A stretch of 45,271 nucleotides of DNA from positions 1-45,271 of IMG/VR virus record IMGVR_UViG_3300037847_006994. One strand, given 5' to 3'. Each line of letters opens with the position of its first letter. Within the stretch, counting starts at the first letter, position 1. The notes beneath the pieces were generated by a model that did no database searches, was not told the DNA's origin, and saw only the letters and a list, made by a program, of their open reading frames with translations. Shown piece by piece: positions 1 through 45,271 of this stretch. This DNA is from a virus. Made by a program: the position numbers and the translations under genes.

Positions 1-35
1 TTATTAACATATTTCAAATAATGTACTCCAATCAT
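1..35 (-). CDS. possible start of a gene running off the left edge
   Basis: An ATG at 35 opens a minus-strand frame of about 11 codons to the window edge with no stop. Its ATG overlaps the TGA of the tiny frame to its right (ATGA), the coupling used elsewhere in this genome. Too little is visible to name a product, and it may be chance. Confidence 0.25.
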   Translation of the reverse strand, partial: MIGVHYLKYVN

Positions 36-109
36 CGTATATACATATTATAACCTGAATAGTTGTAGTAAAAAGCTTTCGACTTTAAATTTTTAATTAT
101 ATAATTCAT
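32..109 (-). CDS. possible 25-codon peptide
   Basis: This short frame begins at an ATG inside the end of the GIY-YIG-like gene and stops with TGA overlapping the next ATG. It is rich in Lys, Tyr and Asn. The only support is its position between two coupled junctions and the absence of any other content in bases 36-92. It could equally be a non-coding spacer. Confidence 0.22.
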   Translation of the reverse strand: MNYIIKNLKSKAFYYNYSGYNMYIR

Positions 110-479
110 TTGCTTTTGCTATCCATTTTTCATGATTATACTCTCTTACTTCACTATATCCTCCTGTTTTAAAACCCATATCAACTTTATCTCCAAAATA
201 CTCTAATAATTCTTTTTCAACTTTTTCTGCTTCTGCTTTACTTGGAAATATTTTACTCCACATTACTTTAGTATCAAAATGTTTTATAAAACTATCTTCT
301 TCCGTTAAATTGTTAAAATACATTCTAGCATCTCCATCCCAAAATTCCGTAATACCCGGTTTTAAATATAATCTTTGTTTACTATCTTTTTTAGTAAATA
401 GTTGGATATAAACTTTCCACTTACCATCAGGTAATTTATTATAATATTTATTTTTTACTTCCATAATACTTGTATACAA
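93..479 (-). CDS. GIY-YIG-like (T5orf172-type) protein
   Basis: 128-residue cytosolic protein. The pattern resembles the small GIY-YIG/T5orf172 fold found in phages: a KVYIQLF strand near residue 22, a YLKPGIT strand near 38 in the place of KiGiT, an Arg shortly after (DARM), a helix with repeated Glu (residues 80-95), and a GG-x-SEV motif near 105. Members are often homing or repair nucleases or inactive relatives. Two starts are possible, M1 or M6 (464); both overlap the end of the upstream membrane-protein gene by 10-25 bases. The GIY and YIG triads are degenerate, so nuclease activity is uncertain, and the assignment rests on pattern alone. Confidence 0.45.
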   Translation of the reverse strand: MYTSIMEVKNKYYNKLPDGKWKVYIQLFTKKDSKQRLYLKPGITEFWDGDARMYFNNLTEEDSFIKHFDTKVMWSKIFPSKAEAEKVEKELLEYFGDKVDMGFKTGGYSEVREYNHEKWIAKANELYN

Positions 480-805
480 ATTAATAATAATGATAATACT
501 AAACTAACTGCTGTTTTTGGGCTAATTCCTTCACTAAAGAAATACCAAACACCAATTGCATAAATAATCATTCCAACTCCAAATCCAACAAATCTAGCAG
601 GCCATAACAAACCATCAAATCCATTAACAGTATATTTCGTTCCCCAAATATAAAAAAACGATAATATTATACCTGCTGCTGCTACCCAAAATTCATTTTT
701 TCTAAACCAATCCATTTTAAAAAATTGACCATTTAATTGAAAAAATGTTAGGACATGAGCAGCCATAAAGGCTGCTACTCCTATTAATAAATCATAATAC
801 TTCAT
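455..805 (-). CDS. small polytopic membrane protein
   Basis: 116 residues, mostly hydrophobic, with about four membrane helices (near residues 5-24, 40-58, 68-88 and 95-113) joined by short loops. There is no signal peptide or known motif. Its ATG overlaps the stop of the preceding gene by one base (TAATG), so translation is probably coupled to it and both read from the promoter at 1617-1649. It could be an inner-membrane host-takeover or lysis-accessory protein; no function is evident. Confidence 0.75.
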   Translation of the reverse strand: MKYYDLLIGVAAFMAAHVLTFFQLNGQFFKMDWFRKNEFWVAAAGIILSFFYIWGTKYTVNGFDGLLWPARFVGFGVGMIIYAIGVWYFFSEGISPKTAVSLVLSLLLICIQVLWK

Positions 806-1587
806 TACGCTGCTTTTTCTACTTTTGGTTTTTGGTTATTAAACATATCCATCCATTGTTTAGTTGTTTTTTCTTTTGGTTTAATGGCATTGTATCTTTG
901 TTTAACATACTCACCATCTTTTTCTCTACCTAAATAAAACTCAACATAACTACCACTTTTAAATGTAACTTTTACTAATGGCTCCCATTGTCTCCAACTA
1001 CTATATGTTTCTGATTTAGTAACAGTAGCTTCAGGGTATAATTTTTCATATTTAGCTTTAGTATAATTAAACATTTTCATTTCTCTCTTATTCCTTTCTA
1101 ATTTAGCAACTGCTTTTTGATTTTTTTCATTCAATTTTTCTAATAAACTAGTTGGTAAATATGCTCTATACTGTGGAGTAACTGAACTACATGATAACTT
1201 TGATCTATAAGCACCACGTGACCATTCTTTTTCTAAAGTAACCCATGCTGTACTTGTTTTTAATGTTCTTGATGAAGTACAAAAATAATTATACTTTAAT
1301 GCAATTCCACCTGTATAATCTTTATAAGTAACTTCAGTAGTAAATTGATTAGAACCATAACCAAATGACTTTTGTTCATTTTGTCTAGTTACTATTTTAA
1401 AATCATTTACATACTGGCTTCTTTTAAATCCAGCTTCTTTTAATGTTTCTTCTAATCTTTTAGTGTAATCTGCTCTATTAATAGCAGCTTTTTCTTTTGA
1501 ATCAATAAATTCACGAACTGTGTTTTCTTGCTCAGTCGTTAAAATTTGACCTTCAAATAAATCTAATTGTAATTCTACGTTTGACAT
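805..1587 (-). CDS. conserved-type hypothetical protein, 260 aa
   Basis: Soluble, charged protein starting with a short acidic segment (ELQLDLFEG) and a helical, Lys/Glu-rich stretch (about 15-55). A Ser/Thr/Tyr-rich likely beta region follows (about 70-140), then a Lys-rich helix (150-180) and a second beta region. I recognise no domain. It is the first gene behind the strong promoter at 1617-1649, about 30 bases from the -7 element, and is followed by the coupled membrane protein. Confidence 0.75.
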   Translation of the reverse strand: MSNVELQLDLFEGQILTTEQENTVREFIDSKEKAAINRADYTKRLEETLKEAGFKRSQYVNDFKIVTRQNEQKSFGYGSNQFTTEVTYKDYTGGIALKYNYFCTSSRTLKTSTAWVTLEKEWSRGAYRSKLSCSSVTPQYRAYLPTSLLEKLNEKNQKAVAKLERNKREMKMFNYTKAKYEKLYPEATVTKSETYSSWRQWEPLVKVTFKSGSYVEFYLGREKDGEYVKQRYNAIKPKEKTTKQWMDMFNNQKPKVEKAA

Positions 1588-1616
1588 AACCTTTATTGTT
1601 TTTAATTATTTACTCT

Positions 1617-1649
1617 GTAAATATACGAACCTTCCCTGGGGTAACCAAA
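1617..1649 (-). promoter_or_regulatory. phage promoter, Bacteroidetes -33/-7 type
   Basis: Read on the minus strand: TTTGGTTACC, ten bases, TTCG, then TATATTTAC. The distance from TTTG to TATATTTA is exactly 20 bases, as in the Bacteroidetes sigma-ABfr consensus (TTTG / TAnnTTTG). It is intergenic and drives the 260-aa gene starting at 1587. It shares the full TTTGGTTACC block with the site at 4547-4580. Confidence 0.8.
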
Positions 1650-1669
1650 TATTTCCGCATATTTCTTCA

Positions 1670-1930
1670 CTATATTCTACTTAACCCAGCTGTTTCTTTA
1701 CTATCTTGCATGTGTAAGTTAGTAATAAAATTAAGTAAACTGAGTTTATTTTTCATATTATCTATTGTATTAATAAATCCTTTACCTTTATACTTTTCAA
1801 CTCTCATTTCAATAATAAATTCTCTAGACATACACTTCATTTCATCTAATGTACCGTTAGAATATGCATTAGTAATAGTTGAATAAATTTCCTGTAAATT
1901 ACGTTTTCCTTTTTTAATTGTTAAATTCAT
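1670..1930 (-). CDS. hypothetical protein, 86 aa
   Basis: Small basic, largely helical protein with no recognised motif. It stands alone between two promoters: its own at 1950-1981, about 20 bases upstream, and the next gene's at 1617-1649 just after its stop. This single-gene unit suggests separately timed expression, typical of small early host-takeover genes, though that role is inferred only. Confidence 0.7.
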   Translation of the reverse strand: MNLTIKKGKRNLQEIYSTITNAYSNGTLDEMKCMSREFIIEMRVEKYKGKGFINTIDNMKNKLSLLNFITNLHMQDSKETAGLSRI

Positions 1931-1949
1931 ATTATATTTTTATTTGCCA

Positions 1950-1981
1950 TCAATATACGAAAAAAAAGCCGGGAATCAAAA
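1950..1981 (-). promoter_or_regulatory. phage promoter overlapping a terminator
   Basis: Minus-strand TTTTGATTCC, ten bases, TTCG, TATATTG: the same geometry as the other sites. The -33 block lies inside the downstream arm of the terminator hairpin and the terminator T-tract forms the spacer, so one 45-base stretch ends one transcript and starts the next. Drives the gene starting at 1930. Confidence 0.65.
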
Positions 1982-1996
1982 TAGATTCACCGGCTT
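1960..1996 (-). terminator. Rho-independent terminator
   Basis: On the minus strand AAGCCGG/CCGGCTT and GAATC/GATTC pair into a 12-bp stem with one bulged T and a 6-base loop, followed by a run of T residues. It lies 20 bases after the stop of the small membrane protein gene at 2018 and should end the OMP/membrane-protein transcript. It is the only textbook intrinsic terminator I found in the window. Confidence 0.85.
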
Positions 1997-2017
1997 CTTT
2001 AATTAATGTTTATTAAC

Positions 2018-2245
2018 TTATTTCTTATCTATGAAGAATTTAGCTAATATAACTAAAACTACTAGTCCTACAAATCCACCCTCACCAAAGCTTGATATTA
2101 GTGCAGTTAGATTAGCAACTACGTCCATACCGAACACAGTTCCTCCTGTAAGAATATTCCAAAGGATTGTTACTGGAAGTACAGCTAACATTATATTTAG
2201 CAATCCTCCAAAAAATCCCGTTACGTACTTAATTACATTATCCAT
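2018..2245 (-). CDS. small two-helix membrane protein (holin-like size)
   Basis: 75 residues with two hydrophobic segments (about 10-33 and 45-70), a Gly-rich centre and a short Lys-rich C-terminus. The topology suits a small holin or envelope-modifying peptide, but no motif proves it. It follows the outer-membrane barrel gene after a 27-base gap and ends just before the terminator at 1960-1996, so the two form one transcript. Confidence 0.75.
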   Translation of the reverse strand: MDNVIKYVTGFFGGLLNIMLAVLPVTILWNILTGGTVFGMDVVANLTALISSFGEGGFVGLVVLVILAKFFIDKK

Positions 2246-2272
2246 AATTTCTAATTTTTTAGTTAAACAATA

Positions 2273-2698
2273 TTAAAACTTAAGACCTACTCCTAACATT
2301 AAGTTAGTTGTCTTTTCTCCTACATTGTATACTAATTTAGGATCAACGTATACATTCTTGTGGAAAGTAAACATTTTACCTAAACCTAATGAAAGGTTAT
2401 CAGTATCTACATCTGGTGCAGATCCATAAAGATATACATCATGACCACCTAGTGTCATAAAGTATCTAGCATGTAAATCTAGTACCATAGATTCAGATGA
2501 ATCTGCTTGTGATAAGTTTATACCTACCATAAGATTATCAGATACACCGTATCCTAATGTTGGTGCTATAGACCATTCAGTCCAAGCTACATTTGCGATA
2601 TCTCCAGTACCAACGTACCAATCGCCCTTCGCGTTTTGCGCATTAACTCCTACTGCAACAAGCAGTGATAAAGCTAATGTTAAAATCATTTTTCTCAT
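2273..2698 (-). CDS. phage-encoded outer-membrane beta-barrel protein
   Basis: 141 residues. A clear Sec signal peptide (residues 1-20, cleavage after VNA) precedes a string of alternating hydrophobic/polar strands with Gly and aromatic girdle residues. The chain ends in a strand closing with Lys-Phe, the C-terminal aromatic signature recognised by BamA. Size and pattern suit an 8-stranded OmpA/OmpW/OmpX-like barrel. Its promoter lies about 125 bases upstream, leaving a long leader. A phage that supplies an outer-membrane protein could block superinfection, mask a receptor or alter permeability; that role is inference. The barrel assignment itself is fairly secure. Confidence 0.75.
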   Translation of the reverse strand: MRKMILTLALSLLVAVGVNAQNAKGDWYVGTGDIANVAWTEWSIAPTLGYGVSDNLMVGINLSQADSSESMVLDLHARYFMTLGGHDVYLYGSAPDVDTDNLSLGLGKMFTFHKNVYVDPKLVYNVGEKTTNLMLGVGLKF

Positions 2699-2824
2699 TT
2701 TTTTGATTTTGGTTAATAATTAATTTAATTGTTTTGAAAACGTAGTGGCCAGCTACTTAAGATAACTTATATTGTAACTTTGTTTCGCTAGTAACCCACT
2801 ACAGTTTCTAACAATGTTAAGCCC
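2699..2824 (-). other. long 5' leader with inverted repeat
   Basis: No gene fits here. It is the untranslated region between the promoter at 2825-2856 and the barrel gene. An 8-bp inverted repeat pairs 2741-2748 with 2796-2803 (GTAGTGG/CCACTAC core plus one G-U). A second palindromic core (TGGCCA) lies at 2745-2750. The sequence between is not a tRNA and matches no riboswitch I recognise. Confidence 0.35.
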
Positions 2825-2856
2825 ACAATATAATAAATTGACCTTAGGACTCCAAG
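2825..2856 (-). promoter_or_regulatory. phage promoter for the barrel operon
   Basis: Minus-strand CTTGGAGTCC, ten bases, TTAT, TATATTG, with the same 20-base -33 to -7 spacing. It lies immediately after the stop of the 232-aa gene. Bases 2829-2848 recur exactly, inverted, at 28034-28053. Confidence 0.65.
2829..2848 (-). repeat. 20-base repeat, copy A (inverted relative to 28034-28053)
   Basis: The minus strand here is identical over 20 bases to the plus strand at 28034-28053 beside hsp20. This copy forms the spacer and -7 half of a promoter. The other copy lacks a -33 element. Exact 20-mers are not otherwise seen outside promoter cores. Confidence 0.7.
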
Positions 2857-2861
2857 TCATT

Positions 2862-3560
2862 TTATGAGTCCATTCTATCGTTGAACCAGTTATCGAAATC
2901 TTCAACGTAATCGTCCATTTCGAAATCTTCATATGCTTCTGGTCCATCTATTCTAAAACTATTTTGTAGAGATTCTATATACCCATCTATGGCATAATCG
3001 AATTCACCTTCCTCTACATCATTTACTTTTTGTAAATATTTTTTTAATACTTTAAAGTCTACTCCTTTAGCTTCTGCTAAAAAATTAGCCCATTTTGATT
3101 CCCATCCCTGTTCCATAATATTTTCATTTATATCTATATCAGTAACGTCTGCTTCATACATTCCTGATTTTACTAATGTGTCTTCTATTTGCTTAGCCAT
3201 AGAATCACCTCCACTATTTTTTAAAACATACCATCCATTTAATGGTTTTATCCAAACATACCCATAATCAGCACCCATATCTTTAACTTCATCTCCAAGC
3301 ATCATTCCTGCGGAAAATGCATCTTTTGCATCTATTACTTTATACCCAGGTTCTTGTTTGTTTCGTGCATTAATTTCTCCTGTATCAATATCAAGATAAG
3401 AAATATAACCCTCACCTGCTAACTCTTCAGCTGCACGTTCATCGTTATAAAATTTCTTTAATACCTTACCTAAATACTGAGGGTAACCATCAAAATGATT
3501 ATAAGTTGTGACAAGTTGTTTGTCATCATCTAAAAACGCTACCATTGCTCTTGTTGCCAT
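2862..3560 (-). CDS. hypothetical acidic protein, 232 aa
   Basis: Soluble, acidic protein. The N-terminus (ATRAMVAFLDDD) reads as a beta strand and turn, followed by a helical region with a conserved-looking HFDGYPQYLG segment (about 22-31). The last 60 residues are strongly acidic and helical. I recognise no catalytic motif; proteins of this shape occur in marine myophages as conserved hypotheticals. It follows a 124-aa gene after 26 bases and ends 6 bases before the promoter at 2825-2856. Confidence 0.75.
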   Translation of the reverse strand: MATRAMVAFLDDDKQLVTTYNHFDGYPQYLGKVLKKFYNDERAAEELAGEGYISYLDIDTGEINARNKQEPGYKVIDAKDAFSAGMMLGDEVKDMGADYGYVWIKPLNGWYVLKNSGGDSMAKQIEDTLVKSGMYEADVTDIDINENIMEQGWESKWANFLAEAKGVDFKVLKKYLQKVNDVEEGEFDYAIDGYIESLQNSFRIDGPEAYEDFEMDDYVEDFDNWFNDRMDS

Positions 3561-3586
3561 GTCTTTATTTACTTTTGTTATACATA

Positions 3587-3961
3587 TTAGAGATTTTGTT
3601 TTAGTTTATAGGAATTTATACTATCTTCTCCAACTAATAAATCTAAAATTACAGCACATTCTGGCACTCCTGGAAGTTTAGGCGCAGAATTAATGTAATC
3701 TATATTTGTATTACGCCAAACTTTTATTTTAGTTTTTGCGTTACTTCTATTAGAAGTTTTAAAAACCATAGCGACAGGCATTTTATTATATGGTTTTTTA
3801 TCAATTTTAGGTTGTTTTTCTCCAGCAGTAAATTTTTGTTCTACTTTCCAACATCCATTAGTTGATTTATTTTTATCATAATACCAAGTTGAATCTTTAG
3901 TATCTAATACCCATTTATCTAATTTAACAACTTGTTCGCTTGGTCTACCTCTACTTTCCAT
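3587..3961 (-). CDS. hypothetical protein, 124 aa
   Basis: Basic, Lys-rich protein opening with RGRPSEQ, a segment resembling an AT-hook-like GRP core that could bind AT-rich DNA. A Trp/Tyr-rich middle (residues 16-42) follows. No domain is recognised. It overlaps the end of the SWIM-finger gene by 11 bases and belongs to the transcript started at 4547-4580. DNA binding is speculation from charge and the GRP core only. Confidence 0.7.
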   Translation of the reverse strand: MESRGRPSEQVVKLDKWVLDTKDSTWYYDKNKSTNGCWKVEQKFTAGEKQPKIDKKPYNKMPVAMVFKTSNRSNAKTKIKVWRNTNIDYINSAPKLPGVPECAVILDLLVGEDSINSYKLKQNL

Positions 3962-4388
3962 TTATTTCTAATCTTAATTTTTTAATATGTTTACAATTAT
4001 TACCACTCATCCAAGTACCAGGACATGTACAAGTAAAATTACCTGTATCAGGGTAATATCTAGTTTTATATGTTTTATCTCCTTTTGAACTTAGTGTTTC
4101 AACTACTATAGTTTCTGATTTTTTCTTAACTTTAGGTTTTATGTGTATAACATCGTCTAATGTTGTACCTTCAATTACTTCTTGCCAACCCGGCATAATG
4201 TATGTCTTTCCACCTAATTTCGTTATACACGGTGGTAAAACGTGTTTATGCGTGTATTTAAATAGTTTAACCCATACTGATGAACCTAATCCATCTGGCT
4301 TAATACTATAATTTGTTGTTGGATGATAGAACCTTCTTGTTCTATAATTACCATATTTATTTAAATTTGAAAATTCTATTATTGGCAT
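3951..4388 (-). CDS. SWIM zinc-finger protein
   Basis: 145 residues. The C-terminus holds a clear SWIM-type zinc-binding pattern: C120-x-C122, nine residues, C132-x-H134, preceded by the usual basic strand (YKTRYY). The N-terminal 90 residues are a beta-rich region of unknown fold ending in a Lys-rich linker. SWIM fingers bind DNA or proteins, often in recombination or transposase-linked proteins. Its start codon overlaps the stop of the 50-aa gene upstream, so both are translated from the same message. Confidence 0.7.
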   Translation of the reverse strand: MPIIEFSNLNKYGNYRTRRFYHPTTNYSIKPDGLGSSVWVKLFKYTHKHVLPPCITKLGGKTYIMPGWQEVIEGTTLDDVIHIKPKVKKKSETIVVETLSSKGDKTYKTRYYPDTGNFTCTCPGTWMSGNNCKHIKKLRLEINGK

Positions 4389-4531
4389 TCTTTACTTTTT
4401 TTACCCTTAACTAAACCATAATCTATTACAAATTGCAATTCTTCAGGAGTTACTTTCATTATGTCTTTATTCATAATTTCCATAGCTCTATTGTATTCTT
4501 GCTCTTCGAAATATATTTGTTCGTCTGTCAT
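4379..4531 (-). CDS. hypothetical peptide, 50 aa
   Basis: Acidic, helical small protein starting MTDEQIYFEEQEYN and ending in a Lys-rich tail. It is the first gene after the promoter at 4547-4580 (start codon about 20 bases past the -7 element), and its stop overlaps the SWIM-protein start by ten bases. Clean start, promoter and coupled end make it a real gene despite its size. Function unknown. Confidence 0.7.
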   Translation of the reverse strand: MTDEQIYFEEQEYNRAMEIMNKDIMKVTPEELQFVIDYGLVKGKKSKECQ

Positions 4532-4546
4532 TTATTTCTATTTATG

Positions 4547-4580
4547 GGTAAATATACGAAAGATATCTCAGGTAACCAAA
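4547..4580 (-). promoter_or_regulatory. phage promoter, full-consensus copy
   Basis: Minus-strand TTTGGTTACC, ten bases, TTCG, TATATTTACC. It shares an upstream block (CCGCGCATTTAT) with the promoter at 40588-40621, which suggests a common activator or operator upstream of the -33 element. It is intergenic, between the 109-aa gene stop and the 50-aa gene start. Confidence 0.85.
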
Positions 4581-4599
4581 TAAATGCGCGGAAATCTTA

Positions 4600-4929
4600 C
4601 TAGATATTTGGTGGTAAATCATCTGAAGGAGATGATGATTCCATAAGAGTTGCTAAAGAAGCTGAATTTGCTGATTCAATTATTGATTTTGTTAAATATG
4701 AATCAATAAATCCTTCTAAATCAGCTTGAGTTAAATCATTAAAAGGAATAAAACCTGGATCAGATGGAGAGCCTGTTAAATCGAATTCATATTTTTGATG
4801 CCAATAATGATCACCATCATCTGGGTTTTCGGAAATAGGTATTAGTGTTACTAAACTAAAAGTAATTTTTGAGATTAACCCAGTTGAAGGATCATGTGTT
4901 GTTTTTCTTATTTCGTATTTATGTGTCAT
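4600..4929 (-). CDS. hypothetical protein, 109 aa
   Basis: Soluble protein with a beta-rich first half (alternating Thr/Ser/Ile strands to about residue 50) and a helical second half rich in Ser and Ala ending in SSPSDDLPPNI. Shape and size match small phage virion or head-accessory hypotheticals, but no motif confirms this. Its ATG overlaps the stop of the lipoprotein gene upstream by one base (TAATG). Confidence 0.7.
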   Translation of the reverse strand: MTHKYEIRKTTHDPSTGLISKITFSLVTLIPISENPDDGDHYWHQKYEFDLTGSPSDPGFIPFNDLTQADLEGFIDSYLTKSIIESANSASLATLMESSSPSDDLPPNI

Positions 4930-5783
4930 TATCTATTGTTTATTTTACCACCTCTACTTGGGGATGAAGATGGTCTTGATATAACATTACTACTAGGTCT
5001 AGAGTAATTACTACTTGGTTTAGAATAATTATTACTCGGTCTAGAATAATTGTTACTAGGTTTATAGTTATTGTTATTACTTGGTTTCCAATTATTATTT
5101 GGTTTAATAATTATATTATTATTGTTATTACTTGGTTTATAATTATTAACTACTGGTTTATTTACTATTACTGGTTTGTTAGTTACTAATCTTGAATTAC
5201 CCATTTTACCAAAAGCTATTTTATTTTCTATAGACATTCTATTAGACTCTGTTAAACTACCTCTTCTACTTGCATTGTAAATAACATTATAGCTTGGATT
5301 ATTAAATGGCCCTTGATACCAATTGTTATATGGTCTCCATGGTCTCATATACCAATCCCAATAATTCCAAGGTCTGTAATATGAATAATAAGGATTATAA
5401 TATGAATAATAGTTGCTACCAAAATAAAAATCAAAATCCATCCATAGTGGTCTATAACCCCAATAGCTATAAGTTCTACCCCAATACCAATCAGAACCTC
5501 TATAAAACCTAGGTCTAAAATCTAATGTAATAGTATTAAAATCTAAACTTGTAAATATGTTTACTGAGTCACCTTCAATTTCATCTAAATAAACTACGTC
5601 AGTTTCACAACATTTATCTACTGGTGCTAATTGATAAGTCCCACAACCACATAATAACATTATTATAACACCAAACACAATACCTTTAAGCCAACCAATC
5701 CATGCTGCTTGGTAAGATGAAATGTTTAATCTATCTAACATTTTATAATAATAATTTTTATGCCACTGTATAATTTTATCCAT
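4929..5783 (-). CDS. aromatic-rich lipoprotein-like surface protein
   Basis: 284 residues in three unlike parts. A basic N-terminus leads into a hydrophobic helix (about 29-44) ending in a lipobox-like LLCGCG (Cys45/Cys47), suggesting acylation and envelope anchoring. Next is an extraordinary Tyr/Trp/Phe-rich region (about 90-165, with repeated YY, WY and NPYYSYYRP-like words). Last comes a low-complexity tail of KPSNN/RPSSN repeats (about 215-270). The signal is unusually far in (20 residues before the helix), so it may instead be a membrane anchor. Similar Tyr/Trp-rich, Asn-rich lipoproteins are known on Bacteroidetes cell surfaces; in a phage it could coat or stiffen the host surface. Function is unproven. 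Confidence 0.65.
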   Translation of the reverse strand: MDKIIQWHKNYYYKMLDRLNISSYQAAWIGWLKGIVFGVIIMLLCGCGTYQLAPVDKCCETDVVYLDEIEGDSVNIFTSLDFNTITLDFRPRFYRGSDWYWGRTYSYWGYRPLWMDFDFYFGSNYYSYYNPYYSYYRPWNYWDWYMRPWRPYNNWYQGPFNNPSYNVIYNASRRGSLTESNRMSIENKIAFGKMGNSRLVTNKPVIVNKPVVNNYKPSNNNNNIIIKPNNNWKPSNNNNYKPSNNYSRPSNNYSKPSSNYSRPSSNVISRPSSSPSRGGKINNR

Positions 5784-5784
5784 A

Positions 5785-5970
5785 TTAAGCCATTAAAATA
5801 TCTTTATCATGAGACTTAGTTAATCCTTCTTTTCGTATTTGATTATCTAAAGTAAGATATATACACATTCTTCGTAGTTGTTTAGGATCATGATATGCTA
5901 TTTCTTCTAAATATTCAACATCCATTGCATCAAATACATCATTAAAATTTAAATCTTGAAATGTACCCAT
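5785..5970 (-). CDS. hypothetical protein, 61 aa
   Basis: Small acidic helical protein (MGTFQDLNFNDVFDAMD...). I choose the ATG at 5970 rather than a GTG eight codons earlier that would lie inside the preceding gene. It ends two bases before the lipoprotein start, so the two are co-transcribed. No motif recognised. Confidence 0.65.
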   Translation of the reverse strand: MGTFQDLNFNDVFDAMDVEYLEEIAYHDPKQLRRMCIYLTLDNQIRKEGLTKSHDKDILMA

Positions 5971-5977
5971 TTTTATT

Positions 5978-6106
5978 TTATTTTCCTTGCCCACGATTCA
6001 TTTTTTTATAATTAACTGAGTTTTTCATGTTTGAGTGTTTTGTTTTAGCGTGCACACCAGGACGCTTTCTTCTTTGTTTTTTATAAGTACTCCCTATTAT
6101 TGCCAT
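5978..6106 (-). CDS. small basic phage protein, 42 aa
   Basis: Highly basic 42-residue protein with the words KKQRRKRPGVHAKTK and YKKMNRGQGK. Short proteins with this RPGVHAKTK...RGQG layout recur in marine tailed phages, to my knowledge without a known function; the charge suggests nucleic-acid binding. It is the first gene after the promoter at 6123-6154, with the ATG 16 bases past the -7 element. Confidence 0.75.
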   Translation of the reverse strand: MAIIGSTYKKQRRKRPGVHAKTKHSNMKNSVNYKKMNRGQGK

Positions 6107-6122
6107 TTATTATGTTTTATTA

Positions 6123-6154
6123 TAAATATAACAAATAATTAATTAAACTCCAAA
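6123..6154 (-). promoter_or_regulatory. phage promoter
   Basis: Minus-strand TTTGGAGTTT, ten AT-only bases, TTGT, TATATTTA. It has perfect -33 and near-perfect -7 elements at the family's 20-base spacing and begins directly after the stop of the 486-aa gene. Confidence 0.75.
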
Positions 6155-7615
6155 CTATAAGAAAAATGCTTCAACATGTCCACTATTCCAACCTTGCATA
6201 GATTCTTCATCATTTGAATTTTCGTTTAAACAAAGATAAAATTTATCTTCACCTGTCCATTTCCATAACATGTTAGAATTTAAATTAGATGATGAACCAG
6301 TATCTGCTGTGGTAGGTGTTGTATTTGATCCCGCACCCAATGTATGTGTAGCAAAATTAACCCAAGCACTACCATTCCAACTTTCTACTACTATGTCTTG
6401 AGCTCCATTAGGATTAACTATTTTATAGTTATTTACTTTTTGTCCAATAGTGTAATGTTGACTTATCATGGTATTAGGCATACTATTTTCACTATCACTA
6501 CCTTGACCATCAGCAATATCAAATGCCCAAGAATCTAAAGACGAATCAAATACTACATTTGTATTTGTTGTAGATGGGGATGCTCCAGCAGTTGTACTAC
6601 TTATTCCACCTGAGTCTCTTCTAAAACTAAATGGGCCTGCTAACGATGCAATTGATCTATCAGCACCTGTGGCTTCAACTGAACATAATATTGGTTTACT
6701 GGCTATTATATTTATTCTAGTATTATCATAAGTATCATCTGCAAATACATAAGTACTTGTTACTCCAGCTGTTAATGATCCATTTGTTACTTGATTTGAA
6801 ATATTTACTGTTCCTGCAAAAATAGCATACTTACAATCATCATAACTATAAAGATAAACTGTTATAGGTTCATCTCTGTTATAATAAAACCCCCAATTAG
6901 TACCTTTTAAAGATCCAGGTATCAGTGCATGTTGTGCTGCTGATCTATGCATATGAATAGGTTTATTAGCTACATATTTTTTATTTACAGTACATGAAAA
7001 ATTACCATTTGTTGGACCTGATGTTGCTGTTACTTTTGTTGTTACAGATCCATCTGTGTCTACTTCATATATTATAGTTCCAGTATAAGGGGCTCCCCAT
7101 CTACATGTAGTTTGAGTATCAACACAAACATACTCAGTAAGTGAATGTTGTGGAGTGCCATCAAGATCTAAATTAAACATATTATCTGGTGCTTTTGTGT
7201 CAAACCATTCATTTTGTTGGCTAGGATTAGATCCCAAAGCATTATAAACAGCAAATGGATTTATGTCAGTACTTCCAGTTGCATTTAATACAGCTCCAAC
7301 ACTTAAATTATCTTGTCCTGCTATAAACTCTAAACCATCATTTACTGTTGTTGCACTTGCCCCTAACTGATTACAAACTCTAATAAATTCAGCATCACTT
7401 TGAGGGGTAAAACTTAATGGGGCTGCACCATCTATTACTTTATAAACTACATATTTACCTGGGTCTGTTGGATTAATTGCATTATAATATCCTGTGGCTG
7501 ATGTTGGTCCTATTGGATCAGTGCTTGTTGCTAATATAGACCTCATACCAACATTACCCCTTCTTAAACCTTTACTAGGTTTACTAGTTACGTATTTCAT
7601 AGGTCTTCCAGCCAT
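6155..7615 (-). CDS. probable virion structural / fibre-like protein
   Basis: 486 residues, no signal peptide or membrane helix. The short basic N-terminus (AGRPMKYVTSKPSKGLRRG) leads into a long Ser/Thr/Asn/Gly-rich, beta-strand-type chain with few charges, including a VESWNGSAWV word near residue 420. The C-terminus is Trp-rich. This composition is typical of phage tail-fibre, decoration or neck proteins. It lies next to a lytic transglycosylase. No homologous family is recognised, so 'structural' is inference from composition and neighbourhood. No clear promoter precedes it; a weak TTTGG / TAGTTATA pair occurs upstream at about 7637-7668. Confidence 0.5.
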   Translation of the reverse strand: MAGRPMKYVTSKPSKGLRRGNVGMRSILATSTDPIGPTSATGYYNAINPTDPGKYVVYKVIDGAAPLSFTPQSDAEFIRVCNQLGASATTVNDGLEFIAGQDNLSVGAVLNATGSTDINPFAVYNALGSNPSQQNEWFDTKAPDNMFNLDLDGTPQHSLTEYVCVDTQTTCRWGAPYTGTIIYEVDTDGSVTTKVTATSGPTNGNFSCTVNKKYVANKPIHMHRSAAQHALIPGSLKGTNWGFYYNRDEPITVYLYSYDDCKYAIFAGTVNISNQVTNGSLTAGVTSTYVFADDTYDNTRINIIASKPILCSVEATGADRSIASLAGPFSFRRDSGGISSTTAGASPSTTNTNVVFDSSLDSWAFDIADGQGSDSENSMPNTMISQHYTIGQKVNNYKIVNPNGAQDIVVESWNGSAWVNFATHTLGAGSNTTPTTADTGSSSNLNSNMLWKWTGEDKFYLCLNENSNDEESMQGWNSGHVEAFFL

Positions 7616-7640
7616 AGTATTTTTATTATAAATATTATAA

Positions 7641-8195
7641 CTATAAACTTAAATCGTAACCCCCAAACCTTTCCATATAAGAAGTAATTTTAACTCCATT
7701 TCCATCTTCAGCTACTTTTCCAGTTCTGAACCATTTTCTAACACTACCAGCACCACATAAATGTGAAGCTGCTAATAATCCTGACTCAGTTACTAAAATA
7801 CCATGAACTATTTCACCCTCATATTTGTCAATATACTTACCAAGACGTTTTTTATTATAAAGTAAATGTTTATGCATTGCATACTCTTGTAAAAAAGTAT
7901 CATTTAAAAACTCTTGTCTAGTTGTTTTGATTTTTAATGTTTTTAAAGTAGAATTACCAAATTGATATCTACCCATATAACCATATCTATTTACTATGTG
8001 GTATTTATTACCTGATTCTTGATGTCCTATTGCATCTAAAAATAATTCATAATCACTCTTTACTATAATAGGTGGGGTTTCCTCTTCAATGCTAATATTA
8101 ACTTCTAAAAATTCAGGTTGGGGTGATGGAAACATTATTGCAAGTAATAATATACTGAATAAAGTAAATATGAAAAAATAATCTTTGAAATTCAT
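7641..8195 (-). CDS. membrane-anchored lytic transglycosylase (lysozyme-like)
   Basis: 184 residues. A single N-terminal hydrophobic helix (about 6-25) acts as signal anchor or releasable signal-anchor-release sequence. The catalytic core shows HQESGNKY with the candidate catalytic Glu60, then VNRYGYMGRYQFG (69-80), the pattern of SLT/lysozyme-like peptidoglycan lyases of Bacteroidetes. A second set of Gly/Ser motifs (ESGLLAASHLCG, about 137-148) completes the fold. It would cut murein in the periplasm, either as endolysin with pinholin-type control or for DNA entry. It overlaps nothing and lies 25 bases before the probable structural gene. Confidence 0.75.
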   Translation of the reverse strand: MNFKDYFFIFTLFSILLLAIMFPSPQPEFLEVNISIEEETPPIIVKSDYELFLDAIGHQESGNKYHIVNRYGYMGRYQFGNSTLKTLKIKTTRQEFLNDTFLQEYAMHKHLLYNKKRLGKYIDKYEGEIVHGILVTESGLLAASHLCGAGSVRKWFRTGKVAEDGNGVKITSYMERFGGYDLSL

Positions 8196-8197
8196 AA

Positions 8198-8371
8198 TTA
8201 AAATTTATTTAAAAAATCACCCTTAATATTCTTTGCTCTTAAATTATCTCTTCGTTCTTCATCTTTAAGGATCTTATTGGCTAATTTTTCTAAATGTCTT
8301 GATTTGATTTTATCATAGTCATTTACAATTTTATCGTGTTTTTTTCTTTTTATATTTCTTGTTTTTTTCAT
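8198..8371 (-). CDS. small basic helical protein, 57 aa
   Basis: Very Lys/Arg-rich, predicted helical throughout (MKKTRNIKRKKHDKIV...). Its ATG overlaps the TGA of the HNH gene by four bases (ATGA), and it ends just before the transglycosylase start, so it is translated from the same message. It could be a nucleic-acid-binding partner of the HNH protein; no family recognised. Confidence 0.65.
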   Translation of the reverse strand: MKKTRNIKRKKHDKIVNDYDKIKSRHLEKLANKILKDEERRDNLRAKNIKGDFLNKF

Positions 8372-8997
8372 ATTTTTGAAATTAAATCACTCCCAAATTC
8401 TTCCTTAGGTTCATCTAAACCTAACTCAATTAATCTTTGTCTAGTATAATCATCCATTTCCCACTCAACTTCACTTTGATTAACTGGTACATGGTCTTCT
8501 ATTCCTTTAATTTGTTTATCAGAAAATATATCTCCTACAGTTAAAAAATAATGATTATAACATAATAATTCTATATTTTCTTTTCTATAATTTTTTTTAT
8601 TTCCATCTTTAAAATTTAATAATAAAGGCATCTTATAATCAGATACTCTACGCTCATTAAACCCACAAACAGCACATTCTTCTAATAAATGTCCTTCTGT
8701 TATTAATCTATATTTAATTTTATCTGGTGAAAACGATGAGGCATCAACTCTACCTTCAATAATATCTATCAATGCAGGTTCTTTGCCATTATTTCTTAAA
8801 AACTTAGGGATCCCTTTACCGGATTGGTTTTTATGTTGTTCAAATAAATTATCATGAGTATCGCTCTCATATAATTTAGCCCACTTTTTATAATGTTGAT
8901 ACGAAACATTTAAATATCTAGCAGCAGCCCTATTTGATAACGTTTGAGACATGGCTCCTTTAATGAGCTCTTTGCTTAATGGTTTTGGTTTAGGCAT
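8368..8997 (-). CDS. HTH-HNH endonuclease-like protein
   Basis: 209 residues. The N-terminal part (about 8-45) has a helix-turn-helix shape (NRAAARYLNVSYQHYKKWAK). The centre carries a zinc-HNH module: C108-x2-C111, a D131-G-N133 strand-turn, N141, then C146-x2-H149. The classic catalytic His of the first HNH strand is not obvious (LLLNFKDGN), so it may be an inactive or DNA-binding variant. Such HTH-HNH genes are common in T4-like phages as free-standing homing or regulatory proteins. Acidic C-terminus. It overlaps the next small gene by 4 bases. Confidence 0.7.
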   Translation of the reverse strand: MPKPKPLSKELIKGAMSQTLSNRAAARYLNVSYQHYKKWAKLYESDTHDNLFEQHKNQSGKGIPKFLRNNGKEPALIDIIEGRVDASSFSPDKIKYRLITEGHLLEECAVCGFNERRVSDYKMPLLLNFKDGNKKNYRKENIELLCYNHYFLTVGDIFSDKQIKGIEDHVPVNQSEVEWEMDDYTRQRLIELGLDEPKEEFGSDLISKI

Positions 8998-8998
8998 A

Positions 8999-9247
8999 CT
9001 ACTTAGCTGAACTATAGGAATCTAATAACTTGGGTTTCTTTTGACTATCTAATTGTTTTGCCTGTTCAGCAGTTACTATTTGAATATCATTCCAAGTATG
9101 ATCACCTGTACCATTAACTGTAGATACAGCTCTATATGCACTTGTTGTTGAACAATTAACACATACTTTATACCCAAATTTAGTTAACCTTAATTCAGGC
9201 ATATCTGCTCCACACTTAATACATTTAATCATTTTCATATTTTCCAT
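8999..9247 (-). CDS. zinc-ribbon protein, 82 aa
   Basis: Four-cysteine zinc ribbon: C9-x2-C12 and C29-x2-C32, followed by a segment containing VNGTGDHTWNDIQIV and a Lys/Ser-rich tail. Zinc ribbons of this size in phages include transcription-factor-like proteins that contact RNA polymerase or DNA. It is the first gene after the promoter at 9281-9313, directly upstream of the HTH-HNH gene, so the two could form a regulatory pair. Start: ATG at 9247, with Met4 and Met6 as alternatives. Confidence 0.7.
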   Translation of the reverse strand: MENMKMIKCIKCGADMPELRLTKFGYKVCVNCSTTSAYRAVSTVNGTGDHTWNDIQIVTAEQAKQLDSQKKPKLLDSYSSAK

Positions 9248-9280
9248 GTTTATAATTATACGTAATTTAAAAAATATTAC

Positions 9281-9313
9281 GTAAATATACGAAAAATATA
9301 TTAAAATTCCAAA
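9281..9313 (-). promoter_or_regulatory. phage promoter
   Basis: Minus-strand TTTGGAATTT, ten AT bases, TTCG, TATATTTAC. Intergenic; drives the zinc-ribbon gene with a leader of roughly 30 bases. Confidence 0.8.
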
Positions 9314-9323
9314 TTACCCCGTA

Positions 9324-9497
9324 TTAACTATGGAACATTCGTGTTACTTTTTCTACTTTAAATAGTTTTTTAAATGTATCTAATGGTAATTTTTTAATTT
9401 GACTAGCCATTAAATATGCATCTTCTAATGTGTTAGAATTAACTATTCCTACAGTATCTTTGTTTTTATCTGTAACACTAAAGTATCTGTATTGCAT
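9324..9497 (-). CDS. hypothetical protein, 57 aa
   Basis: Small soluble basic protein (MQYRYFSVTDKNKDTVGIV...). I prefer the ATG at 9497, one base after the stop of the secreted-protein gene, over an ATG 60 bases earlier inside that gene. The stop-N-ATG junction recurs at 11826. A strand-helix-helix layout with an ALEDAYLMA-like helix suggests a small alpha/beta fold. Function unknown. Confidence 0.65.
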   Translation of the reverse strand: MQYRYFSVTDKNKDTVGIVNSNTLEDAYLMASQIKKLPLDTFKKLFKVEKVTRMFHS

Positions 9498-9498
9498 A

Positions 9499-10044
9499 TT
9501 ATAGTTTGTATTGAATTCTATTATTGATAATATACATCCCTTTAGGTAAATCTCCAAATTTTAATTTTAATTCTCTACCTAATAAGTCATAAATTTTACC
9601 ATTATTAGTATTATTATTTAATATTAGTTCATCTATAGATAATGGATTACCTCCCATACTTCTAGCCCAAGCTTGACCATCCCAATATTGATCAAAACAA
9701 CACACTAGAGTGTCAATATTACCTATACTATCTGAAACTGTATATGTTACACAAGTTGTAAGTGTGTCATAAGGCATTCCTGTTAATGTATTATAATTGT
9801 AAATGGTATGCGTACATGCTTGACCAAAACAACTATCTTCTGCCAACATATTTCCATCACCATAAGTAGCTACATATAAAGGTGCTGACCAAGTAGATGG
9901 AGTATTACCTCCAACACCAAATGCTATTTCTAATTGAAATTGTGATCCTATTGTGTATGACATAGTTGAATCACATGATGATTGTGCTTGTGTTATTTGA
10001 GTTAGCCCAAAAGCAATAGCTAACGTTAGTAAAAACTTTTTCAT
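9499..10044 (-). CDS. secreted protein with T9SS C-terminal sorting domain
   Basis: 181 residues. Signal peptide 1-20 (MKKFLLTLAIAFGL..., cleavage after TQA). The middle is a Thr/Cys-rich beta domain (about 21-135) with disulphide-ready cysteines and a CCFDQYWDGQAW segment. The last 35 residues match the type A T9SS sorting domain: G-KIYDLLGREL, then LPKGMYIIN and a basic end. In Bacteroidetes this domain sends cargo through the outer membrane, where it is cleaved and often anchored to A-LPS. A phage gene with this tag implies delivery of a phage product to the host surface. It lies right downstream of the glycan island. Confidence 0.8.
   Translation of the reverse strand: MKKFLLTLAIAFGLTQITQAQSSCDSTMSYTIGSQFQLEIAFGVGGNTPSTWSAPLYVATYGDGNMLAEDSCFGQACTHTIYNYNTLTGMPYDTLTTCVTYTVSDSIGNIDTLVCCFDQYWDGQAWARSMGGNPLSIDELILNNNTNNGKIYDLLGRELKLKFGDLPKGMYIINNRIQYKL
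9527..9558 (-). promoter_or_regulatory. possible internal promoter
   Basis: Minus-strand TTTGGAGATT, ten bases, GATG, TATATTAT at the family's spacing, inside the 3' end of the T9SS-cargo gene and 30 bases from the start of the 57-aa gene. The TT before the -7 element is missing and the bases also encode a conserved protein motif, so chance is possible. Confidence 0.35.
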
Positions 10045-10091
10045 TTTGTTTTTGTTTTTAGTTAATAATGTGAAGTCTATTATAAATACAA

Positions 10092-10970
10092 CTAAATTAC
10101 TTCAATTTCAATATCCACGCCTCCTAATCCCCAATTGCTTATATTTTTTGTTAAGTAATGGAAATTTTCAACCCAAGTAAAAGCATCATTATAAGCTTGA
10201 GTATCTCCTTTATAAGCACCTTTATTTTCACTATCATGCACACGTGTTCCATCTGCTTTAGTAAAATAAGCTCCATGTTCCATATGATATAAAGCTGGTT
10301 CGTACAATACTTCTAATTTATAACCATTTAATACTGCTTTTTTCTGTACATTTGTATCTACAAAACAAGCATATATCATTTCTTCTTCAAATCCCTTAAT
10401 TTTATTCCAAACATCTTTATGTGCTATTTGAAAATCACCACAACAATTAATTAAACTGTAATTATCATTTGGTGTTACTTTAGCTGGAAAATGTCTTGCT
10501 GGGATATTAGATAGTGATTCCCTTAATTCTTTTTCATTTCTGCTATTATATATTACATCTTTAGGTGCTTCTCTTCTAGACACAGTATAAAAAGTATTCT
10601 TATCTAAACCTTTAATTAATTTTTTTAATTCTTTTTTTGTTGGAGGTATTATATCTATGTTTGTAGATACAATCCAATCAGCATCACTTCTTCTAATAGC
10701 AATATTTCTACTTATTGCTTCATTACATTTTTGGGCATTAGCATCAAATATAATTTGATTAACAACATTAGAAGGTATACAATAATGTTTTATTTTTCCT
10801 TTTTTAGGTAATTTATCTTCAATTTCCCAAATAAAGGATCCATTAGGTGAATTCCAATCAACATAATTTACTTCATCAAATGACTTAACCATCGATTTAA
10901 AGTGAATTAAACCTCTTTCAAAATCTTTATAACCATCATTTCTATTTACTACTACTGATGCTATCTTCAT
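10092..10970 (-). CDS. glycosyltransferase, GT-A fold (GT2-like)
   Basis: 292 residues, cytosolic. The N-terminus (KIASVVVNRNDGY) is the first Rossmann-like strand of GT-A enzymes that take several residues of the donor nucleotide. The metal/nucleotide motif is a variant DxD (TNIDIIPP, about 103-110), preceded by a conserved NEAISRNIA helix like the N-x-x-R-N of GT2/GT27 enzymes. Acceptor-side motifs include CCGDFQIAHKDVW (176-188). It overlaps the preceding SDR gene by 29 bases. Sugar donor and acceptor cannot be told. Likely product: one step of a surface or virion glycan. Confidence 0.7.
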   Translation of the reverse strand: MKIASVVVNRNDGYKDFERGLIHFKSMVKSFDEVNYVDWNSPNGSFIWEIEDKLPKKGKIKHYCIPSNVVNQIIFDANAQKCNEAISRNIAIRRSDADWIVSTNIDIIPPTKKELKKLIKGLDKNTFYTVSRREAPKDVIYNSRNEKELRESLSNIPARHFPAKVTPNDNYSLINCCGDFQIAHKDVWNKIKGFEEEMIYACFVDTNVQKKAVLNGYKLEVLYEPALYHMEHGAYFTKADGTRVHDSENKGAYKGDTQAYNDAFTWVENFHYLTKNISNWGLGGVDIEIEVI

Positions 10971-11826
10971 AATACTTTATTGTTTTTTCTAAACCTTTTT
11001 TTAATGATGTAAATTTATATCCTTTTAAATGTGTATTAACTAATTTTTTACTTTTAGATCCTACAAATGCTTCTGTATCCCACTTAACTAAGTTATAATC
11101 ATAACCTACTATATCACAAATAGTTTTAGCATATGTTTTTAATGTATAAGATTTACCTGAAGATAGATTAAATATTTTTGGTGTTTTAGGAGACATTGAT
11201 TGTAATATTATATCTACAGCATCGTCAATAAAAATTAATTCTCTAGTTTGTGTTCCATCTCCCCAAAGTACTACTTCATCACCCCCATTTTTAGCGTTAA
11301 CTATTTTTCTAATTAAATCAAATATAAAGTGTTTATCTTCTAAATCATAATTAGGACCATAAAAAACAGATGGTATTAAATACCTAAAATCCATTTTAAA
11401 TTCTTGTTTTAATGCAGATATTCCTGTTAGTAAATTACGTTTAATCATACCATAAACTTCATATCCAGTTTCAGGTACATCTAACATATAATTGGTTTCT
11501 GTTTTTTTAACTTTATTGCTATAACCACAAGATGAACCAAATGTAATCATAGTTGCTCTTTGTTGATATTGAGCCCAATAAGCTAACATATCAGAATTAA
11601 TACTTGAGTTTACTATCCATTGTTCACCTGGGTGTTTTTGACAATAACCTCCAGCTGCTGTTTTAACTGCTAAATGAAAAATATAATCATATGAATTTTT
11701 TTCTAATGACCACATACTACTAAAATTAGTTGAATTAATTTCAGTAACTTCACAATTTTCATCTTTTAATCTATTAACTAAATGTCTACCTACAAATCCA
11801 GTAGCACCTGTAACTAATACTTTCAT
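10942..11826 (-). CDS. NAD(P)-dependent SDR, GDP-L-fucose synthase-like
   Basis: 294 residues from the ATG at 11826, chosen because it starts the Rossmann strand (MKVLVTGATGFVG) and lies one base after the upstream stop; a start 12 codons earlier would fall inside that gene. Features of extended SDRs: G7-x2-G10-x2-G13, FGSSCGY (about 96-102) like the GSSC of GDP-fucose synthases, and catalytic Y125-x3-K129. A FIDDAVD motif near 205 is also typical. GDP-fucose synthase (epimerase-reductase) is the best match, and the GT10 fucosyltransferase-like gene in the same island supports it, but the exact sugar is not proven. Confidence 0.7.
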   Translation of the reverse strand: MKVLVTGATGFVGRHLVNRLKDENCEVTEINSTNFSSMWSLEKNSYDYIFHLAVKTAAGGYCQKHPGEQWIVNSSINSDMLAYWAQYQQRATMITFGSSCGYSNKVKKTETNYMLDVPETGYEVYGMIKRNLLTGISALKQEFKMDFRYLIPSVFYGPNYDLEDKHFIFDLIRKIVNAKNGGDEVVLWGDGTQTRELIFIDDAVDIILQSMSPKTPKIFNLSSGKSYTLKTYAKTICDIVGYDYNLVKWDTEAFVGSKSKKLVNTHLKGYKFTSLKKGLEKTIKYYEDSISSSK

Positions 11827-11827
11827 A

Positions 11828-12769
11828 TTATAAATTTGTATATTTTTTATTATTATCTGCAATAACCATTGAATATGCTTTTTCTAATTCTATAATACCT
11901 GATTCAATTGAATGGATAGGTCTCCAACCATAACTTTCTAATTTATCATTTGATACAATATAATCTCTATTATCAAAATCAGAACTAAAATCATTTTCTA
12001 TAATTACTAATTTAGGAAAATATTCTTTAATAGCTTCTGCTAATTCTTTTTTATTTAAATTAGCTTTAGATAATCCTACATTAAATACTTCACCATTCAT
12101 TTTATCATAATTTTCTATACAAAATAAAAATGTTCTAGCTATATCCCTTACATGAATATAATTACGTTTAAATTGAGATTGAAATAATACTAATACACCT
12201 TCGGTCATTGCTTTATAAACAAAATCATTAACTAGTAAGTCAGTACGCATTCTAGGTGATGCACCAAATACAGTTGCTAATCTTAAACATATACCATTTT
12301 TATTATTTAAAATATATTGTTCAGCTTCACATTTAGTTTTAGCATATAATGATAATGGGTTTTGAGGACTATCTTCTGTAATAATATCTTTTGAACTACC
12401 ATACTGACTATTAGTATTAGGCATTACTAATTTTTGATTAGGTTCTAAAATATCTACAATGTTTTTAATTTGCTCTAAATTAACTTTAACTGTTAAATCT
12501 GGGTTAGCTTTACAAGCTGGTGCTCCTACTATTGCTGCTAATGGGATTATAATATCATGAGCTGCTACTAATGCTTGTAGTGTTGTTTTATCTGTAACAT
12601 CTCCCTTAATAAATTCAAAATCACCAACATCACAATAATGTAGTAGTGATGTTTGTTTATACATTAAATTGTCTAATACAGTTACTGAGTAACCATTGCC
12701 TAGTAAATATTCAACTAATATAGAACCTAAATAACCAGCTCCACCTGTAATTAATACACTTTGTTTCAT
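11828..12769 (-). CDS. NAD-dependent nucleotide-sugar epimerase/dehydratase (SDR)
   Basis: 313 residues with the full extended-SDR kit: GGAGYLG (9-15), an acidic D33 after the second strand for NAD, D57 (GDVTD), LAAIVGAP, and catalytic Y142-x3-K146 (LYAKTK). The HVRDIARTF motif near 205-215 is characteristic of UDP-/GDP-sugar epimerases. Substrate unknown. It overlaps the RmlC-like gene upstream by four bases (ATGA) and is one base from the fucose-synthase-like gene, so all are made from one transcript. Confidence 0.8.
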   Translation of the reverse strand: MKQSVLITGGAGYLGSILVEYLLGNGYSVTVLDNLMYKQTSLLHYCDVGDFEFIKGDVTDKTTLQALVAAHDIIIPLAAIVGAPACKANPDLTVKVNLEQIKNIVDILEPNQKLVMPNTNSQYGSSKDIITEDSPQNPLSLYAKTKCEAEQYILNNKNGICLRLATVFGASPRMRTDLLVNDFVYKAMTEGVLVLFQSQFKRNYIHVRDIARTFLFCIENYDKMNGEVFNVGLSKANLNKKELAEAIKEYFPKLVIIENDFSSDFDNRDYIVSNDKLESYGWRPIHSIESGIIELEKAYSMVIADNNKKYTNL

Positions 12770-13302
12770 ATAGTATCTGCGTTTTTATCACGTGAAGATA
12801 ATATAGGATTATCAATAGGCCAAGGTATATTTAATTTTGGATCATTCCATTTTACTGTAAATTGTTCTGATGCTCCTCCATATAATGTAGATTGTTTATA
12901 ACTAAATATTCCAAAATCACTCATTACTAAATGACCGTTTGCAAAACCAGGTGGTATTAATATTTGTTTTCTATTTTTATCATTAATACTAAACATATCA
13001 TATTCTAAATAAGTATCACTTGATTCTCTCATATCAACGACTACTTGTAATAGTGAACCATAAACACATGAAACTAATTTCCATGTTTTATTATCACCAT
13101 GCAGTCCTCTTAACGTATGTTTTACTGATGTACTTATGTCATCTTGTTTAAATTCAATTTTTTTACCATTATTAACTATGTGGTCAAATATTTTATAATT
13201 TTCTACATTCCAAGTTTCAACATATTCACCTCTATAATCATAGAAAATATCTGGTTGTATAATTACTACTTCTTCTAATTTTTTACTAACTTTATATTTC
13301 AT
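12766..13302 (-). CDS. rfbC: dTDP-4-dehydrorhamnose 3,5-epimerase-like (RmlC)
   Basis: 178 residues, the normal length for the cupin-fold RmlC family. Seen: DYRGEYVETW (22-31), RGLHG with the catalytic-base His68, K75, D90, IPPGFANGHLV (116-126), an aromatic acid position near Y135 and KWNDP (151-155). The family epimerises C3 and C5 of 4-keto-6-deoxy sugars in the cytoplasm. No RmlA or RmlB is in the window, so the substrate must come from the host or from genes outside, or the enzyme acts on another 4-keto sugar such as the WxcM/FdtC relatives. It overlaps the kinase gene by 11 bases. Confidence 0.85.
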   Translation of the reverse strand: MKYKVSKKLEEVVIIQPDIFYDYRGEYVETWNVENYKIFDHIVNNGKKIEFKQDDISTSVKHTLRGLHGDNKTWKLVSCVYGSLLQVVVDMRESSDTYLEYDMFSINDKNRKQILIPPGFANGHLVMSDFGIFSYKQSTLYGGASEQFTVKWNDPKLNIPWPIDNPILSSRDKNADTI

Positions 13303-14044
13303 TTATATCTATTTTTGCAGTACCTTTTTTCTGTACTACTTGGGTTGCACATTTATTTGCAAATTTAATTGCTTTTATTATACTTTTATTTTTTAAATAA
13401 TCAAATACTAAACCAGCTAAAAATGTATCACCTGCTCCACTAGTATCTCTTACATCAACTTCTTTAACAGGATAAATTTTACCTTTATACTCAGCTCCTC
13501 TAGGTCCTCTTGTAATAATCATTTTTTTAGACCAACTTTTATCAATATTATCTTTATTATACTTAAATTCTACATCATTAATTTTAATAAATTTAATTTT
13601 ATCAGCATAACTACCTAATGATTTTTTAGTATCTAAAAACGTTAAGGGGTGTTGTTCTGATATGTATTTGATTGTAGCTTCATCAATAAAACCTTTACAA
13701 TAATCACTAATTACAATAGCATCAAATTCATCAAATTTAATATCTTCTAATGATTTTTGAGCTATAGGAAATACATCATCTTCACCTTCATCAACTCTAA
13801 TAAACATATGATTTGTTCTACTATCAACATATCTTGTTTTTCTGATGTGATTAGCATTTGAAACCAACCAACCATCACAACCTAATGCTTTTAAATTATC
13901 TACTACATTACCAGCCATACCTAAAGCACTTACAAATGATTCAGGTTTTAGAATTGGAACAGGTGCATCTGGACAGAACCTACCTGTTGTACAATAAATG
14001 TATTCATCTAAACAACTATCTCCTATTACTAATATTTTACTCAT
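13292..14044 (-). CDS. PfkB-family sugar kinase, HldE/RfaE1-like
   Basis: 250 residues. The N-terminal IGDSCLDEYIYCTTGRFCPDAPVP and the GMAGNVVDNL helix are hallmarks of the D-glycero-D-manno-heptose-7-phosphate kinase domain of HldE. The C-terminal signature D200-TSGAGD206 holds the anion hole and catalytic Asp, and SDYCKG (113-118) is also typical. It is shorter than the usual ~315-residue kinase domain, with loops trimmed in the middle, and has no adenylyltransferase domain. It probably phosphorylates a heptose or similar sugar to feed the island's nucleotide-sugar pool. Confidence 0.75.
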   Translation of the reverse strand: MSKILVIGDSCLDEYIYCTTGRFCPDAPVPILKPESFVSALGMAGNVVDNLKALGCDGWLVSNANHIRKTRYVDSRTNHMFIRVDEGEDDVFPIAQKSLEDIKFDEFDAIVISDYCKGFIDEATIKYISEQHPLTFLDTKKSLGSYADKIKFIKINDVEFKYNKDNIDKSWSKKMIITRGPRGAEYKGKIYPVKEVDVRDTSGAGDTFLAGLVFDYLKNKSIIKAIKFANKCATQVVQKKGTAKIDINEI

Positions 14045-14936
14045 TTATTATTTTATTTAATCGTTTACTTATTGCTTGTATTACATCATCAGCAAATTCT
14101 TCTTTTGTTTTTACATTACTATTTTTAGTAATATAATTTTTATACTGATTTAAACTATGTTTATAATTTTCTGTTACTACTAAATTTTTAATAATATATT
14201 GATTAACGTCTTTACCCTTATTAAATTTATAGTAGTCTAGTAAATTCATTATAAATGTATCATCAGGTCCGTAATGACCCAAACTATAATCAAATTCAAT
14301 ATAATCCTTAAACAAATCAGATGTTAATAAATTACACCAACCAGCAGCAAATTTAAATCTTTGCTCATTTTTAATAACTGATAGCTCTTTCCCGTTATGT
14401 TTAAATAATTTATAACCATCAAACCCAAAATAATTATCGTGTGATGCCGGTATGTTCATGTAGTCTTCATTAACTAAAACATCCCATGTTTCATCCCATA
14501 ATCTATGTATTTGAGGTGTTATTATACAATGTTTATCCTCAACCGACTTATGAGCTACAATTAAAGATGCTATAGCATTATCTGGGAAGATCATATCACT
14601 ATCAAACCAAATAAAGGCATCTACTTTATCTTTATATTGTTCTAAAAACATAGTTTTATAACTAAAGGCACCTAATATTTTTTCTTCAAAATTTATGTGT
14701 TCATCTAATGTACAATATTCTTTTACAATATTATTTAATTCATTAAATCTATCAACAAAATAACCAGGATTAAATACACTATTTTCCCAATTATAAAAAT
14801 AATTTGATAAATTTAAAAATGGTGAAAATATAATTTCATCATCAATGTAATTAAAATTTCTTCTTAATTGATGTATAAATGTTTGATAATTATCTATTTC
14901 ATAAGGTGATATGTGGATACTTATATGGTATTTCAT
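14037..14936 (-). CDS. glycosyltransferase, GT-A fold
   Basis: 299 residues, cytosolic. A DxD in FIWFDSDMIFPDNAI (about 107-121) is flanked by a hydrophobic strand, as in GT2/GT-A enzymes that bind NDP-sugar through a metal ion. A GWCNLLTS segment (about 200) and GPDDTFIMN (about 223-231) supply acceptor and base residues often seen in this fold (an aspartate-rich ED/DD motif). It overlaps the sugar kinase by 8 bases and the GT10-like gene by 4. Donor and acceptor unknown. Confidence 0.65.
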   Translation of the reverse strand: MKYHISIHISPYEIDNYQTFIHQLRRNFNYIDDEIIFSPFLNLSNYFYNWENSVFNPGYFVDRFNELNNIVKEYCTLDEHINFEEKILGAFSYKTMFLEQYKDKVDAFIWFDSDMIFPDNAIASLIVAHKSVEDKHCIITPQIHRLWDETWDVLVNEDYMNIPASHDNYFGFDGYKLFKHNGKELSVIKNEQRFKFAAGWCNLLTSDLFKDYIEFDYSLGHYGPDDTFIMNLLDYYKFNKGKDVNQYIIKNLVVTENYKHSLNQYKNYITKNSNVKTKEEFADDVIQAISKRLNKIINE

Positions 14937-15799
14937 AAATTATTCATTTCAATTAATTCATCAATAAATTCTTCTATTCGTTTAAAGAAATTACTATTTT
15001 CTAATGCTCTTTGATAATTAACATCAATAAAACCTTTCATATCATAATAATCCTGAGGTGTTAATTTATTAATAATATCTACTAATTCATTTTCATCTTC
15101 AAAATGTATAATACCTCTATCATCATAAAAATCACCTATATAAGGAGCACCCCAATAAATTGGAACGGTTTTAGTACAAAAACAATCTATAATTTTATCT
15201 GTAAAATAATTATTATGTTTTGAATTTTCTACTGCTACATGAAACATAGCATTTCTATTCCATAATTCTTTTTTACCTTCACCTTCAATTGGATTACCAT
15301 TTGGTAGATCATTACCATCAGGCCTATTATTTTTTTCATGATTAAAATCACTTAAATATGGATACCATTTATGTGGTATTTTTATTTCTGATTCTTTATC
15401 AAATATTCTATGTCTTAAATGATGACCTTCAATTTTATTTAAAACACCTCTTAAGAAATTAACTTCAAATACTCTTTCTTTATTTTCAAATTCTTTACAA
15501 TATTCTAAATCAATATTTCTTTCACCATGAGGGAATATTATTGAATTAGGTAAATTAATATCTGAATTCCAACTTAACACAGCTGAGTATAAATGACCAT
15601 ACTGTTTAGCATAATTATGTAAACCAAAAAATTCATTAGGTTCATTAATTAATAATATATTAATTGGATTAATTGCTAATTCTTCAGGTGTACCTGGTTT
15701 ATCATTAAAGATAGTTATTGGTTTATCTTTAAACCTTTCAATACTACCTAATCTTTTTTCATACCTTTCTTGAGGTATAAAATTACTAAATATTACCAT
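14933..15799 (-). CDS. GT10 fucosyltransferase-like glycosyltransferase
   Basis: 288 residues. The C-terminal half carries the GT10 (alpha-1,3/4-fucosyltransferase) donor-binding signature: HVAVENSKHNNYFTDK (187-202), then TVPIYWGAP (211-219), IGDFYDDRGII and a closing SFID-like GFIDV. Members transfer fucose, or a related 6-deoxy sugar, from a GDP donor, which fits the fucose-synthase-like SDR three genes downstream. The N-terminal acceptor half is short but complete. Cytosolic, no membrane anchor. Confidence 0.75.
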   Translation of the reverse strand: MVIFSNFIPQERYEKRLGSIERFKDKPITIFNDKPGTPEELAINPINILLINEPNEFFGLHNYAKQYGHLYSAVLSWNSDINLPNSIIFPHGERNIDLEYCKEFENKERVFEVNFLRGVLNKIEGHHLRHRIFDKESEIKIPHKWYPYLSDFNHEKNNRPDGNDLPNGNPIEGEGKKELWNRNAMFHVAVENSKHNNYFTDKIIDCFCTKTVPIYWGAPYIGDFYDDRGIIHFEDENELVDIINKLTPQDYYDMKGFIDVNYQRALENSNFFKRIEEFIDELIEMNNL

Positions 15800-16176
15800 G
15801 ATACCTCCCAGTCTTTAAAGTCAGCAGCTAAACAGTCTATTTTATAGTCTTTTCTACCACCTACTTTTTCTTGTATTTTATTTTTTGCAGTATTTCTAAT
15901 ACCATTTAAACCATGAGTTAATTCTAAATTATTACCATCTTTGATACCTTTTCTGTAATTAGATTCATTATGCCAAATATGTAAATTCATTTGAGCTAAT
16001 ACAATTACAGATCTAATTAAATCAGCATCAATACCTTCTAAATTAATATCATGCATTATGTCTTTAATTTCCTTAGCATATTCTTCTTTATGTTCAGGAA
16101 TAAAAACTTCTTTTAATTGTGCTATTGATAATCTATCAATTAATTCACTTAATGTTGGTAAATATTTTCTACTCAT
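15793..16176 (-). CDS. small helical protein of the glycan island
   Basis: 127 residues, helical. It starts with LPTLSELIDRLSIAQLKEVFI, a pattern seen in small domains that accompany glycosyltransferases in bacteria and phages (S-x-x-ELID+L-S/T-I-x-x-K). No catalytic motif. Overlaps of 7-8 bases with both neighbours make co-translation likely, so it may be an accessory or scaffold for the flanking transferases. Family number not asserted. Confidence 0.6.
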   Translation of the reverse strand: MSRKYLPTLSELIDRLSIAQLKEVFIPEHKEEYAKEIKDIMHDINLEGIDADLIRSVIVLAQMNLHIWHNESNYRKGIKDGNNLELTHGLNGIRNTAKNKIQEKVGGRKDYKIDCLAADFKDWEVSW

Positions 16177-16795
16177 ATGTACTGTAGTAATTATTTTGTT
16201 TTACTTGTTTTTCTATATCTTTAGGGTGATATAAAGCAAATTGTTCATCTTCATGTAAATTAGACCATGTTTTATATCCCTCTAGTACTTCATGTACTTT
16301 ATTTACCCATCTAATTTTAGTATTATTTTTATAAATTCTCCACTGAAAATCAGGCCAATTAACCCAACCTTTATCATCTACTCTCCAACCCCATTGTCTA
16401 ACATACTCTTCAGTTAAACCATGTACAGTATTAACTCTAGGTACTCTAATTACTTCATTTTCAGGATTACTTAGTATTATTTCTGGTAGTAATTCTATTA
16501 ATGTTTCATGTGGCATTTCATCTGCATCTATTTGAAAGATCCAATCACCACTACACATGTCAGTTAATTTATTTTTCCAATTAGCAAAATGCCCATCAAA
16601 TTCACCTGGCATCCAAGCTATTTCACAATTAACTGATTTTGCTCTTAAAAATTGTTCTATACCTTCATGACCGTTGTTAATATCATATAATATAACAATA
16701 TTGTCTTCAGGACGTTTTTTCTCTAAAAGAAATAAAACTAATCTTTGGATTTCTACGAATTCATCACAAACTGTGATTGCATAACTAATATTCAT
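16169..16795 (-). CDS. glycosyltransferase family 2
   Basis: 208 residues with a compact GT2 core. ISYAITVCDE at the N-terminus is the donor-binding strand, GDWIFQIDADEMP (residues 82-94) carries the DxD (D-A-D), and a Trp-rich acceptor region (QWGWRVDDKGWVNWPDFQW, about 134-152) is followed by RWVNKVHEVLEGY, the K-V-H-E motif typical of small GT2 enzymes related to LPS core glucosyltransferases (WaaE type). Cytosolic. It overlaps both neighbours. Confidence 0.8.
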   Translation of the reverse strand: MNISYAITVCDEFVEIQRLVLFLLEKKRPEDNIVILYDINNGHEGIEQFLRAKSVNCEIAWMPGEFDGHFANWKNKLTDMCSGDWIFQIDADEMPHETLIELLPEIILSNPENEVIRVPRVNTVHGLTEEYVRQWGWRVDDKGWVNWPDFQWRIYKNNTKIRWVNKVHEVLEGYKTWSNLHEDEQFALYHPKDIEKQVKQNNYYSTYE

Positions 16796-17678
16796 CTTTG
16801 TCTAAATTGTTGATGTAATATAATAACCTATCCTTGGGTTTCCAACCTAAAATATTCGTAGCATCTTTATCTTCACATAATGTAGCTCTATAATTACCTG
16901 GTTGGTCTTCTAAGTAAGATATTTTACAATTAAATTTATCTTGAAACATTTTTGCCAACTCAATAATAGAATAATTCACACCTGTTCCTAATTCCCAAGC
17001 ATCTTCATGTTCTATACCCTTTATACCAATTTTATATAAACCATCAACAATATCATCAACGTGAGTAAAATCTCTTCTTTGTTTCCCATCACCAACAATT
17101 TCAATACCTGCTCCTCTATTGATTCTAGATCTCCAAATACCAATTACATTACCATTTACTTCATCTAATGCTTCACCAGGACCATATACATTATAAAATC
17201 TACAAATTTCAACTTCTAAATTAAAAGATTCTTTATATAATTTACATACACCTTCACCTAAATATTTATACATAGCATAAGGTGAAGTAGCTGGATTGTG
17301 ATGTCTAGATGAAGAACCAGCGTATACTACTTTAGCACCAATTTTTAAAGCATACTCACATACTCTTTTAGTACCTAGAACATTAGAAGTGAATGTTTCT
17401 GAGGGATCATCAAATGAAGGTTGAACTCTTGATTGAGCAGCTAAGTGGTAAATTATATCAAAATCTTCAGCTAAAAACCAATCAAAACTCCCATGTTCAC
17501 TTATATCACCTTTATGATATATAGCTGTAAATCCTTCTACAGTTAAATGATTACTAGTATTACCTGTGGTATAATTGTCTAAGGAATGGACTTCATGTCC
17601 TTCATTTAACAATCTTTTTATTAAATTAGATCCTATGAATCCTGCTCCTCCAGTAACTAATATTTTCATTTTATTCAT
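16785..17678 (-). CDS. NAD-dependent nucleotide-sugar epimerase (SDR, GalE/UGD-like)
   Basis: 297 residues. GGAGFIG (10-16), D34, GDIS (57-60), LAAQSRVQPS, a GSSS strand and catalytic Y134-x3-K138, then FYNVYGP (about 160) and DFTHVDDIVDGL give a textbook extended SDR of the UDP-glucose 4-epimerase / UDP-glucuronate decarboxylase group. The start may be the ATG at 17678 or Met4 at 17669, which follows the upstream stop by one base. Its substrate is open. Together with the other SDRs it would provide several NDP-sugars for the six transferases. Confidence 0.8.
   Translation of the reverse strand: MNKMKILVTGGAGFIGSNLIKRLLNEGHEVHSLDNYTTGNTSNHLTVEGFTAIYHKGDISEHGSFDWFLAEDFDIIYHLAAQSRVQPSFDDPSETFTSNVLGTKRVCEYALKIGAKVVYAGSSSRHHNPATSPYAMYKYLGEGVCKLYKESFNLEVEICRFYNVYGPGEALDEVNGNVIGIWRSRINRGAGIEIVGDGKQRRDFTHVDDIVDGLYKIGIKGIEHEDAWELGTGVNYSIIELAKMFQDKFNCKISYLEDQPGNYRATLCEDKDATNILGWKPKDRLLYYINNLDKDEY
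16815..16846 (-). promoter_or_regulatory. possible internal promoter in the glycan island
   Basis: Minus-strand GTTGGAAACC, ten bases, TTAT, TATATTAC with the family's exact spacing, inside the 3' end of the SDR gene and 20 bases before the start of the GT2 gene at 16795. The TTAT box equals that of the site at 2825-2856. Could be chance. Confidence 0.35.
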
Positions 17679-18168
17679 CTTTAGAACCGAATACTCCTAT
17701 ATAATCTAATGCTTCAACAAAATCATTATGAGCAAATCTTTTTTCAGTTGTCATATCCATTCTCCATTCATAATACTCACCTTTTTTACCTGGGATTGGG
17801 AATTTTTCTTTTTCTTCTTCAGTTATTTTTACTGCTTTAACTCCAGCCCATTCATAATTATCTTGTGATACTGCTTCATCTTTAACACCAAATTCTTTAG
17901 CTGCTGTAGCAAATACCATACCATTTTGAGGCAGATTTACCGTTTGAGGCATCCATACTAACCCATCTTCATCTTCACCTAATAATGCTTTATATAAATT
18001 AGGTAATATTTCCATTTGTTCTTCAAAAAACTTTTCACCTTGTTTCATTATAGTTGAAGTTTGGAAACCACAACCATAACAAGAGTAAAGAGTTATTTTA
18101 CCTACTTTTTGAGTATAACAAGCATCACCCCCACATCTTTTACACTTAATTAAATTATCTGCTTTCAT
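17671..18168 (-). CDS. zinc-ribbon hypothetical protein, 165 aa
   Basis: An N-terminal zinc ribbon (C9-x2-C12 ... C30-x2-C33) is followed by a helical region and a segment rich in aromatic and acidic residues (about 60-160). No enzyme motif. Placed in the middle of the glycan island with a TAATG overlap to the GT4 gene upstream, it may be a phage core gene interrupted by, or travelling with, the island. Function unknown. Confidence 0.65.
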   Translation of the reverse strand: MKADNLIKCKRCGGDACYTQKVGKITLYSCYGCGFQTSTIMKQGEKFFEEQMEILPNLYKALLGEDEDGLVWMPQTVNLPQNGMVFATAAKEFGVKDEAVSQDNYEWAGVKAVKITEEEKEKFPIPGKKGEYYEWRMDMTTEKRFAHNDFVEALDYIGVFGSKDE

Positions 18169-19466
18169 TATTTTACTATTTTAAGTTTATCTTTTTTAGG
18201 CATTTTTATTTTAGAAATATTAGGTAATTTTAATTCCATTTTTTTAGGTAATTCTGGGATAGTTAAGTCTAATATCTCTTTAATTTTTGATTTCATTTTT
18301 TTATAACTAAAGTTTTTTCTAGAATGAGCTCCTTGTTTTTTACTTTTTAATTTCCACTCATCATACTTTAAAAATACATCTTGATAACCATTGTTAACCC
18401 ATTGGTCACCTACTTTAAACCATTGAGCTTCACCTAATATCATATCTTTAACTTGGGCAGATGAATGTACTTTTTCTAGTTCACCACCTAATAAAGCACA
18501 ATAATCTTTACTTAAGAAATCTATATGACCTGACCACCCTGTAGTAATAATAGGTTTATTTAAAGTACTGAATTCAAGTAATGGCCTACCAAATCCTTCA
18601 CCTTTAGTTAAACTTATCATTGCTTTAACTTTAGGATTATTATAAATTTCATTCATTTCAATATCTGTAAAGTCTCCATGTAACAAATAAACATTAGGTA
18701 AATCATCTCCTTTAACTGATTCTCTTATTAAATCAATTCTTCTTAACATTTCTACTCTATCAGCATTACTACCTCCAACAGCACAAGTTTTTAATATAAG
18801 TGCTGGTTTTTTAGGTTTACCTTTAAATATTTCATAAAAAGCTTTTACTGTAAGGCCTATATTTTTTCTATCATGTCCTAAATCACCTTGCATCCAATGT
18901 CCTACAGTTAAATATGCAAAATCTTCAGGTATAGATTGTATTTGTTTTTTTAAGTCTTTATTTGTAAATTTTTTAATTTCTTTATAAACATCTAAATTAA
19001 CTCCTTCAAATAATACTTTAATAGGTTTATCTAATTTTAAAATATGACTTCCATCTTTTGCTTGATATTGTGATGCTTCAAATGTTACCTTTGAATGATT
19101 TGATGATGTTAAAATTAAATCCATACGATTACAACCTTCAATCCAACTTGAATGTACATGAGTTGTTTCCATTCCTGCTGTTAAACCAATATTATATTTA
19201 CCTACAGGTTGAAATTCATTTGGAACTGTTATCATACACCATATATCTGGTTTTGATTGTAAATTTGGTATAATATGCTTTTGTAAAAACCCCCATTCTT
19301 TTTTATTATTTTCTATAAAATTTTCTGGTGTGTTTCCCCATCTTTGAGGTATAATAGATACTTCATATTCATCTAGTTCAATTAATGCCTTTACAAAGTC
19401 TCTAGAACGAGCACCATAACCACTAAAAGTATCAATTGGACAACTTACAACAAATGTATTTTTCAT
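18168..19466 (-). CDS. GT4-like glycosyltransferase (GT-B fold)
   Basis: 432 residues. The N-terminal acceptor domain opens with DTFSGYGARSRDF (12-24), the Gly-rich loop of GT-B enzymes. The donor domain starts near YLTVGHWMQGD (185-195), with RKN at 200-202, and holds the E-x7-E type signature KGEGFGRPLLEF (288-299), followed by PIITTGWSGH. The last 45 residues are Lys-rich. GT4 enzymes are retaining transferases for polysaccharide or glycolipid chains. Donor unknown. The Lys-rich tail may hold it at the membrane. Confidence 0.8.
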   Translation of the reverse strand: MKNTFVVSCPIDTFSGYGARSRDFVKALIELDEYEVSIIPQRWGNTPENFIENNKKEWGFLQKHIIPNLQSKPDIWCMITVPNEFQPVGKYNIGLTAGMETTHVHSSWIEGCNRMDLILTSSNHSKVTFEASQYQAKDGSHILKLDKPIKVLFEGVNLDVYKEIKKFTNKDLKKQIQSIPEDFAYLTVGHWMQGDLGHDRKNIGLTVKAFYEIFKGKPKKPALILKTCAVGGSNADRVEMLRRIDLIRESVKGDDLPNVYLLHGDFTDIEMNEIYNNPKVKAMISLTKGEGFGRPLLEFSTLNKPIITTGWSGHIDFLSKDYCALLGGELEKVHSSAQVKDMILGEAQWFKVGDQWVNNGYQDVFLKYDEWKLKSKKQGAHSRKNFSYKKMKSKIKEILDLTIPELPKKMELKLPNISKIKMPKKDKLKIVK

Positions 19467-19467
19467 G

Positions 19468-20910
19468 TTAGTATATTAATTTATGATTTAAAACTTTTCT
19501 TTCTATATCTGTATCTTTAGTAAATGTAAATGATTTTCTTGGTTTAAATTTTTTAAATAATTCATCCATTCCTTCAATTACTCTTTCACCCTGAACTTGA
19601 GCAGTAAATCCAGCTTCTTTACTTGTAACCCAATCATATCCAGCTTTACCTATTTCTTTTCTTTCTTTTTTACTCATATCATACAATGCTCTAATTTGTT
19701 TAGCTGCATCTTCAGGTGTACATCTATCATCCCAAATGTAAGGAGTTTTAGGTGAACCTACTAATGATAGATTAGTTGGAAATACAGGTAATGCCCATTT
19801 ACCACATTTTTTATAAGTACCTCTATGATTTGAAGGAACATTTTCATCAAAATCAATCCAATTACCATTTTCGTCTTCAAAACGCATTTGATCTTGCATA
19901 CCACCAGTAACATTAGCAATAATAGGAGTACCTGTTAATAATGCTTCTGTTAGTGATAATCCCCAACCTTCAGCTGAAGAAAGTAATACAACACCATCTG
20001 CTATATTATAAAAATGATTTAATTGATCTCTTGTTAATTTTTGTGATGATAATATTATATTACCTGATCCTTTATTTGGGAATAAAAAATTAATTACTGC
20101 TGGTAAATCAGTACCTGCATCATTTACAAGATCTGTATGAAGAATAAAATTACATTTATTGCGCTCTTCTTCTGTTAAAGTTTCCATAAATAATTTCCAA
20201 GCAAATATTGTATCAGGAATACATTTCCTTCTAATATTTCTAGAATTAAAAAATAATGTAAAATCAATATCTACACCATTATTTATTTTATCTTTTGTTT
20301 CATTTAAAGCCTTATCATTATCCTTAAGAGGTTTAAATGTATTGCTATTTAACCCATGAGGTATATATTTTATAATTTTATCTTTACATCTTTCTTTACC
20401 TAAAACTAATTTATTTATATTAACTGTTTGTTTAGAAATCCCAAATAAAGCATCACATGAATCATAAAATTCTCTATTATACATTGGGGCTGGTAAGTCA
20501 TCCCAAATATTTAAGTATGCTATTGGAATTTGAGATCTAATTTCATTTTCAATTTGAAACAACCAATCAAAATATCTTGGATCTGTTATTAAAAATAAAG
20601 CATCTGGTTTTTCATGTTTGATTACTTCTCTTAATGTTTTTGGATCTCCATAACCATCAACTGGAAATAATATTACACTTGAATCTTCAATTCCTGCATC
20701 TTTATTAATTGCATCAGATAAATCCACAGGTCTACCTTTTTCAGGATGTCTAATAGCTCCTGCCATTTGTATCCAATTGTATCTATGAGCTGTGTGAGTT
20801 ATTACTTCTCTCCCCACATTGGCTACTCCAGAATGAACTCTAATATCATCTGTTAATAATAGAATTTTTTTTCTATTTTCTTTTTTTATATAACCTTCTT
20901 TCATCTTCAA
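19468..20910 (-). CDS. GT4-like glycosyltransferase (GT-B fold)
   Basis: 480 residues. The N-terminal loop DDIRVHSGVANVGRE (21-35) and IPHGLNSNTFKP (183-194) match GT4 enzymes; the donor signature SSAEGWGLSLTEA (311-323) carries the two catalytic-site glutamates, followed by PIIANVTGG. It is the first gene of the unbroken glycan transcript unit, followed one base later by the second GT4 gene. The pair may build alternating linkages of one glycan. Met3 is an alternative start. No membrane helix. Confidence 0.8.
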   Translation of the reverse strand: MKMKEGYIKKENRKKILLLTDDIRVHSGVANVGREVITHTAHRYNWIQMAGAIRHPEKGRPVDLSDAINKDAGIEDSSVILFPVDGYGDPKTLREVIKHEKPDALFLITDPRYFDWLFQIENEIRSQIPIAYLNIWDDLPAPMYNREFYDSCDALFGISKQTVNINKLVLGKERCKDKIIKYIPHGLNSNTFKPLKDNDKALNETKDKINNGVDIDFTLFFNSRNIRRKCIPDTIFAWKLFMETLTEEERNKCNFILHTDLVNDAGTDLPAVINFLFPNKGSGNIILSSQKLTRDQLNHFYNIADGVVLLSSAEGWGLSLTEALLTGTPIIANVTGGMQDQMRFEDENGNWIDFDENVPSNHRGTYKKCGKWALPVFPTNLSLVGSPKTPYIWDDRCTPEDAAKQIRALYDMSKKERKEIGKAGYDWVTSKEAGFTAQVQGERVIEGMDELFKKFKPRKSFTFTKDTDIERKVLNHKLIY

Positions 20911-20929
20911 TAACTGTTTTTTAATATTA

Positions 20930-21121
20930 TTAGTCTAGATCTAATTTTACTTGTGAATTAATTTGTTTTCTAAAATTTTCATCTGTTAAATACAAGTATA
21001 ATGAACGATCAGCTAGTTTTTGGAAACTAAATTTACGTTTTACACATTCAATTTTAAAATTTTCAAATAAATCACTTTTTACTTTTACACTAGTTAGTGT
21101 CATGTCTTTTGAATTTGCCAT
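20930..21121 (-). CDS. ribbon-helix-helix-like regulator, 63 aa
   Basis: 63 residues from the ATG at 21121; a longer start would run into the nuclease gene upstream. The centre reads as a ribbon-helix-helix: a strand with TSVKVKSDLF, then two helices ending in LADRSLYLYLTDENF. Such Arc/MetJ-type proteins bind DNA operators as dimers. It lies between the replication genes and the glycan island, a fitting place for a regulator of either. Only the fold is inferred. Confidence 0.55.
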   Translation of the reverse strand: MANSKDMTLTSVKVKSDLFENFKIECVKRKFSFQKLADRSLYLYLTDENFRKQINSQVKLDLD

Positions 21122-21161
21122 AATTTTTATTTTATTATATTTGTCTATACATATATGTAGA

Positions 21162-22139
21162 TTACAAATTTTTACCAACTACATTGCAGAGTTCCATATT
21201 ATCTTTAAAAGGGCAGAACGTGCAATTCCATTTACTTGGTTTTGCGGGGAATATAGTATCCTTATATGACCCATCCAAGTTAAAAGCTTTATTTATAAAT
21301 TCATTTAAATTATTTTTAGCTTTATTTATTTTTACTTTACCAGAGGCAGGATAAAATTGTTGTACTCGTTTTTGTGGATAATCTCCATCAACATATACTT
21401 TTCTTCTAACTATAAAAAATTCAATATCAATCTTCTCAATAGGTATGTTATATTGTTTACTAAAAAAGTGTTTATATAATATTAATTGGAATTGTTTTGA
21501 TTCATCTTTTTTAGCCCATTTATTCCATCCTTTAGTGCTGGTTTTAATGTCTATAATTTTAAATGTGTCTAGAGTTTCATTATACAATACTATATCTAAG
21601 TAACCCATATATTTAACACGATTAAGTCTTAAATTAGGAGCTACTACAATAGGTACTTCACAACCAACTAAATATGTTCCTTTTTTCTTAAAATAAAGAT
21701 TTCTTTTCTTTTTAATGAATTTTAAAATTTCTTTTCCATCTTCAAAAAATTCTCTTAATTCGGTTGGGGAACTAAAATGTTCATTATTATTTTTCTTATA
21801 ATCTTCAGCGTAACATCTTCTTAATGTATCTTCAAATAATTCTTCTAAGTCAATTCTGTCTGCAGCTGCTCCACTTACTTCATATATTTTATCTATATAA
21901 TGTTGAATTACTTCGTGTAAAGCAGTTCCAAATGTCATATGAATACTTTGTTCACTAACTTTATGACCATCTCTATATTGTAATGACCATTTTTTAGGAC
22001 ACTGAGTAAACATTGACAATTGAGAATAAGATATATTCTTTTCAACTGCAAAGTTGACTGGTAAAGGGGGATTATTTCTAATCTCCCTTACTATAATTGG
22101 TACTTTCTTTTTACCCAAACTATTTTTTCCATTTATCAC
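21162..22139 (-). CDS. PD-(D/E)XK nuclease with Fe-S cysteines (Cas4/RecB-like)
   Basis: 325 residues. Motifs in order: SYSQLSMFTQCPKKW with Cys47, a helix with H75 (GTALHE), the active site D182 (GYLDIVL), D197-x-K199 (IDIKT), Q218-x3-Y222, and C-terminal C306-x2-C309-x8-C318. One N-terminal plus three C-terminal cysteines is the 4Fe-4S arrangement of Cas4/AddB nucleases, which resect or trim DNA ends. Here it probably serves phage recombination or end processing beside the replisome genes. It overlaps the upstream DUF1599-like gene by 20 bases. Confidence 0.85.
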   Translation of the reverse strand: MINGKNSLGKKKVPIIVREIRNNPPLPVNFAVEKNISYSQLSMFTQCPKKWSLQYRDGHKVSEQSIHMTFGTALHEVIQHYIDKIYEVSGAAADRIDLEELFEDTLRRCYAEDYKKNNNEHFSSPTELREFFEDGKEILKFIKKKRNLYFKKKGTYLVGCEVPIVVAPNLRLNRVKYMGYLDIVLYNETLDTFKIIDIKTSTKGWNKWAKKDESKQFQLILYKHFFSKQYNIPIEKIDIEFFIVRRKVYVDGDYPQKRVQQFYPASGKVKINKAKNNLNEFINKAFNLDGSYKDTIFPAKPSKWNCTFCPFKDNMELCNVVGKNL

Positions 22140-22518
22140 GACCTACTAAAAGACCGATTATACCATAGTTAGCAATATCAATAAAAGTATCTTCCATACC
22201 TTCACCTTTAACATAATTTTTACCATTAACAAGTAAATTTTTTAATCTACTTATTTTATCTGTAAGTCTAATTGCTAATCCTGTTAGTGAAAACTTTTTA
22301 TCATCTTTATTATTTAAAATATCACCACCTAAAGCAATGTTATTTAAACCATAATCCATATGTTTAGCGGCAAACATCTCATACATTTCTTTAGTAATTT
22401 GTTTAAATTCCTCAGATAATTCTGGGTATTCTGTTTCAAATGCTTCTACTGTAGGTGAGGTTTTTACTGCTTCAACAACTTTTTCTTGGGAAAACTCCCA
22501 TGCTTTTCTACTATCCAT
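22120..22518 (-). CDS. DUF1599-like protein (nucleotide-modification-associated)
   Basis: 132 residues, all-helical. The signature KHMDYGLNNIALGGD (about 52-66), IRLTDKISRLKNLLV and MEDTFIDIANYGIIGL matches the DUF1599 family, small proteins found in phages and linked to modified-nucleotide metabolism. Co-occurrence here with a 7-deazaguanine pathway is consistent with that link. It overlaps the next gene by 20 and the preceding one by 8 bases. Catalysis is not established. Confidence 0.7.
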   Translation of the reverse strand: MDSRKAWEFSQEKVVEAVKTSPTVEAFETEYPELSEEFKQITKEMYEMFAAKHMDYGLNNIALGGDILNNKDDKKFSLTGLAIRLTDKISRLKNLLVNGKNYVKGEGMEDTFIDIANYGIIGLLVGRDKWKK

Positions 22519-22738
22519 TCATTTGTACTTGAGGGTTAAAGTATTTTTCTAATACTTCTAATCTTTCATCTGCTGATGCTAATAATCTAAGTGCTTCGTT
22601 ACAATTATCCCAATAGTCTTTAGTTGAATGGTCACCTATACCAACTGCTTGATTTGTTAATAATTGAATACTTGCTAATGCTTTTTCCTTATCAGCTTGG
22701 GCTTCAGCTTTTAAAAATTTGTATACTTGTAAGTTCAT
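22511..22738 (-). CDS. hypothetical helical protein, 75 aa
   Basis: Helical, Ala/Leu/Glu-rich small protein (MNLQVYKFLKAEAQADKEKA...), probably two long helices. Its ATG overlaps the TGA/TAA of the clamp-loader small-subunit gene by four bases. No motif. Its position between gp62 and the DUF1599-like gene marks it as part of the replication operon. Confidence 0.7.
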   Translation of the reverse strand: MNLQVYKFLKAEAQADKEKALASIQLLTNQAVGIGDHSTKDYWDNCNEALRLLASADERLEVLEKYFNPQVQMNG

Positions 22739-23151
22739 ATTGTTTTTATTAATTTAGTTATTTCTTTTTTTTCATAACCTAAATCACTTAATACTTCAGT
22801 GACTCCTTCTTTTCCTAATAATGGAATATAAGTACCTGCTTCATCATTTCCAACTGATAGTTTATTTGCTATTATTTTAGATAACTCAGCAGTATCTTTT
22901 TTATTTTGGTTTTTTATATATTTGTTCCAAATTTTTCTTTTTGGAATCATCTCTCTATAAATAGTATAGATTTCTTTTTTATTTTGAGGATTTATTTTTT
23001 GAACAAAATTAACTATGTCAATATAATTCATATTCATAGATAAAAATCTGTGTACCATATATGAATTCCAACCATCCCAATCTTCTTGTGTAAAATTATT
23101 TGGGTTAGTTTTTTTGACTGTTATTTCATTTAACCAGTTAAATATTGTCAT
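22735..23151 (-). CDS. 62: clamp-loader small subunit (T4 gp62-like)
   Basis: 138 residues. It opens with a TIFNWLNEIT strand-helix and the conserved core SYMVHRFLSMNMNYIDIVNFVQK (about 30-52, written here in pieces: SYMVHRFLSM and YIDIVNFVQK), then a PKRKIWNKYIK helix. This layout is that of gp62 in marine T4-like phages, shorter than the 187 residues of T4. With gp44 it loads the gp45 clamp on primer-template ends. It lies two genes from gp44 and overlaps its neighbours by four bases each. Confidence 0.75.
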   Translation of the reverse strand: MTIFNWLNEITVKKTNPNNFTQEDWDGWNSYMVHRFLSMNMNYIDIVNFVQKINPQNKKEIYTIYREMIPKRKIWNKYIKNQNKKDTAELSKIIANKLSVGNDEAGTYIPLLGKEGVTEVLSDLGYEKKEITKLIKTI

Positions 23152-23690
23152 ATATTATATTTTTTAAATCCTCTATAATACAGATCAGCTAATCCTTCAT
23201 TTATTCCCCAATATCCTGCAGTTAATCTATCCCAATATGTTATATTTCTAAACTCTTCAGGAGTTCTGTTTTTATAGAAATTTTTCCATTCATCTATTTT
23301 AGATGTAAATGGAGAAGCATGTGTTGAAGAATGATCTGTACCATGTTCATTTCTTCCTAAATAAGCACATGACATTATAAATAATCCACCTGGTTTTAAA
23401 TGATGGATCATATTTTTAACTGTTAGATCATAATAAGGATCATGTTCAAATACTTCAAAAGCACATACAGCATCAAATAATTTATCATCTTGATAGTGAT
23501 GACCTAAACATACTACATCAACATTATCACCTTTTTCTATATCAACTCCAACCCATTCACAATTTTCAGTATGGGATTTAGCTTTTGGATAACAGTTTCC
23601 AGATCCTATTTCTAACCATCTTTTACCTTTAAAAAACTGAGGATATAAAACCTTAGTTTCATAGATAAAATGCATTATAGCATGATGCAT
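23148..23690 (-). CDS. SAM-dependent methyltransferase (class I)
   Basis: 180 residues. Motif I is LEIGSGNCYP (26-35), followed by acidic D50 (GVDIEKGD), FDAVCAFEVFEHD (about 72-84, motif IV region) and HHLKPGGLFIMSC (about 95-107). This is the type-11 methyltransferase core acting on small molecules or sugars; no DNA-methyltransferase target domain is visible. It overlaps gp62 by four bases. The substrate may be a phage glycan or modified base, but nothing in the sequence decides it. Confidence 0.75.
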   Translation of the reverse strand: MHHAIMHFIYETKVLYPQFFKGKRWLEIGSGNCYPKAKSHTENCEWVGVDIEKGDNVDVVCLGHHYQDDKLFDAVCAFEVFEHDPYYDLTVKNMIHHLKPGGLFIMSCAYLGRNEHGTDHSSTHASPFTSKIDEWKNFYKNRTPEEFRNITYWDRLTAGYWGINEGLADLYYRGFKKYNI

Positions 23691-23692
23691 TT

Positions 23693-23944
23693 TTAGATTA
23701 AATCGTCTTTATATTCTTCTCTAATTTCTGGTGGTAAAGTCAATCCTACTAATTTTTTAGTATCAGGACAGAAAAATACTGGGATTGGCATAACTGCATC
23801 TTCATCAGTACCTGCTACAAATTTTGATACACTACGTAATAATACTCCTTGTTGAAATATTTTATTTCCATCTGGTGTTTCAAATGACGTTGTATCTGAT
23901 AATTTTACATTTGGTTGTCCTACTGGGTTACTTGGGTTACTCAT
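23693..23944 (-). CDS. hypothetical protein, 83 aa
   Basis: Small soluble protein with a Pro/Ser N-terminus and a beta-rich core (TSFETPDGNKIFQQGVLLRSV, in two parts TSFETPDGNK and IFQQGVLLRSV), then FFCPDTKKLVGLTLP. Proteins of this layout occur next to clamp-loader genes in marine T4-like phages; function unknown. It is 5 bases from gp44. Confidence 0.7.
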   Translation of the reverse strand: MSNPSNPVGQPNVKLSDTTSFETPDGNKIFQQGVLLRSVSKFVAGTDEDAVMPIPVFFCPDTKKLVGLTLPPEIREEYKDDLI

Positions 23945-23949
23945 TTCTT

Positions 23950-24858
23950 TTATTTTAAATTTATTAATTGATTTATTAAGGCCATACAGTTTATTTCTTT
24001 ATCAATTCTAAAATTGGATTGAAAACTGTATTCATTTATATGAACTGCTACTGTGCCTTCTTTTCCAGGAGCATATTCTGAGGCTTTATCAAATAAAAAT
24101 CGATAAAACACTTCAAAGTCTTTTACATTAGCGTTAGCTATTATCTGTCTTATTTCATTAAATTTAGGAGATGATTTAGCTAATTCTTCTACTACTTTAA
24201 CCATGTAATTATTAGAAACTAATACATCTTTATCTAATTTTAGTTGGTTATTTTGTGTTGATACTTGTATTGTATTAAGCATCTTACGAACATCAGGGTA
24301 GTTATTATTAGTAATTGTTTCTAAGTCACTAACACTACATTTTATACCTTCTTTCTGTACAACTTTCATCAAATGATTTACTACGTCTAATTTACTTGGA
24401 GGTACAATTTTTAATGTTTGGCATCTTGACTGTAAAGGATCTATAATACGCTCTATAAAATTACAAGTTAAAATAAAACGTGTAGTTCTAGAAAACGTTT
24501 CAATTACATTCCTTAATGATGCTTGTGCTTGTATAGTTAGAAAATCTGCTTCATCTAATATAACAACCTTGAGAGGTTTAAATGACATAACACTAGCAAA
24601 ACCTGATACTTTATCTCTAATTGTTTCAATACCTCTTTCATCTGAAGCATTAATATAGATATGATCACATTCTATATTTTTTACTATTAATTTAGCTAAT
24701 GTTGTTTTACCAGTTCCAGCTGGTCCATAAAATATTAAATTTTGAATATCATTCTGGTCAATATAATTTGATATTGATTTTTTAATATTTTCGTTCCCTA
24801 CATAATTATTTATGTTTACAGGACGATATTTTTCTACTAATAATCCATGATCTTTCAT
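23950..24858 (-). CDS. 44: clamp-loader large subunit (T4 gp44-like AAA+ ATPase)
   Basis: 302 residues. LVEKYRP at 7-13, Walker A GPAGTGKT (45-52), Walker B LDEAD (101-105), sensor-1 TCN (131-133) and the SRC arginine-finger motif (144-146) identify an RFC/gp44-type clamp loader. It hydrolyses ATP to open the gp45 clamp. The natural start at 24858 lies only four bases past the -7 element of its promoter, so the message is probably leaderless. Complete compared with the T4 protein (319). Confidence 0.9.
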   Translation of the reverse strand: MKDHGLLVEKYRPVNINNYVGNENIKKSISNYIDQNDIQNLIFYGPAGTGKTTLAKLIVKNIECDHIYINASDERGIETIRDKVSGFASVMSFKPLKVVILDEADFLTIQAQASLRNVIETFSRTTRFILTCNFIERIIDPLQSRCQTLKIVPPSKLDVVNHLMKVVQKEGIKCSVSDLETITNNNYPDVRKMLNTIQVSTQNNQLKLDKDVLVSNNYMVKVVEELAKSSPKFNEIRQIIANANVKDFEVFYRFLFDKASEYAPGKEGTVAVHINEYSFQSNFRIDKEINCMALINQLINLK

Positions 24859-24861
24859 AAC

Positions 24862-24894
24862 CTAAATATACAAAATATTATTTAATTTTCCAAG
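24862..24894 (-). promoter_or_regulatory. phage promoter for gp44, leaderless geometry
   Basis: Minus-strand CTTGGAAAAT, ten bases, TTTG, TATATTTA, then four bases and the ATG. The transcription start expected a few bases after the -7 element coincides with the start codon. Confidence 0.75.
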
Positions 24895-24895
24895 T

Positions 24896-25168
24896 CTAAA
24901 TACCCTGTCTAAATTCACCATATAGAGAATACATTTTTTCTTCTTTTGGTTTTACTTCTTCTTCAGTTGCATGAATAGCATATAATTTACTTCCTAAAGG
25001 ATCTAATCTATATTCACCTTTAAATCCTGTTTTATGAAAAAATGCTTCTAAAGTTTCAGTTAAAGTAGGATGTACTTGTTTTTTTGGATCAGAAACGAGT
25101 TTCCACCTGTCTCCAGGTGGTACTCTTACTGCTATTAGTTCATTATGTTCGTTTATTACTGTTTCCAT
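24896..25168 (-). CDS. hypothetical protein, 90 aa
   Basis: Small soluble protein with VRVPPGDRWKLVSD near the N-terminus and an EEEVKPKEEK linker near the C-terminus. No known motif. It starts two bases before the groEL stop on its 5' side (groEL is upstream), so it is the last gene of the groES-groEL transcript, ending just before the gp44 promoter. It might be a chaperonin adaptor, but only position suggests that. Confidence 0.65.
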   Translation of the reverse strand: METVINEHNELIAVRVPPGDRWKLVSDPKKQVHPTLTETLEAFFHKTGFKGEYRLDPLGSKLYAIHATEEEVKPKEEKMYSLYGEFRQGI

Positions 25169-25169
25169 T

Positions 25170-26807
25170 TTACATCATACCCGCACCTGGATAAGGTGTT
25201 GATGGGTTATTAATTGTTACATTTTTAGGGTCTTGAGGTTCATTTACTACTATACATTCTGTAAGTAATACTGTACCTGCTACTGAAGCTGCATTTTCTA
25301 ATGCTACTCTAGTTACTTTAGTTGGATCAATAATACCAGCTTCTTTCATATCAACTACTTTATCAGTTTTGATATTATATCCAGCCCAGGTATCGTTTCC
25401 AGAATCAACTAATCTATACCTACCTAACATTTGAGCTCCAACTGAGTCATGTCCCGCGTTTATAAGTATTTGTTCAAATGGTTTACCACATGCTTTATAG
25501 ACTATTTCTGCACCGATATTATCTTTTTTAATAGATTCTCTAGCATATAATAATGCTGCACCACCTCCAGGAACAATCCCTTCTTCTTGTGCTGCTTTTG
25601 TTGCATGTAAAGCATCATCTACTCTATCTTTTTTCTCATTCATTTCAGTTTCATTATGACCACCTACATGAATAATTGAAACACCACCACAAACTTTAGC
25701 TAGTCTATTTTGTAATTGTTCGCGTTCAAATTCACTTGAAGCACCTTCAACTTGAGCAGCTAATTCTTCAATTCTTTGATTAATTGCATCTTCATTACCT
25801 TTACCATCAATAATGGTTGTTTTATCTTTACCAATTGTAACTGTACGAGCTTCACCAAACCAATCCCAAGAAAATTTATCTAATTTCATTCCCTTAGATT
25901 TGTCAAATACTTGACCACCAGTCATTATAGCAATATCTTCTAGAATTAATTTTCTTCTATCACCAAAATCAGGAGCTTTAACAGCACATACACTTAATGT
26001 ACCTCTTTGTTTATTAACAATCAAAGTAGCTAATGCTTCATGGTCTATATCTTCAGCTATAATTAATAATGATTTAGCTTGTTTAGCTACACCTTCTAAA
26101 ATAGGTAATAATTCTTTTACATTAGTAAATTTACGATCAGCAATTAAAATACTAACATCATTTAGGGTACTTGTCATTGTATTGTTATCAGTAACAAAAT
26201 ATGGAGATTTATAACCTCTATCAAATTGTAGTCCTTCAACAGTTTCTAAATATGTTTCACCTGATTTGCTTTCTTCAATATGAACTACTCCTTCAACTCC
26301 TACTTTTTCAATAGCTGTTGATATTAATTTTCCAACTTCTACATCATTATTAGATGAAATAGTTGCTACTTGTTCTAATTGATCTTCTGATGAAATATCT
26401 TCTGATATTTTATTTTTTAATACATCAACTACCTCTTTTACAGCTGTGTCAATTCCTCTTTTAATTTCAACTGCATTAACACCATTATTTAAATGTTGTA
26501 ATCCTTGCTGTATCATTTCTCTAGCTAATAATGTTGATGTTGTAGTTCCATCTCCAGCTTTATCTGCTGTTTTAATTGAAGCATTCTGGATAAGATTAAC
26601 TCCTAATTGTTCAAAAGGTTCTTTTAATCTAATATGTTTTGCTACTGTTACACCATCTTTAGTTGATTGTACTTGATTATGATCTTGTTGAATAGCAACA
26701 TTCCTTCCATTAGGACCTAATGTTGATACAACTGCGTCAGCTAAAGTATCAATACCTTTAACCATTTTTTCCCTTCCTTCAGGGCCAAACTTAATTAATT
26801 TACTCAT
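25170..26807 (-). CDS. groEL: GroEL chaperonin
   Basis: 545 residues, full length (548 in E. coli). ATP-site residues are present: TLGPNGRNV (29-37), TKDGVTVA with Asp near 51, AGDGTTT with Asp near 86, GGGAAL and the catalytic VDDALHAT Asp near 397. The usual GGM-repeat C-terminus is replaced by the short PYPGAGMM. It forms the folding chamber with GroES. Its start overlaps the groES stop by 8 bases. Phage GroEL proteins are rare; a phage that brings its own probably folds an abundant or difficult virion protein. Host origin by transfer is likely but ancient, given the phage-like base composition. Confidence 0.95.
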   Translation of the reverse strand: MSKLIKFGPEGREKMVKGIDTLADAVVSTLGPNGRNVAIQQDHNQVQSTKDGVTVAKHIRLKEPFEQLGVNLIQNASIKTADKAGDGTTTSTLLAREMIQQGLQHLNNGVNAVEIKRGIDTAVKEVVDVLKNKISEDISSEDQLEQVATISSNNDVEVGKLISTAIEKVGVEGVVHIEESKSGETYLETVEGLQFDRGYKSPYFVTDNNTMTSTLNDVSILIADRKFTNVKELLPILEGVAKQAKSLLIIAEDIDHEALATLIVNKQRGTLSVCAVKAPDFGDRRKLILEDIAIMTGGQVFDKSKGMKLDKFSWDWFGEARTVTIGKDKTTIIDGKGNEDAINQRIEELAAQVEGASSEFEREQLQNRLAKVCGGVSIIHVGGHNETEMNEKKDRVDDALHATKAAQEEGIVPGGGAALLYARESIKKDNIGAEIVYKACGKPFEQILINAGHDSVGAQMLGRYRLVDSGNDTWAGYNIKTDKVVDMKEAGIIDPTKVTRVALENAASVAGTVLLTECIVVNEPQDPKNVTINNPSTPYPGAGMM

Positions 26808-27174
26808 TGTCTTCTATTTTTATATCATTAATTGCTTTTTCTTCTTCAGGAGTTACTTCTGTTTCAGCTAAAATATCTTCAACAGATGATTTAACTTTTG
26901 CTAAAATTTGATTTTCAGGACCTACATAAAATTCCTCTCCATTATGTTCTATTTTTGTAAATCCTTGTGTAGGTAATACTACTTCATCTCCAACTTTAAT
27001 TGTTGTTTCTACAAAACCTCCCATATGTGTAAATGAACCAGGACCGACAGATACTACTACACCATGTTCGTTTCTATCTTTACCAATATCTGGTACTACA
27101 ATGGATCCATACATTTCTTCGTTTTGTTCAATCGGTTTAACGATAACCGCATTAAATAGTGCTTCTAAATTCAT
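26800..27174 (-). CDS. groES: GroES co-chaperonin
   Basis: 124 residues. The GroES beta-barrel is clear: NAVIVKPIE, a mobile loop around EEMYGSIVVPD (19-29) ending in the hydrophobic IVV contact, HGVVVSVGPG, and VGDEVVLPTQG. Host GroES is about 97 residues; this one has an extra acidic C-terminal tail of some 30 residues (EVTPEEEKAINDIKIEDNE region) that is not part of the fold. Overlapping start and stop with groEL give the normal ES-EL order. The altered mobile loop may tune it to the phage GroEL or to the host one. Confidence 0.9.
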   Translation of the reverse strand: MNLEALFNAVIVKPIEQNEEMYGSIVVPDIGKDRNEHGVVVSVGPGSFTHMGGFVETTIKVGDEVVLPTQGFTKIEHNGEEFYVGPENQILAKVKSSVEDILAETEVTPEEEKAINDIKIEDNE

Positions 27175-27473
27175 AATCCTTTATAATTTATTAGTATTTC
27201 AATTTTTTCATTTAATTCATCCCATCTATCAAGATATTCTCTTACACTAGTATATTCTTTTTTACTATTATTATGTAATTGGCATTCAGCTATTTTACTT
27301 AAACAGCTTCCAAAGTTAGAATAGTGTGCTACTGGTTTTTCATAATTTTCACCTTTACTATCTTTAGATCTTAATCTATCTGCATCTGGTGTTATTACTT
27401 CATATACTGTATAACAGTGTGAATCTCTACCTATATAATAAGGTTCTAATACTGGGTCTTTTATTGTTTGCAT
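27171..27473 (-). CDS. hypothetical protein, 100 aa
   Basis: Small alpha/beta protein with YYIGRDSHCYTVYEV and YSNFGSCLSKIAE segments, resembling a small phage family that predicts a strand-strand-helix layout around a GKxxYYxxxxxAL-type core. It is the first gene of the groES-groEL transcript and overlaps groES by four bases. Function unknown. Confidence 0.65.
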   Translation of the reverse strand: MQTIKDPVLEPYYIGRDSHCYTVYEVITPDADRLRSKDSKGENYEKPVAHYSNFGSCLSKIAECQLHNNSKKEYTSVREYLDRWDELNEKIEILINYKGL

Positions 27474-27495
27474 ATAACTTTATTTTTTATTCATA

Positions 27496-27527
27496 TTAAT
27501 GTATGAAAAATAACTTAGTAAACCAAC
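27496..27527 (-). promoter_or_regulatory. phage promoter for the groES-groEL operon
   Basis: Minus-strand GTTGGTTTAC, ten bases, TTCA, TACATTAA at the family's spacing. The -33 block also forms one arm of the hairpin at 27518-27552, which could couple hsp20 read-through and chaperonin expression. Confidence 0.65.
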
Positions 27528-27552
27528 CTATAGGGCGTAAATTGTTGGTTAC
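27518..27552 (-). repeat. inverted repeat / hairpin after hsp20
   Basis: GTAACCAAC and GTTGGTTTAC pair over nine bases with one bulge. The 13-base word TAGGGCGTAAATT (plus strand) fills most of the loop. It lies right after the hsp20 stop and over the -33 of the next promoter. No T-tract follows, so it is a weak terminator at best. Confidence 0.5.
27531..27543 (+). repeat. 13-base inverted repeat flanking hsp20, left arm
   Basis: TAGGGCGTAAATT here is the exact reverse complement of 28025-28037. The two arms enclose the hsp20 gene and its upstream region, about 480 bases. Confidence 0.65.
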
Positions 27553-27553
27553 T

Positions 27554-27973
27554 TTAATTAATTTTCAAAACTTTAGGCATTGCTGCTTTTGCAAATGGAA
27601 CTGATACAATTAACAGTCCATCACTAAAAGTAGCTGATGCTTTACTTGGGTTAAATTTAGTTCCTAATTTATAAGCTAAATTAAAAGAACGTTTTGCTAT
27701 TCCCCTGTGAATATATTTTCTTTCAGGGTCTGGTGTTTTATCTTTGTCATACGAAAAAGTAATACTATCACCTTCTAGTTTAACTTCAATAGCTTCCTTA
27801 GGAATGCCAGTGCAAGCTAACTCAAAGGTTAGTCCTGAATCGTCTTCAAAAATATTAATTGGGTATTGTTGTTTTGCTTCTGCAGCTGGTATAAATGCTG
27901 CTCCTGTTTCAAACAGGTTTCTAAATAATAGATCGTACGGGTTGTACAATCTTTCTAAAAATTGTGTACTCAT
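27554..27973 (-). CDS. Hsp20-family small heat-shock protein
   Basis: 139 residues. The alpha-crystallin domain is clear: PINIFEDDSGLTFELAC (38-54), GIPKEAIEVKLEGD, RKYIHRGIAKRSFNLAY, then FSDGLLIVSVPF and a C-terminal LKIN in place of the I-x-I/V anchor. The N-terminal arm is short. Hsp20 is a frequent phage gene in marine T4-like phages, where it may help fold or scaffold virion proteins. Here it lies one promoter away from groES-groEL. It is set off by inverted repeats on both sides, suggesting a cassette. Confidence 0.9.
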   Translation of the reverse strand: MSTQFLERLYNPYDLLFRNLFETGAAFIPAAEAKQQYPINIFEDDSGLTFELACTGIPKEAIEVKLEGDSITFSYDKDKTPDPERKYIHRGIAKRSFNLAYKLGTKFNPSKASATFSDGLLIVSVPFAKAAMPKVLKIN

Positions 27974-28024
27974 ATCACTTTGTTTTATGCTGTCGTTAGA
28001 TCAGCGGTTAATAATTGTTTTAAA

Positions 28025-28037
28025 AATTTACGCCCTA
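28025..28037 (-). repeat. 13-base inverted repeat flanking hsp20, right arm
   Basis: Reverse complement of 27531-27543 with no mismatch. It overlaps the first bases of the 20-base repeat at 28034-28053. Confidence 0.65.
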
Positions 28038-28053
28038 AGGTCAATTTATTATA
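28034..28053 (+). repeat. 20-base repeat, copy B
   Basis: Identical to the minus strand at 2829-2848. In the 86-base gap between hsp20 and gp45 there is otherwise no recognisable promoter of the TTTGG/TATATT family, so this element may have another role, for example as a junction left by recombination. Confidence 0.7.
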
Positions 28054-28059
28054 CATATA

Positions 28060-28794
28060 TTAAAAATCAGTTTCTGCTTTCCTTACCATGTAGTACTCAC
28101 TAGAAACATCTTCATTTTTAAATTTAAATTCTATTAGTCCCATAGAACTAATCTTCATAGTTCCCTCTTCCATATCTTTATTAGCATGAATGATAGTTTT
28201 AAATGTGTCTGAATTATATGGTATTCTCATACCTTCATCAGCTATATCTCCTGTTATTTGATAGGTTATTTTATTATTATGTCCATGCTCATCTCCAAAT
28301 ACAAACTCACATACATTTTCACCATCTAAGTTAGTTGTTGTAGTAATTAACATATTGTCAATTCCTTGTAATGCACTTTTAGCTTTTATTAAATTATCAA
28401 TATCTTCACTAGTTAAATTTAAATTAACTACAAACTCAGGAATATTAACTGTACCTACTTTTGATATTAATAAAGGATCAGAAACAGCATAAGTTAAATT
28501 AAAATTTAAATCTGATATCTTAAGTTTATTAATTAATTTATTTTGTTTTTCTAATTCTAAAAGTAAATCTCCATTACAAATGTTAATTAAACTAGATAAT
28601 TTTTTAGTGTCATATATTGCTATTTCACTATTTTCTAATGGAAAATTATTACATTGAACTTTTCCTATTATATCTGCAGTTGGAGACATAAAATCTATAG
28701 TTAAAACACTATCTTTAATATCCCATTTTACAGATTCGCAAACATTTAAGTAATATTTACTTATTACTGATTGTAGTATTGATTTATTTATCAT
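28060..28794 (-). CDS. 45: sliding clamp (T4 gp45-like)
   Basis: 244 residues, close to the 228 of T4 gp45. The two-domain clamp layout is recognisable: a basic N-terminal helix (SILQSVISKYYLNV), YDTKKLSSLIN in the place of the conserved f-x-DL-x-x-fL strand, a central SDPLLI loop, a second domain helix (SEDIDNLIKAKSAL) and a C-terminal strand ending YYMVRKAETDF. It encircles DNA and tethers polymerase and, in T4, late transcription. It overlaps the carbamoyltransferase gene by four bases. Assignment is supported by gp44, gp62 and polymerase nearby. Confidence 0.8.
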   Translation of the reverse strand: MINKSILQSVISKYYLNVCESVKWDIKDSVLTIDFMSPTADIIGKVQCNNFPLENSEIAIYDTKKLSSLINICNGDLLLELEKQNKLINKLKISDLNFNLTYAVSDPLLISKVGTVNIPEFVVNLNLTSEDIDNLIKAKSALQGIDNMLITTTTNLDGENVCEFVFGDEHGHNNKITYQITGDIADEGMRIPYNSDTFKTIIHANKDMEEGTMKISSMGLIEFKFKNEDVSSEYYMVRKAETDF

Positions 28795-30392
28795 TTTTTA
28801 GTATAAACTTTATTATTAATTACTAGAATATCTACTATTTCGTTGTCTAAATGTACGAAAGCTTCTTTGGGATGACAAACTATAGGTTCACCATGTACAT
28901 TAAAACTTGTATTTAGTAAAACTGGTATTTGAGTTAGTAACCAAAATTGACTAATTAATTCATAAAATTTAGAATTACTTTTAGGTGTTACTATTTGTAT
29001 TCTAGCTGTTTTATCTACAGGATGAACTACTGCTGGTATTTTATCATGCCATTCTGGTTTAGTATCATATAACATAGTCATAAATTCAGCTGTGTATTTT
29101 GATTTTTTAACATCAAATATATTATCAACAAAAGTATCCATTACAACAGGTGCAAATGGCATACGATCATTTCTTTGTAGTCTATCATTTACTTTCTTAT
29201 AAGTTCCAGGCACACTAGGATCTGCTATTATACTTCTATTACATAATGCTCTAGGTCCATGTTCGTATCTACCCTGAAACCATCCTACTATTTTACCTTC
29301 TTTTAGATCATATGCTAATTGTTGTTTATCATAAGGTCTAACATTAAATTTACTTTCATCTACTTCAAATTCATTATCTTCATAAGAAGTACCTAAAAAT
29401 ACATCATTTAGTCTAAATGGTTTAAAATCTGGGTTTTTAAGTTTATGAACTGATAGAGCTGATCCTAATGGTATTCCCTCATCTCCCATAGGAGGGGCAA
29501 TAAACACTTCATCAACCCAATCTAATTCATTAATTCTTTTATTTAATTTTACATTAGCAAATATACCTCCTGCTAATGCTACTTTTTTAATATGGGGATA
29601 TTTTTTATGTAAATTATTAAAAATTTGTAATACTTTTTCTTCAAATACTAACTGACCATTATAAGCTATTATTTCTTTTAAATGTGATGTATATTTACTT
29701 CCAAATTTTTCAAACCAAATACTATAAAAATCTTTATAAATACCTCCTAAGACTATATTACCATTATCTTTGTCTGTGTTAATATCATCTATCGTAATAC
29801 ATTTATCAAAACATTCATAAGCAGCATCAAAATAATGTCCATGAGATGCAGTACCTACTACTTTACCTTCATCTTTAAGTCTTTTAAAACCTAAAAATTC
29901 AGTTAGCATAGCGTAATAATGTCCTAATGATTTATGACTAATATCAATGTTACCTATATTTTCTAAATTACCGTTACTACCAATAAAATATCTAGCACTA
30001 TATTTTTCACCCATAGCATCTATTGATACTACTAAAGTATCATCTTCAAAACCACTACAATAATAAGCTAAACTACAATGTGCTCTATGGTGATTTGTTT
30101 TAATAAATTTTTCTTTTGGAAATGGACCTAAACCAATTCTATTCCAAATTTCAGCTGTAACTTTAGCTGAGTAATGAGACGTTATATAATCTAATTTATT
30201 CCAATCAAAGTCTTTATCATAACTAACATTTTGTCCTGACTCCCAAGGATATCTAAAATAATCTTTCCAAAAATCTCTATAGGTTTTTATTCTATTAAAT
30301 CTTTCTTCTTCAAATGCAAATATAGGTTTACCATCTTTAAGATAAGCTAAACCACAACTATGCATTCCTCCTGATATTCCTAATATTCTCAT
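28791..30392 (-). CDS. NodU/CmcH-family carbamoyltransferase
   Basis: 533 residues, full two-domain length. N-terminal MRILGISGGMHSCGLAY and EEERFNRIK (29-37), metal-binding HHRAH (101-105) and SIDAMGE belong to the Kae1-like domain. The YrdC-like half shows RYEHGPRALCNRSIIADP (in pieces RYEHGPRAL and NRSIIADP) and LLNTSFNVHGEPIV. The family uses carbamoyl phosphate and ATP to put a carbamoyl group on a hydroxyl of sugars or nucleosides. Its place between clamp and polymerase suggests a DNA-base or nucleotide target, but a glycan target is also possible. It overlaps both neighbours by four bases. Confidence 0.85.
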   Translation of the reverse strand: MRILGISGGMHSCGLAYLKDGKPIFAFEEERFNRIKTYRDFWKDYFRYPWESGQNVSYDKDFDWNKLDYITSHYSAKVTAEIWNRIGLGPFPKEKFIKTNHHRAHCSLAYYCSGFEDDTLVVSIDAMGEKYSARYFIGSNGNLENIGNIDISHKSLGHYYAMLTEFLGFKRLKDEGKVVGTASHGHYFDAAYECFDKCITIDDINTDKDNGNIVLGGIYKDFYSIWFEKFGSKYTSHLKEIIAYNGQLVFEEKVLQIFNNLHKKYPHIKKVALAGGIFANVKLNKRINELDWVDEVFIAPPMGDEGIPLGSALSVHKLKNPDFKPFRLNDVFLGTSYEDNEFEVDESKFNVRPYDKQQLAYDLKEGKIVGWFQGRYEHGPRALCNRSIIADPSVPGTYKKVNDRLQRNDRMPFAPVVMDTFVDNIFDVKKSKYTAEFMTMLYDTKPEWHDKIPAVVHPVDKTARIQIVTPKSNSKFYELISQFWLLTQIPVLLNTSFNVHGEPIVCHPKEAFVHLDNEIVDILVINNKVYTKK

Positions 30393-31318
30393 ATGTTAAA
30401 AAACATTTGTTGGTATGGGTTTAGATTTAAAGTCCAACCTAAATCATTATAAAACCCTTCTAATTTATTTAATAAGATAGATTCAAAAATCTTTTTTCTA
30501 TCTGCATATTGCTCAATAAATGTACGCATTTTTTCTGGTAAATCCCACTCTAAAAAAGCAATAGCATCTACTTGATATGGATTTTGTTTTAAATAAACCC
30601 ATTTAATTTTATCTCCTTGTGATATAGAAGAATGTTTTTTGTGTAATCCCCAAAATCTTAATAAATCATTGTATATAATGCAAGCTTTTACTGCTGCTGG
30701 TGCTCCCTTACCTATTACTGAAAACATTTCTCCGGCTCTGGCTTTACGTTCAGTATATTTATTTAACTTTTTTACTGCTTGAGGGTTACCTAACTGTGTT
30801 AGAGGAATAGAACCATCTAATATTTGTTTTTTAAATTCCTTTAATCTATCATCTATTTCCTTTTGTGTAGCTCCTTTTAAAACATCAACTAAAGCACTTT
30901 TAAAAAATTTACCTAGTACAGGAGGAAAATTAGCTTTTTTAAATTCTAAACCTTTTACATCTAATGATTCTTTTTTAATACCTTCTTGTTTAGTAATCCA
31001 TTGAGCATAACGTCTAGTAGCTCTAAAATAAGCTGAACGTATAACACATTCAGTTTTCATTTCTAATCTATGATTATCTGAGCGAAATACTTCTTTAGCT
31101 AATTTATCATATGATTTAGTAACTACTCCTTCATATTCCATAGCTATATTTTCTAAAGCATTATCTTTTTCTTCAGCACTCATTTCATCAAAGTTACTAT
31201 GCCTATATCTTAATATAGGTTCAGCATGCATATAAATTGAATCTGTATCACTGTAAGTACAGTAATTAGTATCTTCAGGATCACAAATCCACCAAGGAGT
31301 ATCTTCTAAATGTTTCAT
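30389..31318 (-). CDS. 43B: DNA polymerase, C-terminal part (gp43B)
   Basis: 309 residues. It begins just before motif C of the family-B palm (TYSDTDSIYM, DTDS at 24-27, with the second and third catalytic aspartates) and continues through the thumb to the end of gp43 (the C-terminal YQQMFFNI region is a likely clamp-binding tail). The start overlaps the stop of the N-terminal gene by four bases (ATGA). Both catalytic motifs are intact, so the two chains should assemble into one active enzyme. No slippery heptamer is evident, so reinitiation rather than frameshifting joins them. Confidence 0.9.
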   Translation of the reverse strand: MKHLEDTPWWICDPEDTNYCTYSDTDSIYMHAEPILRYRHSNFDEMSAEEKDNALENIAMEYEGVVTKSYDKLAKEVFRSDNHRLEMKTECVIRSAYFRATRRYAQWITKQEGIKKESLDVKGLEFKKANFPPVLGKFFKSALVDVLKGATQKEIDDRLKEFKKQILDGSIPLTQLGNPQAVKKLNKYTERKARAGEMFSVIGKGAPAAVKACIIYNDLLRFWGLHKKHSSISQGDKIKWVYLKQNPYQVDAIAFLEWDLPEKMRTFIEQYADRKKIFESILLNKLEGFYNDLGWTLNLNPYQQMFFNI

Positions 31319-32991
31319 GCTTTTATTTCTTTATTCATTGCTCTGTTAGCTGCTAATGCTGATTCTTGTATAATTCTTTGTCCACTAAGAGTAATTGACT
31401 CGGATAAGATAACATTACCATACCTAAAACTACCTAAAGCAGTTGCACCATACAAACTGTTTAATAAAATTTTCATAGTATATTGTTTCATATGATAATT
31501 AGCACCTGCTTCTTTATCACCTGATTTAAATGCTCGTTTCATTGCATTTTTATACTTAACCCTTTCATCAAACCATTTTTTAAGAATTGTAGATAATACT
31601 GATTCTCTATCTTTAGAATACATAACGCCATTAGCTGATATAGTTAAATCATTTTGTTCAATCATTGCAACTATTCTACCTATATTAACTCGTGTTTGTT
31701 GTCGTTTTTTATTTTCAATAACAACTTCTTCAGCGTAATCCATACATTTTAAATCATTATAACCTAAACGGTTATTTCTATCATCTGCATCAATAATTCT
31801 ACCTACATATGTTTCTTTACCTATATTAATAGTCATTATAATTGATGGGTATAGTGATGTTAAATCTAAATCAAATAAATAATCCATTTTACCTGCTTTA
31901 GGACAAAATAAATAACCACCAGCATAATTCTTTTTAGATATTGGGTTACGATCTTTAGCAGGTGGAATTATATTTTTACTTAATAGATAAGCTGAAATTG
32001 CTCCATCTTGTGTTTTTGTATTAGCATATACTTCTTGATAATTATGTTTACCTTTATGTGCTAGGTTTTTAGTTAATGCTAAATATTCTAATTTTTCATC
32101 TAATACTTTAAGTATCTCAACATCACGAAAATTATACTTAATAAATGTAGCTATATCTTCTTCAAATAACTTATCTAAGTTACCATCATATTCAATTTTT
32201 TTTATACCAGCATATTTCTCACCAATTGCATCTAATCTCATTGATGGTTCATCTGCCCAACTAAATTTCTTATGTAAACGCATGTAATCTAAAGATTCAA
32301 CACCTGCTATTTGAATATACTGATCTTTAAACCAAGGTGTTTCTCTTACATAACCTATTGGAGACAAATGTTTAGCAAAATCTTCTCCTAAAACATTACA
32401 CATTCTATAATATAAATAAGGAACATCAAAATAATCACTATTCCATCCTACTAAAATATCAGGATCAATATCTCTAAACTTTTCTAAAAACTTAGCTAAT
32501 AATTCACCTTCATTTCTACAAGGTATAATTTTTTTATTTGATTTTGTTTTAATATTAGTTCCAAAATGATTTTTTTCATCTAAAACTACAATACCCCATT
32601 CATCTACTTGTTTATCATACCAAGCAATTGATGTTACTTTTTTATCAGCTCTTTTAATACCTTCCTCTGACATATCATCTAACATTTCACACTCAATATC
32701 AAAAAATAATTCTTTATGTGTTGTTGAAGGAGTATCATTAATACCATACTTTTCAATTAAGAATTTTTGATAAGGAGGCATATCATGAAAATGAAGTTTT
32801 GGATTATCAGGTTTCCAATTAGATATCTTTTTTAGTGATTCCCCATTCAAACCTGTAAACTGAGCATCTGCTTCAGAACACTCAATATATGCTTGATTAG
32901 TCCATTCTAATTTACTATAACCTTCGTCTTCCCATAGGTGAATTAGAAATTTATTATCTTTAAGACGTCTAGCGAATGCCTTTTTATACAT
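31315..32991 (-). CDS. 43A: DNA polymerase, N-terminal part (gp43A)
   Basis: 558 residues. Family-B exonuclease motifs: FFDIEC (Exo I, 96-101), GWNSDYFDVPYL (Exo II, 182-193) and YNFRDVEIL (Exo III, 286-294). Then motif A DLTSLYPS (376-383), KKW-x-R and motif B NSLYG (511-515), ending in helix ANRAMNKEIKA. Motif C is missing because it is in the following gene. Combined length of 867 is near T4 gp43 (898), so nothing is lost. Proof-reading and half of the polymerase active site sit here. The ATGA junction couples the two halves. Confidence 0.9.
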   Translation of the reverse strand: MYKKAFARRLKDNKFLIHLWEDEGYSKLEWTNQAYIECSEADAQFTGLNGESLKKISNWKPDNPKLHFHDMPPYQKFLIEKYGINDTPSTTHKELFFDIECEMLDDMSEEGIKRADKKVTSIAWYDKQVDEWGIVVLDEKNHFGTNIKTKSNKKIIPCRNEGELLAKFLEKFRDIDPDILVGWNSDYFDVPYLYYRMCNVLGEDFAKHLSPIGYVRETPWFKDQYIQIAGVESLDYMRLHKKFSWADEPSMRLDAIGEKYAGIKKIEYDGNLDKLFEEDIATFIKYNFRDVEILKVLDEKLEYLALTKNLAHKGKHNYQEVYANTKTQDGAISAYLLSKNIIPPAKDRNPISKKNYAGGYLFCPKAGKMDYLFDLDLTSLYPSIIMTINIGKETYVGRIIDADDRNNRLGYNDLKCMDYAEEVVIENKKRQQTRVNIGRIVAMIEQNDLTISANGVMYSKDRESVLSTILKKWFDERVKYKNAMKRAFKSGDKEAGANYHMKQYTMKILLNSLYGATALGSFRYGNVILSESITLSGQRIIQESALAANRAMNKEIKA

Positions 32992-33481
32992 TATCTAATT
33001 CAGATTGTGTAAAGAATTGTTTTAAATCTGGTCTGTAATAGTTAACATTTTTCATTACTTTTCTATCACGTGTTCTATAGACAATATAATATCTTCCAAC
33101 CTTTTCATAGTGACACGGTTCGCCTTGTTCTTTAGAACGTGATTCAACGGTAGCTTGTGCTTCCTCTTCGCTTGAGCAAGCCTTAGACATATTCGATCCT
33201 TGTACTTCGAGATACGCTGGCCATATTTTATCTTTAAGACCATGTAACATAGTTCCGTTACCCAACGAAACGTAGGCAATATCACATAAAGCATCAAGAA
33301 CCTCAACAATATTACCTTGTTCGCAGGCAACCTTGTACTCTTCAAGTTCCTCGAGAATAAAATCATAAACAAACTGCCATTCTTTTTTTTCTGGTATTGT
33401 AGGTTCATAGTTATTTGGTTTACCCATTGTGGAATTAAACTCCTCAACTTCATCTACAAATGGTACATTATTTTTACTCAT
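32984..33481 (-). CDS. MazG-like nucleotide pyrophosphohydrolase
   Basis: 165 residues from the ATG at 33481 (an earlier ATG would overlap folE). The core FILEELEEYKVACEQGNIVEVLDALCDIAYV, read in pieces EELEEY and EVLDALCDIAY, shows the E-x2-E ... E-x2-D metal motif of all-alpha NTP pyrophosphohydrolases (MazG/PRA-PH). Phage members adjust nucleotide pools or clear modified NTPs, here plausibly in step with 7-deazaguanine synthesis. It overlaps polymerase by 8 bases. Confidence 0.75.
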   Translation of the reverse strand: MSKNNVPFVDEVEEFNSTMGKPNNYEPTIPEKKEWQFVYDFILEELEEYKVACEQGNIVEVLDALCDIAYVSLGNGTMLHGLKDKIWPAYLEVQGSNMSKACSSEEEAQATVESRSKEQGEPCHYEKVGRYYIVYRTRDRKVMKNVNYYRPDLKQFFTQSELDNV

Positions 33482-33485
33482 ATTT

Positions 33486-34184
33486 TTATATTTGGTGTCC
33501 ACCGTTATTTATTTTAATTGAATCAAAAAATTCTTTTCTTGCTAAATTAGTATTTTGTCTAAATACTCCTGATGCTTTAGTTGTAACCATTGATGCTCCA
33601 TCATGTTTAACACCTCTACAACTTACACAATTGTGAGTTGCTACAACAGTTACAATTACTCCTCTATTACCTTCAGTAACTTTATCTACAGCATTATGAA
33701 TTGCTGATGTTAATTGTTCTTGTATAGCACCTCTTCTACCAAATAATTCAACTATCCTATTCAGTTTAGATAATCCAATTACTTGACCACCTTCTCCAGC
33801 TATATAACCAATATGTACAACACCTTTAATTGTTTGGTGGTGATGAGAACACATTGATGTTAATGGAATATTTCTTTCAATTACAATACCATCATAACCA
33901 TCTGATGGAAAAGAAGTAATAGGAGACATTGGGCTGTATCTACCTGCCCATAAATCATTAACATATGCTTTAGCTACTCTTCTAGGTGTATCTGCTGAGT
34001 TAGGGTCATTTTGCCAGTCACAATCTAATGCTTCTAAAAAACGAGCGTAAGCTGCAGTAGCTTTCTCAATCATTTTTTCCTTTTGTTTTTCAGTTAAAGG
34101 AAAATTAGTTGCAACTCCATTAGCAAAACCTTTTTGTACAACCTCTAATTTTTCATTTAAATTTTTAATTTTTTTCTCTGCCAT
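33486..34184 (-). CDS. folE: GTP cyclohydrolase I (FolE)
   Basis: 232 residues. Zinc site C112-x2-H115 (SMCSHH) and C186 (HNCVSCRG); TIKGVVHIGYIAG and GLSKLNRIVELFGRR are the standard FolE motifs. It makes dihydroneopterin triphosphate from GTP, the first step to preQ0. With QueD, QueE, QueC and DpdA nearby it almost certainly serves DNA modification rather than folate. It follows promoter 34203-34234 with a 20-base leader. About 25 extra N-terminal residues compared with the core domain. Confidence 0.95.
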   Translation of the reverse strand: MAEKKIKNLNEKLEVVQKGFANGVATNFPLTEKQKEKMIEKATAAYARFLEALDCDWQNDPNSADTPRRVAKAYVNDLWAGRYSPMSPITSFPSDGYDGIVIERNIPLTSMCSHHHQTIKGVVHIGYIAGEGGQVIGLSKLNRIVELFGRRGAIQEQLTSAIHNAVDKVTEGNRGVIVTVVATHNCVSCRGVKHDGASMVTTKASGVFRQNTNLARKEFFDSIKINNGGHQI

Positions 34185-34202
34185 TTTTACTTTTATTTTG
34201 AT

Positions 34203-34234
34203 TTAATATACGAACATTTTACTAAAAAGCCAAA
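34203..34234 (-). promoter_or_regulatory. phage promoter for folE
   Basis: Minus-strand TTTGGCTTTT, ten bases, TTCG, TATATTAA. The site abuts the stop of the phosphoribosyltransferase gene at 34235 with no spare base. Confidence 0.8.
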
Positions 34235-34627
34235 TTATAATTTATAATCTTGTATGGCTTTACTATCACTTCTCTCCCATGGATATACAATCCATTCATC
34301 ACCCATTTCTTCAGCCCATAAAGTAGGCTTGAAAATAGAAGTATGAGGTTTATAATGTAATACAGCATGGTATAATCCAGGTGCTTTATCTAAAGTTTCA
34401 CCTGAATCACAAATATCATCTATTACTAAAGTATCTTTTAGTATTGTAGTTGAATACGGTATATTTAATTTATGGGAAATTAATACAGCTGGGATATATC
34501 CTCCTCTTGCTAAACCATGTATTGAATTTATAGGCAATAAACTTTCTTGAATTTTTACACATAATTTATCAACAGACCTTTCTATATCAGTCCAACTTAA
34601 ATATAACTTATCTTTTAATTTTAACAT
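34235..34627 (-). CDS. phosphoribosyltransferase-like protein
   Basis: 130 residues. PRPP loop VIDDICDSGETL (68-79) and RGGYIPA (41-47) are the two core motifs of type I phosphoribosyltransferases (Gpt/Hpt class). Shorter than bacterial Gpt (~150), with a minimal hood. It may salvage purine bases such as guanine, or a deazapurine precursor, for the pathway around it. It follows the thermonuclease gene after six bases. Confidence 0.8.
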   Translation of the reverse strand: MLKLKDKLYLSWTDIERSVDKLCVKIQESLLPINSIHGLARGGYIPAVLISHKLNIPYSTTILKDTLVIDDICDSGETLDKAPGLYHAVLHYKPHTSIFKPTLWAEEMGDEWIVYPWERSDSKAIQDYKL

Positions 34628-34633
34628 AAACTT

Positions 34634-34993
34634 TTATCTTTTACCTCCATGGTATTCAACTGCATGACCTTCATTTATTAGGGTTTTATTTACATTTACA
34701 TCTAAATGTTTTGTATTACTATCATTTACGTAAATAATTCCTAAACATCTTCCAAATTTACCTACTCCCATTGATTGTAGGATAAATCTTCCACTTTCTA
34801 AAAGTTCTTCTAATCTAACTTTAGCGGCTATACCTTTAGCTTTTTCTTCTAAATTTCTAGTTCTAGACTCAGGTGCATTCATACCATGCATTCTAATTCT
34901 TACTTTTTTCCAGGTATTAAATCCTAGATCTACAAGAGCATCAACAGTATCTCCATCAACTACTCTATCTAATTTTGCGTTATATTTATACAT
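34634..34993 (-). CDS. thermonuclease (SNase-like)
   Basis: 119 residues, a complete OB-fold SNase: VVDGDTVDALVDLGF (11-25), VRIRMHGMNAPES with Arg and the catalytic Glu42, KAKGIAAKVRLEELL, and KFGRCLG with the second Arg. No signal peptide, so it would act in the cytoplasm, degrading host or non-modified DNA or RNA. Placing a non-specific nuclease inside a DNA-hypermodification operon is suggestive of host-DNA breakdown with self-protection. Its ATG overlaps the 44-aa gene stop. Confidence 0.85.
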   Translation of the reverse strand: MYKYNAKLDRVVDGDTVDALVDLGFNTWKKVRIRMHGMNAPESRTRNLEEKAKGIAAKVRLEELLESGRFILQSMGVGKFGRCLGIIYVNDSNTKHLDVNVNKTLINEGHAVEYHGGKR

Positions 34994-35120
34994 TTTCTAT
35001 ATATTCTTTTAATTTATCAATCATTACTAATACATCATCTGGGTCCATTGTTATAGCACAACAAGTACCCACATTTTCTTCTATTTCTTCTAATAACTCA
35101 AGTGCTTCTTCTTTAGACAC
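34986..35120 (-). CDS. small acidic protein, 44 aa (GTG start)
   Basis: Frame from a GTG at 35120, inside the last codons of queE, to a TAA overlapping the thermonuclease start. The product is helical and acidic (SKEEALELLEEIEENVG...) with a Cys-Cys pair at 20-21. Overlaps on both sides follow the coupling seen throughout, which supports it. The alternative is a shorter frame from an internal ATG. Function unknown. Confidence 0.6.
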   Translation of the reverse strand: MSKEEALELLEEIEENVGTCCAITMDPDDVLVMIDKLKEYIENV

Positions 35121-35895
35121 AACGTTCAGTATTAAAAGCCATTATATGAGATCTACCTGTAAATCTCCAACCTCTATCTCTTACAAAATTCATTACCTCA
35201 GGATAGGATTCCATTAAGGATTCTCTATCATCACCAGCAGGCATTGCCCAAACTTTATGATCTGGGACTTCACATTCTTTTAAAAATTCCTCTACCTCAC
35301 TTACCATAGATAAATTTTTATCTAATACTGGTTTAATATGGTAATCAGAATGATAATTAATAGATTGTTTAATTGCTTCTGTGTTTAATCTCTTAGAATT
35401 ATGTTTTTTAATCATTCTTTCATCTACTATAGCACCTTGAGGCGTTTTAGCACCCAGTACGGGGACGCTATTACTAAACTTGGGACTAATACTAAGCAAG
35501 TTAATAGGGTAATCAGTAGGAAGAAAATGACTACCTTCAGTTTCAATAGTAATATAAATATCTCTTTCATGAGCAAGATGTGTTAATTCGTTAACTAATT
35601 TAGGATGCATAGTAGGAGATCCTCCTGTAAGCATCATTTCTTTAATATGGGGATTTTGATCATACATGTCTATAATATCTTGAAAAGAGTATGTTCCTTT
35701 TTCTGGATGGATACTCGTATACCAAGAATCACACCATCCTCCTTCTCCAAAATAACATCTATGGGTACATCCTGTTGTTCTAACTACGATTGTAGGGTAA
35801 CCTGCTCTTGATCCTTCTGATTGTACAGCAGTGTATACTTCTAATACTGGGAGGATTTTATTATAGTCCTCTATCCTTTTTAATTGTTTGTGCAT
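35113..35895 (-). CDS. queE: 7-carboxy-7-deazaguanine synthase (QueE), radical SAM
   Basis: 260 residues. QSEGSRAGYPTIVVRTTGC (25-43) is the QueE N-terminal signature; MMLTGGSPTMHP is the GGE-like SAM-binding motif, and ETEGS and SISPK follow. The cluster cysteines are C43, C47 and C55: C-x3-C as usual but seven residues instead of two before the third, through a YFGEG-like insertion. The canonical W-C-D after it is kept (GWCDS). QueE converts 6-carboxy-tetrahydropterin to CDG. The rest of the fold is intact. The expanded loop is discussed in the findings. Confidence 0.9.
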   Translation of the reverse strand: MHKQLKRIEDYNKILPVLEVYTAVQSEGSRAGYPTIVVRTTGCTHRCYFGEGGWCDSWYTSIHPEKGTYSFQDIIDMYDQNPHIKEMMLTGGSPTMHPKLVNELTHLAHERDIYITIETEGSHFLPTDYPINLLSISPKFSNSVPVLGAKTPQGAIVDERMIKKHNSKRLNTEAIKQSINYHSDYHIKPVLDKNLSMVSEVEEFLKECEVPDHKVWAMPAGDDRESLMESYPEVMNFVRDRGWRFTGRSHIMAFNTERCV

Positions 35896-35939
35896 ATTGT
35901 TAATTTTTTAAAGTGGTTTTTCATTCACTAATAACCTAA

Positions 35940-36404
35940 TTACTCGCTATAATAAGCGGCATTTTTACCATGTTCTGCAAACTTAACTTTAGTAACTCTT
36001 ACTCTACCATCAGTTTCAGTTTTAACAAAATCATTTAATTTAGTATAAATATACTCAGCAAATTTCTCTGCGCCAGTAGCTGGAATTACTCTTACTTGAG
36101 CTACACCTGCTGCATCCATTTGCTTAAATGCTTCTACTTCAGGATCATCTTCTGCTACAATTAAAGTATGGTCAAACATATAATCCATCCATGCTTTAGG
36201 AGACATACCATCAATTTGAGTTTTAGCTCTTTTCATACCACCAAAATCCCAAACCCAATTTCTATGATCTAATTCACCTTCAAAATATACTTTAAAAGAT
36301 ACTCCATAACCATGTACAAATCTACAGTGTGTTTCTTTTGCTCTCCATTGACGGAACACTGTACTAAATCCATCAAATACTTTACTTGATTGAAACTTAC
36401 CCAT
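35940..36404 (-). CDS. queD: 6-carboxy-tetrahydropterin synthase (QueD family)
   Basis: 154 residues. It belongs to the QueD/PTPS subfamily with FSTVFRQWRA (13-22), C27-x3-H31-G-Y, ELDHRNWVWDFGGMK (44-58) and FDHTLIV (77-83). The catalytic Cys27 and a glutamate near residue 146 (FAEHG) are present. It turns dihydroneopterin triphosphate into CPH4, the step between FolE and QueE. The classic three zinc histidines are not all in the usual places (F17 and Y33 stand at two), a variation also found in bacterial members of this subfamily. It overlaps the thioredoxin-fold gene by 8 bases. Confidence 0.9.
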   Translation of the reverse strand: MGKFQSSKVFDGFSTVFRQWRAKETHCRFVHGYGVSFKVYFEGELDHRNWVWDFGGMKRAKTQIDGMSPKAWMDYMFDHTLIVAEDDPEVEAFKQMDAAGVAQVRVIPATGAEKFAEYIYTKLNDFVKTETDGRVRVTKVKFAEHGKNAAYYSE

Positions 36405-36723
36405 TTGGACTACCTTGTTTATAATATGTTAATATATCTTCTACTATATCTAAAACACCTTTTTTAGATATTTCACTCATTTGATTACCATCTACATATA
36501 AATGTCTTATGTCACCAGATGAATCTGTAAATAAAATAGATGGGATTGATGTTGCATTCATTTTATTTGCATGATCTGCTTCATAATCAACATTAACTTT
36601 TCTAGTAGGCACTTCTTGTGCTACTTGGTGCATAACACCATCTACTAATTTGCCTAATGGTTCATTTTCCATACTAGGACTTGTAAAATAATGTATTGCT
36701 ACATTTTTGTTTGCGTATTTCAT
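36397..36723 (-). CDS. thioredoxin-fold protein without CxxC
   Basis: 108 residues. The fold is visible from the first strand (KNVAIHYFTSPSME), through VNVDYEADHANKM to the cis-Pro strand NATSIPSILF (57-66) and a C-terminal helix. At the place of the redox W-C-x-x-C it has T-S-P-S-M, so it cannot be a disulphide reductase. It may act as a structural or processivity factor, as thioredoxin does for T7 polymerase. It sits between queD and a small membrane protein, all in one transcript. Confidence 0.65.
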   Translation of the reverse strand: MKYANKNVAIHYFTSPSMENEPLGKLVDGVMHQVAQEVPTRKVNVDYEADHANKMNATSIPSILFTDSSGDIRHLYVDGNQMSEISKKGVLDIVEDILTYYKQGSPNG

Positions 36724-36740
36724 TTTAATTTATTTTGGTT

Positions 36741-36971
36741 TTATACTAATTCTTCAATTACTCCAACAACTTCACTCAATATAAGTAAAGCTGTTGCAGC
36801 AACCAAGTTAAAAGGAATAAAAAGATAGCCTACAATTCTTACACCTGATTTAAAAAAACTTACCATTTGGTGTAATTTTTGATCTGGCATATACTTTAAA
36901 TTATCCCTATCTTTTTCTATTTGATTAAAATCTTCCATAGTTATATAATCTTCTCCTTTATGATTTTTCAT
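36741..36971 (-). CDS. small membrane protein, 76 aa
   Basis: A soluble acidic N-terminus of about 38 residues is followed by one or two hydrophobic helices (about 43-73). It overlaps the queC stop by 14 bases. Met12 (36938) is an alternative start. No motif. Function unknown. Confidence 0.65.
   Translation of the reverse strand: MKNHKGEDYITMEDFNQIEKDRDNLKYMPDQKLHQMVSFFKSGVRIVGYLFIPFNLVAATALLILSEVVGVIEELV
36776..36807 (-). promoter_or_regulatory. possible internal promoter
   Basis: Minus-strand CTTGGTTGCT, ten bases, TACT, TATATTGA at the family's spacing, inside the small membrane-protein gene and about 50 bases from the thioredoxin-fold gene start. It codes for protein too and lacks the TT before the -7, so it is uncertain. 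Confidence 0.3.
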
Positions 36972-37791
36972 TTTTTAATTGTTCTTTTTCATACTCAGCA
37001 AGAACTTGTTCTACATAAATTCTAGCCGTTTCATAATCAACTGCACCTGTCTCATCAGCATATTGTACTGGATCAGGTCTTCCTAGTTTAATAAACGCTT
37101 CAATACGTTCTACAGATGATGCTGATTTATAATCAGACCACCCTTCAGGAGTTGGTTTGTATGATGTATTTGTTCTAGCATATACATGATCAAAATCAAT
37201 TCCTAATTTATGACATAATGCTTCTCCATCTAATAAGATATCGTATTTGTCTCCATTTAAGTAAGGAGTGTAATATCCTACTCTTTCTGCTTCCCAATTA
37301 CCTAATCTAAAAGCATTATCATCTGCATCTCTAAATTCTTGTCTACAATCAGGGTAAACAGCATGATCACCAGCATGAATACCTAAAGCAATTGCTGTAT
37401 CTTCTTTAGTTCTATTTGCTATAGATAAAGCTGCTGCTTGTACTAATGAAGCAAATATTTTATTTCTATTAGGTACTACTGTAGCTTTCATATTTTCTTC
37501 AGCATAATGTCCTTCTGGTACTTCATCTCCACCTTCTACTAAAGCTGAGTCTAATAATTCTACTAATCCATCTAATTTAATTACTTGATATTTAATATCA
37601 TGACCATTTCTTTTCAAATAGTCTACTAGAGCTTGAGCTCTTTTTAATTCAACCTTATGTTTTTGACCGTAATCAAATGATAAAGCTGTTACTGTTTCAA
37701 ATTCATGAATACATTTAAGTAATAATGTACTTGAATCCATACCACCTGAAAGTGATACTACTGCATGTTTGTGTTGGTTTTTATATTCCAT
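36958..37791 (-). CDS. queC: 7-cyano-7-deazaguanine synthase (QueC) without zinc cysteines
   Basis: 277 residues, longer than the usual ~225. PP-loop SGGMDSS (15-21), FDYGQKHKVEL (39-49), VVPNRNKIFASLVQAAA (105-121) and GIHAGDHAVYPDCR (137-150) give the QueC core, which turns CDG to preQ0 with ATP and ammonia. In bacterial QueC a C-terminal zinc site has four cysteines just before an R-x-x-x-F. Here the aligned stretch (about 208-233, TNTSYKP... to SSVERIEAF) has no cysteine: S210, D220, S223 and S226 stand in their places. Either the phage enzyme is stable without zinc or its reaction is changed. Confidence 0.9.
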   Translation of the reverse strand: MEYKNQHKHAVVSLSGGMDSSTLLLKCIHEFETVTALSFDYGQKHKVELKRAQALVDYLKRNGHDIKYQVIKLDGLVELLDSALVEGGDEVPEGHYAEENMKATVVPNRNKIFASLVQAAALSIANRTKEDTAIALGIHAGDHAVYPDCRQEFRDADDNAFRLGNWEAERVGYYTPYLNGDKYDILLDGEALCHKLGIDFDHVYARTNTSYKPTPEGWSDYKSASSVERIEAFIKLGRPDPVQYADETGAVDYETARIYVEQVLAEYEKEQLKNEKS

Positions 37792-38623
37792 TTTTAACTA
37801 AATTTACAAATGACCCAGTATGTTCTGGATAGGGTCTAAATCCATTTATTTTTCTAAACTTATTTACATTATGTAAAACACTACCATATTTTACATCTTC
37901 CCAAGCTATGTCAAAATAATCATTCATATTTGCTTTAGGTTTATTATTTAAACCATGATTACTATATTCTATACCTTCTAATGCTGCCATTACTGGGTTT
38001 GAAGTATCAATTGATACTATTCGAGGATCATTATTATACCAACCAAATTCTTGAGGTATTGAACATCCTAATAAATGAAATTTAATATCTTTTAAATTAT
38101 CTAATTTTAATAAACCTTGAACGAATCTTACTCTACCTAATGCTTTACCCATATCTTTATTTGAATGAGGGAAAAAATCATTATACCAAGTTGCACCATA
38201 AGAAACACATAATTTATCATAACCTAAATTAGCTAATAGGTTAGCACATAAATATGCATCATTTTTATCTTTACCCTGAATTACAGCTGTAATTTTAGTA
38301 TTTTCTGGGTATTCGTATTGTTTCCAATATTTAGCTTGAGCAGCAGTTTGATGACCTTCCATCCAAACATCAGGTACAATAAATTCATTTGGTTGTAATT
38401 CCCTAACCCAATGTAATAGTCTTGAATGATTATATGCTTTACCTAACTCATGAAGTGAATTATCCATAATAATATATCTGCCTTTATCTCTAGCATCAAT
38501 AAAATATTGCTTATATTCTTCATCTATATCTAATAGATGAGGTAAGCAGTAATCGTAATCATTAAATTCAGGTGATGCTGTTAGAAGACATCTAGGTACT
38601 TCATGACTTATTATTGGTTGCAT
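37781..38623 (-). CDS. dpdA: DpdA-like DNA guanine transglycosylase
   Basis: 280 residues from the ATG at 38623. I prefer this start because the -33/-7 promoter at 38640-38672 lies upstream of it and downstream of the longer ATG at 38671. It resembles the phage DpdA/TGT family: IIMDNSLHELG (about 46-56), FIVPDV with the presumed base-exchange Asp, AVIQGK, HLLGCSIPQEF and SIDTSNPV. DpdA swaps guanine for a 7-deazaguanine in DNA. With FolE, QueD, QueE and QueC it completes a preQ0-type DNA modification. It overlaps queC by 11 bases. Confidence 0.8.
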   Translation of the reverse strand: MQPIISHEVPRCLLTASPEFNDYDYCLPHLLDIDEEYKQYFIDARDKGRYIIMDNSLHELGKAYNHSRLLHWVRELQPNEFIVPDVWMEGHQTAAQAKYWKQYEYPENTKITAVIQGKDKNDAYLCANLLANLGYDKLCVSYGATWYNDFFPHSNKDMGKALGRVRFVQGLLKLDNLKDIKFHLLGCSIPQEFGWYNNDPRIVSIDTSNPVMAALEGIEYSNHGLNNKPKANMNDYFDIAWEDVKYGSVLHNVNKFRKINGFRPYPEHTGSFVNLVKNGI

Positions 38624-38753
38624 AACTTGTAATTTTATATTTAATATATGAATAAGATTGTTGTAGTCCAAGTCCTCCTAAAAGAAAAGTCCAAATGTTT
38701 GGGTGCCAATGTTCACCACAAAGACCAAGTACGTGTTTTATAAATTCTATCAT
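38601..38753 (-). CDS. possible 50-aa protein overlapping dpdA start
   Basis: The ATG at 38753 overlaps the stop of the 65-aa gene upstream (TAATG). The product has a hydrophobic centre (about residues 20-31, WTFLLGGLGLQQ) and ends in a polar tail. It covers the dpdA promoter and 23 bases of dpdA in another frame. TAATG coupling supports it; nothing else does. Confidence 0.5.
   Translation of the reverse strand: MIEFIKHVLGLCGEHWHPNIWTFLLGGLGLQQSYSYIKYKITSYATNNKS
38640..38672 (-). promoter_or_regulatory. phage promoter for dpdA-queC operon
   Basis: Minus-strand CTTGGACTAC, ten bases, TTCA, TATATTAAA. It fixes the dpdA start at 38623, since the longer ATG lies upstream of the -7 element. Confidence 0.7.
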
Positions 38754-38950
38754 TAGTCTTCTTCTACAAATTCTACATCACCGTAATCATCAATCGGTTT
38801 ATCTCTTACTAGCTCCCAATCTGCATCATCTATAATCTCTTGTTGGAGATCTTCATCACCCGTTTTCCACTTTGCTAATTCTTCTTCTGTTAACACATAT
38901 TCTTCCCATCTGAAGTTTGCGTAATTTACTGTTCTTGTTAATTTTGCCAT
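38753..38950 (-). CDS. hypothetical acidic protein, 65 aa
   Basis: Small protein with a basic, aromatic N-terminal strand (AKLTRTVNYANFRWEEY) and a strongly acidic C-terminus. No motif. Coupled by TAATG to the UV-endonuclease gene before it and to the 50-aa frame after it. The charge could mimic nucleic acid, as in phage anti-restriction proteins, but this is only a thought. Confidence 0.65.
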   Translation of the reverse strand: MAKLTRTVNYANFRWEEYVLTEEELAKWKTGDEDLQQEIIDDADWELVRDKPIDDYGDVEFVEED

Positions 38951-39846
38951 TATATTACTCTATTAAAAATTGCTTGTTCTTTTAATTTTGCCTCAATTAC
39001 AATATCTGGTTCAAGACCATACGTTTGTATTTTTTCATATATAATATCAGAATGAGCTTGAGGTCTAATTGACTCATCTAATTTTTCTTTTCTACGGCTT
39101 TCTGAATAATGACAACACTGTGGAATGTCTTCAGGCCAAGTTGTTGAAGCTAATTTAAGTGCTTCTTCTTCTGTTTGATCACCAGTATTAAATTTATGAT
39201 GAAAATAATCAAAAGTAATTGGTGTTCCAATTCTTTTATAAACCCCTTCATATAAATCTTTTACTGAATATTCCGTTGGTGAATCATCATTTTCAACTAC
39301 AAGACGTTTTTTAGTACTATCACTTAATAATTCAAAATTTTTACAAAATCTTTCTAATGCTGCTTCTTTATCTCCATAAGCTCCACCTACATGAATATTA
39401 ATTTTATTGTAATGACTAGGTTCAAATCCCATCATATCAAATTGTTCAGCATGTTTATCAAGCCCAATAACTGTTCTTTTAACAACTTTGGGGTTTGGAG
39501 ATGCTAAACAATGAAAAGGACCAGGATGCATTGTAAGTCTTTGTCCTGCTTCAGTAGCTATATTACCACATTTTAACATTAATGACTTAATTTCATCCCA
39601 ATCTTTTAAATCTTCCCAATTATACTCTTCCATCCAGGGAAATATTTGAGATGATAATCTAAATAATTTAATTTTAAATTCATTATTCCAATGAATATGT
39701 GTTTCTAAATCTTTTACATTTTGAAGAGATAATTCAGAAACATAATCTAAACCTTTAGAATCAAACGTTTTTCTACGCATTGTTCTATTTGTAAATATAC
39801 CTTTACTCTTTAAATCAGTATTAATGCAAGCGTATCCTAAATTCAT
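38950..39846 (-). CDS. uvsE: UV damage endonuclease (UvdE/UvsE)
   Basis: 298 residues, normal length. TIM-barrel UVDE motifs: NLGYACIN (2-9), FRLSSQIFPW (62-71), RLTMHPGPFHCLASP (103-117), INIHVGGAYGDK, VVENDD and FDYFHHKFN. These carry the metal-binding His, Glu and Asp residues. The enzyme nicks 5' to UV photoproducts and starts excision repair. It replaces the unrelated T4 denV, useful to a sunlit marine phage. The start lies five bases after the -7 element of its promoter, so the message is probably leaderless. Confidence 0.9.
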   Translation of the reverse strand: MNLGYACINTDLKSKGIFTNRTMRRKTFDSKGLDYVSELSLQNVKDLETHIHWNNEFKIKLFRLSSQIFPWMEEYNWEDLKDWDEIKSLMLKCGNIATEAGQRLTMHPGPFHCLASPNPKVVKRTVIGLDKHAEQFDMMGFEPSHYNKINIHVGGAYGDKEAALERFCKNFELLSDSTKKRLVVENDDSPTEYSVKDLYEGVYKRIGTPITFDYFHHKFNTGDQTEEEALKLASTTWPEDIPQCCHYSESRRKEKLDESIRPQAHSDIIYEKIQTYGLEPDIVIEAKLKEQAIFNRVI

Positions 39847-40245
39847 TTACTCAAATATACTAATGTGTTTATTACTATCCAAATCAGTTGGTTCTTCTTC
39901 TGGAAAATCATATTCTTCTTGGTCATAATAATCTTTTTCAGCTTGTAACCTATCTTTTTCTTTATCATCTCTCCATGCTATTTCAGGTAGTAATCCAGCA
40001 TTTTCTACTAATGACCAAATTCTTTCTTTCCATAGATTCATTTCAACATCTTCTATAACACAATACCCACCAAATTCATGAGTAAGTTCTCCCATTAAAT
40101 CTATAAATTCATGACACATTTTATCTAACTCACCATTTATAGGAAAGTTTGTACCATATTTATCTGATCCATTAGTACCTTCTTTGTACATTTCTTTAAT
40201 CTCTAACCACATAGGGGTTACAGTCTGCTTTATTGCTTTTGGCAT
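39847..40245 (-). CDS. hypothetical acidic protein, 132 aa
   Basis: Soluble, helical, with an acidic, Asp/Glu/Tyr-rich C-terminal third (about 95-125). No motif recognised. Its last ten codons double as the promoter of the UV-endonuclease gene. It follows the 38-aa gene after 18 bases. Confidence 0.7.
   Translation of the reverse strand: MPKAIKQTVTPMWLEIKEMYKEGTNGSDKYGTNFPINGELDKMCHEFIDLMGELTHEFGGYCVIEDVEMNLWKERIWSLVENAGLLPEIAWRDDKEKDRLQAEKDYYDQEEYDFPEEEPTDLDSNKHISIFE
39852..39883 (-). promoter_or_regulatory. phage promoter for uvsE, inside a coding end
   Basis: Minus-strand TTTGGATAGT, ten bases, TTAG, TATATTTG: both elements match the Bacteroidetes consensus perfectly. It is embedded in the last codons of the 132-aa gene, five bases from the uvsE ATG, giving a leaderless transcript. 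Confidence 0.75.
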
Positions 40246-40263
40246 AACTTTAATTTTTAATTA

Positions 40264-40380
40264 TTAATAAAATATCCACATTGAAATATAAAACAATATA
40301 CCTAATGTCATTAGGAATATCATATTATGTATAAATTCAGTTGGATTTTCTTTGATTGATTGTATAAATTGTTTTAACAT
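40264..40380 (-). CDS. single-helix membrane peptide, 38 aa
   Basis: A polar N-terminus (MLKQFIQSIKENPTEF) precedes one hydrophobic helix (about 20-37, NMIFLMTLGILFYISMWIF in pieces). Placed between the 53-aa and 132-aa genes with short gaps and A-rich leaders. A tail-anchored micropeptide of this type could affect host membrane function; unknown. Confidence 0.6.
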   Translation of the reverse strand: MLKQFIQSIKENPTEFIHNMIFLMTLGILFYISMWIFY

Positions 40381-40399
40381 AACTTTTTAATTTTAATTA

Positions 40400-40561
40400 T
40401 TAAATAGATTCATAATACCATGCCCAATCTTGCTCAGCTGAACATTTAACTTCGTCAACTACCTCGTATTCAACTCCGTTTTGATTATTTTTATATTCTT
40501 CTGGTGTAACCCATTTTTCAATTTCATTACACCAAACCATTCCATCTATGACTTTTACCAT
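40400..40561 (-). CDS. hypothetical protein, 53 aa
   Basis: Small acidic protein with five Trp residues (MVKVIDGMVWCNEIEKW...), beginning 26 bases past the -7 of the promoter at 40588-40621 and ending with a Trp/Tyr-rich tail. No domain. The twin-Trp and WCN segments resemble small zinc-less phage host-takeover proteins only in size. Confidence 0.65.
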   Translation of the reverse strand: MVKVIDGMVWCNEIEKWVTPEEYKNNQNGVEYEVVDEVKCSAEQDWAWYYESI

Positions 40562-40587
40562 AACTTTTATTATATTGATTAATATGG

Positions 40588-40621
40588 GGTAAATATACGA
40601 AAGCTATCTCGGGAAACCACA
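40588..40621 (-). promoter_or_regulatory. phage promoter, sister of 4547-4580
   Basis: Minus-strand TGTGGTTTCC, ten bases, TTCG, TATATTTACC. From the upstream CCGCGCATTTAT block through the -7 element it is the closest relative of the site at 4547-4580. Confidence 0.8.
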
Positions 40622-40643
40622 TAAATGCGCGGGAGTCTTTAAA

Positions 40644-40841
40644 TTACTTTACAGGAGGAATTATCCTATATTTATGATTATTTAATGAAAAATTACCACC
40701 TTGTTTTAACATTTTTCTAAAAAACATCTCTTGAGCTTCATTCCAATTTTTACTTTCATTAATAATAATTTCTTTATCATTTACAAGTACATTATTCATA
40801 AAAATTAATACTTTTCCTCTTATTGATTGTTTATTTAGCAT
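40644..40841 (-). CDS. hypothetical protein, 51-65 aa
   Basis: Two starts fit: ATG at 40841, overlapping the previous stop by 11 bases, or Met15 at 40799, which starts MNNVLVNDKEII. Basic protein with a helix-strand layout and a KYRIIPPVK end. No motif. Confidence 0.6.
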   Translation of the reverse strand: MLNKQSIRGKVLIFMNNVLVNDKEIIINESKNWNEAQEMFFRKMLKQGGNFSLNNHKYRIIPPVK

Positions 40842-41103
40842 TTTTTGAATTTAAAATATTATCTATCATTTTTCTAAATGTCATTAAATCTTTAATTTTA
40901 GCACATTTTTCATACTCTTCAGTAGTAACAAAATATTCAATTAAATCTTCTGATAGTTCTTCATCTGTTATTTCAGGATCAGGGACTAAAACCATTTCTG
41001 AGTCTTCATCATCTAATAGTTCATCTATAGATTTGTTACCTATAAGCATAGCATATGCATTATTCATAGCCAAGTCCACTAATTCTTCGTCGCTTAATTT
41101 CAT
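40831..41103 (-). CDS. hypothetical acidic protein, 90 aa
   Basis: Strongly acidic, helical. The C-terminal part FVTTEEYEKCAKIKDLM resembles the helix pair of UVR/clp-type domains (x-EYEKAAxIRD) that act as protein-contact modules. Start codon five bases after the -7 element, so probably leaderless. Function unknown. Confidence 0.65.
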   Translation of the reverse strand: MKLSDEELVDLAMNNAYAMLIGNKSIDELLDDEDSEMVLVPDPEITDEELSEDLIEYFVTTEEYEKCAKIKDLMTFRKMIDNILNSKNAK

Positions 41104-41106
41104 ATT

Positions 41107-41140
41107 GGTAAATATACGAAAGTTATTTTAAAAATCCAAA
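41107..41140 (-). promoter_or_regulatory. phage promoter, leaderless geometry
   Basis: Minus-strand TTTGGATTTT, ten bases, TTCG, TATATTTACC, then AAT and the ATG at 41103. Intergenic, directly after the 415-aa gene stop. Confidence 0.8.
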
Positions 41141-41143
41141 TTT

Positions 41144-42391
41144 TTAATACGTAATCTTTAAATCATCTTCATCACTATTAAAAGTTTTTGTTTTTGGGGA
41201 TTCTTTTAAATCTCTAATTTCCCATTGTGTTAACTTTCTTTTAATAATTCTTTCAATTTCTTCAATTTCTTCACGTATATCTTCTTTTCGAGGTTTTGGA
41301 TTTTCGGGTGCCATATAACCTTCTTCTACGTAACTTTCTTCTTTTTCTTCTTCTTTTACTTCTTCCTCATAATGTTCTCCAGTATTACCATTCTGGCCTA
41401 TAACATCCATCCTTTCATTGTCTTCAGCCCATACTAAGCTATTTGTTTCTTTATCAGGTCTATCAAATAATTCTTCTAATATTTCTTCTTCACCTATATT
41501 GTCTAAAGTATCATCTAAATTTTTATTAAATTCTTCTTTATCTTCTACTACAACTGTTTCTCCATAAAGATTTTCTTTTGTTTTTGGTCTAATTTGTTCA
41601 AAAGCAAAGTTAGCTGCTACTACTAAAGCAATAGCTAAAGGATCAAATACAAAAATAATAGTTAATAATAACCAATTAATAATTTTATCCATAGGATAAC
41701 CAGTTAAACCTGATAAGTATTTTAAAGGACCTAGTTCACTAGATACAGCATCACTTAATTTTACTTCAACTATTTCTTCTTCGTATTCAAATAGTTTTAG
41801 GTTTAAATCATCTATTTTTTTATTAATTACATTTTGTCTATCAATAGCTTGATCTAATTGTCTTTCTAAAGCATTACGAGTTGCTCTTGAAGTTGTGGTA
41901 ATTACGTTACCTAATGTGTCTGTATATTGTATTACATTGTTACTTAAACCATTACGTAAACTAGTTACGGATTTATTTATATTTGCTTTTTCATCATTGT
42001 ATACAAATAATTGTTCTTTTATATTATCTCTTTTAGTTTCAATTAATGCTATTTGAGAATCAATACTTCCAGCTTTTGCAGCTGTTTCTTGATAGGCAGC
42101 ACTTAAAAACCCATAAATACCCATTGAAGTAATTAAGATTAATATTACACAAGCTATAGATAAGTAATATTTTAATAGTCTTGGAAGATTTTTTCTATAT
42201 TGATATAAAAGAGAAGCTATTACTAATTTAGCTATTTCTAAAGATGCAGCCATTACTATAACAGCAAAAGCAGCTCCAGCAAATAATTTACTTAATCCAC
42301 TAATTGAATAAAAGGCTGCTGATAATGAAACTGATAATGCAGAGAATGCAATTAATAGGGGAAATACTCTTGGTTTAAGATATTCTATCAT
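41144..42391 (-). CDS. membrane protein with coiled coil and acidic tail (DUF4407-like)
   Basis: 415 residues. Three N-terminal membrane helices (about 11-30, 36-62 and 76-100, with AVIVMAASLEIAKLV in the second) are followed by a long coiled coil (about 110-215), a fourth helix (about 235-258, LLTIIFVFDPLAIALV) and a 150-residue highly acidic Glu/Lys-rich cytoplasmic tail. This DUF4407-type layout recurs in marine T4-like phages; its role is unknown, perhaps a membrane anchor for replication or lysis control. It follows the YkuD-like gene after 14 bases. Confidence 0.65.
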   Translation of the reverse strand: MIEYLKPRVFPLLIAFSALSVSLSAAFYSISGLSKLFAGAAFAVIVMAASLEIAKLVIASLLYQYRKNLPRLLKYYLSIACVILILITSMGIYGFLSAAYQETAAKAGSIDSQIALIETKRDNIKEQLFVYNDEKANINKSVTSLRNGLSNNVIQYTDTLGNVITTTSRATRNALERQLDQAIDRQNVINKKIDDLNLKLFEYEEEIVEVKLSDAVSSELGPLKYLSGLTGYPMDKIINWLLLTIIFVFDPLAIALVVAANFAFEQIRPKTKENLYGETVVVEDKEEFNKNLDDTLDNIGEEEILEELFDRPDKETNSLVWAEDNERMDVIGQNGNTGEHYEEEVKEEEKEESYVEEGYMAPENPKPRKEDIREEIEEIERIIKRKLTQWEIRDLKESPKTKTFNSDEDDLKITY

Positions 42392-42405
42392 AACTTTATT
42401 TTAAG

Positions 42406-43014
42406 TTAAACTATATCCTTAGACTCTAAAAGAGTGTAAGAAAATGAATTGCCCCAAATTTCCGAAGCTTTTTTACATATTCCAAGGAATTCATGCCAAT
42501 CATCATTAGATGCTATTACTTGACATCCAGCTGACCATTTATCTACACGAGTTGATTTGCCACCTTTTTTACCAGTTGCTCTATGAATATTAATTCCAAA
42601 TAAACCCTCTTGTACATTTTCTTCTAATAAATCATAATTATTATCTCTATTATCATCTCTATATACTAAAACAGGTTTTTTCTGTCCTAATGCTTCATAT
42701 TTACCTTGATGTAATCTAATTTTATGTGATCCTCTATATTGTCCTGGTTTTAAAATTGCTACACCATCTTCTCTCATTATATTTTCAACCCAATGGGTAC
42801 CAGGATCGGTAGTACATTTATAACAGTGAAATTTCCACTCACCTTCTACCATATAAGATAAGGTCATACAATCATCAAATGCATTTGTTACTCTATTTTT
42901 AGTTTCAGAATTTCTTACTCCTATAATATTTACATCGTAATCACCGCCAGAAAAGTATTTATACCCTTTACTAGCCATTGCTGCTTCTATTTGTTCTCTT
43001 GTATAACAATTCAT
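42406..43014 (-). CDS. L,D-transpeptidase (YkuD)-like protein
   Basis: 202 residues without a signal peptide. The second half has FGINIHRAT with His144 and then VDKWSAGCQVI, where S161-x2-C164 corresponds to the S-x-GC-x-R/Q nucleophile motif of YkuD-fold L,D-transpeptidases. The region with CYKCTTDPGTHWVEN precedes it. In phages such domains sit in cell-wall proteins and may crosslink or trim murein or act as lysis helpers. It is not proof of activity, and it lacks an export signal. Confidence 0.55.
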   Translation of the reverse strand: MNCYTREQIEAAMASKGYKYFSGGDYDVNIIGVRNSETKNRVTNAFDDCMTLSYMVEGEWKFHCYKCTTDPGTHWVENIMREDGVAILKPGQYRGSHKIRLHQGKYEALGQKKPVLVYRDDNRDNNYDLLEENVQEGLFGINIHRATGKKGGKSTRVDKWSAGCQVIASNDDWHEFLGICKKASEIWGNSFSYTLLESKDIV

Positions 43015-43092
43015 TTTTTCATATGTTTAGTTAAATTTGGGTATATTTCATATAATTGATTGGTTACCCAAGTATCCAATTTTTTAAAAATT

Positions 43093-43251
43093 CTAAATAT
43101 CTTCTTCAAATACTGCATATACATTTACTTTCCTTTTCTTACTAAGAGGTACTGTTGCTATTAATCTTTTTTCTTTTATTTTAGGTTCAGCAACTTCTTC
43201 TTTACTCCAATATTTAGGATTTTTGCTATTTAGTTTTCTTTTTTTTGCCAT
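43093..43251 (-). CDS. small basic protein, 52 aa
   Basis: Frame ATG at 43251 to TAG at 43093, Lys/Arg-rich at both ends with a KNPKYWSKEEV middle. It begins one base before the stop of the thioredoxin-fold gene upstream. Likely soluble and nucleic-acid-binding by charge. A 78-base gap to the YkuD-like gene follows, with no confirmed promoter but a 7-bp TTGGGTA/TACCCAA inverted repeat at 43037-43071. Confidence 0.6.
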   Translation of the reverse strand: MAKKRKLNSKNPKYWSKEEVAEPKIKEKRLIATVPLSKKRKVNVYAVFEEDI

Positions 43252-43252
43252 T

Positions 43253-43582
43253 TTAAAACGCGCTCATTACTGCTTCATCAATATAATCTTGAACTTCTTC
43301 TCTAGTTGCAGCTAATTTAAAACTCAAATCAGCTTGATATCTTTTTATTTCTTCTCCATCCTGAAATATTAAAATAGTAGGTACTACTACTACTTTAAAT
43401 TTACCAGCGTCAGCTGGGTTAGCTCCTATATCATATTTTTCTAATTCACAATCAGATAATTTTTGTACCCAATCTACATCATTTGCTCCGTTCCAAGCAG
43501 CGTTAAAGTATTTTACTTCAATTTGTGAAAATACCGAAGATGATATTAACACAAATAAAAGACTTAGTATATATTTTTTCAT
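43253..43582 (-). CDS. exported thioredoxin-fold protein without CxxC
   Basis: 109 residues. Signal peptide 1-19 (MKKYILSLLFVLISSSVFS, cleavage before QIE) directs it to the periplasm. The mature part is a thioredoxin fold: EVKYFNAAWNGAND takes the place of the WCGPC strand-loop (W kept, both Cys replaced by Asn), VVVPTILIFQDGEEI (about 67-81) holds the cis-Pro, and a C-terminal helix follows. So it is a non-redox thioredoxin relative, possibly a periplasmic scaffold. It lies with a barrel and a T9SS cargo in one unit. Confidence 0.7.
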   Translation of the reverse strand: MKKYILSLLFVLISSSVFSQIEVKYFNAAWNGANDVDWVQKLSDCELEKYDIGANPADAGKFKVVVVPTILIFQDGEEIKRYQADLSFKLAATREEVQDYIDEAVMSAF

Positions 43583-43588
43583 AATTGA

Positions 43589-43873
43589 TTATCTTAATCT
43601 ATCAATCTTATCCTCAATACGTTTCATGTCTTCTTTTAGTTCCTTAACATCTTCCTGCGTAGTCATGATTGTTTGACGAATTAATTGATCTTTCATATCA
43701 TATTCCATTCTAGTTACATCTGGTGGAGGTGGAACTGGTAGTTCTTTTGCTTCAGCTATGTCAGCTTGAAGCGCAAACCACATTCCAACTACAGTTGCTA
43801 TAGCAGCTGCTATACCACCTAGTGTTTTTATACTTACATGAAACCCTGTATCTTCATTTAACTCTTTTGCCAT
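43589..43873 (-). CDS. small membrane protein with C-terminal coiled coil, 94 aa
   Basis: One hydrophobic helix (about 17-37, SIKTLGGIAAAIATVVGMWF region) followed by a Pro-rich hinge (PVPPPPD, 46-52) and a long acidic/basic helix (55-94) of coiled-coil type. The layout resembles small phage inner-membrane proteins, including some holin or spanin components. No lipobox. It stands between the barrel and the exported thioredoxin-like gene. Confidence 0.7.
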   Translation of the reverse strand: MAKELNEDTGFHVSIKTLGGIAAAIATVVGMWFALQADIAEAKELPVPPPPDVTRMEYDMKDQLIRQTIMTTQEDVKELKEDMKRIEDKIDRLR

Positions 43874-43876
43874 TTT

Positions 43877-44932
43877 TTAAAATATTATATAATTTATACC
43901 TATTGAAAAGTCATGCCATTTTCTATTCCAATATTTATTGTATTTACCTTCTGCAAATACTCCTAAACTTTTATCAAGTTTATAACCAAATATTAAACCC
44001 CCGTTATAATCAAGCCACTGTCCACCCTGATATTTGTGATAAGAATATGGTTGGTCAGTGTCAACATGGTAAGGCATTACATTACCCCATGAGTGTAACC
44101 AAAAATCTTTAGTATAATGGTAGTAATCAAATCCTAATACCATTGAGTATTCTAATTTCATTCCTAATTCATTTCTCATTTTTTCATCATAATCAGCTAA
44201 TACATCAGGTATGATAATATTTTCCCATACTTCAGTACTTGTTGCTACTATATTTCCACTAGGATCTAAATATGTTATTTCTTCTGGGTTTGAAAAGTCT
44301 ACTGAATATCCTTCTTGTATAGCTAAATATGTGTAATGTATATTTCCATTATCTAATAACCATTCATCTAATGGATTATAACCATAAGGATTTACTAACC
44401 TTTGTACGGCACCAACATTAACTGAAAATTTACTATTTATATTATGTCTGTATCTTTGTGATGCTTCAAAAAATTTAATGTCAGCAAATCCATCTTGAAG
44501 GTATTCTATTTTTATAATGTAATCATCAGCTACATATCTTAAAAAATGATGTTGATCTACATAATTTACACCTTGAACTCTTTTTAAATCACCTTCAAAT
44601 AAAAATTCAAAGCCTTTTATCTTACCAATATTTGCAGCATCTGAGTAGGTATTTTCAGTTCCATTATAAAAAGCGTTAGCTCTATTTTCATATTGAAATC
44701 TTGCTATTTTTCTTACACCTAAACTAACAGAATAGTCAAATGGTGTTTTTTGTACACCAGAAACTAATTGTCCTGTATTTACAGAAAAAGTATTTACATC
44801 TGATAATGAGTTACCACCGTTTATTGCCGCATAAAAAGTTGAAAATTTAAACGTTTTTTTAACCGTTTCTTTTAGTGTTTGTCCAAAACTTAAACTTGGA
44901 ATTAATAGTAATATTAATATTATTTTTTTCAT
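43877..44932 (-). CDS. phage-encoded outer-membrane beta-barrel protein, 351 aa
   Basis: Signal peptide 1-17 (MKKIILILLLIPSLSFG). The mature chain is made of alternating strands with many Tyr, Trp and Phe, Gly turns and Asn/Asp loops, and ends in a strand closing with Ile-Ile-Phe, the C-terminal Phe motif of Bam substrates. Length suits a 12- to 14-stranded barrel. A long loop region lies near 195-240. The ATG overlaps the stop of the T9SS cargo gene by one base (TAATG). It would sit in the host outer membrane during infection, perhaps to alter receptor display or transport; function unproven. Confidence 0.7.
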   Translation of the reverse strand: MKKIILILLLIPSLSFGQTLKETVKKTFKFSTFYAAINGGNSLSDVNTFSVNTGQLVSGVQKTPFDYSVSLGVRKIARFQYENRANAFYNGTENTYSDAANIGKIKGFEFLFEGDLKRVQGVNYVDQHHFLRYVADDYIIKIEYLQDGFADIKFFEASQRYRHNINSKFSVNVGAVQRLVNPYGYNPLDEWLLDNGNIHYTYLAIQEGYSVDFSNPEEITYLDPSGNIVATSTEVWENIIIPDVLADYDEKMRNELGMKLEYSMVLGFDYYHYTKDFWLHSWGNVMPYHVDTDQPYSYHKYQGGQWLDYNGGLIFGYKLDKSLGVFAEGKYNKYWNRKWHDFSIGINYIIF

Positions 44933-45271
44933 TATTCTTTAATAATTCTTTTATTATATATATTACCTTCATGTTCTATATTCAAGAAATAAACTCCTGA
45001 AGGTAAATCTGAAAGGTCGATTGTTTTATCTGTTATATTTCTTCTTAGTATTTTACCAGATATATCATATAAATTAACTTTTATATCTAAGTTACTAGTA
45101 ATATTAATTAAATCTTCTGCTGGGTTAGGATAAACTACTATACCACTAAATCTAGTAAATCTACCATCTATATCAATTCCATCTGGCCATCCATTTTCAC
45201 AGTAGTTATACATTTCTTGACATACTGGATCCCAATCATTATCACAACAGTAATTATCTACATCAATTACC
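44932..45271 (-). CDS. partial: C-terminus of a T9SS-secreted protein
   Basis: Frame open to the window edge; at least 112 residues seen, N-terminus missing. The first part carries a Cys-pair motif YCC-x3-DWDPVC-x3-YNYC, like the disulphide repeats of Flavobacteriia surface proteins. The last 75 residues are a textbook type A T9SS sorting domain: VYPNPAEDLINI, VNLYDISGKIL, LSDLPSGVYFL and a basic end. The cargo would be exported across the host outer membrane. It is the first gene of the envelope cluster in this window. Confidence 0.85.
   Translation of the reverse strand, partial: VIDVDNYCCDNDWDPVCQEMYNYCENGWPDGIDIDGRFTRFSGIVVYPNPAEDLINITSNLDIKVNLYDISGKILRRNITDKTIDLSDLPSGVYFLNIEHEGNIYNKRIIKE

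Follow-up and report, generated by a model that had tools for sequence, protein, structure and literature searches.

A compact C-terminal tag on a small cysteine-rich phage protein, probably read by the type IX secretion system of its Bacteroidota host

Phage-encoded cargo of the type IX secretion system (T9SS) with ordinary sorting domains is already in print, for Cryophage and for the crAss-like group. Cryophage proteins with T9SS type A sorting domains (an endoglucanase, a GH39 protein and a PA14 protein) have been proposed to use the host system (PMC7468147), and crAss-like gut phages encode BACON-repeat proteins that carry an ordinary T9SS sorting domain (PMC6949934). Type A domains have motifs A to E, of which B, D and E were modelled to contact PorV, and GFP was reportedly secreted with no more of HBP35 than its last 22 residues, which hold motifs D and E, making a short tag plausible (PMC10202324). 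In RgpB, replacement of F695-D-M-N-G-R-R701, the counterpart of motif B, blocked secretion, and an intact seven-strand CTD fold was important (PMC11285876); a tag of 34 residues is unlikely to form such a fold, which speaks against so short a T9SS tag. T9SS signals can also be specific to a species (PMC11285876).

The gene described here shares with the Cryophage cargo that it is phage-encoded with a putative T9SS signal, but the signal is a compact tag on a small cysteine-rich protein (PMC7468147). A T9SS sorting domain on a phage protein is likewise the point in common with the crAss-like proteins, where the protein has BACON repeats and the domain is ordinary (PMC6949934). The HBP35 signal was cut experimentally from a full domain (PMC10202324); the present tag is a natural compact one in which motif B is also kept. 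Relative to the type A models TIGR04183 and PF18962, the tag is alike in its C-terminal position, an IFDLxGR-type motif B, an LPxGxY motif D and, less clearly in P0001, a lysine-bearing last strand, and it is found on the same passengers in host orthologues; it differs in having about 34 rather than about 72 residues, in lacking motif A (YPNP) and motif C, and in leaving the model silent. Our search of the open-access literature, with subscription literature mostly outside its scope, found no report on a compact T9SS tag or on this family of phage proteins.

The window, that is, the whole stretch of DNA analysed, is a linear sequence of 45,271 bases that makes up an entire virus record and probably represents a fragment, with tailed-phage genes for a DNA polymerase, a sliding clamp, and tail-lysozyme-like and endolysin-like proteins. 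Its DNA polymerase B gene is apparently split into two overlapping ORFs of 558 and 309 aa (30389-32991), the longer of which matches positions 17-567 of 856 in phrog_262; the shorter was judged by eye. Also recognised by eye were GroEL- and GroES-like genes (25170-27174) and FolE-, QueE-, QueD- and QueC-like genes (33486-37791), the latter perhaps serving 7-deazaguanine DNA modification. The ORF at 9499-10044 is real, and its features are as follows.

9499 to 10044 (stop codon included), minus strand: gene of the putatively exported 181-aa protein P0001, an ATG ORF to which P0002 and P0003, on further viral contigs, are related
9982 to 10044, minus strand: signal-peptide-like N-terminus, residues 1-21 (MKKFLLTLAIAFGLTQITQAQ), by a hydropathy heuristic only
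9655 to 9981, minus strand: passenger, residues 22-130, with six cysteines (24, 72, 77, 98, 115, 116)
9502 to 9603, minus strand: compact tag at the C-terminus (residues 148-181), scoring 49.8 bits with the profile made from ten compact tags of host proteins
9568 to 9594, minus strand: motif B (L-beta3-beta4) equivalent IYDLLGREL, residues 151-159, from hhalign of compact tags to canonical CTDs
9529 to 9549, minus strand: motif D equivalent LPKGMYI, residues 166-172, from hhalign to the canonical LxxGxY stretch
9502 to 9528, minus strand: motif E (C-terminal strand) equivalent INNRIQYKL, residues 173-181, by position

P0001 begins with MKK, a hydrophobic stretch and TQAQ (hydropathy 2.26 over 12 residues, with 'AQ' at 20-21) and ends in ...GKIYDLLGRELKLKFGDLPKGMYIINNRIQYKL. 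The conserved glycine of motif B (L-beta3-beta4) is present in IYDLLGREL, a column match in hhalign for the tag family as a whole. Motif E is short, the weakest of the three, and has one lysine (K180); the naming of motifs D and E in the compact tag is our own assignment, made from alignment and position. The AF2 model of P0001 is poor (pLDDT 51) and shows little in the tag beyond a hairpin at 169-180.

An earlier note on this DNA had read the product as a signal peptide joined to a type A sorting domain over the last 70 residues. The ORF and, on hydropathy, the signal-peptide-like start stood up; the type A domain did not appear as a profile hit. P0001 had zero matches in Pfam, and at E <= 10 no T9SS model of NCBIfam matched it, whether type A (TIGR04183, named beforehand in the note as the check on its domain), type B (TIGR04131, which we take to be in the library searched) or type C (NF033708). 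TIGR04183, with a curated cut-off of 23 bits, was equally silent on all 16 scanned members of the compact-tag family. Against a purpose-built canonical-CTD profile of 25 domains, run with filters off, P0001 scored 6.2 bits and the best of 900 shuffles 10.0. Single family members gave 11.1 bits at most (shuffle maximum 10.0); such weak hits fall on the motif and were not counted as proof. Judged solely by the profile check that the note had set, its reading fails. The recognisable tag spans only residues 148-181 or so, about 34 residues. Motif A (YPNP) and the first strands are absent from P0001 and from the aligned compact tags, and the remaining length is too small for TIGR04183.

Membership of P0001 in a family of compact tags was evident from a profile built solely on ten tags of host orthologues of a protein, P0004, with no phage sequences included. 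This profile matched the P0001 frame at 49.8 bits (E 4e-15, 506 window frames); the next-best frame of the window, at 10.6 bits, was that of a canonical domain at the contig end, and 2,000 shuffled versions of P0001 scored 5.9 bits at best. The relation of these tags to canonical domains was addressed by profile-profile comparison with hhalign, taking the last 42 residues of the tags with X removed. Forty-five compact tags against 25 canonical domains scored 26.4. None of 500 profiles with permuted columns came up to this value, their maximum being 19.4, and reversing the profile gave 11.4; 14 phage tags alone scored 17.9, just above the null of 17.6. In the alignment KIYDLLGRE falls on IxDxxG of the canonical domain and PxGxxYI on the LxxGxY that comes next, and the compact tag appears to keep counterparts of motifs B, D and E, with A and C missing. 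A PDB profile search found a similar short tail near the C-terminus of the arabinanase 4kca_A (652-682 of 692, E 0.0028), a match suggesting that related short tails occur elsewhere. The solved structure of 4kca_A might show the shape of such a tail.

The main evidence for the nature of the tag is that on orthologous host proteins short tags stand where others have the T9SS domain, and they are therefore read as T9SS signals. Matches to the host protein P0004 (about 600 aa, from locus L106) were found in 37 of the 52 genomes covered from one bacterial family. Among the places matched, 31 frames from 30 loci yielded C-termini, 21 canonical and 10 compact, with none having both, and orthologues with either ending are 55-76% identical. 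The canonical ends score 46-65 bits with the canonical profile and 6.9 bits or less with the compact profile, whereas the compact ends score 22-38 bits with the compact and 4.0-7.7 bits with the canonical profile. An NCBIfam search of ten of these orthologues gave TIGR04183 hits on 5 of 5 long ends and on 0 of 5 short ones. A second replacement concerns an Omp28-like cargo adjoining the host homologues, canonical in L110 and short-tailed in L109; the two are 67-72% identical and switch just after PSGID, the short tail there being another short form. On P0004 orthologues it is the subtype to which the P0001 tag belongs that takes the canonical domain's place; for P0001's own passenger, all relatives are compact-tagged. 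A second short tail, approximately LxKIxDxLGRExxxxxxxLFYIYxDGTVEKKxxIE, was noted on neighbouring host proteins (L023 4478-5419 and 6690-7289, L109 160-2124, L112 8805-9452); this is the form that stands in for the canonical domain in the L109/L110 pair.

Two bacterial genome contigs matched, L023 from a 1.5 Mb MAG and L024 from a Crocinitomicaceae MAG, whose genomes hold 45 and 79 TIGR04183 matches, respectively. Among 52 genomes from the family of the former, a compact tag was matched in 25 and SprA, the T9SS translocon, was above cut-off in 44. In all 33 loci read from this family and that of G002 the protein ends in the tag, as judged by eye since the printed domain row was sometimes spurious, and the tag follows several unrelated passengers; one of these loci, L077, has the other short form. 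Two of the 33, L080 and L081, lie beside ordinary host genes and encode passengers 52% and 47% identical to that of P0001. The tag was rare elsewhere, with a match in only 2 of the 100 genomes covered from the G002 family (one of them weak) and, using a 30-tag profile, hits in 10 of 296 genomes of the phylum, nine of these weak (about 21-24 bits). SprA is present in all 10 of these tag-positive genomes, but it is so common overall (229 of 296) that this is not strong evidence. In one genome a compact-tagged gene (L088, G152:C23 43817-43927) lies just beside sprA (44713-51753), and in two genomes host copies are near a similar TPR-like protein, recognised by eye (L023 7290-8885, L112 9453-11063).

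P0001 is best read as carrying a compact T9SS signal, with delivery by the host T9SS, a reading to which we give a probability of roughly 75%. Targeting to this system, as the earlier note had proposed, is favoured by compact tags in place of type A domains on host orthologues, by SprA in 44 of 52 genomes of the host family and by a second, canonical domain in the window; the type A label itself was dropped. Counting against this reading are the silence of TIGR04183, the low scores of single members with the canonical profile, phage tags that by themselves barely clear the null, the intact fold important for RgpB, 17 of 19 related viral records without a canonical T9SS domain, the weak motif E of P0001 and the lack of a relative in 50,697 phage records. 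The module might instead be a small hairpin that serves folding or oligomerisation, or might direct the protein to another route, with a chance likeness to motifs B and D and export only to the periplasm or outer membrane. The silence of TIGR04183 on P0001 and 16 members, the weak direct similarity to canonical domains and an AF2 tag with little but the hairpin at 169-180 would all fit such a module, but it is an improbable explanation for a tag that replaces canonical T9SS domains on host proteins, is never found together with one, and is always C-terminal in a family with SprA.

In viruses, the passenger of P0001 recurs on two contigs, L001 and L002, with 84 of 106 (P0002) and 87 of 108 (P0003) aligned residues identical to P0001. 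A degenerate IYDLLGREL pattern found 19 viral loci, 18 of which encode ends of the same kind; the remaining one, L014, was rejected as a chance match to the pattern. An alignment search of viral contigs gave 20 loci, of which 19, on as many contigs, belong to the P0001 family and one (L043) has a different passenger and was excluded from the count. With the window, L001 and L002, the family is present on 22 viral contigs, including two with the 3' end only (L004 and L006) and one with a broken frame (L007, on the same contig as L028); the protein duplicates L015, L018, L019 and L021, as well as L036, were left out of the family alignment. The earlier note had suggested looking for the gene in other Bacteroidetes phages; relatives were found on 21 other viral contigs, and tblastn of P0001, a 34-aa tag and two relatives against 50,697 deposited phage records returned no credible relative, and the canonical T9SS domain of the window had one weak match there.

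Among the viral relatives the tag is the best conserved part, and the passengers diverge, most of them with a shared six-cysteine pattern. Gene neighbours vary between phage groups, a GroEL-like gene being nearby in 10 of 19 loci compared and an HNH gene being common to three (the window, L002 and L030). These observations make it very improbable that P0001 is a virion or lysis component whose tag is a functionless relic: a tail-lysozyme-like gene is nearby (7641-8195), but the neighbours differ between phage groups, the protein has a signal-peptide-like start, and it is the tag that is best conserved while passengers diverge.

The model of one relative, L012, has a confident beta-sandwich at residues 29-120 (pLDDT near 80-90) that is Ig/FnIII-like. 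VIA-align comparison with folds gave mostly Ig/FnIII-like matches with Z of 6-8.3 (best Z 8.3 over 86 residues at 2.5 A), and Foldseek with this model found nothing in the PDB at E <= 0.001 and, among viral proteins, a single match to a member of the family. On the model, the likeness is to a common fold and indicates no function. The uncharacterised UniProt entry A0A218ML00 (uncultured virus, 166 aa), with no function recorded, is 43% identical to L012. Taking the T9SS route as given, P0001 could be a host-derived metabolic or adhesive cargo, for nutrient capture, attachment or aggregation, without a part in phage competition. Host homologues adjoining other T9SS cargo and the modelled Ig/FnIII-like fold lend themselves to this possibility, which we hold open as a minority view; set against it are the recurrence of the family on 22 viral contigs in several gene neighbourhoods and the identity of about 80% that the window's passenger shows to those of two other phages, from which it seems useful to phages.

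The profile of host tags scored 18.5 bits on P0002 and 9.1 bits on P0003 compared with 49.8 on P0001. Since P0002 and P0003 score so far below it, P0001 differs from them in tag subtype although the passenger is shared, and exchange of tags among passengers is suggested. Third-position codon differences between the window and L001 amount to 21 of 30 in the tag and 28 of 106 in the passenger (p 2e-5), and those between the window and L002 to 12 of 29 and 27 of 108 (p 0.10). The tag is also more divergent between L001 and L002 (16 of 32, compared with 26 of 106 in the passenger), so the codon evidence for a tag swap is weak, and the difference in profile scores is the better evidence. The tag subtype is that of the host protein of about 600 aa, and the passenger has homologues of its own in hosts; phage and host have probably exchanged both. 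The link of this phage to its host consists solely of such shared sequences.

Two further features of the window bear on its relation to T9SS and to the cell surface.

44932 to 45213, minus strand: 3' part of another gene with a T9SS tag, truncated where the contig stops, with a canonical type A sorting domain at 44935-45135 (TIGR04183, 60.2 bits)
10092 to 20910, minus strand: sugar epimerase, kinase and glycosyltransferase cluster, with Pfam Epimerase, dTDP_sugar_isom, PfkB and Glyco_transf_10 in four of eight proteins scanned and further members assigned by eye

Full-length counterparts of the second gene, of 1151 aa in the L001 phage and 1127 aa in the L002 phage, have a 44-bit domain and, by eye, a signal-peptide-like start and cysteine-rich repeats, and each lies upstream of a gene resembling window 43877-44932 (by eye). 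The full-length versions (L144, 691-4146; L145, 721-4104) have repeats of the GCTDxxAxNYxxxAxxDDGSC type. Canonical T9SS cargo was therefore found in 3 of 3 phages with the P0001 passenger; among the other related viral records searched, 0 of 17 had a canonical T9SS domain. The sugar cluster lies directly upstream of the P0001 gene on the same strand, and Pfam gave a weak Glycos_transf_2 match for a fifth of its eight scanned proteins and nothing for three.

The ORF, its relatives, the homology of the tag and its replacement of canonical domains on host proteins are read from sequence comparison. On the preferred reading, delivery by the host T9SS, a phage of a T9SS-bearing Bacteroidota bacterium would make a small cysteine-rich protein that, to judge from its N-terminus, leaves the cytoplasm by the Sec route. 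The compact tag, with equivalents of motifs B, D and E only, would then be read by PorV and SprA of the host T9SS, and P0001 would end up on the outside of the infected cell or be shed from it. The earlier note had offered a change to the cell surface, action after lysis or a decoy as possible functions. The likeliest role, though only a doubtful guess, would be to mask or alter the surface of the infected cell, for example in superinfection exclusion and together with the adjoining sugar genes.

There is about an even chance that the tag represents a natural minimal T9SS signal of about 34 residues with motifs B, D and E only, too short for the seven-strand domain thought necessary and able to take the full domain's place in one Bacteroidota family with small genomes, whose phages would carry such tags on changing passengers and so present proteins of their own on the cells they infect. 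If so, the compact tag replacing the canonical domain on orthologues would show how little signal the T9SS machine needs, annotation with TIGR04183 would be missing a class of secreted proteins in both hosts and phages, and it would become directly testable whether phages remodel the surface of their infected hosts through T9SS.

Follow-up and report, generated by a model that had tools for sequence, protein, structure and literature searches.

The T9SS is restricted to Bacteroidota and relatives (PMC7468147). In one of its known complexes, PG1035-PorP-PorE, a surface substrate is combined with an outer-membrane barrel and a periplasmic anchor (PMC9143113), and in T9SS operons the gene of the barrel comes immediately after that of the substrate (PMC12618676). 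The barrel SprF has a disulfide link to the gliding track (PMC12635249). T9SS cargo is also encoded by phages: Cryophage has an endoglucanase, a GH39 protein and a PA14 protein as cargo, whose genes belong to the variable accessory set of this single phage (Bellas et al. 2020, PMC7468147). As for lysis, a survey reports unimolecular spanins as the only kind in Bacteroidetes phages (PMC12596118).

Here, we analyzed an entire IMG/VR virus record of 45,271 bases, which is probably a fragment and to which we refer as the window. Its end contains a cassette of four genes. Like PG1035-PorP-PorE and SprB-SprF, this cassette encodes a predicted T9SS-exported surface protein together with an outer-membrane barrel. 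However, it is phage-encoded, its sorting domain (CTD) is of type A and theirs of type B, its barrel has no detectable similarity to PorP, and most of the phage barrels lack the twin-Cys tail of SprF. Moreover, instead of PorE it has an inner-membrane coiled-coil protein and a thioredoxin fold without CxxC. By analogy, the cassette is laid out like the PG1035-PorP-PorE complexes, but it is not a member of them. A second likeness is with lambda Rz/Rz1, in which an inner-membrane coiled coil and an outer-membrane partner are also encoded together with holin and endolysin. In contrast to Rz/Rz1, with which there is no sequence match, no Rz1-like lipoprotein was identified in the cassette, the outer partner would be a barrel, and two further components are present, namely a T9SS cargo and a thioredoxin fold. 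Finally, the cassette shares with Cryophage the presence of a phage-encoded protein with a T9SS type A sorting domain, but its cargo is single and conserved, has no recognised enzyme domain, and is a constant member of a four-gene unit in many phages. We found no description of this unit in the open-access papers searched. What appears to be new is the four-gene unit as a system; the cargo domain and the thioredoxin fold were already known.

The four genes and their predicted products

Reading of the open reading frames placed the four genes on the minus strand in the order cargo, barrel, coiled coil and thioredoxin fold. An earlier note on this DNA had described them as consecutive and overlapping or nearly abutting, and this is what we found for all four: the cargo and barrel genes share 1 base (TAATG), and gaps of 3 and 6 nt separate the barrel from the coiled-coil gene and the latter from the thioredoxin gene, respectively. 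That note had also directed the four products to four different layers of the envelope, which agrees with the predictions from domains, folds, hydropathy and signal peptides, with signal peptides and topology being judged by eye.

The cargo gene (44932..45271, minus strand) runs off the end of the record, and the window contains only the last 112 aa of its product, which cover the CTD and the final part of a Cys-rich module. The CTD matches Por_Secre_tail (PF18962) with an E value of 1.1e-15 and 58.1 bits, against a cut-off of 27. The earlier assignment as T9SS cargo therefore stands for the sorting domain, which scores above the cut-off, but in the window it concerns just these final 112 aa. 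The full-length cargo proteins of relatives have about 650-1,240 aa and consist of a signal peptide, beta-sandwich domains, short repeats, a conserved Cys-rich module and the CTD. Their N-termini were recognised by eye as Sec signal peptides, the window copy being truncated. The repeats, of the type GCTDPxAxNYNPxANTDDGSC, number roughly 4 to 21 as counted with a regular expression, and some cargo copies contain carbohydrate-binding-like segments with scores below the cut-off. Where a CTD was recognised, there was exactly one per phage; this was the case, with scores above the cut-off, in 34 of the 42 phages. For one full-length relative (L053), the cargo matches TIGR04183 with 41.6 bits (cut-off 23), and its CTD fold resembles 8glk and 8gl6, which are structures of the NucA and RemA CTDs within the T9SS translocon; the AlphaFold model of this 747-aa protein has a pLDDT of 72.7 and a pTM of only 0.37, so that the arrangement of its domains is unsure.

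Several cargo variants were observed. The cargo proteins of L037, L040, L071 and L072 have another C-terminus, of the LLGR...FIYDDGTVEKK type, in place of the recognised sorting domain. The family models that were tried on the L040 protein and on the records of L040 and L071 did not recognise this end, which is possibly another type of T9SS signal. In five loci (L045, L055, L073, L076 and L081), the cargo frame is joined in frame with that of a small basic protein encoded upstream (KHGLKGVNKPKRTPKHPKKSH...), so that the signal peptide would lie inside the protein if translation did not begin at an internal start. In one locus (L089:5727-6962), an additional secreted protein of 411 aa is encoded between cargo and barrel.

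The second gene (43877..44932, minus strand) encodes a putative outer-membrane beta-barrel of 351 aa with a signal peptide and F as its C-terminal residue. Its AlphaFold model, based on an alignment of 60 relatives, has about 14 antiparallel strands and is of moderate confidence (pLDDT 76, pTM 0.67). The best PDB matches obtained with Foldseek are outer-membrane barrels such as NanC, PorB, FadL and EstA; the model thus resembles outer-membrane barrels in general, and T9SS components are absent among the best 50 structure matches listed. The protein is outside known families: no Pfam family matched at E<=1, and its profile did not match solved structures. Two T9SS barrels were ruled out as candidates. 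For PorP/SprF (PF11751), there was no Pfam match and the hhalign probability was 8% against six PorP-like proteins, and for PorV (PF19572), there was again no Pfam match, with an hhalign probability of 0.4% against two PorV-like proteins. The mature barrel is without Cys in 57 of the 69 sequences, so that a disulfide link like that of SprF is unavailable to most phage barrels.

The third gene (43589..43873, minus strand) encodes a predicted inner-membrane protein of 94 aa, for which hydropathy and heptads indicate one transmembrane helix, a proline stretch and a coiled coil. Its one hydrophobic segment spans approximately residues 13-39 and is followed by a heptad pattern in which 73% of the a/d positions are hydrophobic, versus 14% elsewhere. 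Provided that this topology is correct, a single N-terminal helix followed by a coiled coil is the layout of an i-spanin. Both this protein, which is 62-87% identical in relatives, and the barrel are strongly conserved. Comparison of the coiled-coil family with PHROGs gave only weak matches, nearly all of them to families without a function, and two members match a holin family. Rz (PF03245) was rejected as a candidate, as there was no Pfam match.

The fourth gene (43253..43582, minus strand) encodes a putative exported thioredoxin-fold protein of 109 aa with a signal peptide, whose match to Pfam Thioredoxin (E=1e-4, 22.7 bits) falls just short of the cut-off of 23.5. Throughout the family alignment, CxxC is replaced by FNA[x][FW]N or similar, and the cis-Pro stretch VVVPT is retained. 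To judge from these residues, loss of CxxC together with retention of the cis-Pro stretch would favour binding over redox work. The protein had earlier been called Cys-less, which is wrong: CxxC is missing, but one Cys is kept.

Elsewhere in the window, overlapping frames at 30389-31318 and 31315-32991 match consecutive parts of phrog_262 and correspond to a split DNA polymerase, and a phage-encoded GroEL-type chaperonin is present at 25170-26807 (phrog_5725, E=2e-152). The regions 18168-20910, 28791-30392 and 35113-37791 contain glycosyltransferases, a Nol-like carbamoyltransferase and QueE- and QueC-like queuosine genes.

Linkage, gene order and distribution of the cassette

With the barrel as bait, viral contigs yielded 147 stretches encoding a relative, and 80 loci were retained. 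In these 80 loci, the cargo, coiled-coil and thioredoxin genes were found 72, 75 and 73 times, respectively, far above the window's next downstream genes K52 (1), LYS (21) and TM415 (19). With the coiled coil and the thioredoxin as baits, at least 293 and at least 579 encoding stretches were obtained. Of the 107 IMG/VR loci having at least 5 kb of flank on both sides, 105 contain the complete set of four (35/35, 36/38 and 34/34 for the barrel, coiled-coil and thioredoxin baits, respectively); the same contig was sometimes reached by several baits, so that these 107 loci are not all independent, and loci were retrieved by similarity and ranked, which gives a bias towards near relatives. Conservation of the neighbourhood had been set beforehand as a test that could refute the earlier proposal of a single assembly, and the genes do remain together. 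The four genes are a real unit, and hundreds of uncultured marine Bacteroidota viruses carry all four of them adjacent to each other.

The four genes always share one strand. Only three of the 24 possible gene orders were found (in 119, 44 and 17 loci), each of them a cyclic rotation of cargo-barrel-coil-thioredoxin, and in most loci the barrel gene is located immediately 3' of the cargo gene. On the barrel tree, nine order changes are required.

When cultured phages were searched with all four proteins, the barrel and the coiled-coil protein gave no match, and the matches of the thioredoxin and the CTD were weak. In genomes, the barrel was found on five contigs only, which have phage-like sequence. 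Contigs with the cassette or the barrel were binned in MAGs named Nitrosopelagicus, an archaeon, and Maricaulis (L082, L084 and L085); with such MAGs among them, the five contigs are probably mis-binned phage. A host origin of the cassette genes was ruled out, as the barrel occurs only in phage-like contigs and, in the one MAG that was searched, the cargo occurs only on the phage contig.

Among 42 viral records, gp23, the T4 capsid gene, was found in 13, a contractile sheath in 15, and a strong match to the phrog_6681 terminase in 21. Backbones of the T4 type and of the phrog_6681 type switch at least four times on the barrel tree, many branches of which are weakly supported. The link with T4 drawn previously thus applies to the nearest relatives, which have a sheath and gp23, but not to the cassette, which is also present on a different backbone and was therefore ruled out as a trait of the T4 lineage. 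Such crossing between backbones would be expected if the function of the cassette depended on the host envelope, and the confinement of the T9SS makes Bacteroidota and relatives the likely hosts. Neither an integrase nor Rz (PF03245) was detected in any of the 42 phage records, many of which are fragments and may be incomplete.

Neighbouring lysis genes and a late-type motif

In the window, the cassette is adjoined by a putative endolysin gene (42406..43014, minus strand; phrog_3000, E=4e-35; phrog_33083 endolysin, E=1e-15), which is outside the conserved four. Relatives of this endolysin are present in crAss-like and Bacteroides phages, where they are mostly annotated as hypothetical, and its SAGC motif is reminiscent of L,D-transpeptidases. 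A multi-helix membrane protein of 415 aa by hydropathy (41144..42391, minus strand), found in 19 of the 80 loci, is associated only; some T4-like relatives encode it close to the cassette.

Within 5 kb of the cassette, 82 of 109 loci encode one or more endolysin or holin-like families. By a narrower count, such neighbours are present in 72 of the 96 distinct loci that were left after removal of identical barrels and with some flank being required; the small membrane proteins c5 and c32 were scored as holin-like from their shape or position only. The type of endolysin and the side on which it is located vary, and the cassette is constant. Confirmed neighbour families are Phage_holin_4_1, GTA_holin_3TM, Peptidase_M15_3 and Amidase_2 with a peptidoglycan-binding domain. 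By our own estimate, a random block in a 138-kb phage would be as near to one lysis locus in about one in ten cases. About a quarter of the loci have no recognised lysis neighbour, and in ten such loci the cassette is mostly located amid large virion-type, fibre, scaffold or capsid genes.

In two T4-like relatives (G003 and G005), the motif TATTTATA precedes the sheath, tail-tube and other structural genes. In one genome it was found at 22 of 157 genes and in the other at 24 of 196, mostly structural ones where recognisable by eye. TATTTATA stands on the coding strand, and its sequence is that of the T4 late promoter core TATAAATA when reverse-complemented (L266-L280). Judged by its positions, the motif is possibly the late promoter of this T4-like phage group; the regions upstream of gp23 are uninformative on promoters because gp23 closely follows another gene. 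The motif also precedes the transcription unit of the cassette: in 7 of 14 T4-like loci, TATTTAT is present within 90 bases upstream of the first cassette gene or of a c5 or c16 gene that leads into the cassette, versus 5.4% of random 90-base windows. In G005, the motif is located before c5, which runs directly into the cassette and an amidase gene. These data, all of them from T4-like relatives, suggest late expression of the cassette; the window itself is without the region upstream of the cargo gene.

Possible functions of the cassette

Given the lysis genes nearby, the late-type motif, the inner-membrane coiled coil and the negative searches for Rz and integrase, the outer-membrane step of lysis is the best single guess. 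We propose that the cassette forms a late envelope-spanning assembly, most likely for the outer-membrane stage of lysis, and put the probability of this reading at about 0.4. The physical complex, its topology and its function in lysis are what we infer from the predicted products and their surroundings. The mobile cassette would give rise to one cross-envelope assembly late in infection. The cargo would be exported by Sec and would then cross the outer membrane through the host's own T9SS, with its CTD retaining it on the surface, and the barrel would sit beside it in the outer membrane. The thioredoxin-fold protein would be a periplasmic binding partner rather than a redox enzyme, and the coiled-coil protein an inner-membrane anchor that extends towards the barrel. 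Holin and endolysin being encoded alongside, the latter would cut the wall, after which the cassette would break or fuse the outer membrane, substituting for the Rz/Rz1 spanins that are seemingly missing from these phages. Several findings speak against this reading. About a quarter of the loci are without a recognised lysis gene nearby, the coiled coil is shorter than would be expected of an i-spanin, inspection by eye of the window's barrel and thioredoxin revealed no lipobox as in a lipoprotein o-spanin, the motif is present in only half of the T4-like loci, and, to our knowledge, no known spanin requires a T9SS-dependent surface protein.

Exclusion, release and display had all been suggested earlier as functions, and of these, release fits the lysis neighbours and the late-type motif best. 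The other two make up the main rival, late surface display or superinfection exclusion, which we consider unlikely, albeit less so than the other alternatives. A large Cys-rich rod, held by the barrel and anchored inside, would then stand on the infected cell and block adsorption of other phages, attach cells to one another or to particles, or act as a shield until burst. Indeed, the cargo resembles an adhesin in being a secreted rod of several domains, beta-sandwiches among them, with repeats that vary in number, and some copies have the sub-threshold carbohydrate-binding-like segments; known T9SS complexes use a substrate-adjacent barrel as a shuttle and surface anchor (PMC9143113, PMC12618676); and about a quarter of the loci are without recognised lysis genes beside the cassette. 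However, the late-type motif and the lysis-gene neighbours are at odds with it, and the high conservation of the barrel and the coiled-coil protein suits fixed internal partners more than a surface arms race. Exclusion systems in many cases belong to prophages or work early, whereas integrase is absent from the 42 records; exclusion of the prophage type was ruled out on this basis, many of these records being fragments.

Takeover of the host T9SS would account for the single CTD protein per phage, with a CTD matching substrates solved in the translocon, and for a barrel gene straight after the substrate gene, as for SprB and SprF. Cargo and barrel would occupy the translocon or displace host barrels, thereby stopping gliding and secretion, and the other two products would brace or stabilise them. 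The lack of homology between the barrel and PorP or PorV makes this improbable, and it leaves the inner-membrane coiled coil and the link with lysis genes unexplained. It is slightly less probable again that the four genes merely travel together and have separate envelope functions: the order is rotated in some loci and additional genes occasionally interrupt the cassette, but co-occurrence is near-complete across unrelated backbones and far above that of other neighbours. In some phages, the cassette is located between fibre and scaffold or capsid genes, as might be the case for parts of the particle or baseplate that do not act in the host envelope. Such a role is highly improbable in view of the signal peptides of cargo, barrel and thioredoxin, the barrel fold, the T9SS CTD, and the sharing of the cassette by phages with unrelated structural genes.

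Returning to the outer-membrane step of lysis, a more specific and more tentative version of this proposal is that the cassette represents an undescribed lysis system of Bacteroidota phages, in which a four-protein assembly extends from the inner membrane to the surface, its outermost part is delivered via the host T9SS, and the cassette is passed as a whole between unrelated phage lineages. Outer-membrane breach by Bacteroidota phages is poorly known, with the survey listing unimolecular spanins only (PMC12596118). Being tied to a host secretion system and present across unrelated backbones, the cassette would constitute a new interface between phages and bacterial hosts that are abundant in the ocean, and it may serve as a marker for T9SS-bearing hosts.
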